64,000 nucleotides of DNA. Source: Rhizomucor pusillus. Taxonomy: Eukaryota > Mucoromycota > Mucoromycetes > Mucorales > Lichtheimiaceae. Shown in pieces: positions 1 through 64,000 of this stretch (the first letter of the stretch is position 1; every line of letters starts with the position of its first letter). The position numbers and the translations under genes are program-made. Under the pieces are notes generated by a model. It did not search any database, was not told where the DNA came from, and worked only from the letters and a program-made list of their open reading frames with translations. The stretch is taken from contig FWWN02000695.1 in NCBI GenBank assembly GCA_900175165.2, positions 62,001 through 126,000 of the forward strand. Direction: 5' to 3'.

Positions 1-10
1 CAGCACGGAT

Positions 11-1133
11 CTAATCATTTTCCGCGCGATGGTCGGTAAAAATGGGCGCATTGAAATACTAAAAAGAAAAGAAGTTAACGTACCTTGAATATACCAGTTT
101 TAATGGATGTGTATCTAGGGCCGGATGACTGGACTTTGGCTAAGTGTCGATTCAAGATACGAACGAGGCGGATGCCAGAGAAGAGTACAGCCATTGCGAG
201 CGAGAAACAGTGAAGGAACCACAATACATAAAGGATCCGCGTGAGCACTTCAGCAACGTACAAGTTTGAGCGAGCATATGCGCCGGCGACCAACACACAG
301 ATATTGTTGAGGATAAACGGTGCGAGGAAAAATGTTGATCCAACAATGTCAACGGTGCGGGCCGACGGTAGCCAGCCAGTGGAGATCGCCTTGTGGCTCT
401 GTTGGTAAGGGGTTGGGGGATTAAGTGTTACCCACACAAGTATTAAGTTTTGTTTGTCCGTATATCATCTTACGTCAGCCAATGTCTGTGCAATGCCCAC
501 CAAATAAAGCGCAAATGACCCATAGCCAAACTGCCAAGGAAATTCAAACATGACTATCAAAAAGATATGTGTCAGCAATGCATATCTCTCTCTCTCATAT
601 CATACGTGAGTCAACTTGCATGATCGGGATATCATGTCTTCGGCGATATCGGTGACGAGGATGACACTGGTCAGCAGGCGGACTTTTAAGAGAATTAAGC
701 TCAATATATGAATGTATTAAAGCGGAGCGCGCTTTTCCAACCCGCTCTTGTCATACTCACGCAAGTTGTAAGTGCTCAACAGTAGCAACATGGAATCAAT
801 CGGTTTCGGCCTCAGACATCCCTTGCCATTGCCGATTTCAAAGATGAGATGACCCTTGATGAAGACGCGATGGGCGACCAAACACATTCCTGTCAGAAAA
901 ATAAGAGAGAATTATATATCGCGCAACTAAACGTCGGGATGGAGGATTTCGGTGAAAGTACCAATAAAAAAGACGAGAGCAGATATGGCAATGTTGATGT
1001 AGTAAATGATGGTCATGGGCCGGCTCTCGATGCAGTTTTGGAGCGTCAGACGCCAATCGCAGTGGCATTGGGGCTCGCCCTGGACGCAGTGGTACTCGAG
1101 TGTTCTGGTGACGAGTTCCGCGGCCATCAGCAA
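11..1133 (-). CDS. Multi-pass membrane protein, unknown function (265 aa, 6 exons)
   Basis: I do not recognise the family. Six exons join in frame: 1133-962, 889-761, 682-606, 530-474, 398-84 and 58-11, all with GT-AG introns, giving 265 residues. The N-terminal part carries several cysteines (motif CHCDW). Hydrophobic stretches follow at about residues 44-66, 90-115, 125-145, 160-185 and 195-230, consistent with a six- or seven-span membrane protein. The first donor was chosen at ATTG|GTACTT because the other candidate (CCGAC|GTTTAG) puts exon 2 into a frame that soon stops. The last exon is only 48 bases and its stop lies 11 bases from the window edge, so a further downstream exon cannot be excluded. 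Codon use looks normal. No catalytic motif is visible. Confidence 0.6.
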
Positions 1134-1769
1134 ACAACGAACTCGAAATAGATTAGTACGGGTCGATCGGTTTTTTTTTGCAAGGAGAAAATAGCCAGAC
1201 TAAATAAGCTTGCTGATCCAGCCGGCTGTTTTGGTAGAATGATGTGTGAGAGGCCGGAAATCAGGGCGATGTGCACTGCCACCAAACGAGAGAAAGGAAG
1301 AAAAAAGAAGAGGAAGCAAAAAAAGAGAAAGAAGAAGGAAGAGCACACGACATCAAACTGAGTACAATTGTACATATTTGCTCTGCTGCTGCTGCTCAAA
1401 GATTAACTGCAAAAGAGACAGAGAGCACATCGATCCCCCGCTCGGTCTGCATCTAACCTCATGAGCATGTTTTTCGGGCACGTAAAAGCCCTCCACCTTC
1501 TCCGGAGAGCTTAATTTTCTCCGTGAGATCTAATTGGAATCCATTGGTGGTGCGATGTACTATGCCTTTCCCATGCCTTCGTTTAACAAAATCTAAGCAA
1601 CTCACAATGCGCTAAATGACAGACGAGTGTCCAGATTGTTCTTGGTTGCTGTAATTTGGTTTGATTTTTCAATCCATAGCATTATCTTGATGCTTGTGTT
1701 ACATGACGGTTCTCGAGACTCAGGTTGCGCCGTCCCAAATTCGTGCAATGTTATACATTGCACAAGAGT

Positions 1770-1770
<1 letters not shown>

Positions 1771-1801
<31 letters not shown>
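1771..1801. repeat. (GA)n microsatellite
   Basis: About fifteen uninterrupted GA dinucleotides, in a noncoding stretch. Confidence 0.95.
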
Positions 1802-1802
<1 letters not shown>

Positions 1803-2400
1803 GATCTCACTGCTGTGTACGGATGTTACTGTCCAAACTGGCTTTTAGTCCACGAGTAAATAAATTCGATACGAGATTGGTAATATTGTCAATAAGCATT
1901 GGTGTTTGACAAGCTGAGTAAAATTAGAGCGCGGCTTGGTGCCTGTGGAGGGTGAAAGCCACGTTGTAGATCCACATGTTGAATGTACTACCACGCCCGA
2001 AATCGCTGTGCTTCCACTGATAATGAGCATCTGTGCAGCAAAAGAGGAAAAAAAAGTGCTATACCGCTCGCATGGCAACAGCAGCACTCAGTAGCTGCTG
2101 GTGTTCGCGTATTTAACGCACGCTGGCCCTGTTTCTTTGGGCGGACGCGTCCGCGGCCGTCATCCTCCCAGCAACCCGGATAAATGACTTTGTCACCTTT
2201 TTACTACCTTAATCAATTGACTTCCAACGATGTTGGAATTCAAGAAAAGAATGCATAATCTTGCTTTGCTGCAGCATATCCTGTTATTAATTTTTTTCTG
2301 TCTCTACTCGGAATCAGCAAAATTCTCTGTGATCCGCGGTCCAAATATGGTGTCAGCAACATTTGGAGAGCTGCTTCATCAGTACATTTTTTCCCAAAAG

Positions 2401-2467
2401 TAATGTCGCATTTTGTGTAATTTTATAATACATTTATACACCAAAACGGCAAATTGAAGCGACATTA
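2401..2467. repeat. Short inverted repeat (9-bp arms, AT-rich core)
   Basis: TAATGTCGC at 2401-2409 is matched by its exact reverse complement GCGACATTA at 2459-2467. The inner flanks are partly complementary. It could be a small hairpin or the tips of a short nonautonomous element. No clear target-site duplication was identified. Confidence 0.4.
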
Positions 2468-3406
2468 ATATTTGGAAAAGGTGTATCTCACTTATTCAAC
2501 AGAAGTGGTGGATGCTCCTTTGATGATAACTTACCCGTCTCCTCTCTTCTCTTATGCAGCGGAGTTGCTCAAACTGTTGCAACAACCCTCTCGTATGACA
2601 CCCAAATTATACTCGACGGATTCCATGTACTCTGAAAAAAGATAAGAAAAGCAGTTACCGTCTGATCCCATCCGACATCCGAAAAGACCTAAACAGATTT
2701 GCTTCGGATAGACAATGAAATGCTCGCTTTTGTGTGAAATAATAGGAATGATGCTCCCTTTAAATACGTCAATCTCCCTTCACATATATCTGATCAAAAG
2801 TTGTAAGTGTACCAGCAAGTTAGGCGGGCTTGGATTCTGTAATGTTCTGCCAGTTCGAAAACAATGGGATTGGATGTTGCTGCACCATCTGCCAACCGAC
2901 GAGTTGAGCTGAAGCGGTCAGCAAACTCTGCATGCAGTATATTAACATTCGTATCCTTCGAGATTTACAGGAATCAGTGAAAGTCGATCCATCAAGACAC
3001 AGAGATAATAATCAGTGCGCTTGGTACCAGAGTTTTAAAGCCGGAACCTCATTGAGAAAACCGATACATTCGACAACTTGCATTGGCTTGTATATCGCTA
3101 TGCATACTCCTGAAGATAAGGATCTTTCGCGGTCTGCCAGCAGCTCCGTTGACGATTATGCGAGAAGTATCCATTCAATAGCACGCAAATTGTATTTACA
3201 GATATTCAATGAATAATTTGAGTGGAATAACAAGGCTCAGTCTTCTCTTCTGTGGATGCTTTCTTATATACTATTATGAATAAGAAGATCTTGGGCCTAC
3301 CCAGCGATGCAGCTGGCTTGAAAAACAAAACCTCATTCGCTGGTTTGCCTTTGCCCCGATCGATGGATTGAAAGACTCACCACCGCCACGACGAATCTTT
3401 TTTTTT

Positions 3407-3464
3407 NNNNNNNNNNNNNNNNNNNNNNNNNNNNNNNNNNNNNNNNNNNNNNNNNNNNNNNNNN
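3407..3464. other. Assembly gap (58 N)
   Basis: A run of N flanked by a T-rich homopolymer, in the 5' leader of the adenosine kinase gene. It does not touch coding sequence. Confidence 0.99.
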
Positions 3465-3499
3465 CTTTTTCCTTCTTCTTACTCGTGAAAATATCAAAG

Positions 3500-4766
3500 A
3501 TGACCGGCAACTACGAACTTTTGGCTATGGAGAACCCCTTGTTGGACATTCAGTGCAACGCCACTGAAGAGCTCCTTCAAAAGTACAACCTCAAGGCTAA
3601 CAATGCCATTCTCGCCGATGAGTCCCATCAGCCTCTGTAAGTAAACCGAACGAATCATGTCTCTCTTTCTCTCCAGAGTGACGGCCGGGAATAAAAAATG
3701 CACTTGCAACAAAAAAAAGTAGAGAAAGAGAGATAGATGGAGAAATATAGCCATGCATTCGCGTCCACAGGTATCCTGACACGGTTTTGCTCCAACTCCA
3801 GGTACAACGAAATTATTCAAAAGTTCAACGTTGTATACGTTGCCGGCGGTGCTGCTCAGAACACTGCCCGTGGTGCCCAGTACTTGTTGCCTCCCAACTC
3901 TACTGTCTACATTGGCTGCGTTTCCAACGACAAGTTTGCCGATGCCATGAAGGAAGCCGCTGCCGCCGACGGTTTGCGCACTCACTACATGGTTACCGAC
4001 GAGGCAGCTACTGGCACCTGCGGTGTCTTGATCACTGGACACAACAGGTAAAAAAACTTTAGCCTAGTATTTGAGAAGAAAAAGAAATAGCTAATTATCT
4101 CTAAGATCTTTGGTTGCCAACTTGGCCGCTGCCGAGAAGTTCAAGCTCGAGTGGCTCCGTCAACCGGAGAACTGGGCTGTTGTCGAGAACGCAAAGTACT
4201 ATTACTTTGGCAGCTTCTTCCTCACCCACGATGGCGGTTACAACTCTGCCCTCGAGGTGTCCAAGCACGCTACTGAAAACAACAAGACCTTTGCCCTCAA
4301 CTTGAGCGCTCCTTTCTTGTCCCAGTTCTTCAAGGAACGTTTGGATAGCATTATCAAGAACACTGATCTGCTTTTTGGTAACGAGGATGAAGCCCGTACC
4401 TACAGCAAGTCGGCCGGCTGGGGCACCGAAGACGTCAAGGAAATCGCAAAGAAGCTTTCCCAGCTTCCCAAGGGCAACGACCGTCCACGCACTGTCGTTA
4501 TCACCCAGGGCGCCGACGAGACCGTCGTTGCTACTGGCGACGACGTCTCTGTCTTCCCCGTCACCAAGGTCGAGGAGAAGGACATCGTCGACACCAACGG
4601 TGCCGGCGACGCCTTCTGCGGCGGTTTCATGGGTCTCTACGTCCAAGGCGTCCATGATGTCGCCCGCTGCGTCAAGGCTGGTCACTACCTTGCCAGTCTC
4701 TGCATCAAGCAAGTCGGTCCTACTTTCCCCAAGGTTGGCGAGCGCGAGCCTCTTCCTGAATTCTAA
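3500..4766 (+). CDS. ADO1: Adenosine kinase (347 aa, 3 exons)
   Basis: This is an adenosine kinase of the PfkB/ribokinase family. It converts adenosine and ATP to AMP and ADP in the cytosol, salvaging adenosine and clearing the by-product of the S-adenosylmethionine cycle. Exons 3500-3636, 3802-4047 and 4106-4766 join in frame to 347 residues, the usual length. Residue 1 begins MTGNYELLAMENPLLDIQ, the typical N-terminal substrate-binding segment with the NPLLD motif. A GGAAQNTAR-type nucleoside-binding segment follows, and near the C-terminus comes DTNGAGDAFCGGF, the PfkB signature whose aspartate is the catalytic base. Codons are strongly biased to C-ending forms and AAG, suggesting high expression. 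It is convergent with the copper ATPase gene downstream. Confidence 0.96.
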
Positions 4767-5172
4767 AAGAAAAAAGATAAAGTGGGGCCAAATCTGCTGT
4801 TTGTGTCACAAAAAAAGCTTTGTATAAGTGAAAAGAGAAGCACCGATTCAACATACACCTCCATAAGCAGACACACACCCGCAACACACATACACCGCAC
4901 ACATGCATGTATACAAACGCACCCATATTATGTAGACTAGTGCCATATCATCGTTCTTATTACTATTGTTTCAACAACAACGAGAGATTATTACTGCAGC
5001 AAAAAAAAATCAAGGGAATATATTTCAACATGAGAGAAGTTAAACTTTAGAACAAAAATTATATGAACACGGCAAAAATTTGTGTGAATGAATGGAATGC
5101 AGCGTAAATGAAAACTCGGGATAGAGGTAAGACAGGAATAGTAATAGGGAAAGTAAATCGTAGATAGTATTT
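4767..5172. other. Shared 3' flank of convergent genes
   Basis: AT-rich and CA-rich sequence between the stop codons of adenosine kinase and the copper ATPase. It holds no coding signal and must contain both 3' untranslated regions. Confidence 0.6.
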
Positions 5173-8100
5173 CTAAGCTTGATTCTGCATGAGAGGCTCC
5201 AGATCGTAGGCCTGATTATCCGTAGATAGAGCCTCGTACTTGACGGGACGTTTCCATGGTAGCATTTGCATCAGTCGATCCCAGATTGATGGCTCGGCCT
5301 TGACGTCTACTGGCGATACAGGACCAATTTCAATAGCCACGCTATTGTTGGTGTAATCATCGTCCGCAGAGACAAGCTTCGGTTTGCGCCAGAACCACTT
5401 GAGCATCAAGCTGCTGACAACAACGCTCACTGAACTTGCTGCCATTGCCATACCAGCCAACATCGGATGCAGGTGGTAGCCCCAAGGAATAAAGATACCC
5501 ATCGCCAAAGGAATGCCGACCAAGTTGTAAACGCAAGCCCATGCCAAGTTGTAGCGGATACGTCTGAAAATGGATCTTGAAAGGTCAAGGGCCGCTACGA
5601 CATCCGATAAGTCGTTGCGCATCAGAACCACATCTGCCGCTTCCATAGCCACATCGGTGCCAGTGCAAAGCGCAATGCCAAGGTCGGCTGCAGCCAGCGC
5701 CGGAGAGTCGTTGATACCGTCGCCAACCATACCAACACATGCTTTTCGCAACTTGACCGTGCCAAACCATGATTTTGTTGCAAGCGATTGCGTTTGCATC
5801 CGCTGAACAAGCAACGTCTTGCCGTTAGGCGATACACTAGCGTGGACTTCCTTGATACCGACTTGCTCAGCTATCGAGCGCGCAGTAAGCTCATTGTCAC
5901 CAGTCACCATAGCAGTTCGTATTCCCATAGCATGAAGGGTAGCAACGACCTGTCTTGACTCAGGTTTCAGTGTATCAGCCAAAGAGATGTAGCCAGCGGC
6001 GATACCGTTCCAGCCTACAGCGATGCATGTGTGTCCTTTTGATTCTTCCTCCAAGATAGACGCAGCCTGTTCAGAATCCAGAGTCATGCCATGGTACTGT
6101 TCGAGCCACTTGCGGTTACCAACGACCAACGTATGCACTGTTCCGCGGAGATTCTGGACGTCTTGCTTTACAGCGTGATTCTGGATAAGACCTGTTTCCT
6201 CGTTGAAAGTAACCTGACACTCGATACCGAAACCGGTCTCACTCTTGAAATTTGAGATCGTTGCCACATTGTCAAGCACTTCCAGACCCGATAGCTCCTT
6301 GCCGTGTGTCACAATGGCGCGACCGATCAAATGCTCGCTGCGGGTTTCAGCGATAGCAGCTAGCATTATCAGTTGCGAGCGAGAGAGATCCATGGTCCAG
6401 CTTTTAGCTTGGGTGACGTTCAATTTGCCAACAGTGAGAGTGCCCGTCTTGTCAAATACCATCTTGTTGATACGTTGACCGTTTTCCAAGACTGCACCGC
6501 CTTTGAAGAGAACGCCGTGCTCAGCACCAACGCCAGTGCCGACCATGACAGCTGTGGGCGTTGCCAAACCGAGAGCGCAAGGGCAAGCAACGATGATAAC
6601 ACTGATACAAAGCTTGAGACAGACAAAGAACCAGTCTCCATCGCCTTCCTTTTGTATTTCCATTTGCAACATCTCGGGCACACGATCCACCCCGAGAAGA
6701 GCAACAATCATTATCCAGGCGAGCAGAGTACCTACACCTAGAAGGATAACGGCTGGAACAAAGTAACCTGCGATGAGATCCGTGAAACCTTGGATGGGTG
6801 CCTTGCTGACTTGAGCGTCCTCAACAAGCTTAACAATTTGGCTCAGAGCAGTGTCAGATCCAACGCGAGTTGCCTTCATAGTAAAAGTACCCAGGCCATT
6901 GACCGTACCGCCGATGACAGAATCGCCAACCTTCTTCTGAACAGCATCGACTTCGCCTGTGACCATGCTTTCATCCACAGCAGAAGCTCCCTCGTGCACG
7001 ACACCGTCGGTAGGAATCTTGTCACCAGGCACAATTTTGAGCAAATCACCTTGCTGGATAAGCTCCGAGGGTATTTTCTTTTCTGATATAACTTCTCCAG
7101 TATTTGGATCGACGGTGAGCATAGTTGCTGTCGAAGGTGTCAGAGACATGAGCTTCGAGAGTGCTGTGGATGATTGTCCCTTGGCCATGTTCTCTAGCAG
7201 ACGACCACCTGCAATAAATGTGATGAGCATTGTTGAGGTATCAAAAAATACGGACGGGCGATGGTCAGCTTGGATGCAAATTGCCCGAATCATGGAAAAG
7301 ATTGAAAATGCAAAAGCGGCCAATGTCGATAGTGAGACTAGAACATCCATTGTAGGAGAACCATGACAAAGCGAGCTATAAGCAGAGACCAGGAACCGAC
7401 GACCCACACCAAACTGGACAGGAAGCGTCAAGATCAACTGCACAGTATCCATTATATAGAGTCCAGGAATGAGTAGTGGTATGTCAAGTATATCCTCGCC
7501 CCAGTTAAACGTGGGCAATATCATGGCAATGATGAAGACCGGGATAGAGAAGATCAGACACTTTCGAAGAGCAGCGCGCCATTCCTTGATTTCGCGTATC
7601 TTGGAAAGACTCTCTAGCTGCGCATTTCGAGTGTTGTCAGCAACCAGTGCATTGAATCCCAGAGACTCGATTGTTTCGACAATGTCTCGAGGACCGAGCT
7701 GTGCTGGATCGTATGTGACTTTGCCGGTTTCTGTCATCAGACTAACAGACACAGATTGAACGCCTGGCAGACTTCTGAGACCTCGTTCGATGCCATTCAC
7801 GCAGCTAGCACACGTCATTCCAAATATTTGCAGCTGCAACGTATTATCCTCTTTGGGTATCAGGATGGAAGCCTCAAACCCGCAATCCTCGATCCAGCCT
7901 GCAATTGTCTGCTCATCCTTGATAATGTGTGGGTCGTACTGGACAGTTGCCTTTTCAGCCAGGAGCGAGACTTGAATTCCACGGATACCAGGCTGACTAA
8001 TCAAGGACCTCTCAATGCTGTTGACACAGGATGCGCAAGTCATGCCGCGAACTTGCAATTCGACTTGCCGATGTTCCTGCTGCTTTGTTGACGATGACGG

Positions 8101-8871
8101 TGCAGTTGCAGATTTTTCGATACTTTGTTGCTTTCTTCCGATCGGCTGTTCCTTTTTTTCGGTTGCGGTCGTAGGTACATCAAATCCACAGTCTTCGATA
8201 GCCTCTATGATTTGTTCGCAAGAAACAGTTGCTACGTCGTGCACAATGGTCGCTCTTTCATCTTCCAGACTGACTTGCACAGAATCCACGCCGGATAGCT
8301 GATCAAGTGCATTCGTTATCGACTTTACGCAGGACTGGCACGTCATCCCTTTGACTGTCAATGTAGTTGTTTCCAAGCTAGTGGCAACGAGGTTAGCAGT
8401 CGATTGTGGCACGTCAAAACCACAATCTTCGATAGCTTCAACGATTTGCTCGCGAGAAACGGCTGCTGCATCGTGTACTACAGTTGCTCTTTCGTCTTCC
8501 AGGCTGACTTGCACAGAATCCACGCCGGATAACTGGTTGAGTGCATTCGTTATCGACTTTACGCAGGACTGGCATGTCATCCCTTTAACTGTTAACGTAG
8601 TTGTTTCCTTAGCGCCGGCCGTTCGTGGCACATCAAAGCCGCAGTCCTCAATGGTTTCAACGAGGCTTTGCTCGCTTAGTTGAGTGTTGTCATACTCTAT
8701 TGCTGCAGACGCTTGCTTCAGACTGACGGTGACCGACTTTACACCAGGCAAACTACGGACAGCATTGGTCACTGCGTTGACGCAGGAATGGCATGTCATT
8801 CCTTTCACTGGCAACTCCGTCCTCGTCACATTGCCATTCACACTAATGTCCAGCAATACGCCGTTCGTCAT
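5173..8871 (-). CDS. CCC2: Copper-transporting P1B-type ATPase, Ccc2/ATP7 family (1232 aa)
   Basis: This ATP-driven pump moves Cu(I) into the late secretory pathway, where multicopper oxidases such as Fet3 are loaded. It is a single intronless frame of 1232 residues. Five N-terminal heavy-metal-associated domains carry GMTCxSC at about residues 24, 97, 174, 272 and 350. Then come the membrane helices with the copper-coordinating CPCALG (about residue 760), the actuator motif TGE, the phosphorylated DKTGTLT (about 805), the nucleotide-binding SEH (about 847) and the hinge GDGINDSPAL (about 1053). Domains 2 and 3 are nearly identical. The usual SEHP motif reads SEHLIG here: the ATP-binding histidine is kept but the proline is replaced. 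The start is 15 codons upstream of the first HMA strand. Substrate and location are inferred from the family. Confidence 0.96.
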   Translation of the reverse strand: MTNGVLLDISVNGNVTRTELPVKGMTCHSCVNAVTNAVRSLPGVKSVTVSLKQASAAIEYDNTQLSEQSLVETIEDCGFDVPRTAGAKETTTLTVKGMTCQSCVKSITNALNQLSGVDSVQVSLEDERATVVHDAAAVSREQIVEAIEDCGFDVPQSTANLVATSLETTTLTVKGMTCQSCVKSITNALDQLSGVDSVQVSLEDERATIVHDVATVSCEQIIEAIEDCGFDVPTTATEKKEQPIGRKQQSIEKSATAPSSSTKQQEHRQVELQVRGMTCASCVNSIERSLISQPGIRGIQVSLLAEKATVQYDPHIIKDEQTIAGWIEDCGFEASILIPKEDNTLQLQIFGMTCASCVNGIERGLRSLPGVQSVSVSLMTETGKVTYDPAQLGPRDIVETIESLGFNALVADNTRNAQLESLSKIREIKEWRAALRKCLIFSIPVFIIAMILPTFNWGEDILDIPLLIPGLYIMDTVQLILTLPVQFGVGRRFLVSAYSSLCHGSPTMDVLVSLSTLAAFAFSIFSMIRAICIQADHRPSVFFDTSTMLITFIAGGRLLENMAKGQSSTALSKLMSLTPSTATMLTVDPNTGEVISEKKIPSELIQQGDLLKIVPGDKIPTDGVVHEGASAVDESMVTGEVDAVQKKVGDSVIGGTVNGLGTFTMKATRVGSDTALSQIVKLVEDAQVSKAPIQGFTDLIAGYFVPAVILLGVGTLLAWIMIVALLGVDRVPEMLQMEIQKEGDGDWFFVCLKLCISVIIVACPCALGLATPTAVMVGTGVGAEHGVLFKGGAVLENGQRINKMVFDKTGTLTVGKLNVTQAKSWTMDLSRSQLIMLAAIAETRSEHLIGRAIVTHGKELSGLEVLDNVATISNFKSETGFGIECQVTFNEETGLIQNHAVKQDVQNLRGTVHTLVVGNRKWLEQYHGMTLDSEQAASILEEESKGHTCIAVGWNGIAAGYISLADTLKPESRQVVATLHAMGIRTAMVTGDNELTARSIAEQVGIKEVHASVSPNGKTLLVQRMQTQSLATKSWFGTVKLRKACVGMVGDGINDSPALAAADLGIALCTGTDVAMEAADVVLMRNDLSDVVAALDLSRSIFRRIRYNLAWACVYNLVGIPLAMGIFIPWGYHLHPMLAGMAMAASSVSVVVSSLMLKWFWRKPKLVSADDDYTNNSVAIEIGPVSPVDVKAEPSIWDRLMQMLPWKRPVKYEALSTDNQAYDLEPLMQNQA
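8156..8610 (-). repeat. CCC2: Tandem near-identical HMA domains 2 and 3
   Basis: The parts of the copper ATPase that encode HMA domains 2 and 3 (about 8390-8610 and 8156-8365) are almost the same at DNA level over roughly 200 bases, including silent positions. The other three HMA domains have diverged. This points to a recent duplication or to gene conversion. Confidence 0.8.
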
Positions 8872-9744
8872 TTTGCGCCGCCACCTAATGAGGGTTTAAA
8901 GACAAAGGGTAGGAAAGGAGGAAAAGCAACTCCAGGTGTTTAACGGCCAAGTTTGCAGGTATCGATGCTGGAAAAAAGAAAACAAACGGCAATACTCTTC
9001 CGTTTCCGAATAAACTTCTCCGAGGCATGATATTCGCATCCCCCCAGCCCCTTACCGTGAAACGCAAAGAAATAACAAACTGCTCAGCACAGCTGCAGCT
9101 CGATCGATGCCTCTTGCATTTCTTGGTTCTTCGATAAACAATGGATCCCTAAAACTCTTTCTGACGATATAGTGTTTCATATTCGCAAAATCTAATCACG
9201 ATGAAGCAGGATCATTGTTTTACCGCATTATCTGATTTCGGTACCTGGCGTGAGCGCTCTTCGTCCATCTGTTACACATATACTCAGCGAAAACATTTTC
9301 ATTTATATGTTGTTATTGTTGTTTATCAAGCTACCAATGTATTAATGTTGCCAACGGTCTATTTGCAAGGTATGTTACATTTATATGCATGCAATGATAC
9401 ATTTTACAGGTAAAAAGCATGGATTGCTAGCTACACAATCTTCAAAGCGATCGCCTGATGAAATTTACGAGAAAGTTTCCGCGACAAGAGGACTCGTTGA
9501 TATGCGACTGGAGGATACGGTCGGACAAGAGTTATATTATCCATTCAGTTTTCGCTTGGGGCTTCTGGATGATGTTCCAGCGCCTTGTCTATCAAATAGG
9601 TTAACAGAGAATATAATGGGTTAATAGTGGAGAACGTACGTTGAGCGTTTTCGGGATTTTGATTCAGCAGTTTCACTATCTGCCCATGAAAAGCTTGCCA
9701 AATATGGGTAAATCGAAAAAGCAACGAGTGCCACTAAACGTAAC
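8872..9744. other. Copper ATPase upstream region; one unassigned open stretch
   Basis: No gene can be assigned with confidence. A plus-strand open stretch at about 9412-9624 reads like protein (charged, ending before an in-frame stop). I found no homologue and no firm start or splice sites. It could be a decayed exon or chance. The promoter of the copper ATPase should lie in 8872-9150. Confidence 0.35.
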
Positions 9745-10992
9745 TTACTGCAAGCTCGGATCATCGTAGAATATTTGCGAGTCGGCCTTATCGAAATCTT
9801 CATTTTCAATCAATTGCTGGAATATCGCATCATCGCCGTACTGAGTAAATCCCTCCTCAAGGGAATCCGTATTGTTGGAGTCCACATCCGGAGTGTCTGG
9901 AGTTGACTCTGAAGCGGGGACGGACAATTTTGGCAGGTCTTTTGATGTGCTAACTGAAGACCGCTTCCGTCGGTCCGCTTTGCCCTTCTGGATCGACCGA
10001 AAACGCAGAGGCTTAATTTCCGGCTGGATTGGAGGAACTTGCGAAAGTTTCAGCTCATCAGACTTTAAGGACGAAGCAACAGGCTTCGCTTGTTCATTCA
10101 GGTTAGCTGGAGGAGGATGAGCTCGCTGCTTTTCAGTTTGTTCGGAAGAATGATCGCGGTATAGATTTTTGACGTCGAAGGGTATCTGAGAAAAATATTC
10201 ATATCAGCGAGAAAGGATCTAGTCGCTGTTTGCGCTGTTACACGCTTACATTAGGTGCTTTCACATTTTTGATTTGGCTGATATATGACTTGTCGTAAAC
10301 GCAGTTACCCAGTGCGTTGCCGAACATCCTTAGGGCTCTTTTTAAGGCATCCGTCGTTGCTTCTTTCTTGGCCTATTGTAAGGTAATTTAAATCATCCAT
10401 CCATACTTGACACTCTAAAAAATATACCTTTTCAAGCGAGGCAGCCTTTCCGCGACCATTTTCCACCTGTCCGTAACCGATATCCTATTCGCAGCGTACA
10501 AATATAACTTGATTAGCTATACAATCAATTGATGAATAAATTCTCTTTTTTCACACCTCGTGAAACGTCCCATCCTTCAACGTGACGCGTACAATAACAG
10601 AAACGCCTACGTTGACGCGAGCTTCCGCAGATTCCTCGATCTGAGTGAGTTTAGGCATGTTAGCAGACTGAAACCTGCATTAACGGAAGCACCGCATACA
10701 TAGTCAATAGTGATAGTCCTAAGCTCTGACGACCACCCGTCGAATCCAAATATATCGTTCGCAATGTTGATCGCCGTCCGTCCCTCAATGTAAGTCAGTC
10801 TGCTGCCACCTATATACCTTTGCTTAGAGAACGATCGATCGATCATACCTTCTACGCGTCTGCGATCTTCGCTTGTACTCTACCTGGACCTGCTCGTTGG
10901 CTGAGAAACTCGGGTCCCAGCTTCTTGCGTAGCTCAGTTGCTATGTACTGCTTTTCTTCCTGGGTGAATTCCTTAATTTTGGAGGTGGTCAT
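9745..10992 (-). CDS. RAD52: RAD52 recombination mediator (307 aa, 6 exons)
   Basis: Rad52 binds and anneals single-stranded DNA and helps load Rad51 during homologous recombination in the nucleus. Exons 10992-10884, 10809-10700, 10640-10557, 10484-10428, 10372-10250 and 10185-9745 join in frame to 307 residues. The conserved N-terminal DNA-binding domain is clear: [45 protein letters not shown], a [20 protein letters not shown] strand pair, [27 protein letters not shown] and ALGNCVYDK. The C-terminal 150 residues are low-complexity and acidic, rich in proline and serine, where Rpa and Rad51 contacts lie in other fungi. Splice sites were chosen by matching conserved blocks across exon joins. 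Confidence 0.95.
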
Positions 10993-12706
10993 AGAGGCCA
11001 GAATCGCAGGCGCTGCGAAAAAGTTGGGAGGGAATGCGCGTGAAGTAAAAAATTTCCAGGCGCATGACCTAATTTTTGACTCTGGTGTCAGGGTGGGTCA
11101 AAATCAAGTTCACCTGCTTTCATACTATCGCTTTAGCTATGCATAGCACTCAGTATTGCTACTTAGGGGATACTAGGATTACCAATTGCGATGCAAACAG
11201 ACTACTTGATTTGTGGCATCGATGTGAACATTGACAACTAAAAATGTTGAGTCTCAGACAACATTACAGCTATAGCGTTTTCCGCGTAAACGTGTATGTA
11301 CTTTATTCTTCATTCTTTAAATAAATTGTGCCGTTCAGTTCACGTTAAGCAATGCATTTTAAAGTCAACGATATATCCAGGAACCACAATGAGCAGGCGG
11401 CATAGCCAGTTCCCAAAAAGGTGTGGGGTTCAAAAGAGTACATAGAGTAAATCTGCAACTCATAGTATCTGTCAGCCCAGATGTCCAGCTGATAGATGCT
11501 AATCATATAATATTGTGATCAATGGAAAAAAGGTACTGTAGCAAGCCAAGAGGCATAAAGGCCTCTTCCCATCCGCCCATCCATCGCCGTTCCGTATTTG
11601 CTGCTTGCTTGGCCGTCTTGAAGGAACTCCCGAGGCACACACTCGCAGGCGAAGCTACGAATAGCTGAATATGCGCAGTAATCTTTCCAGAGCGTGACGT
11701 TGTGCGGAGATTCAAATGGAATCATCTGCATGTATCGAATTTGCCCCATGCTTGCAGAATCTGGCGGTGTGGTTAGCCATATGTACAATGTACAATGCCA
11801 TATTCCTCGCTGTGGGAGCGTGAGCGACTGGCAAAATTGCGCCTGTGAATCCGTCATCCCTGCAGCGAGACTATATTTCCAACGCTGTTGTAACACCGCC
11901 CGTTATCCTCTTTTTGGATGTCATTTATCTACTTGACTTTTCAGTTTAGCTCAACCTCGCTTTTTAACTGTTAGTAACCGTATATTATAATATTTATTTG
12001 TGGAAAATGTGCCATGAAGGCCGTGTAGTATGGTGCAATAGGAGATAATGTCGAGTACGCTACTGGAAGTGCATAGTCATCATGGATGAAATGTCTTGTA
12101 AATTTTGTGCTCCTTTACTAAGTTGAATTCATGTACGGTGAAAAATGTCAGACAAGTTTGTACTTATTCATAGCCATAAAAAGTATTCGGTTGCGCTTAC
12201 AGCAGCACTTTTGAAAGCTGAAGATTTGAATACGCAGAAAGGAGGAAGCGTACGCCATGGCTAACGATCTGCACTTGAAAGAACTTTCTTTATATTCTAG
12301 TGGTATCTTCAATGAACCCGCATTCGTTTGTGGTCAAGAACAGTTGCCAATGGCTAGAACCACGCTCTGTTTCTTTATTTAAATCGTTCAACCTGCGTCA
12401 TAAAATTCCGCAGATATTCCTAAAACAAGTATAGTCTCTAGCTAATGTACTAGGTTAAATGTTGTAGATAGCAACTCACTCGCGGTCTAAGCATCACTGA
12501 CTGCAACGCTTAAGTAGAGCAAAAGAAAGGAAGGAAAAGAAAACACCTCTCCACTACGTAGCATTTGCTATAGAACTTCAGGTCTAAATGAAGAAGGAAG
12601 GGGTAAGGGTCAGGGTTATATTTATTCTCAAGATGTTACTTTTAAAAGTTTGTAGCGAGAATATCATTGATTGCTGCAAGCTATTTACTTGTAAATTTTT
12701 GGTTTT
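10993..12706. other. Noncoding stretch between RAD52 and the small secreted peptide gene
   Basis: Overlapping reading frames occur at about 11503-11896 on the minus strand, up to 125 codons. They show no recognisable domain and neutral composition. The rest is AT-rich with no visible gene. The RAD52 promoter should lie just right of 10992. Confidence 0.45.
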
Positions 12707-12931
12707 CTAGTTCTTGTATTTTTCGCAAGTGCAGATTGCTTTCAGGCCGCATTCACCGAGCTCAGAACGGTTGCCTTGTCCGAAAGTTTGGCAGTATTCC
12801 TCGCAGACCTTTTCGGCATGCTGATCCTGGAGCTTGTGGCAGTTCTTGCTAGTGGCAGGAAGAGCATTGGTAGCGACAACCAAGAGGGCGAGAAGAAGGG
12901 CGAGAGCTAGGTGGAGCTTTTGGGAGTTCAT
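12707..12931 (-). CDS. Small secreted defensin-like peptide, six cysteines (74 aa)
   Basis: A single-exon gene for 74 residues. Residues 1-24 form a typical signal peptide (hydrophobic core rich in Leu and Ala, cleavage expected near TNALPA). The mature part of about 50 residues has six cysteines spaced C-x11-C-x3-C-x13-C-x5-C-x1-C. The CxxxC plus CxC pair, with a GEC before the fourth cysteine, fits the cysteine-stabilised alpha-beta fold and gamma-core of defensin-like peptides. That class includes antimicrobial peptides and signalling or toxin-like relatives, and the sequence alone does not say which role applies. A TATATAAG box lies 84 bases upstream of the start. The family call rests on cysteine spacing only. 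Confidence 0.72.
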   Translation of the reverse strand: MNSQKLHLALALLLALLVVATNALPATSKNCHKLQDQHAEKVCEEYCQTFGQGNRSELGECGLKAICTCEKYKN

Positions 12932-14054
12932 TGCAGCGTCTTGTTGTGAAGGATGAAAAGTGGGAAGAGGGCCAAGAATGAAGAAGTGGAAAAGAAAATG
13001 GGCGACGATCCCCTCTTATATATGCAGTCGCGCTTGATGATCCAAATAAGTCAGTAACTCACGATCTTCTCCAACCTCCGTTTTGACGGCCTGGTTCCGC
13101 CAACCATTTGTCGAATGGGATGATGGTCGCACCAATACTTGATTTTTCTTACCCCATTTGGTGATTTTATACAGCAGTGCTACCGATTAATATGAAGTTC
13201 ATCCAAGGATTCTTATTTTAGATGAAGCACAAGACGCGAATTAAAAATATCTTGTAAGAGGTTACTGGGTCCGAAGTTCTCGAAATCTGTCACTGCGAGT
13301 GAAAGATAGATTTCATTGTTATCAAGATTGCGGATACCAAAAGTTTCCCTTCTCGATTCGCTATCTAGGGAAACATACATAATTTCGATGCCTTAGGATT
13401 CTCATTTGACTCTCTATTGCCGATGGCAATCGTAGCTTGACGTAAGTCCTTAAAGCACGAGAGGGCGGCGCAAAGCAGCCTGGTCTGTCGAACGCCCCTG
13501 AATGAAAATCGCAATTGCTGGAAGCTGAATTTGATCGATTATCCTACATTACCGCTACTACAAAGCATAAAGATATTTGACCTGCAGTGCTACCCAACAA
13601 GTCAAAACAGATTTACTATGTATGATCAAACGTGACAGAATAGTTTTCTAACATGACGACTACAGAGCAAATTATGGTATGGGTATAGACGTGGCCAGTG
13701 GATTTGCGCATTCGGTCTGGAATCAACAAGCAGAGATGGCGATGCAATCGGTCAAGTACTCCTCGATTTGTTGAATCTGACGCGTTAAATCCGGCTCGTA
13801 TCTCGATCTGGCTATCTGTAGTTCGGTCAGCGATAACATCTGTCAGCAATGCACGCTTCTGTCTGGGCGAACGACGACGTTGGAGCCACCTGAGACTGAC
13901 GGCAAGCAGGCCTTTCCCTTCGTAACGGCAGCAAACACAACCGGTTGATTGGGCCTGACATGCATTAAATGCGTTGTCGTTCCTGACCCCGACCACCCCT
14001 TCAGGTTATACAAAGCCACTCCCGCTCTCTCCTCCGCCTTCCGAGTTCGTTATT
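12932..14054. other. Intergenic between divergent defensin-like and formyltransferase genes
   Basis: Holds the upstream regions of two divergent genes. Open stretches at 13616-13996 lack domains and look like chance. Confidence 0.45.
13015..13022 (-). promoter_or_regulatory. TATA box of the defensin-like gene
   Basis: TATATAAG on the minus strand, 84 bases before the start codon at 12931. This leaves room for a leader of about 50 bases. Confidence 0.65.
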
Positions 14055-15810
14055 ATGCTACTGCGATCGATTGCGTACAAATCTACTGCACTCTTTCGAG
14101 CACCAGTAAGTAGCTTGGAACAATGCTAATATTTTGGTTGCTAAGCTTACATTCGCCTCAAGTATGCCCAGTGCCGGCATTGGGATAGACACAGCTGGAT
14201 CCGCTGCTATGTAACTGAAAGCCGCAAAAAGTACAATGTACTTTTCTTCGGTACAGACGATTTCGCAGTAACACACCTCAAGGCGCTAGTCACTGAAAAA
14301 GGTAAAACCGTTGTTGTTAAAGGCATGAGTTCCATGCGTATGAAGCAGGAGGGGGGTCTTTTGGAATATCCCATATTTATATACATATCTATCCAAATGC
14401 AGGAAAAGAGAATTCTTGCATAAATAGCATTGATTTAGTGTGTCCGCCTGACCGATGGACAGGAAGAAAGAACAAGATTCATACACCTAGTAAGTTTTCT
14501 TTAAACAAGATGGGTTGCAATCTTTCTCTTATTCTAACACACTAGCCGTGGTCCCTTTTCTTGTTGAACAGGTCCAACTAAAGGATTAGCGGAACTGTAC
14601 AGCCTGCCAGTATTCCACACGCCAGAGGCAGCGAAGACACTGGATGATTGGCATATCCCGAGTGAGAAACAATATGATCTGGGAATTGTGGTCTCATTCG
14701 GCTACTTTATTCCCCCACGGATAATACAGCAGTTCAAATACGGCGCAATCAATGTTCATCCGTCACTTTTGCCAAAGTATCGCGGTGCAGCACCTATCCA
14801 GCACACGATCCTTGCAGGCGACGATGAAACAGGAGTGACCGTGCAAGAATTGCATCCTGAAAAGTTCGATGCCGGCCGAATACTGAACCAAAAGATTGTG
14901 GTAAATATACATACATACGTGCTGTTGCATCGTTCATCTTTTGTTGTTCCAGTTTTCCAACACTCCCAGAATATTTATTAGAATATCAGAGAGCATGCAC
15001 CACGTTACAGGACGCTCAAGGATCAGCTGGCGGGTGTAGGAAGTAGACTGCTGGTCGACACATTGCAAAACTTGGATCACTGCAAGGTTTGAAAGTTAAC
15101 AATGTGTGATAGATATGAATGTAGTCTAACATGCCTTGTTGTTTCAGGCAAATGCCAAGGTGCAGGATGAAAGCCAGGCTAGCACAGCTCCGAAAATCAA
15201 GAAAGAGTGGTCAATTATTGATTGGGACGAGATGGAAGCGTGGCAGGTCGAGCAACTTCATCGAGCGATTGGTGATCAAGTAAGTCTATATCCCATGCAA
15301 TATCATTTTGATCGATCAAAAAAGCTTAATCTGTTGCCAATTTCCTAGTACCCTCTGCGAACAACGTTTACATTTTCACGCATAAAACGGTCCAAAAAGA
15401 TCAAGCAACGACACCTTACGATGCAACTGTTGAACATTTATCTACCAAAGAAATCGCCTTTGCTCACACTGAGCCCGCCTCCAGAGCCTGGCACGTTCGC
15501 CTACGATCAGGCAACGAAATCGCTTCACGTCTGCTGCGCGGATTTGAATCCTATCGCTTTGACGCATATCAAGGCGGAGGATAGCGGCGTGATTGATGCA
15601 CGCGATTTCAAGAACGGCTATGAAATCCGCGACAACGTAGGCCAATTCGGATACATTGCAGAGGACCAAGTCGCGCCTGGTATGAGCGGCGTGCGCGTCA
15701 CCAAGCGACGAGAGGAGTATAACAAGACGATCCGCAGACGCATGAAGATGCGCAAGGCAGAATTCGAAGCCGTATTCAACAAGACACTCGATTCGCGGTC
15801 CATGCATTAG
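14055..15810 (+). CDS. FMT1: Mitochondrial methionyl-tRNA formyltransferase (434 aa, 7 exons)
   Basis: Formylates Met-tRNA(i) with 10-formyltetrahydrofolate so that mitochondrial translation can start. Exons 14055-14105, 14163-14301, 14403-14489, 14572-14900, 14982-15086, 15148-15279 and 15349-15810 join in frame to 434 residues. A basic N-terminal leader (MLLRSIAYKSTALFRAP) fits mitochondrial import. The core carries NVLFFGTDDFAVTHLKAL, VCPPDRWTGR, INVHPSLLPKYRGAAPIQ with the catalytic Asn/His region, and a GVTVQELHPEKFDAGRIL strand. The C-terminal domain follows, and the protein ends in an unusually basic tail of about 35 residues (KRREEYNKTIRRRMKMRK). The substrate is inferred from the family. 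Position 14055 is the first ATG in frame with the leader. Confidence 0.94.
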
Positions 15811-15815
15811 AGTAA

Positions 15816-15821
15816 AATAAA
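15816..15821 (+). terminator. FMT1: Polyadenylation signal AATAAA of FMT1
   Basis: AATAAA begins six bases after the stop codon and overlaps a second AATAAA copy; T-rich sequence follows. Confidence 0.5.
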
Positions 15822-16254
15822 TAAATGGTTTTTGTATATGTAAAGGATTGTGATTTTCCTTTTTTTCATTTATTTACAAGGAAAGGTACATACAGTTATT
15901 GTTTGAAAAGATTGGAATGACAAGAGAAAATGCTATAAACACAGAGAAAGAGCGAAAGGAATGATAGAGATGAAGGAGGAAGGGAGGTAGAATGATGGCG
16001 AGTAAGGAGATGGATGGAGATTGAGAGAGAATTTCCCCTCAAAAATTTTCAGAAATTTTTTGGGCATACATGTCGATGTTGCTGTTGTAAGGAGTGCGAG
16101 CTGGGTAAAGAAAGAGTGTATATGCGGAGAATTTGTGCAAAAATGAATATTATGTACAGGATATATGAAAATGAGAGGATGGGGGCAAAGAGTAATAATA
16201 ACAATAAACAGGCATCAAATGAATGAAGGGAAAGGAAAGAAAAATGAAGATAGT
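15822..16254. other. Shared 3' flank of FMT1 and the PX-PB1 gene
   Basis: Purine-rich sequence between two convergent stop codons. No gene seen. Confidence 0.55.
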
Positions 16255-17703
16255 TTAAGCAATGCATCGCAGGGTGACCTTTTCAAGACGCACCCACATG
16301 GTGCCCATAGCCTTTGCGAGATCCGATTCCTTTGCAATGACAGTGGCAGTACCGCTGCTGCTGTCAATGGATAGAGAGGACGCAGCGCTTGTGTTTGAAG
16401 ATGCAGATGAACGCGTGTCATTGAAAAGGAGGACGAAATCATGCGGCAGCGCGATAGCAGGATCGCAGAACTTTTGAGCGATGCGTGCACGGAGATCGCT
16501 GAGAGTGACAGAGCGGGGCACCTGGATAACGATAATGTTATCAACGTCATAAATAACCTTGATCTTGATGGTGCGCAAAGTAGGAGAGGTCGTCGGACTA
16601 GGTGCGATGCTCGTAGCAGAGGTGCTCTGGCTGTCACGGCTGCTGTGTGAACTGCTTGACGTGCTGCTGATGACGCTGCTGCTGGTAATCACGCTCGCTG
16701 GTGCTGCACGTGCTTGGGGGTATCGATGCTGATATCTGCAGCAGCTTTTTGGAGGAACCATGGGCGGGTAAGCGGGTGTAGAGTACGAAGGAGCGGGTGG
16801 CATGCATTGCTGCAGCTGCTGGTGGTGAGAATTGCCGCGACTTGCCCACGGCATGATCTTGCTAGCTGCCTGCGAGCAAAAGTTGCTAAGACTGGACGAT
16901 GAGATAGTGGGTTGAGGCAAAGGAGTAGCATGCGAAGCAGGAGTTGCATGGCTGCGTCCTCGTGTCTTGAACCGCTTCCACAAGGGTGATGGCTGTTGCT
17001 GCTGTTTTTCTGCGATCTGAGTGGGCAGAGGATCCAAAGGGTGGAATCCGTTGGGAATAGCAGAGGGTAAGGCCGGCATTTCTGGAACTTCGTTGGTCGT
17101 AATCAGATCAGGATGCGATGCTGACTTGCGCAGAGACTGAGAACCGTCAAAGAATCCGTCCTGGGTTATCGATGATTGGGAACGCAGTAGTCTTTGTTGC
17201 TGTGCGGATGGTTGTATTTCTGCATCGGTATCCTGCAAACCAAAGAACTCCAAGACGACCAGCGACTGTGAGATGGATGGTGGCATGGTGAACAAGGAAG
17301 AGATGAACTTGTCGATATCTGCGCGACGTTGGACATGGACTTGCTTTTTATTTTGTAGCAAGTTCAGACGCTTGCCGTTCAGTTTTGGGAGTGCGATGGT
17401 ATCGGCAGGAGCACGCGAACCAGCGCGGCTTGCCAGGCTGCTGAGGGATCGTGCGGATGTCGGAAAGGCCTCGTGAAGGCGCTGGTTGAATGCAACAAAG
17501 TCTTCGTGGCGACGGGCAACAAAGTACGGTTGTCGGGAGACAGGTCGTTTGGTATTTGACATGATGCCTTGCTGAGGAACCACTCTGACGATGAACCATA
17601 TCTTTTGATCGGCTCGCTTCTCGCAGCGAACGATGGATGCGTTCTGAATAGGTGGTGCCAGCTTCATGCCTGCTGAAGGACACGTTTTGCCACTGATATA
17701 CAT
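16255..17703 (-). CDS. PX and PB1 domain protein, Bem1/Scd2-like without SH3 (482 aa)
   Basis: An intronless frame. Residues about 20-165 form a PX (phosphoinositide-binding) domain: IWFIVRVVPQQG, PYFVARRHEDFVAFNQRLHEAFP, a long basic loop with LPKLNGKRLN, then RRADIDKFISSLFTMPPSI. A Ser/Pro/Gln-rich linker follows. The last 95 residues form a PB1 domain (IKIKVIYDVDNIIVIQVP, then HDFVLLFND and a W-V-R-L-E strand). PX followed by PB1 is the C-terminal half of the polarity scaffold Bem1/Scd2, which links Cdc42 to its exchange factor, but no SH3 domain is visible. An ATG at 17793 is also in frame. I prefer 17703, because a TATA box lies between the two. Confidence 0.78.
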   Translation of the reverse strand: MYISGKTCPSAGMKLAPPIQNASIVRCEKRADQKIWFIVRVVPQQGIMSNTKRPVSRQPYFVARRHEDFVAFNQRLHEAFPTSARSLSSLASRAGSRAPADTIALPKLNGKRLNLLQNKKQVHVQRRADIDKFISSLFTMPPSISQSLVVLEFFGLQDTDAEIQPSAQQQRLLRSQSSITQDGFFDGSQSLRKSASHPDLITTNEVPEMPALPSAIPNGFHPLDPLPTQIAEKQQQQPSPLWKRFKTRGRSHATPASHATPLPQPTISSSSLSNFCSQAASKIMPWASRGNSHHQQLQQCMPPAPSYSTPAYPPMVPPKSCCRYQHRYPQARAAPASVITSSSVISSTSSSSHSSRDSQSTSATSIAPSPTTSPTLRTIKIKVIYDVDNIIVIQVPRSVTLSDLRARIAQKFCDPAIALPHDFVLLFNDTRSSASSNTSAASSLSIDSSSGTATVIAKESDLAKAMGTMWVRLEKVTLRCIA

Positions 17704-17753
17704 AGCAACAAGCAAAGAAAAAGGATACCAACGAGGCTGGAAAAGTGGCAACC

Positions 17754-17761
17754 TATTTATA
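17754..17761 (-). promoter_or_regulatory. TATA box of the PX-PB1 gene
   Basis: TATAAATA on the minus strand, 51 bases upstream of the preferred start at 17703 and downstream of the alternative start at 17793. Its position argues for the shorter protein. Confidence 0.55.
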
Positions 17762-19392
17762 TTTCTGTTGGGGGTGAGGGGGGAAACATACAAATGGACA
17801 ATTGCGTCAGGAGTCCAAGCCGATATGAAAGGAGAATAAAGAGCAAATTCTGTGCGTCGTTTGGGGGAAGGGATCGTCTAGTCAAACAGAGATGGGGGGT
17901 ACAAGAGATTTCTCAGCAATATGCTTGAGCATCTGTCTTTAGAGTTCACATCTTTGACGTGCATTCCAGGCAAAACCGTATCCCAAAAAGAGAGATCGCT
18001 AAAATCACAACGTGGTTGACCTTTCAAGCCCGTATGGGATCAAAGGTTAAACCTTTTTTCGAAAAAAGAGCTGCCAGATCATTCCTGTCAATGTGTCGTG
18101 ATTGCCATCACGCACAAAGCCTGAGGGGTCAGGGGAGCGCGCTGGATAGAGAGAAAGATGCTGCACGAATGGACACGATGGTAAAGAATGGCGTGAGCCA
18201 CTGGTGCCGTCGAATTGTAATGTTCTAGATCCTCGAAAAGCTTTTGCACTAACTACGCACACGCACACACAGAGGCAGACAGGTTAACATATAAAGGGAG
18301 TGATGGGAGCTGTGGAGTTGGTGGAGGAGCGGTGCTGCTTCCGTGAGAACTGCGATGGTGACAGCGACTTTTTTTGGCACATGTACATGCGTCATGCAGC
18401 ATCTTTCGTTTCTGCCTCTCGTGGGCTTCTAATCCAGTTTTCTTTGAACATAGGCTGCAGTTCTGGGTTGATTGCAAAATAGTTGACGGGAACAACGATC
18501 AAATCATTTGAACCTGTGCTACACACTTTGGACGCATGCTTGCAATGCTGTTCCTTTCAAAATGTGCTACGACGATGAGATGGGTCGTCATTTATCGGAA
18601 CCCTTCCCGCCACTGCTACTCCTGAACTTTTTTTTTGCCTCTGTCTATCTCTCTCTCTCTCTATCTCATGTACTACTCGTTTTGCCATCTGTCAATGAGA
18701 TTCGGGCTATCACGTTTGCGATTGGAGGAAGCGTTGGCTGTGTGACGGACATCCAGTTGGAAAAGAATGAACTCGAGCTTGACGCATTTGGATGCATATA
18801 CATGCAGAACCTCATGCTTGTGCTACATGCGACCAACGTCAAGTCTCTGGCTTGGCTATTCTTGAACAAAGCGGATGCGATATCCGAGCAAAGAAGAGCG
18901 AACCCCATTGTGGTATAAATCCTGCTTTACCCAAAAAAGGGAGCTTATTTGGAGACACAAACGGGCCGCCGCTCAGGACAATCTGTTTGTGGGATCCAAC
19001 CTGAAGGCTCGGACCCAGTCGCGTTTTTTAGAATGCTCGAATTACGGACATTGACTGCATTTGGGTATTCGTCGATCCTTTTTTCCCACTCGGGTTGCCT
19101 TCCTTGTCCATGCACTCGTATTTTTCTAGCTCTGGTGCCAGGGAGAATGGCAAAGCACATGGAAAGAGCATCCATGGTAGCACAGATATAAAGTACTGGT
19201 GGAGCAAAAATGGGGAGGCATTGATGTAAAAGAGAAAATCGTGATAAGAATGCTTATATCAAGCTACAGACTAAATCCCGGATTCTATCTTGAGAGCGTC
19301 AAACGCTGTTTGCTGAAAGACATTCCGAGATTCTCACGTATGTAGTTTATCCGAGCGTGTCTTCCATTCGCTTCCGTTGTTTATTTAGATAG

Positions 19393-19416
19393 CAAGTTCC
19401 ACCGTTGTGGAACTTG
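19393..19416. repeat. Perfect 10-bp hairpin, 4-base loop
   Basis: CAAGTTCCAC, loop CGTT, GTGGAACTTG: a perfect 10-bp stem in noncoding sequence. No T-tract or neighbouring gene explains it. Confidence 0.7.
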
Positions 19417-21071
19417 ACCCTGTGACAAGCGCACGAGATCGTTCATATCACTTGAAAATTTTATAGAAATCTTCTTCTATTAGCAACGCTCTACAACATA
19501 CACAGCAATATACGTGTAATTTTGCTATCTTTAATATCAGAGTGAGAAAAAAAGATAAGAATTCCCTATCGAGTACGATTGTCACTGCGAGCTGCCTTGC
19601 AGATGGCAAAAGATGATCAATTCAAAGCAAAAATGCAGCTGCTGCGATCGACAATTCCTTTGAAAACGATGCTCCTCAGATTGGCCTTATTCATCAAGCT
19701 GAAGCCGCTGGTACTTTCGGCTTCAAATCCTCGGATGCCGAACAGAGTAAATATAGATCCTTCGCATCAGGCGCGCCGCTTAAAATCCGGTCCCCGTGGA
19801 TCCGCTATCGCTGATGATTATAGTACTCTGGACATTTATGTCATTATGTACCTTTTGCATGTTTTATTTTTCTGCAGCTCGAAATAAGGAAACAGCTAAT
19901 ATTTATGGATGTTGAGCATCCTCCGCCTTTGCAGGGAAAATCTTTACTGATCTTGAACCAGTCTCGCTTCGGGACGCACGCACATACATTGGACTAGCTC
20001 CTTCTAAGCTCGCGGTGTCGCTTTGACAGACTAAATATTCGTGATGGAAGCAAGGAGTTAGTTGTGAGCTTTCACACGAACACACCACTATTGCTGATTG
20101 CTCGATGATAAGGTTAGAAGCTAGACCATTGAATGTTGTGTGCTAATTCTATTGCATGGTGTTGTATAGCAAAAAAAATGAAAACGGTAAAAGCGGCAAG
20201 GCTTGGGCAGGGTTACCTGATCCATCAACTAAGACAATCAACAAGTTCTTGGCTCCAACGTAACCCGTAAACAGAAACGACTCATATGATGCTGTTGATA
20301 ATCACAGACTTCCAACGAAATCTTTGGTGAATGTGACGCCAAACAAGCTGCACTTTATCAAACCGCGTGATTCCCCATCGTATCTCTGGCCCTCCCATTT
20401 TCATATATGTAAGATTATACGTTTTCGTTAGGATGAGCAGCGCAGAGATAGAAAAGAACAATTGTCACGCCCATTCTTGAGCTAACCAAATTTCACTATT
20501 GAGGAGTAAAATCGCCTGATTTTCCAGAGATACTGGATGGTTCTATTATAAAGAGAGAAACGCTCAGGAACAAAACGCCGATGGGTCCCTGAACGCACAG
20601 ACAATGCTACGCCGGCTCACTTATTACCGTATAACCACGTTACCCGTTTAAGTGGATACCATGATATATCTTGACTCGACCGTAAGATATGTATCATGTT
20701 TACTGTCATCTTTCGCACCCTAAAAGAATGGTCTTCCATTTACATGCTGCAATATTCTGGCCTTGAGCGCCATTTCAAGTGATTAGTAAGGCACAGAGCA
20801 AGCACGCTCTGCATCATCTACGTTAATAGGCTCCTATTTTTGATAAACCAGCGAAAATATGGTTCTGTTTAGACGACCAAATTTTGGATGCTAGAACGTC
20901 AGTACCAGACGTTCGCAAAAGATACACACGCACGCTCGAAAGTCACAACGTCGTGCATGCCAAAGTACTGTACAGCATGCAGACAGAGTGGTCACATGTT
21001 CAGTGATAACAATTCTTCTGGTCGCATCTTTCGAAAAATTCGAGTCGTATGTATCAAGATCACTTGATCAT

Positions 21072-22024
21072 CTAAGGAGAAATACTTAGTCGTCTTTTCC
21101 ATTGGCTGCGAACAGAGCGCTTCCAGCTACTCCATCGTTTATATTTATTTAAATGAAATCCCTGTTTCTGGTCCAATAAATATCTGGGGTTTGCGTTCAG
21201 CGTGGTGAAGTAAGTGGACAAGACATTCATTGTCTTCGAGCCGAGAACAAGCTTGGATTTCAGCTTCTTGCCATCGGCGCTGGTGATGGTATCTGCTGTT
21301 TCGTTTCTCCAGCAAAGTCGATGATGGATATTCCGACCCGCAGTGGATGTCAATGGATGCATGTCGACTGTAAACTTCTGCTGTCAAAATCATCAATGTA
21401 TTGTCTTTGCTAATCACTATTGCGCTTGTCACTAAGCTCGCAAGCTTGGGCAGCAGCTCTTCTCGCATGCGAAAGTCTATTTTGAGTAATCCGGAAATGG
21501 GCCTGTCAAGCTCAATGAAGGGCCCGGTTTCGCGTCGATGTTGGAGGTATTTTGATATGCCGAGAATGGCACATGGAGTCTTTCATCGGATTTGCTTCAA
21601 AGATCTTCGAATCTTGCTGCAGTTCAGGCAGACGAGAAGCGAGTTAAAGTGTACTTTAACCCACCACGGGGCTTGGTAAACTGTCCATCAACTAAAAGTC
21701 TTGCCTTATCCCCATGACACGGGAATCTACCGATTCCTGAGAACCACAGAAGCTGAGCGTACTTGCATCATTGGCGAACCTGACATGAGCGGCTCGAAGC
21801 TTATCTAAATTATCCTTGTTGAAAAGGCCGGTGACATCTACAGCATCGTTGGAATTCGTCTTCCTCGCAAAAGATATGACTATTGGCCGGCAACCAAGCA
21901 GTTTGGCCCAACACGCCGCGCGCTCAGTGTCGGCGTCCGTCGTGCCTTTAGTTCCAGAAGATTCCAACGCGCGCATGCAACCACGTTCAAAAGTAAATGA
22001 TTCGAAGAGTCTCCGCTCTTTCAA
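21072..22024 (-). pseudogene. Possible decayed coding sequence
   Basis: Minus-strand segments at 22024-21692, 21550-21300 and 21362-21072 read like protein (mixed charge, hydrophobic strands such as LPKLASLVTSAIVISKDNTLMILTAE). Frame shifts and stops separate them. No family is recognised. A 28S rDNA fragment lies immediately to the right. It could be a broken gene, an unrecognised multi-exon gene, or chance. Confidence 0.25.
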
Positions 22025-22044
22025 TTGTCTGCCAATCTCTTCTT

Positions 22045-22126
22045 TGCGATTGCTATAAAGTGGTATTGACGCAATATGATTTCTGCCCAGTGCTCTGAAT
22101 GACTAAGTGAAGAAGTTCAACCAAGT

Positions 22127-22182
<56 letters not shown>
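22045..22182 (+). rRNA. 28S rRNA gene fragment (about 138 bases, decayed)
   Basis: From about 22045 the sequence follows the conserved 28S/25S rRNA segment: TTGACGCAATATGATTTCTG, CCCAGTGCTCTGAATG, then GCGGGTAAACGGCGGGAGTA, then ACTATGACTCTCTTAAGGTA, ending in CAAATGCCTCGTCAT. By comparison with the yeast sequence as I remember it, the match is close but has scattered differences. Alignment is lost after CTCGTCAT. This is a stranded fragment, not a working rRNA gene. Confidence 0.9.
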
Positions 22183-22183
<1 letters not shown>

Positions 22184-24345
22184 TGCGGTCATATTGATTA
22201 GGTCATGATGTGCGTAATTTTTAGTCTTCATTATTCTCGATCAGAAGGGCAAGATTTGCAAACGTGGTCTTTGTTTCGCATGGCATGCACCTCGTTTTTC
22301 AAGCATTTCTCACAGATGACCCAAGGCCAGTTGACTTTTTCGTGTCCAGTGTTCTCCTCCAGTGCATGAGACGCGTCGTTCACGCTGTCAGCTGTGTCGT
22401 CTTCTGTGCGTCAGGTTAGCTGAGGTGATGACAATCGCCTTCCCTGAGACACCGTGAGATTTCAGAGACCGAGTTTCTTGGAGGTGCACTCCATGAGATT
22501 TCAAAGGATTTCCTGGCAACAGTTGATATGTCCGAAGTTCAGTAAGCTGTGAGTCCCAGTAGCTGGTAGAACCGTCTCATTATTAGATCACCGAGCTGGC
22601 TTTGGATCGCCATGACCAGAAGTCGTCAGACAACGCACTTAAGGAAAATGCTTCAGTGACTCAGGCCTTGGAGAATCTAAGCAACAAACTGCACTTTGGA
22701 AATCGAATCCCATGACTCACGACAGCTCACGAGCGTCAGCCTAGAATCTCTGTTTGGAAGAATAGTGCCCCAAAATGAAAGCGAACAACGGATGATCGAG
22801 GAGATAGAAGGACTCCAAGGCAAGGCACAAAGTTCTATCCTATATTGTTTTGCATATTTGCCAAACCAAAGCAGAGACACACGCCCAAATTGTTTGAGCA
22901 AATCCATCAAGGAACTCTCTGAGCATGCGCCAAAGTTTCTGACCTTATTAGTATTTTCTACAGTCAATCTGGAATTTTAGGAGGAGGTCTCTTGACGTTT
23001 GAGTTCTTTTCTTCTCCGCATCAACATGAAACTTTCTGACTTGTCAGGAGACAGAGAATAGGAGTAAGAAACTTTTTAATTGCTAGCGAATTATCTACAG
23101 TTCTTGCTGCAGGGCTCGACACAAGGTTATTAGCACCGCCCTGGATAGAAAGGCTTGGCGGAAAACGACGGACAGGTTTGGAGAAACGCTCAGATGATGT
23201 GGGATGCTAAGCATTGATGCCAAGAAAATGGTTGGTAAAATGCGGTTAGAACAGGAGTACAAGATCCATGCATTCATCGCCGCATGATACCTTTTTCCCA
23301 CTTAATGCCTTGATAACTGCTGCTGCTCTTGAAAGTGTCAAAATGACCATTTTGGGTAAAGGCTGAAGCTGACAAAGAATTTTCAGCAGCGAATAACAGC
23401 AGTTGCTTGTCGAAAATGGGGAGCAAAGTAATTTATAACTATACATTCTTTGTCGAGACCCTGCTGCGATCGCTTCCTTTTTCTTATCTAACAAAAATCG
23501 TCAGCTCATCGTCGTCACATTGCTGCTGCTACTGCAACTTTTTGTTCACGATCCCAGTGCCTTCTTTTTCCCTTTTTGAATTCCGTGCCGTAAGGGAGAA
23601 TGAAAAAGTTCCAGTGCCGCGACCAAAAGTAAAGGGTGTCTTGGCCTTGCTTGCATTTGCAAGGAATGCCGGCAGTAGGCTTTTCTGAAGGTACGACTTG
23701 AATGTAACCCGTGGTGGCGCGTGCATCTTTAGCATAGCACCAGCTCTGCAAAAAAAAATTTTATATGCGCAGCGTGGCTGGTTCCTGAAAAAATTGCTAG
23801 CCGCGAAATGTGGCGCAGATAACCACAACTTGGATTTCAAGCTTTTCTGCATCTTTCGGACGGAGAAGAACTCTTCCGAAATTCTTTACTTCTCATCTAC
23901 AATTCCAATTTGAAATAACAGTTCCACTGTTTTTTGACACTTTACCAAAACAGTGGCGATTCCCTTCAAAAAGAGTCACTTCCGCGGCTTGAGCTTTTTC
24001 TTTCCTGCCAATAGGATATCCAATGTCTTTTGGTATAGGCCCTAGCCGTATATACATATCAACCGCCAAAAAAGAAAATGAAAAATACGAAAGCCGTACC
24101 CAACAACCGGGGAGAAGGCGGCTGCTCAGGGAAACGGAGGACAGGTTGGGGGTGGGGGCGAGAGCATAAATCCGTTTTTGATTTGCTTCAACTCGGTCAA
24201 TGTTTTAAAAATAGACCTTCGAGCCAAATGTGCCCATTTTTAATTTAAAATCCTGTGCTTCACACAAATAAAAAGGGAAGGATTGTTGCTGTTGTTGTTC
24301 CTGCACCACCAGCATCTGTTTTCTTCAAACCTATTAAATATAACC

Positions 24346-24852
24346 ATGTCAAGTAACAACAGCAGCAGCAAGCGAGTTCGATTTACTCAAGAAACTCAAG
24401 TTGAATATACCTACAGTCAAGACGACTATGACCGGTCCTGGCTGGCTACTATGATTCCCTCCTCCTCTTCCTCCTCATCCTCTACCTCAACTTGTTCAAA
24501 AGTCACCCGTGATCGGACGTCAACCAGACTAATATCCGCGCGTCAACGACCTTACATACCTCCTCTTGATCTGTCTGGCGTGCCGAATGCTTGTGGAGGA
24601 ACACCTGTCACAGATCACACAGTTGCAGTTACCATTGTTCCTCCTGCAACAGCCGCTGATGATGACACAAAGAAGCAAAAACAACATCAACAACAGCGAC
24701 CTGCCAAGCTTTTCATTGATACACAATCGATCCGCGACGCTCCTTTGTTTTTCTCGCACATGTCTACATACTACACTTGTCGCTCAGATGATGATTGTGA
24801 CAAGGATATCTTTTGGACACCTACCACCTCATCATCACCAGCCTGTTATTAG
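24346..24852 (+). CDS. Small protein with RVxF-type PP1 docking motif (168 aa)
   Basis: An intronless gene of 168 residues with no full-length family recognised. Residues 9-13 are KRVRF, a textbook RVxF docking site for protein phosphatase 1. A conserved-looking block follows at once, VEYTYSQDDYDRSW (19-32). Phosphatase regulators and several small fungal stress or metabolic regulators share this layout. The rest is low-complexity (Ser, Gln, Asp) with short ordered patches at the C-terminus. AATAAA lies 94 bases after the stop. Regulation of PP1 is an inference from the motif only. Confidence 0.6.
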   Translation: MSSNNSSSKRVRFTQETQVEYTYSQDDYDRSWLATMIPSSSSSSSSTSTCSKVTRDRTSTRLISARQRPYIPPLDLSGVPNACGGTPVTDHTVAVTIVPPATAADDDTKKQKQHQQQRPAKLFIDTQSIRDAPLFFSHMSTYYTCRSDDDCDKDIFWTPTTSSSPACY

Positions 24853-24945
24853 TTTACACTGATCCATGTATATACTCTTTGCAAGACTTAGAACAAGTTT
24901 GTGTTTTGCTTTCGCTTTCGATACTATTTTATGATACCCTTCCAC

Positions 24946-24951
24946 AATAAA
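24946..24951 (+). terminator. Polyadenylation signal AATAAA
   Basis: AATAAA 94 bases past the stop codon of the RVxF protein gene, followed by GT-rich sequence. Confidence 0.55.
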
Positions 24952-25168
24952 GTTTGTTAAATCATCAGCATGCTTTGCTCCACAATCCAGTTTTAAAATG
25001 TTAAGTGGTCATAGTCGTAACTGTAGTTTATGTATTCGTGTTAAAGCAAATAAGGAAAAAGAAAAAGAAAACTACGGAAATGACATAAATTGGCAAACAA
25101 AGCAACAGTGCAATGATACAATAATCTCAAACGTGCTCAGTAGTCTAAATGATATCCTTCCAGGCTGG

Positions 25169-27729
<2,561 letters not shown>

Positions 27730-29597
27730 TACGATGATCCGGGATAAAGTAATCAGGGAGGATGTAACCAAGTTGACGAAAATTTTCTTTGTTGGCAAGC
27801 GGGTGATGAATCGAGATCGCTGGTAATCCGATGTCTGGGGGAATGAAACAGCTACCCAGTATTGGTGCTTCTGGGAGCAACAGCAGCAGCAGTAGCAGCT
27901 CCTCCGGCTTTTCCTGCGTCAACTTTACACGGCACATAGCTTCGTCAACAGGTTTGAACACTATTCCAAATAGTGAATAGCTTCTGACATCTAACGTAGC
28001 GTCTATCGCCGTCACATGTTTATGTTTTCTTGTCCTTTGTGCGCCTCCATCAATTATTTTACCGAGATGGACTAAGAAAAAAAGTTGAAGTTACGTGGCA
28101 TGACAAACAAATTTAACACTGCATTCGTGACATGTTGTTTGCGGTAGATCTTTGCCGAAGAGAAGCAGTTTTTCTCGCACGATTATGCTTGCTTTTTGTC
28201 GCATCAAATTAGATATCTCCCCGACATGCACAAAGTTTGCCAGCAGTTAGTAGCAGCCTTCCCTGGAAAAGAGAAAGCTTCGTCTCAGTATTATATGCAG
28301 ATGGGCGAGCAAATCGAGAGATTCCCACGTGGGGTGACTAGCTTGGCTTTATGCTTATACTCGGACGCTGACGTCAATTACTCGAGTATTTCTTTTTTGA
28401 GCCCGTGTACCGAAGAGGGCAAACATTCCAAGTGCCGCGTTTGAAAAAAAAGGTGTGGTAAATGTTTCGAAAAAACGGCTGCCCCGGGACATTCTTGCAG
28501 CGAGTAGCAAGCAATGGATCCAAGACGAGGGTCTGAAAGTCGCACACAAGGTGTTACAAATCACGAATTTGGAGAGCCGTTGCGACAAGGAGTAAAGGCA
28601 TGCATGTCGCCATTGGTGCGCTTGTATCTCTTTTGCATGCATACATAAACAGAACCTCAAACGCTTAGCCTTAAGTGTGCAAACCCGCCCTTCGCAAGAG
28701 CGTAAACATTCCCGTCAATGTTGACCATGCAGCTAGGCGCTGGGGCTGCGTACCTAATTATAGTCCTGACTGGGGGTGATGTTGCACCTAAAGCATTTGT
28801 AATGCAAAGTCAGCTATCGATGCTGATGGTCAGCAAAGCCTGGAAGGAGATATGCTTAAGAAAGGAAAGCTCCTCTGGGTTTTAGACCGATCAAGACGAA
28901 ACACAAAAGACATAATACTTTGAAAATACTTGTAAAGATCGGCAGCCAGATATTTAGCGAGACGGTGTATCAATCTTGCGCATCTAAGCTTTGTACATGC
29001 CTCCGGTGTAATAATCACGTAAATAAGTATTAATTTCGTAGTTCCGGGTGCCTTTATCACTCGCGTGTCCTTGTGGATCCGGTGCAAACGCCCAAAGACC
29101 GAATGTTCTCGCAAAATAGGTGGTCAGCCCCAGTACCTCGGAAGTTCTCGTAGGTATGCCATGCATCAACAGGCAGTGAAACCAGCAAAGACATTTTTTT
29201 TAGCCTGTGCTACCATCGCCAAGGTTCGGCAGAGAGACTAAAATGGCTGCTTTGAAAGAAGCGAGGCACGCAGCATGTCTGAAAGCAGACCTGTGACACG
29301 AAGCCTGAAATGATTGAGAGTGTACCACATTCGAGATTGTCACCACTTACTGCTTGCTTGGAAGCACATATGCTGTGTCCAAACTCAAAGTCTGGATAGT
29401 CGCTTGATCGCGCCACCTTATTTGTATCGAGTTCACAGACCCATTCTCTTTGCTTCTTTTTCCCTCTCTATCGCCTCTTGCTTTACATAGCAGCGCGAGA
29501 AAGGTTTGAAGTGAGCATTTGCCGGTTTTACTCACGTTTTTAGCATATATCATTCGAAAGTCTTCCTCATTATCGTAATAAGAGAAAAAAAGAAGTC
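27730..29597. other. Divergent upstream region of DBP2 and the Gellin-like gene
   Basis: A 1.9-kb region between two divergent starts. No coding exon is supported. Pyrimidine-rich tracts just before 29598 probably mark the Gellin leader. Confidence 0.55.
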
Positions 29598-32500
29598 ATG
29601 TCGCAGCAATTTCCACTTAGTATGTCTTAGAAAGGAGGCCTAGCCATATCACAATTGGTATCCTAAGTTACTGCTATCTAGGCTGGTTCTTCATCAAGAA
29701 CAACAACGGTTACGTGCTAACCGCTTCGCAAAACAAGGAGGGCGCACATATTGTGATCTCCACTCTTCGAACTAGCGAGCCTGATGCCCAACTATGGCGT
29801 CACGATGGCGAAGGTCGCCTTTACAACAAGGCCACCGATCTTGTTATGGACGTTGCAAAGGGTAAGCCATTCGTTTTATCAAACTATACATTTCTTCTTT
29901 TTCGTTGCGCGCGCGCGTCTTGCTGCTGTGATGATAACGAGCAAGCTGTCATCGATTGCCTTGGGCGGAGAATCGAGTACACCAAACTCGGAGCACCCGG
30001 ATGTCCTATTTTTCAAGTTGGAGTACAAGAAGCCGAATCTGGAAAGATTCGAGCAACCAATCTGTCACAGCAGCAAAGTCGCCGCCAAAATAATGGAAAC
30101 GCTTGGAATCTGACACATTCGAATCATACTGCTAGGCAACATCAAGGCGGGCTCAGAATTAGTGCTGCAGCAGCAATCAGCTGCCAAAGACGCCGGCCAA
30201 AAGTTTGCTGTTTCATCGGACGGACACATTTGTCTTGCTGGAAAATCGTCTCTTGTGCTGGGCATCAAGGAGTCGTTCTTTTCTCGAAGCGAGGGCTTGC
30301 ATGTGCATCTCCAATCTGCTGATAAGCGCAGCAAGCAACAGCACTGGAACTTCGTGCTTCCCGTCACCAAATCTTCATCCAGCGCTTCAACTCAGCCGAA
30401 GCGCAGTCCTAGCACTAGCACTATGGATAGCATATCCGGAACACCGGTCAGCAAGACTGTCGCTCAAGTCAAAGCAGACGGTAGTACACAGTCTAGACCT
30501 CGTTTGTCAAGTCTCTGTTTACTAACACAACATTACCCCGCTTTTACGTAGACGCGCGCTCTGTCCGTTCCGCATCTACTGCCTCCAGCTTGGATCAAGA
30601 GGAGGCTCAAAAGGTTCCTGTAGGAACTTTCCCTGACACTCCATTCTTCCTAAAGTCCCAGCACAGTGGCTATTTCATTGGTTCAGAGGCATCCGCTTTG
30701 AACCAATCTGGTGCTCGTTTGACTGTTGACGCTTTGCGCAAGACCGGATATGATAGCCAACTGTGGACGTTTGATAGCGCGACTGGTCGCATTATCAACA
30801 AGCACTCTGGCCTTGCTCTCACTGCCGATACCCTCAAGGATGATGCCTATGTCTGTCAAGCTGCAGTGTCCGAAAAAGACTTGAAGATCCAAAGCTGGAC
30901 TCTTACTCCCAACAATGAGCTCTGTCTCCGCCAAGATCCCAGCTGGTTCCTTGGTCTCAAGGAAAGCTGGTTCAGTCTTAACCGCGAAGGCGCTCACGTT
31001 CATATCCAAAAGAAGGCTAAATCTGGACACGATCATCAAAAGTTCACCGTCGTACTTCCCGTTTTCAAGAAGCGCACCGTGGAAAGCACTATTACCGAGG
31101 TGCAGCAGGGCGTCTTCCCTGATGGCTGGTTCTTTGTCAAGAACCAGTCTACTGGCTCCGTCCTTACTGTCTCCGAAGACACTGTCATTGCTACCAAGCT
31201 AAACACTGCAAGCTACTCCAGTCAACTTTGGAGATACAAGGATGGCTTCCTCCTTAATAAAGCCTCCGGAAAGGTCTTGGATGTCCGTGGAGGTAAGTTT
31301 AGTAGCCAATAATGCAACAGAAGAAAACAAAGGATATTTATCATTCATTGTTTTTAGGCTGCATCGCACATGGCGCACCCATCTGCCACTACGAGCAAAA
31401 GAAGAAGGACAACAAGAATCAACTTTGGGCATTGACTGCCGAAGGATTCATCTACGTCCAATCAGAGGCAAACTTGGTCCTGGCCGTTTTTGAAGGCAAG
31501 GAGCACGTAAGCTTGCAGAACAAGCTGTCTGGTGATCACAAGGAGCAGCGATGGAATTTTGTTCTTCCCGTTTTCAAGAAGAAGACTAGAGAAGGTAAGC
31601 TCGACAGTCTGCTTGGAAGTGCAAACAATTCTGTAACCTCCTTTCTCGCAACAGTTGCTACCAGTTCCTCTACCGAAGCTAAAGTCTCATACCGATATGC
31701 CCAGTACCCAGCAAGCTGGTTCTTTATCCGATCATTCGTCGCTGGCTCTACCAAGGAGAATCCTTTTGTCTTGACAGCCTCGACCGAATCAAAGACTGTC
31801 ACTCTCAAGCATCTTGATCGCCAAGAATGGCGCACTCAGCTTTGGACATACTCCTCTGGTGTTCTCATCAACTATGCCAGTGGCCTCGCTTTGAGCTTGA
31901 ATGGTACGTAAAAAATGTTTTTCTTTAGGGACAAAAAATTCTGAAACGGCATCGATTGTAGCCATTTCCCAAGGTGCAAACGCGGCTCTCACTCAAATTG
32001 ATACTTCTTCCCGATCCTTGCATTGGAGCCTCACTATTGACGGTTACCTCGTCCACGGTTTCGAGCCCTCTTTGGTTCTTGCCCCTCAAGCTGCTGAAGA
32101 TAAGAGCTCCTTCTCGGTCATCGCGGTCGACCACCGCGTTTCCAAGGAAGAGCGACGCTGGGGTCTGCTTCTTCCAGAAATTTCTGTCCAGGATGGATTG
32201 CAGGTCCTGGTCCGCTGGTCTGTCGCCCTCCTCCAAGAATGGAGAAAGGCTACAAAGGAAGTTTCAGCAGCCAAATCGGTCGTGCGCTTCGCTGCTTGGC
32301 CCAAGGATCACTTTTTCATTTCTACCTCTGATGGCTACGCCCTCGTTCCCGAGAAAGCTCAAGCTGAATCTTCGGTAACCCTCAAGAAGCTTGACGTCAA
32401 TGCTGATATCGAGCAGTTCAAATGGACGTTCGATCAAGGTTACCTAGTCCACGTTGCTACTGGACTTGTCCTCTACTGGACGGGTGAGTTGATAAATTCT

Positions 32501-35500
32501 TCTGCTCTCGATAGATTTCAATGAAATTTCTAATTAACCCTTGATTTTATCAGCAAATGATCAATTACAGCTTCACACCAAGCTTTATGGCAGGAACAAT
32601 GCCGTTGACGAGCGCCAGTTGTGGAGCCTAAAGACCAACGGTGTCATTGTGTCCGAAACCTACGCTGACCACGGTATCTGCCTCACTCGCCACGCCGACT
32701 CTTGGCAAGTCCATATTTGCGATGCAAAGAAGAGCGGCAAGCACTACACTTGGAGCCTTCAATATGGTCTTTACCGCACCGTTGAATCCCGCAGAGTAAT
32801 CTATGGCTTCGAAAAGATCATTCTTATGATCACCACCGTCCGCAAATGTAAGTGGCATATATTTATCTCCATTTTAAGAGTTATGCTTTAACACAGATGT
32901 TTTTCCATCACTAGCTACTCGCAGCGAGCGCAAAGTGGTTACTACCAAGTATGCACTGTTCCCGAAGGACTGGTTCTTTATCCGATCGAAATCCGACAAC
33001 TCTCTCGTTATCACTGCCTCCAAGGGCAAGGAAGGTGCTTTCTTGAAGCTGGCCAAGTTGGACTTCCAGAACTACAAATGCCAGCTGTGGCGTTGCGATG
33101 AAGACAACCAAATCGTCAATATGGAAACTGGCTATGTCTTTGACATTGCAGGTGGAAAGATTGAAGCCAACTGCAATGTGATCCAGTGGCATGAAAAGAT
33201 GCTTTGGCGTAGCAAGAAGAACCAGCAGTGGGGTCTCTCCGTAGAAGGCCACATCCATCCCCAGGCACGCCCCAGTCTTGTGCTCGCTCCCAAGAACGGT
33301 GTTACCAAGGAAAACGAGACTCTGCAGCTTAAGCATCGCGGTGCTCTCTCTGACGACTCTCAACAATGGGGCTTCGCTGTCCCTGTATTTGGCAAGACTG
33401 GTTCTACTTCCTCGATCTTGGAAAGCGTTGGCGACGCTCGCTTGCAAGTCTCTAGCCGCGAAAAGTACGAACGTGTCATCAAGAAGACCATTGTCCGCCG
33501 CTGGGGCGTTTTCCCATCTGGATCAATGTTTATTCGCCTTGGTCATGGCTCTGAACGCCTTGCTTTGACTGTTGAGCAAAAGCCTACCGGTGAAAATGAG
33601 TATGCTGTTGTAGCCCGTCCCATGAACTTTAAGGAGTACAAGTGGCAACTCTGGAGTTACGACGAAGGTCATCTCATCAACGTACAAACTGGCCTTGCTC
33701 TTGACGCTTACGCCGCTGCTGGTGTCTTGGTTGAACATGGATTGAAGTTGCAGCTCTTTGTCCGCGAGCGTTCTGAATCTGATACTCAATACTGGGCCCT
33801 TGGTGTCGATGGCGAGATCCACTTGAAGTCCAACGAACGCTTGGTCGTCAGCGTTTCCAGCCCCGAGCGCGCCTCCGTCGCTGGTGCCCAAGTCGGTTTG
33901 CGCGAACTGCAGGTCCGCAAGCATGTCGAAAACGGACGTCAAGAGCTCAGCCTGGTTTCTGCTGCTTGGATGCGCTGGACATTCTCCAAGCCTGTCTACG
34001 GAAAGCGCGCTATTGCTTCTACCGAGTCATCCACCTCTGCTGAATCTACCGAAGAAGTCGAAGGCTGTGAAGAAGAGAAATTGGATGTCAAGCAAGACGA
34101 AGAATCAGCCAATGAGGACTCTACCGACGAGGAAGAGGAGGATGACGACGATGACGATGATGAAATCGAAGAAGTCGCTGCCTCTACTCCTATCATTGCC
34201 GATGACAAGAGCGAAACATCCTCTACTACTAGCAGCAAGCGCAGATCTCGAACTTACAAGCCCAAATTGACTCGAAAGGATTCTTTCACAGACACTGATG
34301 ACTATGTACCTACTGGTTTCGAAAAAGTCGTACGCTACAAAACTCACAGTGGCCCTCTCCCCACATCTGGCTACTTTATCATCAAGAGCGATCTGCATGG
34401 CTACGTCTTGGACATTGACGGTGAAGCCAAGGAAGGCGCCTATGCAGTCTTGACTCGCCTCAGATCTACGGATTTCGCAAGCCAACTCTGGTCCTGCCGC
34501 AACGGTTTCTTGATCAACCTGAAGGGTCAAAAGTTGGCTCTTGATGCTTCTGAGGGACGTCTCTCTTCTGGAGAACGCGCCCACCTCGCTGAATGGAAGG
34601 TTACCGGCGATGCTGCCGATCAGCAATGGGAACACAGCGCTGAAGGTCTCATTTACCTGCGTGCCAAGCGTTCATACGTTCTTACCATCAAGGAATTGAA
34701 GCGATCTGACAAACACGATAAGATTGATGTCTTTGTTCAGGAAGAAAAGACCCACGGAAACCTCAAGAACGGTGCTAGACGTGAACAGCGCTGGGAAATC
34801 CTTATTCCCTCTCTCATTCCGGAACAGCCCAAGGAGACTGGTGTCAAGATTGTCGAAGCCGGAAAGAAGGCCACAGCTGCTGCTGCTGCATCGACTCTGG
34901 TCTACAAGTGGTTCAAGGAACTGCACCACCACGAAGTTACCAAACACAAGTGTCTTCCGGAATCCAAGTGGTTCCTGATCCGTTACGGTGGACAGAACAC
35001 TTACCTTGCTGCTGGTACCGAAAAGGATCAAGTTGGTATTTACGAACTTGACGACTCTGTTGACTACAAGCGCTTCCTCTGGATCTATGTCAATGGCTAT
35101 TTGGTCAACTACAAGTACATGCTTCGCCTTGTTCTTACTCGCTGTAAGTATTTTCATTCAGATGAGCAGTTTCTCTTTAAAGTGGTAAACTTTACTAAAT
35201 CATTGCTATGCACTAGCTCGCAAATGGATCCTTTCTGAAGGCGATGATGAAGAAGAACAGACTATCCAAATTTCCGAGCGCGGCATTATCATTGTCCGTT
35301 GGAAGACGGTCATCTACTACCTTCGTATTGTCCGTCGTTCCGGTGTAGCTGAACTTGATATTGCTGAAGATGAACAATCTGCCGTCAGCGAACAAGAAAA
35401 CGATGCTGTTCAATTCCACGTTCCTGCTTTTGCAAGCAAGGAACAAGAAGAAGAAGCCAACAGTGTCAAGACCACTGTCGCCAGCTGGGTTGTCAAGAAG

Positions 35501-38500
35501 ACCACCACTGTCACCAAGCATATTATCGTGCGCAAGGCTTACTTCCCTGATGCAGCTCACTTTTTCATCAAGGTTGCCACTGAAGGCAAAGATGATCTCG
35601 TCCTAGCCATTACCGATGAATCCGTTGAATCTGGTATCACGTTGCAAAAGCTCTCATACGCTGGATTCAAACGCCAGCTGTGGTCTTTCCAGGATGGCTA
35701 CCTGATCAACTATGCTAGCAAGCTCGCTGTCAGCTTCAAGGGTAAGTTTAATAATTCCTTGCACTGTATATTTTAATGCTTACTCTGTCTATAGGCGACG
35801 TTGCAGAGTCCTTGAAGATCGTCCAGCTCGAAAAGGAAAAGATCACTCAAAAATGGATCCTTACCGTTGATGGTGTCATTTGTATCCATGGCCACGATCA
35901 TGCATTTGCTCTTGGTCTTGACAGCGAAGAAATCGTCGAAGGCGCCTCTGTTGTGTTGACCCGCACTGAACTTGTTCGTCGCACTCTCCGCTGGAAGTTC
36001 GCTGTGCCCATTTTCGGCAAGAAGAAGGTTGCCACCCAGCAACAAACTGGCTCAGTCGAACAAGAGCAGCATGAAGAAGAGGAAGAAGTGATCGAATCCG
36101 CTTTGGAAGTTGAAACCAAGGAACACGAAACTATCTCAGATGTTGCCAAGGGTGCCATTGCTGCCGGTGTCGCTGCCGGTGCCGCTGCTGCAGTCATCGC
36201 TGCTACAAAGAACAAGGATGAAAAGGAGCAACACAGCAGCAGCAGCGAACACAAGTCTCAAAAGACTATCGTCCACACTGAAAGCAAGGCACTTGTCACT
36301 ATCACTACTGAATACTGGACCATTATCCGTGCTTGGCGTATCGTCTTTATCAGACTTGTCCGTCAATGCAAGACCAAGGCAGAGCTCGTTGCTGCTATTG
36401 AAGAGTCTCGTCGCATTCTTCACCAGCGTTTGGATGCCCACTACCAACGCCACGCCTCCATCAAGCAGTACTCGACTGATGTAACCTCTGTGGTCGATAC
36501 TGCCAAGGATCTTATCCGTGCTCGCTTATTTGAAGTCATCTTGTCCAAGGTTGCTTCCTACGAAGCCAGTCACCGCATCACCTTTGAAGAGCTTGACCTT
36601 CAAGCCTCGCTCGATGCCGCTTACACTCAAGTTGAGCAGCACTTTAACCAAGTCATTGACACAGAAAAGACCGCAATTACTGAGCACGAGCAATCCAGCA
36701 AGACCGAGTCTGGTGCAGTTCTCAGCACTGAAAGGGTTGTTGAAGGCAGCCTCGTGGCCATTGCTAGCATCAAGACCATTGTTCGCGTTTGGTACAAGAC
36801 TCTATTCTACAAGATCTCGATTGCACGCAAGTCCGGTGCCTCTGAAGACGAGATCCAAAAGCTTGTCGAACAAGAACGTAAGCAATTGTCATCCCAGATT
36901 GCTACCACAACTTCCTCGGTGACTGTAACCGGTTCTGTAAAGGAATCCGTGTCCTCTGCAGTCCAGCGCATCGAAGCTATTGTTGACAAGCAAGTCGAGA
37001 CCATCCACACTGAAAAGATCTATGAGTCTGAAGCCAAGTGGGAAGAAATTATGAAGTTGGCTGAGAAACACGTCGATGTTGAAGTCGATACCTGCCAGGA
37101 AGCTATCTTTAGCCAGGAGATCAGCAAGTCTGAGGAACAGGAGAAGTCCAAAGCTACTACTACTGAATCCTCGCAATTTGTCTTGCAAACCGTTTCGACC
37201 AAGTTTGGTGAACTCAAGACTTCTATCTCTGGATGGTACGAACAGGTCTCTCGCGACTTGACTTGGTGCTACGAAGGCGAATCCGATGTCGTCACCGCCA
37301 AGAAGGATTCTTTGGCTATCATTGAAGCCGCACAGGTCGATTTCGTTGGCCTTATTGAGCAAACCAAGTTTGTCATTCGCACGCAATACACAAACTTGTC
37401 CTGGATCGAACGCCGTCGTATCGAGCACACTTTGGAGACTTTGAAGGGATCGATTCTGGCTTATGCTTGGCAGTTCCGCGACCAAGTTTCTTCCTCCGAA
37501 TCTACCAAGGAAAGCATCATTGAGCGCATCAAGTTCTCCTTTGGATCTAAAGCGCAAACCGAATTCGCAGAACAAGTCGATATTTCTGTTGCCAAATTGA
37601 CCGGCACTGTTACCAAGACTTCTTCATCCACTGTCTCCGCTGGAGTGATCCAAGACAAGAAGCATGAGGATAGCCATCATCACCACACAACTGGAAAGGT
37701 TGGCGATTCTCAAGTTGTTACCAAGGACAAGGGAGCCAGCGGCGTCGCCGTCGTCGCCGTCGTCGTTGAAGAGACCAAGACCATTGTCCGCTCCTGGTTC
37801 GCACGTCTCACTCAGAGAATTACCGAGCGCGTCAAGCAAGGTGGAGAAAACACCAACCAAGACATTGAAGTCATTATCTCCGAGGCCAAGGCTGAATTGG
37901 AGGCTACTGTCAAGGACAAGAAGCACCACTGCGCTTCCAACCTGACGGATACCAAGTCCACCGCTGTCGTTGAAGAAACCTTCACTTCTGTCATCGCTAC
38001 TGTCACTCAACAAACTGATCGTATCAAGGAGGTTGCCATTTCATCCGGCACTGCGAACGTCGAGGAAATCAGCGAGAAGCTCCAGACTGTATCCAACTCT
38101 ACTCTGGAACAGGTCTCCACTGCCGTTGACAAGTGCAAGTCGCACCTGGATGTCAAGCAAACTGCTGAGAAGGTCGGCTCAGTCGTCATTGTTGGAAAAT
38201 CCAAAGCAGTTTCTGTTGTTGAAGGTAAATTCACTAAAGTCATTGCCAATTTTACATGATTCTAACGTCATTCTATTAGAAACCACCAAGGCTGTCACTG
38301 GATGGCTGTCTGGCTTCATCGGCCGTATTTCTGGATCTTTGGTCACTGGTACTTCAACTGATGTAGAGACTGTCAGCGCCTCATCTGAGCAAGAGCTTCT
38401 TGAGCTTTGCGAGCAAGCCAAGACCAAGATCATCACCACTGAAGGCGTCAGCGCTGCCGAATCCGAAAGGTACCTTGCCATTATCGAGTCTATCCGCGTC

Positions 38501-41500
38501 ACCGCAGTTACTCGCGTCACTCAAGTCAAGCAGGTTGCGACCGAAGGCGGCGCGAGCGCTGTTGAGCAGCTCAAGGTGATTGAGCAAGAGTCCCAGCATG
38601 ATATCACCAAGCATTACCACGAGGCTACTGCTGTTCAAGTCACCGAGCAGCATGTCACTGCAGCTGTCGAGGAGACCAAGGTTTCTGAGGCTGTTGGTGA
38701 AAAGAAGGACGATACTGCCACCAAGTCTCACGACCATCACCACACCGGTCTCAAGGTCGCTGCTGGTGCCGCCGCAGTCGCAGCCGGTGCTGCAGCTATT
38801 TCCATCATTGCTGGCCATGACTCTGATAAGACTGACGACTCCAAGGCAACCGTGACTCACGTTGAAACTGGAGTTGCCAAGATACACGAGGACAAGGAAA
38901 AGCAGCAGCAACAGCACACTCAAGTCACTGCTGGCAAGTCCACAGAACAGAAGCAGGCTGCAGCTGTCATTGACACCGGCAAATCCTCGTCTGTCGTTGT
39001 CACTGAGGAAGGAAAGGTCACTGCTGTTGTTGATACTGGCAAATCCGAGGTTTCTGCTGAAACTGCTGAAAAGAAGGAGACCGACTCGAGCAAGACCACT
39101 GTCAAGCATGAGCAACAAGCTGCTATTGCTGTTGAGGTCGGCCAAGTCGCTACTGAGGTCATCTCTGAAAAGGAGCAAGCTGCAATTTCCGTCGGAAAGA
39201 CTACTACCAGCAAGCCTGCTCACGATATTACCAAGCAACCCGAGCATCACAAGGAGCAAGCTGAAGCAGCCGTTGCTGTCGTAGCTGGCAAGGTAGTAGA
39301 ATCCGACAAAGGCAAGACCGTTGACACCGCCAGTGTCGTTGAAAAGAAGGAGCAAGGCGCTGTCGTCGTCGAGGTTACCGAAAGGGAACAAGCTGCTGAG
39401 ACCACCAAGAAGGAGACCGAACACGGCGCTGCTGTGGCTATTGTGACTGGCAAGGTTACCGAAGTCGTTTCTGAAAAGGAGGAGAAGCAAACCGCTGTCT
39501 CCACCGACAAGGAACATGCCGTTCAAAGCACTACCAAGGAAACAGAGCACAAGCAACAGCAAGGTGCAGCCGAATCCGGCAAGGTTGTCTCCAAGGAACG
39601 AGAGGAGAAGAAGACTGCTGCTGGTGTTGTGGCAGTGGAAACCGGCAAGGTTGTCGAAAGGGAGAAGCACACCGCTACCTCCACTGAGAAGGAACACGCC
39701 GCTCAAGATATTGCCAAGGAAACAGAACACAGGCAACAGCAAGCCGAATCCGGCAAAATTCTCTCCAAGAAACAAGTGGAGAAGAAGGCTGCTGCTGGCA
39801 TTGTGGCAGTGGAAACCGGCAAGGTTGTCGAAAAGGAGCAGGAAGAAAAGAAGACGACTGCCGGTGTTGTGGAAACTGGCAAGACCCAGCAAGAGGTATC
39901 TGAGCATGAGAACACCCACGCAACTATTGACAAGCACAAGACTTCCGAGAAACATGATATCAAGAAAGGACACGAGCACGAAAAGAAGGAGTCTACCCAC
40001 ACAGCTCTCGAGGTCGCAGCTGGTGCTGCCATCATTGCTGGCGGCGCTGCTGCCGCAGCAGCCATCATTCACCACCATCATGAAAAGGAGAATGAAGAAA
40101 AGGCTGCCGAAAAGCAAGAGAAGCAACATCAAGACACTCAAGTCGGAAAAACCGAAACTGGCATCGTTGCTCAGCATAAGCAAGAATCTGCCAAGGTCGA
40201 GGAGGACAAGACTACTGTTGACAAGAAGACTACCGAGACCGTCACAGAATCTGGCAAGGCTTCTACCGTCGTTAAAGAAGAACAAGTCGTGTCTGCCACT
40301 GTGATCGCTTCTCAGAGCATTGTCGCTCAAAAGGTCAGCACCAACGTCCAAGATCTGCGTGTCACTATCCGTGAATGGTATGCTGCTCTTGTCGAACGCG
40401 TATCTGCCCAGTCTGGAAAGGCTGGTGTCAGCAAGGCCGAGATCGAAGCTATTATTCAAGGCGAAACTGAGGCTATTCACAAGCACATCGAAGTCTCTTC
40501 TGGCAAGATCCGTGAGAGCTTCACTTCTGAAACCGAAACTAAGGAACTCGAAGCTACTCTAACCTGGATCAAGAGCACAGTTTCCAAGAGCACTACTCAA
40601 GTCCAAGAAATCGCTGTACAAGTCGTCTCCGGCTCTACAAACAGCAACGGTGCTGCTCAGTTGCAAGCGATCGCTGCAAGCCATCAGCAAGAAATTGAAG
40701 AGGCATTTGTTCAATGCGAGCACAAGATCAAGAAGGTTACGGCCGAAAAGAAGACCTCTGCTCACATCGAAGAAAAGCACAAGGAGTCCGGTGCTGCTGT
40801 GCATGAAAAGGTAAAATACTATGAACATTTTGTCTTCATTCCCATTGATGCTAAAACTCTTCCTTAGGTTCAACATGGTAAGATCTCTGTGCCCGCAACT
40901 GTAAAGAAACCCGCCGGCCAAGTTGTCAGTATCAGTGCAGTCGAATATGTCAAAGTCACTGTCCGCAACTGGTATAGCAAGCTGGTTGAAGATGTTTCCG
41001 CTCGCGTTGCCAAGGGTGGTGAAACTGTCTCTGCCGACGTTGAAGTCATCATCGAAGAAGCCAACAAGCATATCACTGCAGAACTCGGCGGTGTATGCGA
41101 GAAGGCTGACCGCTCTGGATCCAAGCAGGTTGCTACACAGCTGGTGTCTACAACTGAGTGGGCTAAGGGCATTGTCCTGCAGACCTCCAACCAGATCAAG
41201 GCAATCAGCGTCCAAGCCATTGCTTCTGGTGAAGCCAACGCTGTCAGTATCAAGGAGCGTATGAACGGATACATCCAATCCACTCAGCAGCAAATCGACA
41301 CTGCCTATGGATCATGCGATTCTAGCCTCGTCATCCAAGTGGAAGAAGAGAAGACTGTTGCTCATGGATCCATCGAATTGGTTGAGCGCGACTCTCAAGC
41401 TATCAAGGCCGAGAAGGAACAGAAACAACTCAAGTCTCGTACTTCCACCGGTGCAGTTGTCTCGATCGGCGCTGTCGAGCACGTCCAAGTCACCATCCGC

Positions 41501-44500
41501 TCGTGGTTCCAAGGCTTAATCCGCGAAGTCTCTGCTCGCGCTGCCAAGGGTGGCCAGAACGCCTCTGAAGAAATCCAGGCTATCGTCATCAAGGCTAATG
41601 AATCCATTGCTGCGCAGTTGTCTCAAGTCACTGCTATCATCGAAGCTTCCGCGGTCGACAAGACAGCATCACAAAAAATTACAGAGACCATTCAGTGGGC
41701 AAAGGACCTTGCCGTTCAAAGTTCCACTCAAGTTCAAGCGATCGGTGTGCACGTCGCTGCCTCTGGTTCTACCAACGTTTCGGCTGCATATGACCAGATG
41801 AAGGCTGTCGTCGAATCCACGCAGACTCAAATCACCACTGCTGTCGAACGCTGCGATACCTCTTTGACAATCCAAGTTGAAGAGACGCAAGTGATCGTAA
41901 GTATATAATTTTTTTTTGTCATGCAAAATCTAACTCATTATATTGTAGAAGGTGGACGAGACTGCTGATAAGCCCAAGAAGCACGAACACACCGTTGCCC
42001 ACCACCACGGTGCCTCCACCACCGGCGCAGCAGTAGCCGTAGGCGCAGCAGTTGTCACAGTCGGTGTCGTTGAGCATGTGAAGACTACTATCCGTGCTTG
42101 GTACCGCAAGTTGATGGAAGACGTTGCAGAAAGAGCTGCTAAGGGCGGCGACAGCGCAGCTGCTGACATTGAAGTCATTGTCGAAAAGGCCAACAAGGCT
42201 ATCGAAGCTGATATTAAGCATGTCTGCGAGAGGGCTGGTCACAGCGACAAGAACGAGCAATCTGTCAAGGAACTTGTCTCTACTACAGAGTGGGCCAAGG
42301 GTCTGGTCTTGCAGGGTTCTGCTCACATCAAGCAAGTCGGTATCCAAGTCGCAGCTGCAGGTGGTGCCACTGCCATTACTGTCAAGGAACGCGTATCTGG
42401 TTACATTGAACAGACCGAGGCACAGATCAACACTGCTTTTGAAAAGTGCGATACGTCCGTTGCCATTCAAGTCGAAGGTGAAAAGTACGAATACATCACC
42501 GCCGTTGCTGCTGGAAGGAAGGTCACGCACAAGGCAACTGAAGTTGAAGAAAAGAAACACGTTGCTCACAAGGACCAGAAGAAGACTGATGTTGAAGAGC
42601 ACAAGAAGTCTGAAGAGCATAAGAAGACCAACGTTGATGATAAGAATGCTGAAGAGCATCACAAGGCTAAGTGCGAAGACAAGAAAGCCGAGGAGCACAA
42701 GGCCAAGGTCGATGAGAAGAAGGTCGAGGAACACAAGAAGACCAACGTTGATGATAAGAAGGCTGAAGAGCATCACAAGGCTAAGTGCGAAGACAAGACA
42801 GCCGAGGAGCACAAGAAGACCAAGTGTGAAAACAAGAAAGCCGAGGAGCACAAGGCCAAGGTCGATGAGAAGAAGGCCGAGGAACACAAGAAGACCAANN
42901 NNNNNNNNNNNNNNNNNNNNNNNNNNNNNNNNNNNNNNNNNNNNNNNNNNNNNNNNNNNNNNNNNNNNNNNNNNNNNNNNNNNNNNNNNNNNNNNNNNNN
43001 NNNNNNNNNNNNNNNNNNNNNNNNNNNNNNNNNNNNNNNNNNNNNNNNNNNNNNNNNNNNNNNNNNNNNNNNNNNNNNNNNNNNNNNNNNNNNNNNNNNN
43101 NNNNNNNNNNNNNNNNNNNNNNNNNNNNNNNNNNNNNNNNNNNNNNNNNNNNNNNNNNNNNNNNNNNNNNNNNNNNNNNNNNNNNNNNNNNNNNNNNNNN
43201 NNNNNNNNNNNNNNNNNNNNNNNNNNNNNNNNNNNNNNNNNNNNNNNNNNNNNNNNNNNNNNNNNNNNNNNNNNNNNNNNNNNNNNNNNNNNNNNNACAA
43301 GAAAGCCGAGGAGCACAAGGCCAAGGTCGATGAGAAGAAGGCCGAGGAACACAAGAAGACCAAGTGTGAAGTCAAGAAGGTCGAGGAGCACAAGGCCAAG
43401 GTCGATGAGAAGAAGGCCGAGGAACACAAGAAGACCAACGTTGATGATAAGAATGCTGAAGAGCATCACAAGGCTAAGTGCGAAGACAAGAAAGCCGAGG
43501 AGCACAAGGCCAAGGTCGATGAGAAGAAGGCCGAGGAACACAAGAAGACCAAGTGTGAAGACAAGAAGGTCGAAGAGCACAAATCCAAGTGCGAAGATAA
43601 GAAGGCCGCTGAACACAAAGCTAAGGTCGAAGAAGAAAAGCAGGTGGTTGAGCACAAGAAATCGAAGTCTGAAGAAGAGAAGAAGGAAGTTGCAAAGAAG
43701 GTCGCTGGTGCACTCGTGACAGTAACAGTTGTCGAACACGTCCGCTGGACCATCCGTGCCTGGTTCGAGAAATTGATGCAAGATGTTGCTGTCCGCGCAT
43801 CTAAGGGTGGTGCAAATGCTACACAAGACATCGAAGCTATTGTTGCCGAGGCCAACAAGACCATTTCTCTTCAATTTGCAGACATCACCTCCTCTTCCAA
43901 GACATCTGGAAACAAGGCTGCTGCTCAAAAGGTCTCTGAGACTCTCCAGTGGGCCAAGGGTCTGATCGTCCAGGGCTCTGCTCAAGTCAAGGCTATCGGT
44001 ATCCAAGCAAGCGCAGCTCACTACGATGCTGTTACAGCTCACAAGCACATGGAAGCATTGGTCGAGGCTACTCAGAAGCAGATTAGCACTGCTCTTGAAA
44101 CCTGCGATGAGTCGCTCGCTATCCAGGTTTCAGAGGTAAGCTTCTTTAGAAAATGGATTGGTATATAGGAATTGCATCACTTACTTTATTGTATAGGTCA
44201 AGCATCGCGATACCATTGAAAATAAGAAGAAGCAGCAACCAGTTTCGAAGCATCATACCTCGACCGCAGTCGTTGCTGGCGCTACTGCTGCAGCTGGCGC
44301 TATCGTCGCCGGTACTGCTGTTGTCTCCATCAGCGTCGTCGAACACGTCAAGGTTACTATCCGTTCCTGGTACCAGAAGCTGGTGGACGATGTTGCTACC
44401 TGCGCTTCTCGTGGTGGTTCGCAGCAAGACATTGAAATCATTGTTACCAAGGCCAAGGAGCAGATCACTGCTGAACTCTCTGGCGTCTGCGAACAAGTTG

Positions 44501-47500
44501 ATCGCACTGAGACTGGCACTTCCGGTTCTCAGATCAAGTCCACCACTCAATGGATCAAGGACATGGCTCTTCAAAGTTCAGAACAGGTCAAGGCCATTGG
44601 TGTACAAGTCATTGCATCTGGTGGTGCATCAGTCACAAGTGTCAAGGAACAGATATCTGGACTTGTCACTGCTACTGAGACGCAGATCACAACCGCACTG
44701 GGCCAATGCGACTCCAAGGTTACCGTCTCTGTAGACAAGGAGAAGAAAACTGCTGTGGTTACCGGTCACCATTCTGAAAAGAAGACTGCTTCCATCAAGG
44801 ATAAGGAGCATCATCAAGAAAAGAAGGTCGAACACCATGATGATAAGAAGGGCCGTGAGTGCCACAAGGAGAAGAAGCCTGAGCATCACGAAGAAAAGAA
44901 GGACCGTGAATGCCACAAGGAGAAGAAGGTCGAGCATCACGAAGAGAAGGAGACCGAGCACCACGAAGAGAAGAAGGCTGATTCTCACAAGGATAAGAAA
45001 TCCGAGGAACACCACGATGTTACCAAGCACACTGACGCAATTGTCGGCGGTGTTGCTGCCGGCGTTGCTGTCATTAGCACCGTCGATTACATCAAGGTCA
45101 CTGTACGCTCTTGGTATGAGAAGCTCATGAAAGAGGTTTCCGAACGTGCCGCCAAGGGTGGCGAGAATGCTTCGCAAGACATCGAAGTCATTGTTGCAAA
45201 GGCCAACGAGGAAATCAATGCCCACTTTGAAAAGATTGGCACCAAGGTTACTCAAACTGAGAAGACCACTGCTTCGACCAAGTTGTCCGAGACATTGACC
45301 TGGGCTAAGAGCATTACCACTCAAAGCGCCTCTCAGATCCAAGTTATCGGTATTCAAGCTGCCGCTTCGGGTATCGGTATCGCTGGAGCACGTCAACAGA
45401 TCAAGGCCGTTGTCGAATCTACTCAAGCACAGGTCAACGCTGCCGTCGAAACTTGTGACAAGTCCGTAACAATCGAGATCGAAGCCGAAGAAAAGGTAAC
45501 ATTCTCGAATGGCTTACTTAACAAAAAAGTGTTATAGACTGACTTGTTTTACCAGGAACGAATTGAGATTGTCGAAAAGAAACATGCTCACGAAAAGGTC
45601 GTTTCAGCCCCATCGACCGAAATTGTCACTGGCGCAGTTACCGTCAGCGTCATTGAGCACGTCAAGACTACTGTGCGCTATTGGTTCCGCAGATTGATGG
45701 ATGAAGTCGCTGTGCGCGCTGCTAAGGGCGGCGCAGATGCTTCTGCCGACATTGAAGTCATCATCGCCAAGGCTAACGAGCAGATTACCGCGGAGCTTAA
45801 CGGTGTATGCGACAAGGCTGGTCAGGATACTGAGAGCGAAAGCGTTAAGCAGCTCAAGTCTACGACCGAGTGGGCCAGAGGTTTGATCCTTCAAGGTTCA
45901 GCTCAAATCAAGCAAGTTGGCCTGCAAGTTGCAGCAACCAGCGGTGCAACCGTCGCCACTGTTCATGAGCGTATCTCCTCCAGCATTGGATCCATTGAGG
46001 ACCAAATCGACACTGAACTTGACAAGTGCGATAACAAGGTTACAATCCAAGTCGATAGCGCCAAGGCTGCCGCTGCCGCTGCTGTCGTGGCTGTCAAGGA
46101 GCACCGTCAAGCTGCTGTTGCTGAAAAGCACGAAGACGTTATCGGTTCTGTTGCCAAGGCTCACATTGAAGAAGGTGTCGTTGTCAGCGTAGGTGTTGTC
46201 GACCACGTCAAGTCTACCGTCAGCTCCTGGTTCCAACGACTTGTACGCGACATTACTGAATGCTCTGCCAAGGGCGGCAAGCAGGAAGAAATTGAAGCTA
46301 TTGTTGCCAAGGCCAATGCTACCATCACTGCACAGTTCTCCGAGATTACTGTCAAGACTGAACACTGCCAGGACAAGACCACTGCAAAGAAACTCACTGA
46401 GACTTTGGAGTGGGCAAAGGGTGTTGCCTCTCAGGGCGCCACTCAAATCCAAGCCATTGGTATCCAAGCATCAGCTGCTGGCGCATCTGCAGCAGCTGCC
46501 TATGAGCAACAAATCAAATCTCTCGTCGAGGTTACTGAACAGCAAATTAACACTGCTGTCGAACACACTGAGGCTGACCTAACCATTGAAGTTGTCAAGG
46601 ATAAGAAGGAGGTAATATACTTTCTATAATTCACCGTGTAGCGGCAAAAATGATACTCATCTCGAAATTATATAGGCCGAGCTTATTGAAAAGCAAAAGA
46701 AGGAGAGCAAGAAGGTTGTGTCCAAGCACACCGATGATAAGAAGCAGCCATCCTCTTCTGTCTTGCCCATTGCAGCTGGTGCGGTTGTCGTTGGCGGAGT
46801 AGTAGCTGTCAGCGCTGCTGAACATGTCAAGGCTACAGTCAGCTCTTGGTTGAAGCGCCTCACAAGCGAGGTTTCCGCACGCGCAGCCCAAGGCGGTGAA
46901 AATGCATCCAAGGAAATTGAAGAGGTCGTTGCCAAAGCGAACGAATCTATTGAAGCCGAGCTTACTACAGTCTGCGACAAGATCGCAAAGGTTTCTGACG
47001 AAAAGGCCAAGCAACTGGTTTCCACTGCAGAGTGGGCTAAGAAACTTGTCCTGGAAAGCTCAGCTCAGATCAAGCAAGTTGGTATCCAAGTCGCTGTTTC
47101 TGGTGGAGCAACTGCTGAAAAGATCACGGAACAATTGTCTTCTGTCGTCAAGTCCACCGAAACTCAAGTCAGCACTGCATTGGCTACCTGTGACGATTCG
47201 GTTACTGTCGAGGTCGACAAGTCTCAGGTTGAGAAACTCGCAGCCTCTGGTGTTGCTTTCACCGTCACTGCTGCTTCGCACATCAAGGCTATTGTCAGTG
47301 CTTGGTACAAGAAGCTGACAAGCGACGTTGCTGCACGCGCTGAAAAGGGCGGCGAAAATGCTTCCCAGGAGATTCAAGCTATTGTTGCTCAAGCAAAGGA
47401 ATCTATTGCAGCTCAATTGGCTCAGACTACGACCAACGTCACTGAAGTCTCCAAGGTCACCGAATCAGAGACTCAAGAATTCGTCAAGGTCACTGAATGG

Positions 47501-50500
47501 ACTAAGGGTCTCGTCTTGGAAAGCACCGAAAAGATCGAGACTATGGGTATCAAAGCTGCCAAGGAGGGCAATGTTGCTATCTTCCACGAAGAGGTCACTT
47601 CTCAAGTCGATGAAATCGAACAGAAGGTCAGCACTGCTCTCGACAAGTGCGATTCCAAGCTCGTTGTCAAGGGTACCGCTGCCGTTGCAGCTAGCACAGT
47701 TGCCGTTGGAATTGTCGGCGTATCTGTCGTAGACCACGTCAAGAAGGTCGTCCGGGCATGGTACTACCGTCTGATCGAAGATGTTTCTTCATGCGCTGCT
47801 CGCAAGGGCCAAAATGCCTCTGTTGAGATTGAGGAAATTGTAGCCAAGGCCAAGGAATCATTGTCCACCCAGATCATCGCTATCTCTGAAAAGACCAAGA
47901 CTGCAAAGGACAAAGAAACAGCTACGCAATTGATCGACACTCTTGAATGGGCAAAGGATGTCGCTCTTCAAGGCTCTACCCAGGTTCAAGCTGTCGGTAT
48001 CCAAGCAGTATCATCTGGAGCTTCCTCGGGTGGATTGGAAGAAATGAAGAACATTGTCGAATCAATTGACAAGCAAGTCGACGTTGCTTTCGCCAAATGC
48101 GACTCTTCTGTTCAAGTTGAAGTGCTTTCTTCTGAGACTGCTGTCATTGAAGAGGTAAGATTTTCATTCAACTGAACTAATGAACTGTGTTTGACAAAAA
48201 TATTTGTATTAGACTTTGACCACTGTCATTACCAAGAAGTCTATTGGCAAATCTACGGAAATTACCGAAATCGATGATTCTTTGGAAATTGTAAGTTCAT
48301 TACTATTTGAATATCTTACTGTATATCGTTCCTAACTGGTCACAAAAGATTGGCGAAGAATCAGCTGAAATTGAAAAGGTCGAAGAAAAGAAGGACATCG
48401 TTGAAACTATCAAGAAAGAAGAGTCTAAGAAGACTGCCGAATTGGAGACAACAGTCAAGAAGGTAAGCATCGCTAACTTTTGAGACCTTTGAAGAGCTCA
48501 AACTCAATTGTGGCATCATAGGATGTCAAAAAGATCGAAAAGGAACGGCCCAAGCCTGTTACCGAGTCCAAGGAGAAGCATGAAGAATCCAAAGAGCACA
48601 AGGGCATCTCAACCGAAAAGATCATTGAAGGTGGTCTGGCCTTTGGTGCCGTTGGTGCTATTGTAGCCGGTGCTGTCGCTGCCCACGAGGCTCACGAAGC
48701 TCATGAAGCCAAGAAATCCGAAAAGGATGATAAGCACGCTGCTGAGAAGATTACCACTGGTAAGTAAACTAACTGAGAAATTCTGACATTTGGTCATCTA
48801 ACTCGGTTGTTATAGGTGAAGCCATCACTGTTGGTGCTAGCAAGGAAACCCAGAAGGTGGAGAAGTCTCAGACCTCCGTTGCTGAAAAGGGTAAACCATT
48901 CGGAAATTGCTCTCCCCAGGGCCTAGTGACTAAATCGGCAATTCCAGAAACATCAACCCACGTAGCTAAGGATGAGGCAGCTAAAGCTGAAGTTGAAAAG
49001 CAGACCAAGGTTGAAGAGTCCAAGAAGACTGAAGAGCATTCCAAGACTCAAACATCCATTGGTGACAATGGTAAGAATGCATACAAGCTTTGAAAACTGG
49101 TAACAATTCTAAAACAATACGTACTAGAACAATCTATCAAAGTAACCAAGGATGAGGCAAAGAAAGTCGATGTCGAAAAGAAGGACCACAGCGCCGCAAC
49201 TGACGCCCAAAAGGTACGAGCTAGCCAGCCTTTCTTCTGACCGAAAACTAACAAAATCATTAGGTCTCAAAGACCACCAAGGAGGCAGTTGCCGAGACCG
49301 AAAGCAAGGAGTCCGCCAAGGTTGATACCTCAAAGACCACTGGCCACCATGAAAAGAAGGAAGGTATCACCAAGGAACAGATTATCGAAGGCAGTTTGGC
49401 TATCGGCGCTGTCGGTGCCGTCGTAGCTGGTGCCGTCGCCTCCCACAAGGAATCTGAGAAGAAATCGACCGGTAAGCATTGCTTGAATTCATATGCAGAA
49501 AGAAAACAACTTGATACTTAACCTTCTGCTATAGAAGAGCAAAAGGCAACTGGAAGTGCCGAAAAGACTACTGTTGCTCATGAGGCATCCAAGTCAGGTA
49601 AGCAAGTGCATGACAGAGGATGATATCCGATCCAATTAGTTTCTCACATCTTTCGCAACTTTTCTATTAGAAGCTCAAGTTGGCATTATTGTCGTGGATG
49701 AAAAGAAGCGCACCCAAATTGTGGAAACTACTCAACAAGCTGCAGTTGATATCCGCAATTGGTTCAACGTCTGGATCGAAAAGATCACTTCTATCTTGGA
49801 AGTCTCTGACTCGTCTGATGCCGAACATGAAATCAAGGAGTCTATTGCCGAAGCTGAGGTTGAGCTTGCTCAGAAGATCACCGAACTCAAGAAGGTTTCT
49901 GAATTCCCTGAGGCTCACCTCGATGTCTTCTACGACAACCTTCACGCAACCGTTTCCGAGCAGTTGACGGCAGTGCGCGCCAGCGTCGTTGAAACCCAAG
50001 TGCAAGACAAGTCTCAAAAGATTGCAGCGCTTTCTGTCATTGCATCCACTTTGGCAGACAAGGTTACCGCTCAAGTTACGACTGTAAAGGAAAAGACTAC
50101 CACCGCAGTTTCCAAGAGCGGCAAGGCTGTGCAGGATGTCGCTCAATCCGTCGAAGACAAGACTCACCGCCGCATCCAAGTCGTAAGCACTGAAAACGTC
50201 GTTGCTACCAAGACCAAGGTTGATGGCTGGTACTCTCGTCTGATTGAACGCATCGTCAGCTGCTACAAGCAAGGAGGAGAGGATGTATCCCAGAAGGTTT
50301 CGGCTATCATTGCTGAATCTGAAGAAGAACTCAAGGTTATTGTCTCGACGGCAAAGGAAACCACTTCTGCATCAACTACCAGCACCGTTGTTGCAGAGCG
50401 CGACTACGCTGCTACTCTCGACTGGATATACGCTACTGTTACTGCTCAGGTTACGACTATCAAGACCATCACCACCCAAAGCATTGGCCGCCAGGTCGAT

Positions 50501-52015
50501 ATCGAAACGCAGCTTAACAATGTCACTATGGTATCCAAGAAGCAAATTGAGCAGGCACTTCAAGCTCATACTGTCACTGTGGAAGCTGAGTCTCGGACTC
50601 AAGAACAAGAGTCCAAAGACATCAATGTTGTTGCAGTCGTCCATGAGACAGCTGAAGAGGCCCGCGAGCGTACTCAAAAGGAGATGGCACTTATTGTTCA
50701 AGAAACCCAAGTTAAGCTCTCTGGATGGCTTGAGATTCTTATCAAGAACATCAAGTCATTGCTTCGCCGCGAGAACTGTGATGTCGAAAAGGAGCTTGCA
50801 ATCCTGATTTCTGCAGCTGACAAAGACTCCAAGCTCATCTTTGAAAACGCCAAGACCAGACTTGTTTCTGTCGGTGACTCTTTGGCTGCTTCTCACGTTG
50901 ATGTTGAAGTTGCAACCATCCTTGCAAAGACTCAAACGCAGACTCTCAACTCTCTAGATACCATCAAAGGTGCGGTCTGGAGCAAGGTCACTACTTTGCA
51001 ACACATTGTCTCTACATCTCGTGACGAGGATATCTCTGTCATCGAAGAGCGCATCAACAACCGAGCAACTCTTATCAAGCAGAGTGTAGACCATTCTTTG
51101 GAATACATCTCGGGAGCAGTCATCACCGCAGCTTATGAAGGCAAGACCGTCACTTTGGTCGAGAGCACTGAGATTCCTGAATCCTTCAAGACCGTCCGTG
51201 CCTTTGCATTCGACTTGGTCGGCGCTGTTGCTGACTACCGCGCATCGGTTGCACGTGTCTGGCAAGAGATTATCAAGACCAAGACCAACACTCACCGCTA
51301 CGAGATTGATTTAGTCGCCTTTGTCGATCAATGGTATCTCAAGTTCTTGGAACGCAAGAAGAATTGGACCGAAACGGATCAAACCCTTCTCCGCGTCATA
51401 TTGCTTGAACTTCTCAAGGAACGCTCCTTGGAATGCGGATTTAAAGATTCTGAAATTGATCTTCTCTGTGGTGTCTGGCGCCGTCTTTCCCTCTTCCACG
51501 ATGCTTCGGCTGGTATCCGCCGTATCAAGAGCCAACAGCACGGTGGCATGATTGCAGTATCCTTCTCACCATTCTTCTCTACATCTACATTGGTTGATCT
51601 TGCTCGCACTGGATGTCTCTGCTTGCATGCCCAGTTCGGTGCTGATATTATCACTTCTATTGGCAACAACTCTGCTGACAGCATCTCTCGACTTTTGGGA
51701 TTGCAACAAGCCGAAAACCTCGCAGTCGTCTCTTCTAACGCTCTAGTCCTCCAGCTTGCAAAGGCACATGGCGCTCGCACTGTTCACATCCATCGATCTG
51801 AGGAGGCTCACGTTGGTAGCGGCGAAACTACTCAGTTCGACGTTGAAATGGACGGCCTCGATATGCTTGCAGAAAGCTTTGAAGTCATGCTTGAACAAGA
51901 AGAAATCAAGAAAGTTTCATCAAGCGCTGCTGCTCCCTCTCGCTCTTGGTTCCAGCGAATTGTGGACACCGCTTCTGGTGCTACTGAAACTGTCCAAAAG
52001 GCTGTCATCGGTTAG
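29598..52015 (+). CDS. Gellin-like giant protein (about 6,894 aa, 26 exons)
   Basis: Gellins are cytoplasmic Mucoromycota proteins with ten beta-trefoil (Gll) domains. Under flow they unfold and assemble, gelling leaking protoplasm at wounds. Exons, all in frame: 29598-29619, 29682-29861, 30136-30480, 30552-31292, 31358-31594, 31655-31903, 31962-32483, 32554-32847, 32915-35143, 35217-35741, 35795-38224, 38280-40810, 40868-41896, 41949-44135, 44197-45495, 45556-46611, 46676-48154, 48213-48290, 48349-48462, 48522-48759, 48816-48890, 48948-49070, 49128-49213, 49264-49471, 49535-49597, 49671-52015. Exon 16 could start at 45538, and the 57-base intron 48891-48947 may be retained. Residues 8-1860 hold exactly ten trefoils, about 1950-6600 helical repeats and linkers, and 6620-6854 a degenerate HAD-like domain. 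Codon bias is strong (AAG, C-ending), suggesting abundant protein. The length includes about 132 residues of gap. The Gellin call rests on domain count and type. Confidence 0.87.
29682..36045 (+). other. Ten tandem Gll-type beta-trefoil domains
   Basis: Domains lie at about 29682-30365 (with intron), 30620-31070, 31110-31580, 31690-32185, 32280-32820, 32940-33405, 33490-34010, 34330-34815, 34930-35500 and 35520-36040. Most follow the pattern [SGK]WFFI[KR] near the start, QLWxY near one third, a lobe ending in LDVxGG, QxWxLTxDGxI in the middle and RWxFVLPVFxK at the end. The QxW triplet recalls ricin-B trefoils. Domains 5 and 9 are the most diverged and lack the closing PVF. An acidic linker separates domains 7 and 8. 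Confidence 0.87.
34030..34290 (+). other. Acidic low-complexity linker between trefoils 7 and 8
   Basis: About 85 residues rich in Glu, Asp and Ser, including EEEEDDDDDDDEIEE, followed by a basic Ser/Arg patch. It divides the trefoil array into 7 + 3. Confidence 0.85.
38755..40090 (+). repeat. Linker with hydrophobic Gly/Ala segments and ETGKV repeats
   Basis: Two Gly/Ala-rich hydrophobic segments (about 38755-38815 and 40008-40065), each next to a histidine cluster, flank about 1.2 kb of degenerate repeats. The repeat unit centres on VxTGKVVxxE followed by Lys/Glu-rich sequence, in about ten copies. It is predicted to be mostly disordered or coiled. Confidence 0.75.
42560..43690 (+). repeat. 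KxEEHK tandem repeat linker
   Basis: Short Lys/Glu/His-rich tandem units such as KKAEEHKAKVDEKKAEEHKK, nearly identical at DNA level, between two helical repeats. The N run lies inside, so the true copy number is unknown. Unit length is about 12-13 codons. Confidence 0.9.
42899..43296. other. Assembly gap (398 N) inside tandem repeats
   Basis: Falls in the KxEEHK repeat of the Gellin-like gene. The frame is the same on both sides, so the stated length preserves the open frame. The assembly probably collapsed here because the units are nearly identical. Confidence 0.98.
51180..51900 (+). other. Degenerate haloacid dehalogenase-like domain at the Gellin C-terminus
   Basis: Residues about 6620-6854. 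AFAFDLVGAVADYRASV matches the type II haloacid dehalogenase motif I (FDVFGTVVDWRxSV): the first aspartate and the glycine are kept but the threonine is lost. IAVSFSPFFSTSTL stands where motif II (LSNGN) should be, the motif III lysine segment is missing, and VVSSNALVLQLAKAHGARTV matches the VSSNAWDxxGAKxFGFxTV block without its aspartate. The fold is probably kept and the enzyme dead. Confidence 0.75.
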
Positions 52016-52065
52016 ATAGACGAAGTGTATCTTTGAAATGTCATATTCTTTATCCAATTTGCATG

Positions 52066-52071
52066 AATAAA
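52066..52071 (+). terminator. Polyadenylation signal AATAAA of the Gellin-like gene
   Basis: AATAAA 51 bases past the stop codon. Confidence 0.6.
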
Positions 52072-52353
52072 ACGTATGTGTTATCATAAAAAACAAGTTA
52101 TCCTCTTACGAGTTATTTGGAGGACTATAAGCTATATCGGATGGAAAATCCTTATTTTCGTCTATAGAGTAGCATCCTTGATACGGATAGACGTGAATAC
52201 AGGCGCCTGCAATTTGGACAATTTTTGTGCCTGTTGATCAGCTCAGCGGAGCAGAAATGCAGAAAGCCTCGTGTGTGTCACATCAAGCGCAGACATTGTC
52301 CGCTCAAACACAAGCATTATCGGGAGGAGGTCACTGTGTACAGTGCGTGTGCA

Positions 52354-55300
52354 ATGGAGCAGCCAACACGCGATACGCAACAAGAGAATGGTGGCACCAC
52401 TAATATGCACCGCGACCCAAACGCTTCGCAGCAGCAGCAGCGAGAGAACGGCGGCACGCAAGCGAACGACTCTGAAATAAATGATCGCAGGCGATCAGAC
52501 TCCAACATTTTCGGCTCTGCGGCAGTCACTGTGCGAAACGGTCGCGATGATACTACTTCGGCACCGCAGAGTTACAGTAAGCGACGGCCGTCACAGCTTT
52601 CGTCTCGTCCAGTTTTGCCCCAGGAAACGTGGCAGCAGCAACGGCTCGGCTCGTTTGGCAAGCGGTATCAACTTACACCGCCTCCCAACAAACCGGCACC
52701 GTCCCAGTTGCAAGAAGATACCTTTTACCAAAACCTGGAAATACGCTTGCACCACTCGGTTGGCAGCATGAGTATCAGTCCATCTAGTCGAGACGTTGTA
52801 TTAGCAGGGTAACGTATCAATGTAACGACGAAATCCATGGATGATATAATTCAACGATCGGCTGTATATTACCAGACGGCAAGGTCTGCTAATTATCGAT
52901 TTGGAGGATCCGTGGTTGCTTCCGCGTATCTTACCCCACTTGTCAAAGTGGGAAGTCGCCGATGTCCAATGGAGTCCATATATTTCTCGAGAGTCTTGGG
53001 TGGCATCAACGGTAAGCGTACACTTGTCGATTCTTCAAAGATTATAATTCTCACACAGCAATCAACTTTTACCAGTCAAATCAAAAGCTGCTCGTTTGGA
53101 ACCTCAATTATTCTGGGACCCAAGCTATAGAGCACGTATTGCATGCGCACTCAAGAGCGATCACCGATATCAACTGGTCCCCGCATCACCCGGATATGCT
53201 GGCAACATGTTCTGTAGATACCTATGTTCACATATGGGATTTACGGTGCGCCGGCCAATCGAAAGATGATCAGTCTATGCGACCAGCACACTCATTTACT
53301 TCCTGGAACGGTAAATTTCTACATCGAAAGAACAAAGAGCGTCGAACTTAACTATTCAATCTTCTTGATGTCTGAACAGCGGCAACGACTCAGGTCAAGT
53401 TTAATCGCAAAAGTGAATACCTATTGGCTTCCGCGCACGACAAGGATGTCAAGATATGGGATATTCGAGTAAGTCTGTGAAAAGTTTTTACATTTACATC
53501 GTAATATTCACCTTGCTCTTGATTTTATAGAAAGGAGCCATACCTGTAACCAGCATCGAAGCACACACGAAAAAAATATATGGAATAGATTGGAGTCGAC
53601 ACAACAGCCACGATATAGTCACATGTAGTCTGGACCAACTAGTCAAGTACTGGAATATCAATTTTCCCGAGAAAGAGCAAGAAACCATCATGACAAATAC
53701 ACCTGTTTGGCGTGCAAGAAACACGCCATTCGGCAACGGTGTGCTGACAATGCCGCAGCGATCGGAAAATACCTTGTACCTATACAGTCGCTCTTCACCG
53801 GGGGAACCAGTGCATGCTTTTGAAGGCCATACAGATATCGTGAAAGAATTTGTGTGGCGCTGGAAAGGCGGTGCAGGCAACGATGGTGGTGGTGACGATC
53901 GCGAGTTCCAACTGGTGACTTGGTCAAAGGATCAAAACCTAAGATTATGGCCTATCACCGAGGATATCATGAAGGTAAATGAATGGAAAGTTAGGAAAAT
54001 GTTTTCATACAGATGATAAACATATTCCTGGAACACTTTCTGTAGTCTGTGGGACATACACCTAGTAGCAAGAGAACAACGGCGCGAGTGCCTGTTACGG
54101 CGGACGAACCAAGAGGTTCGTATCCATCGCGCTCGTTCCAACAAGTACCGGACGAGGCTGGAGAAACTCCAACGACAGAATCGTTTCTGCTGTCATCTAG
54201 CACATCCTTGCAGGGCGGCCCTGGTGGGAACGAAGTTGCGAATGCTGGCGCGGTTCCTTTCAGGAACGGCGGTGCTTCCACTGGGTTTACGAGTGGATAC
54301 GATGTTATATCGGGCGCATATCGTGAACAGAGATACGCTATCAACCCTTTGTTGTGGATGCAAAACGTCAAAAAGGTTGGACCGCCGAGTGAACTCAAGA
54401 ATGCAAAGCTTGCAGAGAATACATACCAAACCGTGGCAGAGGAAATGGCTACCGTTTTGCCCAAATATGCAAACGCTGGTGTCAAAATTGAAAAGGTACA
54501 AGAAACTGAATCGGATAACATAGCAAAGTGTCCCTCATTATCTCTATATAGGCTCACCCTGCAAATCGATGCTGCACAATTTCTTTGCAAGGACCGTGGT
54601 CAGATACCGGTGCAGCATTCTTACGGATCACGATCCGGTTCAGCGCCCAGTACCCGGATAACAAACCTCCAGAATTCGAGATACAAAAGAACAGCATGAT
54701 GTCAATATACCATCGTGCGCATATGTTGCAGGATCTCAATAATTTAGCTGCAAGCTACACTTCGAAAAAGCGATGGTGTCTGGAAGCGTGCATCCGCTAT
54801 CTACTTGGAGAAACCAGTCAAGAAGAAGCTGACCTGGAGCTGGGTGAACATGCTAGGGGAAAAGCAAATGAAGCAGGAGGATTCGGAAACTGGAATGGCA
54901 CTTCGGGCGGCGGAGCAGGTATCGATAACGGTGATTCGGACGAGGAGTTCTTTGGAGGTGCACCGTTCCTTGGGATGGGCGGCGGCGCAGCTGGTGGAGC
55001 GTTTGGAGCATCAGGCAAAAGATCCAGTATGCAAAGTGAAAAGGGCATCGTCGTGGACATGTCGACAAAGCAAAGCGCGGACGAAAAGGTGCCCTTCCCT
55101 CGACTCTGCGGTGGTGTATTTTCTGGCAACGGTAAGAACTTGAAAATGTCGTATTTGTATATGCGAGTTCAATAATCTATTCTTTCAAGGACAACTCGTA
55201 TGTTTCTTTTCGACTCTGAGAGTACGCGATGCAAAGCGTCGCGAGAGCCGCAAAGGCAGACCTGAATCTGACCAAGAGCCCAGTCCAACAAGCAACAACA

Positions 55301-57310
55301 GCAATGCAGAGTACTTTGAGAACACTTACAGCGACTTTTACAAACATCCCAGAACGTATGAGCAATTTGAAGAGTACAAGGAAATTGCAGCCATGTCACG
55401 GCAAGGCAGGAATGCGACTGTTTTGGTTGGTGGATCCGGCGGTGCGTTTGGAGAATATGCCTACGACGATGATCCAGACGATATGGATGACGGCCTGGCC
55501 ACAATGACATCTCTGTACCTGAAACCAGATGTAACGTTTCACTCGAGTGCATATGACCAAATAAATATGGCGTACATACTCATTACGTTGAAAATCGTAG
55601 GGACTCGCTTTGGGTGGATCAATTAGCAACGGCGAAGATCTCATGTACCGTGGTAGCAAGGCCGAACGCATCACACATCAAGTCAATATAATGGATCTCA
55701 GCAACTTGATGCCGTTCGATTCTGTGCTTGCCACCGAATACAAGTATGATACCGATGTCGCTGTAACCACTATCTCGTATTGTTCTCATTTTCCATCCTT
55801 GTTAGATTATCGTTTGAGAATCCATATTCGGTGTGCGCTCACAACGCTGCAGTGTGCCGCAAACATGGTCGCATCGACTTGTCACGTGTATGGTATCTGG
55901 CAGCGGAGATATTACGGGAATGTGTACCCATTGGTCTTTTGGAGGAAGGCGAGCTGTCATCTTCGTCTGATGCAGAAAGAGACTGGGCTCAGGTAAAAGC
56001 CATCTTATATCGACGTCGCTTGCAATACAGCAAAGAGAAGGCTGCGATCATGAAGAGTGTAAAAAAGCGTAAAGTCAAGTGGGGACTACATCCGTTCGGA
56101 CAAAAACTGGTTAAGAATCTGTGAGTTAGCTACTCTTATTGACATGGTGTTCTTTTCCTTGGCTAAATGTCTATATCAAGTTTGCAACATTTTATCAAAG
56201 TAGGCGATATACAAACTGCTGCCATGCTCTCTTGCACTTTCCAGATACCCTCCTCCATCCTCAAGGCTTACAATCAATCCACTAAAAAGGCATGCTATTA
56301 TACTTTTTCTTTTTGGCTTACCGTAACTGATCATACTAATACGTCTAATGTGCTTACAGATAAATCCATTGGATGGTGTCGGACTTGGCACTAACAAGCA
56401 ACCAGTGCGATCGCAAGCATTGCACAGGACAGGGTCCGGGCCTATACCGCTGAACGCAGATTCCACGGAGCGAGTGACGACCACCCAACTGAGCTCTTCG
56501 TATGGTCCACGTGGAGTCAATTTCCTCTCTTACTTCTGGGACTCTTCACCGCAAGGAAGCAAGATAACGGAACCGAGTTTTGAAACCAGTGCTGCAGCAG
56601 CTGTGACATCGAGCTCACCAAAGAGCTTTGCACGACCTTTCTCCGGTGCATTCGCAATGCAACGGCTGCCTAGCAACACCGCACCGGGCTTGCGCAATCC
56701 TCCAGGCTCACCTCATACCCCAACCACGCTCATACCACCGATTCCATTGACATCAACCATTGTGGCATCCAAAGTGTTCGACAAAGAAGGCAAAACTGTG
56801 CACTCTGAAGAAATGACAATAGAGTTTACAAACTTGGACAGCCTGGATGTGCATCAGGCGTATCCGTACACAAGCGACGTACCGTTAATTGATCCAATGG
56901 ATGCTGCGCAGCTTGATATCTTGCGGCTTTCGTATGCAGACATGTTGTATCGTTGGGGCCTGTTAGAACAGAGGGCACAGGTGCTAAAGTTTTTGACCAA
57001 AGTGCCGGCATTCTCCAAGGACAATAATCAGCTAGCGGAACAAGCAACGATGACGACGGCGACCATGCAAATACAGATTCGTTGCTATGTCTGCGGTTTC
57101 GAAATTTCAGACAGAGAAAGGGTATGCTACAATTGCCGCAAACGCAGGAACCAGATCAAATGCAGCTTGTGCCACGTGCTGGTCAAGGGCACCGTCAACT
57201 TTTGCATGAAGTGTGGGCACGGTGGACACAGTACGCATATCAAACAATGGTTCCAGCAAAGTGATGTTTGTCCTACTGGATGTGGATGTGCCTGCATTCT
57301 TGATAATTAG
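52354..57310 (+). CDS. WDR59: WDR59/Mtc5 homologue, SEACAT (GATOR2) subunit
   Basis: Subunit of the vacuole-associated SEA complex that relays amino-acid status to TORC1. A multi-exon gene. The first exons run 52354-52808, 52876-53011 and from 53076. After a Gln/Ser-rich N-terminal region comes a WD40 propeller (LLIIDLEDPWLLPR, VADVQWSP, ITDINWSPHHPDMLATCSVD, KDVKIWDIR, LVTWSKDQNLRLWPI). An RWD domain follows (about 54390-54830), then a C-terminal zinc-binding module at 57080-57300: CYVCGFEIS, CYNCRKR, CSLCHVLVKG, CMKCGHGGHSTHIKQWF, CPTGCGC. That module is diagnostic of WDR59. Several internal exon joins were followed by homology only, so the internal structure is approximate. An in-frame ATG at 52225 is less likely as start. 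Expected length is above 1,200 residues. Confidence 0.92.
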
Positions 57311-57377
57311 CAACATAGCTACAAATTAGTGTACTGTACATAAAAAAAAAGTTATAGAAGAGGATTTATATATTGTA

Positions 57378-57383
57378 AATAAA
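57378..57383 (+). terminator. WDR59: Polyadenylation signal AATAAA of WDR59
   Basis: AATAAA 68 bases past the stop codon. Confidence 0.55.
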
Positions 57384-58519
57384 TATCCGTTTTTACCTAT
57401 AACTTTCAATAGCAGAAAAAATCTAGAACCAACGAATATCTGCTGACTCCAGACCATTACCGTTCCGCAGAAAGCGGATGGTGGGATTTGGAGACAGAGT
57501 TGCCATGCATATTCATGATTTTCATCTAGGCGGATCGAGTTTTGTGCTTACACTCCTTTGAAGGCGAACAACATTCACAACTTCGCTTGCTTACTATTGA
57601 TCTACCGCCTTCGATCATACCGTTGCCGGTACATCTTCGATATCCGACGAAAAGGTGACTGTCTTGCAGGATAGATAAGAAATCTGTGGAACTGAGAAGT
57701 ATGATTAGCATGTCAAAGCACAAGCTATCTTTGGATTCTGAGCAGCCGTTGAAATGATCGACAGGATGTCTTGGACAGGGCAATATACGATTCAACTTTC
57801 AGCACTGTAAATAAAGGACCAGCTGTGACTACTATTATATGATTTTCTACCACTTGTTCACCGGGTCTGCATCATTTTCTGTCTTCTACAATCAGGAACC
57901 CTTCTCGCGCACACGTCTGTGCATGCATATTTCATAATAATCTTAATAAGGGAAAGACTAACCTTATTACGTCTAGCCACAAACAATCGCGCTGATTTCC
58001 TCCTCCAGTCTCGATGCCAAGCGCTCCAGGAACACACACAACCCCCGAGCTTGGCGGAGGTAGCAAGTGCTGGATCACTTTACTGCTGCGGTTCACATGG
58101 GGGACGCATCTGCCGCGAACAGCTTTGGCTGGGATCTTGCGAGATAAACTATCCAATGATGAACGCCGGAACGACCATGGCTCAATCACATCTCATTACG
58201 CACACAAAAGTATAAGATGACGATGATGATGAACCTGGAAACCAAAAGTAACCAAATATAGGTATTTCCGGAAAAAGCTTGGCGAACCATGCAAAAAAAG
58301 GCAATCCCTATTTTCTGACTTGCGACGACTTTGGCGCATATATAAAAGAGCGAGCCAGATTCACGACTACTTACTCCCTGCATCCTCACTTTTTCCCTTA
58401 TTACTACTACAAAAAAAAGAATGAGGTGATTATTGGTTGCTGCCAACGCTGCTGCTGCAAAATCAAGACTGACATTTTCATGCTTTGCCAGCCAACCTGA
58501 AGCTACCGCTCCCACCACC
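57384..58519. other. Intergenic with the CYSTM gene promoter
   Basis: No coding exon supported. A strong TATA box sits at 58339-58348. The last 150 bases read as a pyrimidine-rich leader. Confidence 0.6.
58339..58348 (+). promoter_or_regulatory. TATA box of the CYSTM gene
   Basis: TATATAAAAG, 172 bases upstream of the ATG at 58520. A strong TATA box suits a stress-inducible small gene, but inducibility is an inference. Confidence 0.6.
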
Positions 58520-59040
58520 ATGAACGCCTACCCCACCACTCAGGCCATGGACGTTTCTGCCAACAATGCAAACAACGCTACTGAGCAGCTCCAAAAGGAA
58601 GATGGTAAAGCTGTCTGCTTGACACAATGACCACTTGATCCCATTACTGACAGCCAGTTCCTACTTAGCTGCCGCTACTTCTTCCATGCTTAGGTGAGCC
58701 CGCGCAACCAAGACAACAGAATGTGCATATATGCGATGACTGATGACATTTGTAAAGATTGCGAGGTGGTGGATGCGTCAAGGACTGCTTGGCAACTATC
58801 TGCTGCTGCTGTGCTCTTGAAGCCATCTGCTGGTAATGTCACTATTATTTGTTTTTATATGCATACGCCTATTTGCCGAATCATTACTGATCTCGTGCCA
58901 TTTCTTTCTCTTTTATTTCTCAACCCACCCCAATTCTATAGCTGTAAGTATAAAGCCAAAAAGGGGCATAATTGATTTACGACATCTGATATCTAACGAC
59001 TCGAATTTTTGCAGGCGAGATTGACGAAATTTGCTGCTAA
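58520..59040 (+). CDS. CYSTM-family cysteine-rich membrane micropeptide (70 aa)
   Basis: CYSTM proteins are very small, tail-anchored, palmitoylation-prone peptides linked to stress tolerance in fungi and plants. Exons 58520-58604, 58669-58693, 58758-58832, 58942-58943 and 59015-59040 join to 70 residues. The N-terminal half is hydrophilic (Asn, Gln, Thr). The C-terminal module reads RGGGCVKDCLATICCCCALE followed by more cysteines, matching the family's Gly-then-Cys-rich hydrophobic helix. The fourth exon is only two bases (CT), with ideal splice sites on both sides (TCTATAG|CT|GTAAGT). With it the frame ends in EIDEICC and TAA. Without it the frame shifts and stops after CWRD. The family call is firm; the microexon is an inference from frame and splice sites. 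Confidence 0.83.
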
Positions 59041-59688
59041 ATCTCTAAACAAATGTGTGAATCTTTTATCCGTCCGGCCCACGCCCAGTGGCACACTTGT
59101 AGCCTTACTGTATAACGTCGTACAACATTAAAATTTCTATATTTACCCCCTTTTGCGATCGTTATTTATACCGTATTTGGGCATTTTCGGGTTCCTGAAA
59201 AGAGCAAATACTTTGTTGTGTAACGGATAGTGAATCACGCCTGAGACAGGCCTGCATTTGCCGATCAAGATAATCCTTCCATCGTGCTTTTATAAAAGAA
59301 TTTTGTATGTATTGCATATTCTCACTACAGAATAGCATTAACTCGGCATAGTCTTGCTAAACTGCCTCTCGGTCGTTGCATTAACCAGGCTTTATTGTCA
59401 CAGGGAGACAACGTGACAACTTGTCAAAAAGTAAATAATCTTGAATGAAATAAGGCTATATCTTTCTTTTCATCTTGCTCTTTCTACTCTCTATTTCTTG
59501 GCGTCAATTCCGTTTTTCCTGCAACAAACCGCAGCTGGTGGTAATATGAGGCATTTTACTAGCGTATGAGCGTCTTTTTTTATTTGTTTTGTAAATGCTC
59601 AGCAAAAAGAGATATGCATATTGACCCGCTATTATTTTGCGTATGCAGGGTTAAATTATGTACACAGACATTGTTACGAGGGGGTGGA
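59041..59688. other. Shared 3' flank of the CYSTM and SET genes
   Basis: AT-rich sequence between convergent genes. No exon seen. Confidence 0.55.
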
Positions 59689-61566
59689 TTAATTCAACGG
59701 CGGTATCGAGCGTACAGCTTCAACGCGGTCAAATAGCGCTCTACAACGAGATACTATGTCGTTTACAACAGGTGACGGGTGAGAGTTGAAGACGGTGGTA
59801 ACGAACGGGAGCCAATGGTCTCGGACCACGCCGACAACAGCCTCAATGTGGCTTGCCCAACCATCCGGCATGGCCACAAGCTCAAACGTGGCTGATTCTT
59901 CGTCCTCCTCCTGCTGGTCTTGGCTGCTATCATTGTCATTATCACTGTCGCTGTCCCACGACGCAGCCCTTGTTCGAGTCACGATGGTCCTCTGTGTAGC
60001 ATCCATGACTATCTCGATCACCACAGAGAGGATACGCCAACCGGCAAAGAACGCTGCCATTGGATTTCCAGGGGAACTAGACCACTGTCGGGGATGACTC
60101 CATACGTGCTCTTGTAAGAACCGGAGATACGCAGCGCTCTCCTGCAGGCCTTTCACTGTCATGCCTAAACGGCTCGCAAGTCCTTTACCGAACATGTCGG
60201 GGAAAAGCCGGAGATGATACAATGCAAGCACTGCTTGTATGGAGCCAAACGTCCAGTGGTGAGGTGGCACTGCATTGGATGATGATGGTGATTCGCTTTG
60301 CAACAAGTCGTTCAAGTACGGCTCCATCATTTGCAACGTGTTCTCGTCCGTTGGTTTCATGCCTCGGGCAACCGCAGCAAATGCCATGGTGATTTGCTGC
60401 ACGTGCGTTTCGCGGTCGCTGATAAACCGTACATTATCATCGTTCGCTTCTTGGTGTTTGCAGCGCTGGCAAATCCAGGAACCATCTGATTGTCTGAACA
60501 GTTCGTCCGATTTGCATGCATTGCACGTCGTTCCTCTAGACCAATCCAGATCGGCACATCGCGTGCATGCGCACTCGAAAAACTTGAACTTACGCAACTT
60601 TGCTTGGCGCATCACGGTGGTTCCACAAACAAGACCACCGAGCGTCACATCGTCTTCCGGCAAATAGGAGAAAGATAGTACATCGCCTGGATTCAATTGT
60701 CGCACAGCTCGAAACACCATGCAATTAGTCGACGGTTCGTACTGGAGAAACAGATTCGGAGCGCATGAATGTGCAAATTTGGAGCCCCAGCTCATGAGAC
60801 ATATCATGCTTCGTTGCAAAGGTCCTTCGTCCATGCGGTACGAGCACATTTCGCCCCATTTATCTGCATATTTCCGTCGCCGTCCCTTCTTTCGGCTGTG
60901 TGTCTCGCCTTGTCTTTCGTGCTGGAACGACACTGTGTGCGCATTGGCGTATATTTTGAGCACGAACGCTGCCAGATCCGTTGCATCAACGTGCTTGAAC
61001 GTGGGAACAGTGCTCGCTACCTCTTCAGCCGCTCGCGCAATGAGCGCCACTGTGGCGTGGTCTTTCCATTCGCTCGGATGGGGATAATAGAAGAAATCAA
61101 AATTGCTGCGACTCGGCACCTTTCTCTTCTCATATCGAACATTGGATGAATCTGGTGGACAAATATCGAGATACGCAAGCAGAGCCGCAGGTACGCCGGG
61201 ACAGAAAGCTGACGAGGCTTCTTTTGTCTTTTCTTCTTCTTCTCCATCCTCTTCTTCGCTGTCACTGCCGCGGCTGTCTTCGTTGTCGTCGTTGTCGTCG
61301 TCGTCGCAACCCTCTTGCTTTCTGACAATATCGTTTAACGTTTTCCACAGCTTTTTGGAGTAGTAAGGTGACAGTGACGATCGACATTCGGGCTCGAGTA
61401 AATACTGTATCCATGGTGTTTCTACGAGAACAACTTGCCCGGGAACGATCGCTTGGGTAGCCACCAACGATCGGCCTTCCTTTTCACATTCTCGAAACTG
61501 CACGCACTTGCTAAAGTCGTCCTTGTTGACTACTGTGCTGAGATCGTACTGCAGCACATTTGACAT
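59689..61566 (-). CDS. SET-domain protein, SMYD-like lysine methyltransferase (625 aa)
   Basis: Probable protein-lysine methyltransferase using S-adenosylmethionine. The N-terminal SET half starts at CEKEGRSLVATQAIVPGQVV. A long insert rich in Asp, Glu and Ser follows, then the catalytic block SKFAHSCAPNLFLQYEP (the NHSC-like turn) with LNPGDVLSFSYLP. A post-SET cysteine cluster comes next (FECACTRC, CNAC, CQRC). A helical C-terminal region with two acidic stretches completes it. No MYND finger interrupts the SET domain. The substrate is unknown. The frame stays open to an ATG at 61695, but a splice-acceptor-like TCTCTCTAG lies eight bases before the ATG at 61566, and homology begins shortly after it, so I use 61566. 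Confidence 0.85.
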   Translation of the reverse strand: MSNVLQYDLSTVVNKDDFSKCVQFRECEKEGRSLVATQAIVPGQVVLVETPWIQYLLEPECRSSLSPYYSKKLWKTLNDIVRKQEGCDDDDNDDNEDSRGSDSEEEDGEEEEKTKEASSAFCPGVPAALLAYLDICPPDSSNVRYEKRKVPSRSNFDFFYYPHPSEWKDHATVALIARAAEEVASTVPTFKHVDATDLAAFVLKIYANAHTVSFQHERQGETHSRKKGRRRKYADKWGEMCSYRMDEGPLQRSMICLMSWGSKFAHSCAPNLFLQYEPSTNCMVFRAVRQLNPGDVLSFSYLPEDDVTLGGLVCGTTVMRQAKLRKFKFFECACTRCADLDWSRGTTCNACKSDELFRQSDGSWICQRCKHQEANDDNVRFISDRETHVQQITMAFAAVARGMKPTDENTLQMMEPYLNDLLQSESPSSSNAVPPHHWTFGSIQAVLALYHLRLFPDMFGKGLASRLGMTVKGLQESAAYLRFLQEHVWSHPRQWSSSPGNPMAAFFAGWRILSVVIEIVMDATQRTIVTRTRAASWDSDSDNDNDSSQDQQEEDEESATFELVAMPDGWASHIEAVVGVVRDHWLPFVTTVFNSHPSPVVNDIVSRCRALFDRVEAVRSIPPLN

Positions 61567-61693
61567 TAGAGATCTAGAGAGACAAAAAAAAATTGTGTGT
61601 GCACGGGCTCGCGCGCGCGGACGCTGAATCAAGGGACGAGCTGCAACAGCGAGGCAACCACGTACTCTACTCTCACACCAGCTAGAAAACATC
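61567..61693. promoter_or_regulatory. Bidirectional promoter, SET gene and YOS1
   Basis: Only 127 bases separate the two divergent starts. It contains a GC-rich alternating CG tract (about 61608-61622) and an A-tract but no TATA box. Confidence 0.5.
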
Positions 61694-62049
61694 ATGGCGC
61701 TTGGTCTTGGTCAACTATTTTATGCAATCTTGTTGTTCATCAACTCCATAGCTGTTCTGAGTGAGGAACGATTCCTTGCACGAAGTAAGGCGTTTCTTTA
61801 GTCTGATATTATGCAAATCGCTCACGCAACGTTCTAGTCGGCTGGAGCGCCCAAGTCGATCCTGGGTTTGGCATTGACCAGTCTCAATCAGTAAAGTACA
61901 AGATTATCAACTTAATATCAGCCGTACGGACATTAATGAGAAGTATGTAACATGGTTCGCGATCTGCGTCTCCAACTAACTTTTTCTATCTAGTCCCATT
62001 AATTGCCATCAACATTGTGGTTATCATGTATGAGTTACTGCTAGGATAG
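61694..62049 (+). CDS. YOS1: YOS1/IER3IP1 homologue (83 aa, 3 exons)
   Basis: A small membrane protein of the Yip1-Yif1 complex needed for ER-to-Golgi vesicle transport. Exons 61694-61784, 61838-61942 and 61994-62049 join in frame to 83 residues, the usual length. The N-terminal helix (LFYAILLFINSIAVL) is followed by the family signature SEERFLARIGW. Then come a loop with GFG, an INLISAVRTLMRIPLIAIN segment, and a second hydrophobic helix that ends the protein. Both introns are phase 1. It diverges from the SET-domain gene with almost no gap. Confidence 0.95.
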
Positions 62050-62198
62050 CAAAGCCAAAGCCTAAACAATACCCTCCAGTTCCTCCCATCCAACCTTTCC
62101 AGTCAAAAGTTTACACAAACTTGGCGTCAAAATATACACAGATATATTCATTTAACCAGGTTTTCGTAACTCGTACTTGGATATGCTCATATTCTTTT

Positions 62199-64000
62199 CT
62201 ACCGCGTACTCGGCTTTGTTCGCTGATCATCCACGACCTCACCGAGACCTATCAGGCACCAGAAAGAATAGCTCTTGATCCGATCGTCGTCAAGTCGCAT
62301 TGACCCGCTGCCTTTTCGAGAACTGTCGATGCTATCGTCATTATCCATGTCAATGTCTTCTTCATCAATGTCGCCGGACGATACATCGATGCGGTCATCG
62401 TCTGATTTGTAGTTGTATGTGACCAGCAGCGGAAACTTAAGGACTTATCAGCCTGCGTTATCCATCTTCCGTGTATTTTCACAACTCACCTTGAATTCAC
62501 CCACAGTCTCTGGCACCACTTCGACGATAATACTTGTGTAATTGTTTCGCTTTTCGTGGACACCGTCCGCCCAGGAGGATGACAGACCGCCAGTGCCGAA
62601 CCCGCTTCGTCCGCCGCGCAAGCTGCCACCTCCAGATGGATATATCTCGTCGTCGTATTCGATAGTTTCATTGTATGCACCGACTGTGAAATGTGGAGAT
62701 AGCAGAGTCACCTATATGAATGATTGTATGAGTTTTATTCGTTCGGACCGAAAAAGAGACAATTAAGTTTATTTACCTTGCCTCGAATTTTGGTCGTCTC
62801 GGGCATCTGATCTTCATCCTCATCTATTTCCTTGGTCTTTTCAGCCGGCCGCTGCTTTCTCCGCATTTGCGGCGTGGCCAACGTAACGTGCATCTCCTCA
62901 TACAGCGGGTTGGTAAACTTGAGCACAAATTGCGTGGGTATGCCTATCTGGAGGGGCCATGTCTTGCGAGGAAGTTTCACGATGGTGATATTAGGTATAT
63001 AGTTCCTATTGCAAGGCGAGGTTAGTCTTCTTCCTACACAACTAAGAAATATAATGATTTTATTTACATTGCTACAAGCTTTATCTTGAAACGTGTCGCT
63101 TGTGCCTTCTGTTCTGGCTTGATGAGAATGTGTCGACACGTTCGGCATCGTTTTGATCGTTTGATACATAGATGAATCCGCTGCGGATGGATCGCACTGT
63201 TCACTTGTAATGTAAGCATATACTATAATCCTCTCGCTCCGCTCTTTTCATATATATACCCTAGTTGGTATGGCTGATCGTGCATTTGCGTGTATCGCTG
63301 CGATAAATTTGATACTGGAATCCGACAATTAGATTCCGTATCTCTTGCCACCCTCAATCGCTCATCTTACCGTGCTCCAAGCTTCGTAGACCCATAAGCA
63401 TTTCCACAGATTTCTGGTCGTTTACAGGAACCTGCACGCTGGGCTCGTAATCGCCTAGATCATCCAATTTGCCTTGGCTCTGTGAGTCGCTATGGAACTG
63501 AGTGCCCATCATTTTCGTAAGCGAGCTTGAAAATGACAAGAAGCTGGTCGGCAACGAAGGCGGCGCATTGAGCCTGAGATGTTTCTCGTAGTGTTCTTTC
63601 AAATGATCGAATTCTTTTGCATCCGGCAACGCCTCTTCGGTTTTTTGAAGTTGGACTATCGTGATTAAAGTTAGATTGAAATTCAACAGAAGATGGCAAA
63701 GTGATCGATACTCACGGGCCAAACTTGTTGGTTTTTCGAACGTCATGTTGATTTCTTTTGAGTTCCATCTACATACATTGCAAGCAAGAAAGTATGGACC
63801 TGCAGATGCCGGTGTTGCTGACGGTGTTGCTTCCTGCGCTGCAACTACAGATAGTGTATTTTGGCAGATCGGGCACTGGAAACAGTTTCTCGCACATCTA
63901 ATTCATACGATCATTTAGTGTTCCAAGTCAAGAATATATCCACACCGTATCGTGTTACCGATTCTTTTCGCTCTTGACACTGGCTGTTGGCACCTATGCG
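62199..64000 (-). CDS. DCTN4: Dynactin subunit 4 (p62), 5' end beyond the window
   Basis: Component of the pointed-end complex of dynactin, the cofactor of cytoplasmic dynein. The gene reads leftward and its start lies beyond 64000. The rightmost part carries the zinc-binding block (CPICQNTLSV, then FLACNVCRWNS). Further exons encode CRTCRHILIKPEQ, RFKIKLVAMNYIPNITIVKL, a beta-rich FTNPLYEEMHVTLATP strand pair, VTLLSPHFTVGAY, and a C-terminal exon (62435-62199) ending in SFWCLIGLG plus a short tail. The last intron is 62489-62436. Internal exon edges other than these are approximate. Confidence 0.9.

What the first reader, a model, noticed from the sequence alone, without database searches (positions are those of the whole stretch)
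29598..52015. Gellin-like gene with an extra 5,000-residue C-terminal half
The N-terminal half has exactly ten tandem beta-trefoil domains, the published hallmark of Gellins, which stop wound bleeding in aseptate Mucorales hyphae by gelling the protoplasm. Here the trefoils are only about 27% of the protein. Some 4,650 residues of tandem helical repeats with charged linkers and a pseudo-enzyme domain follow in one continuous gene. If real as one polypeptide (about 750 kDa), it would be among the largest fungal proteins and could act as a long tether or spring carrying gel-forming heads. The trefoil count and reading frame are seen; the function is inferred.
Basis: partly seen in the sequence, partly recalled or inferred. 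Interest (0 to 1): 0.92.

Follow-up and report, generated by a model that had tools for sequence, protein, structure and literature searches.

The report
Giant fungal wound-gelling protein gene
This looks like a full-length gene for a roughly 750-kilodalton Gellin, the protein family with which Mucorales fungi gel their leaking contents after a wound, and its long second half appears to be a regular part of the family rather than an addition peculiar to this gene.

Summary
A spliced model (25 exons, 29598-52015, +) gives 6,914 aa, 134 of them unreadable: exactly ten beta-trefoils, 17-19 helical repeats and a decayed HAD domain at the end. It is a Gellin orthologue: trefoil 1 matches the solved Mucor domain 6LCI at 3.8e-48 against 9.5e-6 for the best lectin, and the ten trefoils match one-to-one in 9 of 9 Mucorales homologues tested.

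The "extra" C-terminal half is not peculiar to this gene. A 7,751-aa Zychaea protein has the same layout, all 12 ten-trefoil homologues run on into helical repeats, and a Mucor fragment has the same end. But 11 of those 12 database models stop by 3,180 aa, so a complete C half elsewhere is shown only in Zychaea. A gene boundary at 36-38 kb is unlikely: one open exon crosses it.

The repeats are predicted four-helix bundles, and two HAD catalytic residues are lost in 3 of 3 species compared. Inferred and untested: the C half is a multivalent, perhaps force-yielding rod that loads the gelling trefoils.

The parts
29598..52015 (+). Gellin gene, 25 exons, 6,914 aa predicted (134 X)
   Evidence: homologue of the same layout P0029
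29598..36042 (+). Ten tandem beta-trefoil (Gll-type) domains, aa 5 to about 1884; starts near 29610 (split by intron 1), 30629, 31115, 31705, 32297, 32959, 33511, 34357, 34954, 35543
   Evidence: HMM count 10; Pfam PF00652/PF14200; 6LCI match; collinear in 9 of 9 Mucorales homologues given
35795..38224 (+). Exon 10: carries the second half of trefoil 10 and helical repeats 1-3 in one uninterrupted frame
36754..38695 (+). Helical repeats R1-R4
   Evidence: R2 weak (i-E 0.012)
38696..40339 (+). Low-complexity V/T/K/E/H linker with two Gly/Ala-rich hydrophobic segments (aa 2771-2789, 3190-3208)
40340..48215 (+). Helical repeats R5-R16; exons 12-15 hold two repeats each and exon 16 three, with phase-0 introns at their edges (HMM ends of five repeats run a few residues past the splice)
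   Evidence: repeat pair R14-R15 predicted as four-helix bundles, pLDDT 85.5
42507..43718 (+). K/E/H-rich tandem-repeat linker between R8 and R9, containing the run of N
48213..49670 (+). K/E-rich linker spread over small exons, with two hydrophobic segments IIEGGLAFGAVGAIVAGAV and IIEGSLAIGAVGAVVAGAV (aa 5903-5921, 6083-6101)
49721..51118 (+). Divergent helical repeats R17-R19
   Evidence: R17 weak (i-E 0.2)
51197..51805 (+). Pseudo-HAD domain related to type II haloacid dehalogenases; motif I Asp and motif II Ser kept, motif III Lys and motif IV Asp lost

Best explanation
The gene encodes a full-length Mucorales Gellin: ten Gll trefoils followed by a C-terminal half of 17-19 four-helix-bundle repeats, charged His-rich linkers, Gly/Ala-rich hydrophobic segments and a dead HAD domain. 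Shown here: one open spliced frame, orthology of the ten trefoils, the same layout in Zychaea, at least one helical repeat in every ten-trefoil homologue, the same end in a Mucor fragment, and the repeat fold prediction. Recalled from the literature: Gellins stop bleeding, and some Gll domains unfold under flow into sheets while others bind membranes. Inferred: on wounding, flow stretches the molecule; the long C half acts as a multivalent rod and load carrier that holds trefoil heads to membranes or organelles (Gly/Ala segments), to partners (pseudo-HAD) or to other Gellins, so that flow puts tension on the trefoils; bundles may yield in turn and spread the load while trefoil sheets set the gel.
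For: Ten trefoils, collinear one-to-one in 9 of 9 Mucorales homologues given. 6LCI (mdaA-1) is nearly identical to trefoil 1 of the ten-trefoil Mucor ambiguus protein P0004 and is the best PDB match of window trefoil 1 (3.8e-48, next 9.5e-6). P0029 (7,751 aa) matches at 57% over aa 1-1280 (trefoils 1-7), 42% over 1341-2405 (trefoils 8-10 and first repeats), 33% in the longest match of the repeats (4399-5823) and 39% over 6152-6904. 12 of 12 ten-trefoil proteins carry helical repeats, as do three N-truncated ones, P0015-P0017. M. saturninus P0030 aligns to aa 6150-6882 at 32%. Repeat pair predicted as two four-helix bundles, pLDDT 85.5. All ten hydrophobic segments over the threshold lie in the C half. 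In this genome the reported repeat matches all lie in this gene (12 of 12 places; only the best candidates are scored).
Against: No expression, protein or mechanical data. A run of N lies inside one exon. P0029 has no significant local match to aa 2406-3229 or 5824-6151. 11 of 12 ten-trefoil database models end at 2,361-3,180 aa, and three of them (P0005, P0009, P0012) are not marked partial, so truly shorter Gellins are possible; the C-half searches found only Zychaea and M. saturninus. The trefoil half has no 19-residue segment of mean hydropathy 1.6 or more, so the published membrane-binding motifs were not recovered by that measure. Homology of the bundles to mechanosensors is not shown: no Foldseek match at E<=1e-3, and Z for talin and catenins (about 9-10) is within the range the tool calls common for helical bundles. 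pTM of the repeat pair is 0.56. P0002 shows no hydrophobic segment at that threshold.
Confidence: 0.7

Rival explanations
1. Two adjacent genes, a short ten-trefoil Gellin and a separate giant helical-repeat gene, were fused by the reading.
For: 11 of 12 ten-trefoil models in other species stop by 3,180 aa, and the M. saturninus C-end is a separate partial record.
Against: Exon 35795-38224 is open from inside trefoil 10 through repeats 1-3. 12 of 12 ten-trefoil proteins hold a helical repeat in the same chain. P0029 is annotated as one protein.
Confidence: 0.05
2. The C half is a passive spacer or solubility tail: charged linkers and bundles keep the trefoils apart and soluble until flow unfolds them, with no binding or force role of its own.
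For: Charged, His-rich, proline-poor linkers; lower identity to Zychaea in repeats (about 33%) than in trefoils 1-7 (57%); copy number varies (17 here, 29 in Zychaea at the same threshold).
Against: Repeats show protein-level selection, and the pseudo-HAD end is kept in 3 of 3 species compared, more than a mere spacer needs.
Confidence: 0.25
3. The trefoils are ordinary ricin-type lectins and the protein is a sugar-binding surface or wall tether, not a gelling protein.
For: Pfam names the domains Ricin_B_lectin.
Against: 6LCI beats the best lectin by about 42 orders of magnitude for trefoil 1 and is the only PDB match at E<=0.01 for exon 8. The N-terminus reads MSQQFPLSWFFIKN, with no secretion signal seen by eye (no predictor run).
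Confidence: 0.04

Closest known systems
Gellins of Mucorales (Nguyen et al. 2021, recalled; PDB 6LCI mdaA-1)
   Same: Ten trefoils in the same order, trefoil 1 close to 6LCI, and helical repeats after trefoil 10 in 12 of 12 ten-trefoil homologues.
   Different: 11 of those 12 database models end at 2,361-3,180 aa, 8 of the 11 marked partial; this model is whole. Whether the published account drew the C half could not be checked (paper not held).
Zychaea mexicana BDB00DRAFT_871066 (P0029, 7,751 aa)
   Same: Same layout, from MSQxFPLSWFFIKN to the pseudo-HAD and a WFQRxVD end.
   Different: More repeats (29 vs 17 at i-E<1e-3), many nearly identical (63 of 325 pairs of the 26 longer repeats at 95% or more; window maximum 59%). 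No significant local match to aa 2406-3229 and 5824-6151.
Trefoil proteins of Mortierella, Podila, Linnemannia and Dissophora (P0018-P0028)
   Same: 8-9 trefoils per chain.
   Different: 22-24% identity, not collinear in the 2 of 11 tested, no helical repeats in 11 of 11.
Type II haloacid dehalogenases (TIGR01428)
   Same: Sequence match over the whole domain, motif I Asp and motif II Ser kept.
   Different: Motif III Lys and motif IV Asp lost in 3 of 3 proteins; 32.6 bits against a cut-off of 125.4.
Talin, alpha-catenin and vinculin rods
   Same: Tandem helical bundles; they recur in the fold search.
   Different: No significant fold or sequence match; a likeness of plan only.
Leashin, the Woronin-body tether of Pezizomycotina (named in passages of PMC10023807; size and repeats recalled)
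   Same: A giant repeat-rich protein in hyphal wound sealing (recalled).
   Different: Not compared by sequence here; different fungal lineage and role.

Membership tests
Gellin | Ten tandem beta-trefoil (Gll) domains | tested here: met
   10 by HMM. That ten is the published hallmark is recalled.
Gellin | Orthologous to the Gll domains of Mucorales | tested here: met
   One-to-one and in order in 9 of 9 Mucorales homologues given; 6LCI 3.8e-48. That 6LCI is a published Gll domain is recalled; its near-identity to trefoil 1 of a ten-trefoil Mucor protein is.
Gellin | Found in Mucoromycota | tested here: met
   Nearest homologues are Mucorales; a lipase of this genome is closest to the 6qpp/1tgl lipases, Rhizomucor by recall. 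The host itself is unnamed.
Gellin | Hydrophobic membrane-binding motifs in some Gll domains | tested here: inconclusive
   No 19-residue segment of hydropathy 1.6 or more in the trefoil half; shorter motifs not tested.
Gellin | Flow-triggered unfolding into sheets; loss causes bleeding | not testable with these tools
   Needs protein and strains.
HAD type II enzyme | Motif I Asp and motif II Ser/Thr | tested here: met
   Alignment with the genome's own HAD-II gene; motif names recalled.
HAD type II enzyme | Motif III Lys and motif IV Asp | tested here: not met
   Absent in window, P0029 and P0030, 3 of 3.
HAD type II enzyme | TIGR01428 curated cut-off | tested here: not met
   32.6 against 125.4 bits.
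Talin/alpha-catenin/vinculin rod domains | Same bundle fold or sequence family | tested here: inconclusive

The most novel reading that the evidence does not exclude
The C half is a fungal counterpart of a talin-type rod: some 17-30 four-helix bundles that open one after another under flow, expose hydrophobic Gly/Ala segments and pass load to the trefoils. Gellin would then be a two-stage, force-programmed gelator rather than a string of unfolding trefoils, and many shorter Gellins in databases would be truncated models of this machine.
Probability: 0.25. Interest if true: 0.8.

Novelty: new member of a known kind. Interest (0 to 1): 0.55.

Why it matters
It gives a whole architecture for the wound-gelling protein of Mucorales, most of which is absent from 11 of the 12 ten-trefoil database models found. 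It also says what to test: whether gelation needs the repeat rod and the dead HAD as well as the trefoils. If the rod yields under force, it is a natural design for flow-triggered materials.

Tried and rejected
Rejected: two-gene reading (open exon across the boundary; homologues). Rejected: trefoils as plain lectins. Rejected: a recent fusion private to this genome. Pfam and NCBIfam give no family above cut-off for the helical-repeat pieces given. The structure model of the C-end had pLDDT 49 and was not used. The repeat fold has no Foldseek match at E<=1e-3; talin and catenin rows are within the range common for helical bundles. For the trefoil 9-10 exon 6LCI is the best match but not significant (E 0.2). 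Two junctions of the automatic model were wrong, the acceptor of intron 2 and a false intron 5, and were corrected by hand from trefoil signatures; P0029, found later, agrees. The A/B pairing of repeats (within minus between 7.05 points; no split of the ten scored higher, rank 2 of 252 because each split is counted twice) used labels chosen after seeing the exons and left out R15. Literature: Nguyen et al. 2021 is not held. Five held papers contain the phrase 'instantaneous protoplasmic gelation'; I read passages of three (PMC12712441, PMC10023807, PMC11842775) and saw the other two in the listing only. Of 568 papers with the word gellin or gellins since 2020, 30 were listed, one of them on fungi. 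Searches for 6LCI, Gll domain and Mucor mdaA found none; searches added nothing on Gellin architecture in their listings.
Full report
Observation. The window is part of a 24.5-Mb genome that is searched without regard to introns. Reading the + frames and a spliced-gene model give 25 exons from ATG 29598 to TAG 52015, with 24 GT-AG introns, 23 of them 50-73 bases and one of 274, and one frame of 6,914 aa. 134 of these residues are unreadable because of a run of N inside a K/E/H-rich tandem-repeat exon. Two automatic junctions were wrong and were set by hand: an acceptor in the first trefoil and a false intron that removed the start of trefoil 4. The mass without unreadable residues is 742 kDa. 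The longest open frame in the C half, 973 aa, compares with a mean of 147 and a maximum of 231 in 100 single-base shuffles. Substitutions between repeats R5-R16 are fewest at codon position 2 and most at position 3 (0.346 and 0.622), so the frame looks selected as protein.

Trefoil half. A profile from the window's own trefoils finds exactly ten. Each trefoil finds its own counterpart, in the same order, in 9 of 9 Mucorales homologues given to (11 of the 30 proteins held were given; the other two, from Podila and Mortierella, were not collinear). The best PDB match of trefoil 1 is 6LCI, named mdaA-1, at 3.8e-48; the next, the plant lectin ebulin, is at 9.5e-6. 6LCI is nearly identical to the first trefoil of the ten-trefoil Mucor ambiguus protein P0004. 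The exon with trefoils 6-9 matches only 6LCI at E<=0.01, the exon with trefoils 2-3 matches it at 6.4e-23, and the trefoil 9-10 exon gives no significant match (0.2). That 6LCI and the number ten belong to the published Gellins is recalled; the paper is not held. PMC12712441 (passages read) says that Gellins cause protoplasmic gelation in Mucorales and were not detected in Glomeromycotina.

The C-terminal half and the family. Of the 28 hits of the trefoil-half search plus P0029 and P0030, 12 proteins have ten trefoils and all 12 carry at least one helical repeat after trefoil 10: Apophysomyces, Phycomyces, Mucor bainieri, Mucor ambiguus, Parasitella, Gilbertella, three Rhizopus, Choanephora, Benjaminiella and Zychaea. 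Three more that lack the N-terminus (P0015-P0017) have 3-5 trefoils and 8 repeats each. P0008, P0013 and P0014 have 9, 7 and 6 trefoils and no repeats; P0008 and P0014 end before that region and P0013 has another kind of tail. The 11 hits from Mortierella, Podila, Linnemannia and Dissophora have 8-9 trefoils and no repeats. The C-half search found one protein, Zychaea mexicana P0029, 7,751 aa. It matches at 57% over aa 1-1280, 42% over 1341-2405, about 33% in the longest match of the repeats and 39% over 6152-6904, with no significant local match to 2406-3229 or 5824-6151. The C-end search found one, Mucor saturninus P0030, 1,474 aa, partial, aligned at 32% to aa 6150-6882. So the layout is shared by Zychaea (Lichtheimiaceae) and, for its end, by Mucor. 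Against a full length throughout the family: 11 of the 12 ten-trefoil models end at 2,361-3,180 aa, three of them (P0005, P0009, P0012) not marked partial, and the two C-half searches found nothing else. These searches need shared five-residue words and limit the length, so absence is weak.

One gene. No transcript data were available.

Anatomy of the C half. The repeat is about 150 aa; 17 copies pass i-E 1e-3 and 19 pass 1. AlphaFold2 on repeats R14-R15 with ten window rows gives two bundles of four helices, mean pLDDT 85.5, pTM 0.56. Exons 12-15 each hold two repeats and exon 16 holds three, with phase-0 introns at their edges, while the ten introns up to aa 2611 are all phase 1. The two members of the pairs are more alike within class than between (48% and 43% against 38%; no other split scored higher; labels chosen after seeing the exons), which suggests growth by duplication of repeat pairs. 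In Zychaea 63 of 325 repeat pairs are at least 95% identical, so its array grew recently; the window maximum is 59%. Ten segments of 19 residues reach mean hydropathy 1.6, all in the C half and rich in Gly, Ala and Val, often next to His- or Lys-rich linkers. Of 9 homologues scanned, 8 have segments over the same threshold, some of them in the trefoil half or not of the Gly/Ala kind, and P0002 has none (for P0029 only positions were printed). In this genome the 12 places reported for the repeats all lie in this gene. Trefoil matches outside it are one place on C99 and one weak place on C183.

The C-terminal domain matches HAD structures (8wbm_A 1.5e-10) and TIGR01428 below its cut-off. Aligned with the genome's own HAD-II gene on C97, it keeps the motif I Asp and motif II Ser and lacks the motif III Lys and motif IV Asp, in window, Zychaea and M. 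saturninus alike. The structure model of this part was poor (pLDDT 49), so this rests on sequence.

Mechanism. Shown: order and kind of parts. Recalled: Gellins stop bleeding; Gll domains unfold under flow or bind membranes. Inferred: the C half is a long multivalent rod that connects trefoils to membranes, partners or each other so that flow loads them. I put about 0.5 on that role and about 0.95 on identity and architecture.

Novelty. A new member of a known family, with its full length made visible. I found no account of the C half in the open library, but the key paper could not be read, so this is not a claim that it is undescribed. Host: a Mucorales fungus near Lichtheimiaceae, probably Rhizomucor, judged from 57% identity to Zychaea over aa 1-1280 and a lipase close to the 6qpp/1tgl lipases (their species recalled).

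Noticed in passing
5173-8895 (-): P-type ATPase with five heavy-metal-associated domain stretches, copper-pump-like.
   Followed up: partly
52168-57310 (+): Open frames downstream with WD40, zinc-ribbon and RING-type domains, perhaps one gene for a SEA/GATOR2 subunit by recall; no gene model made.
   Followed up: partly
38381-40558 (-) and 41919-44129 (-): Long antisense open frames of 725 and 736 aa opposite the C half, probably by-products of codon bias in repetitive sequence; not searched.
   Followed up: no
L017:1495-1842: A separate short trefoil open frame elsewhere in the genome (C99), not a second ten-trefoil gene as far as seen.
   Followed up: partly
P0018-P0028 (database proteins): Mortierella and relatives have 8-9-trefoil proteins without helical repeats, possibly an older or parallel form of the family.
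   Followed up: partly
59689-61710 (-): SET-domain protein.
   Followed up: no
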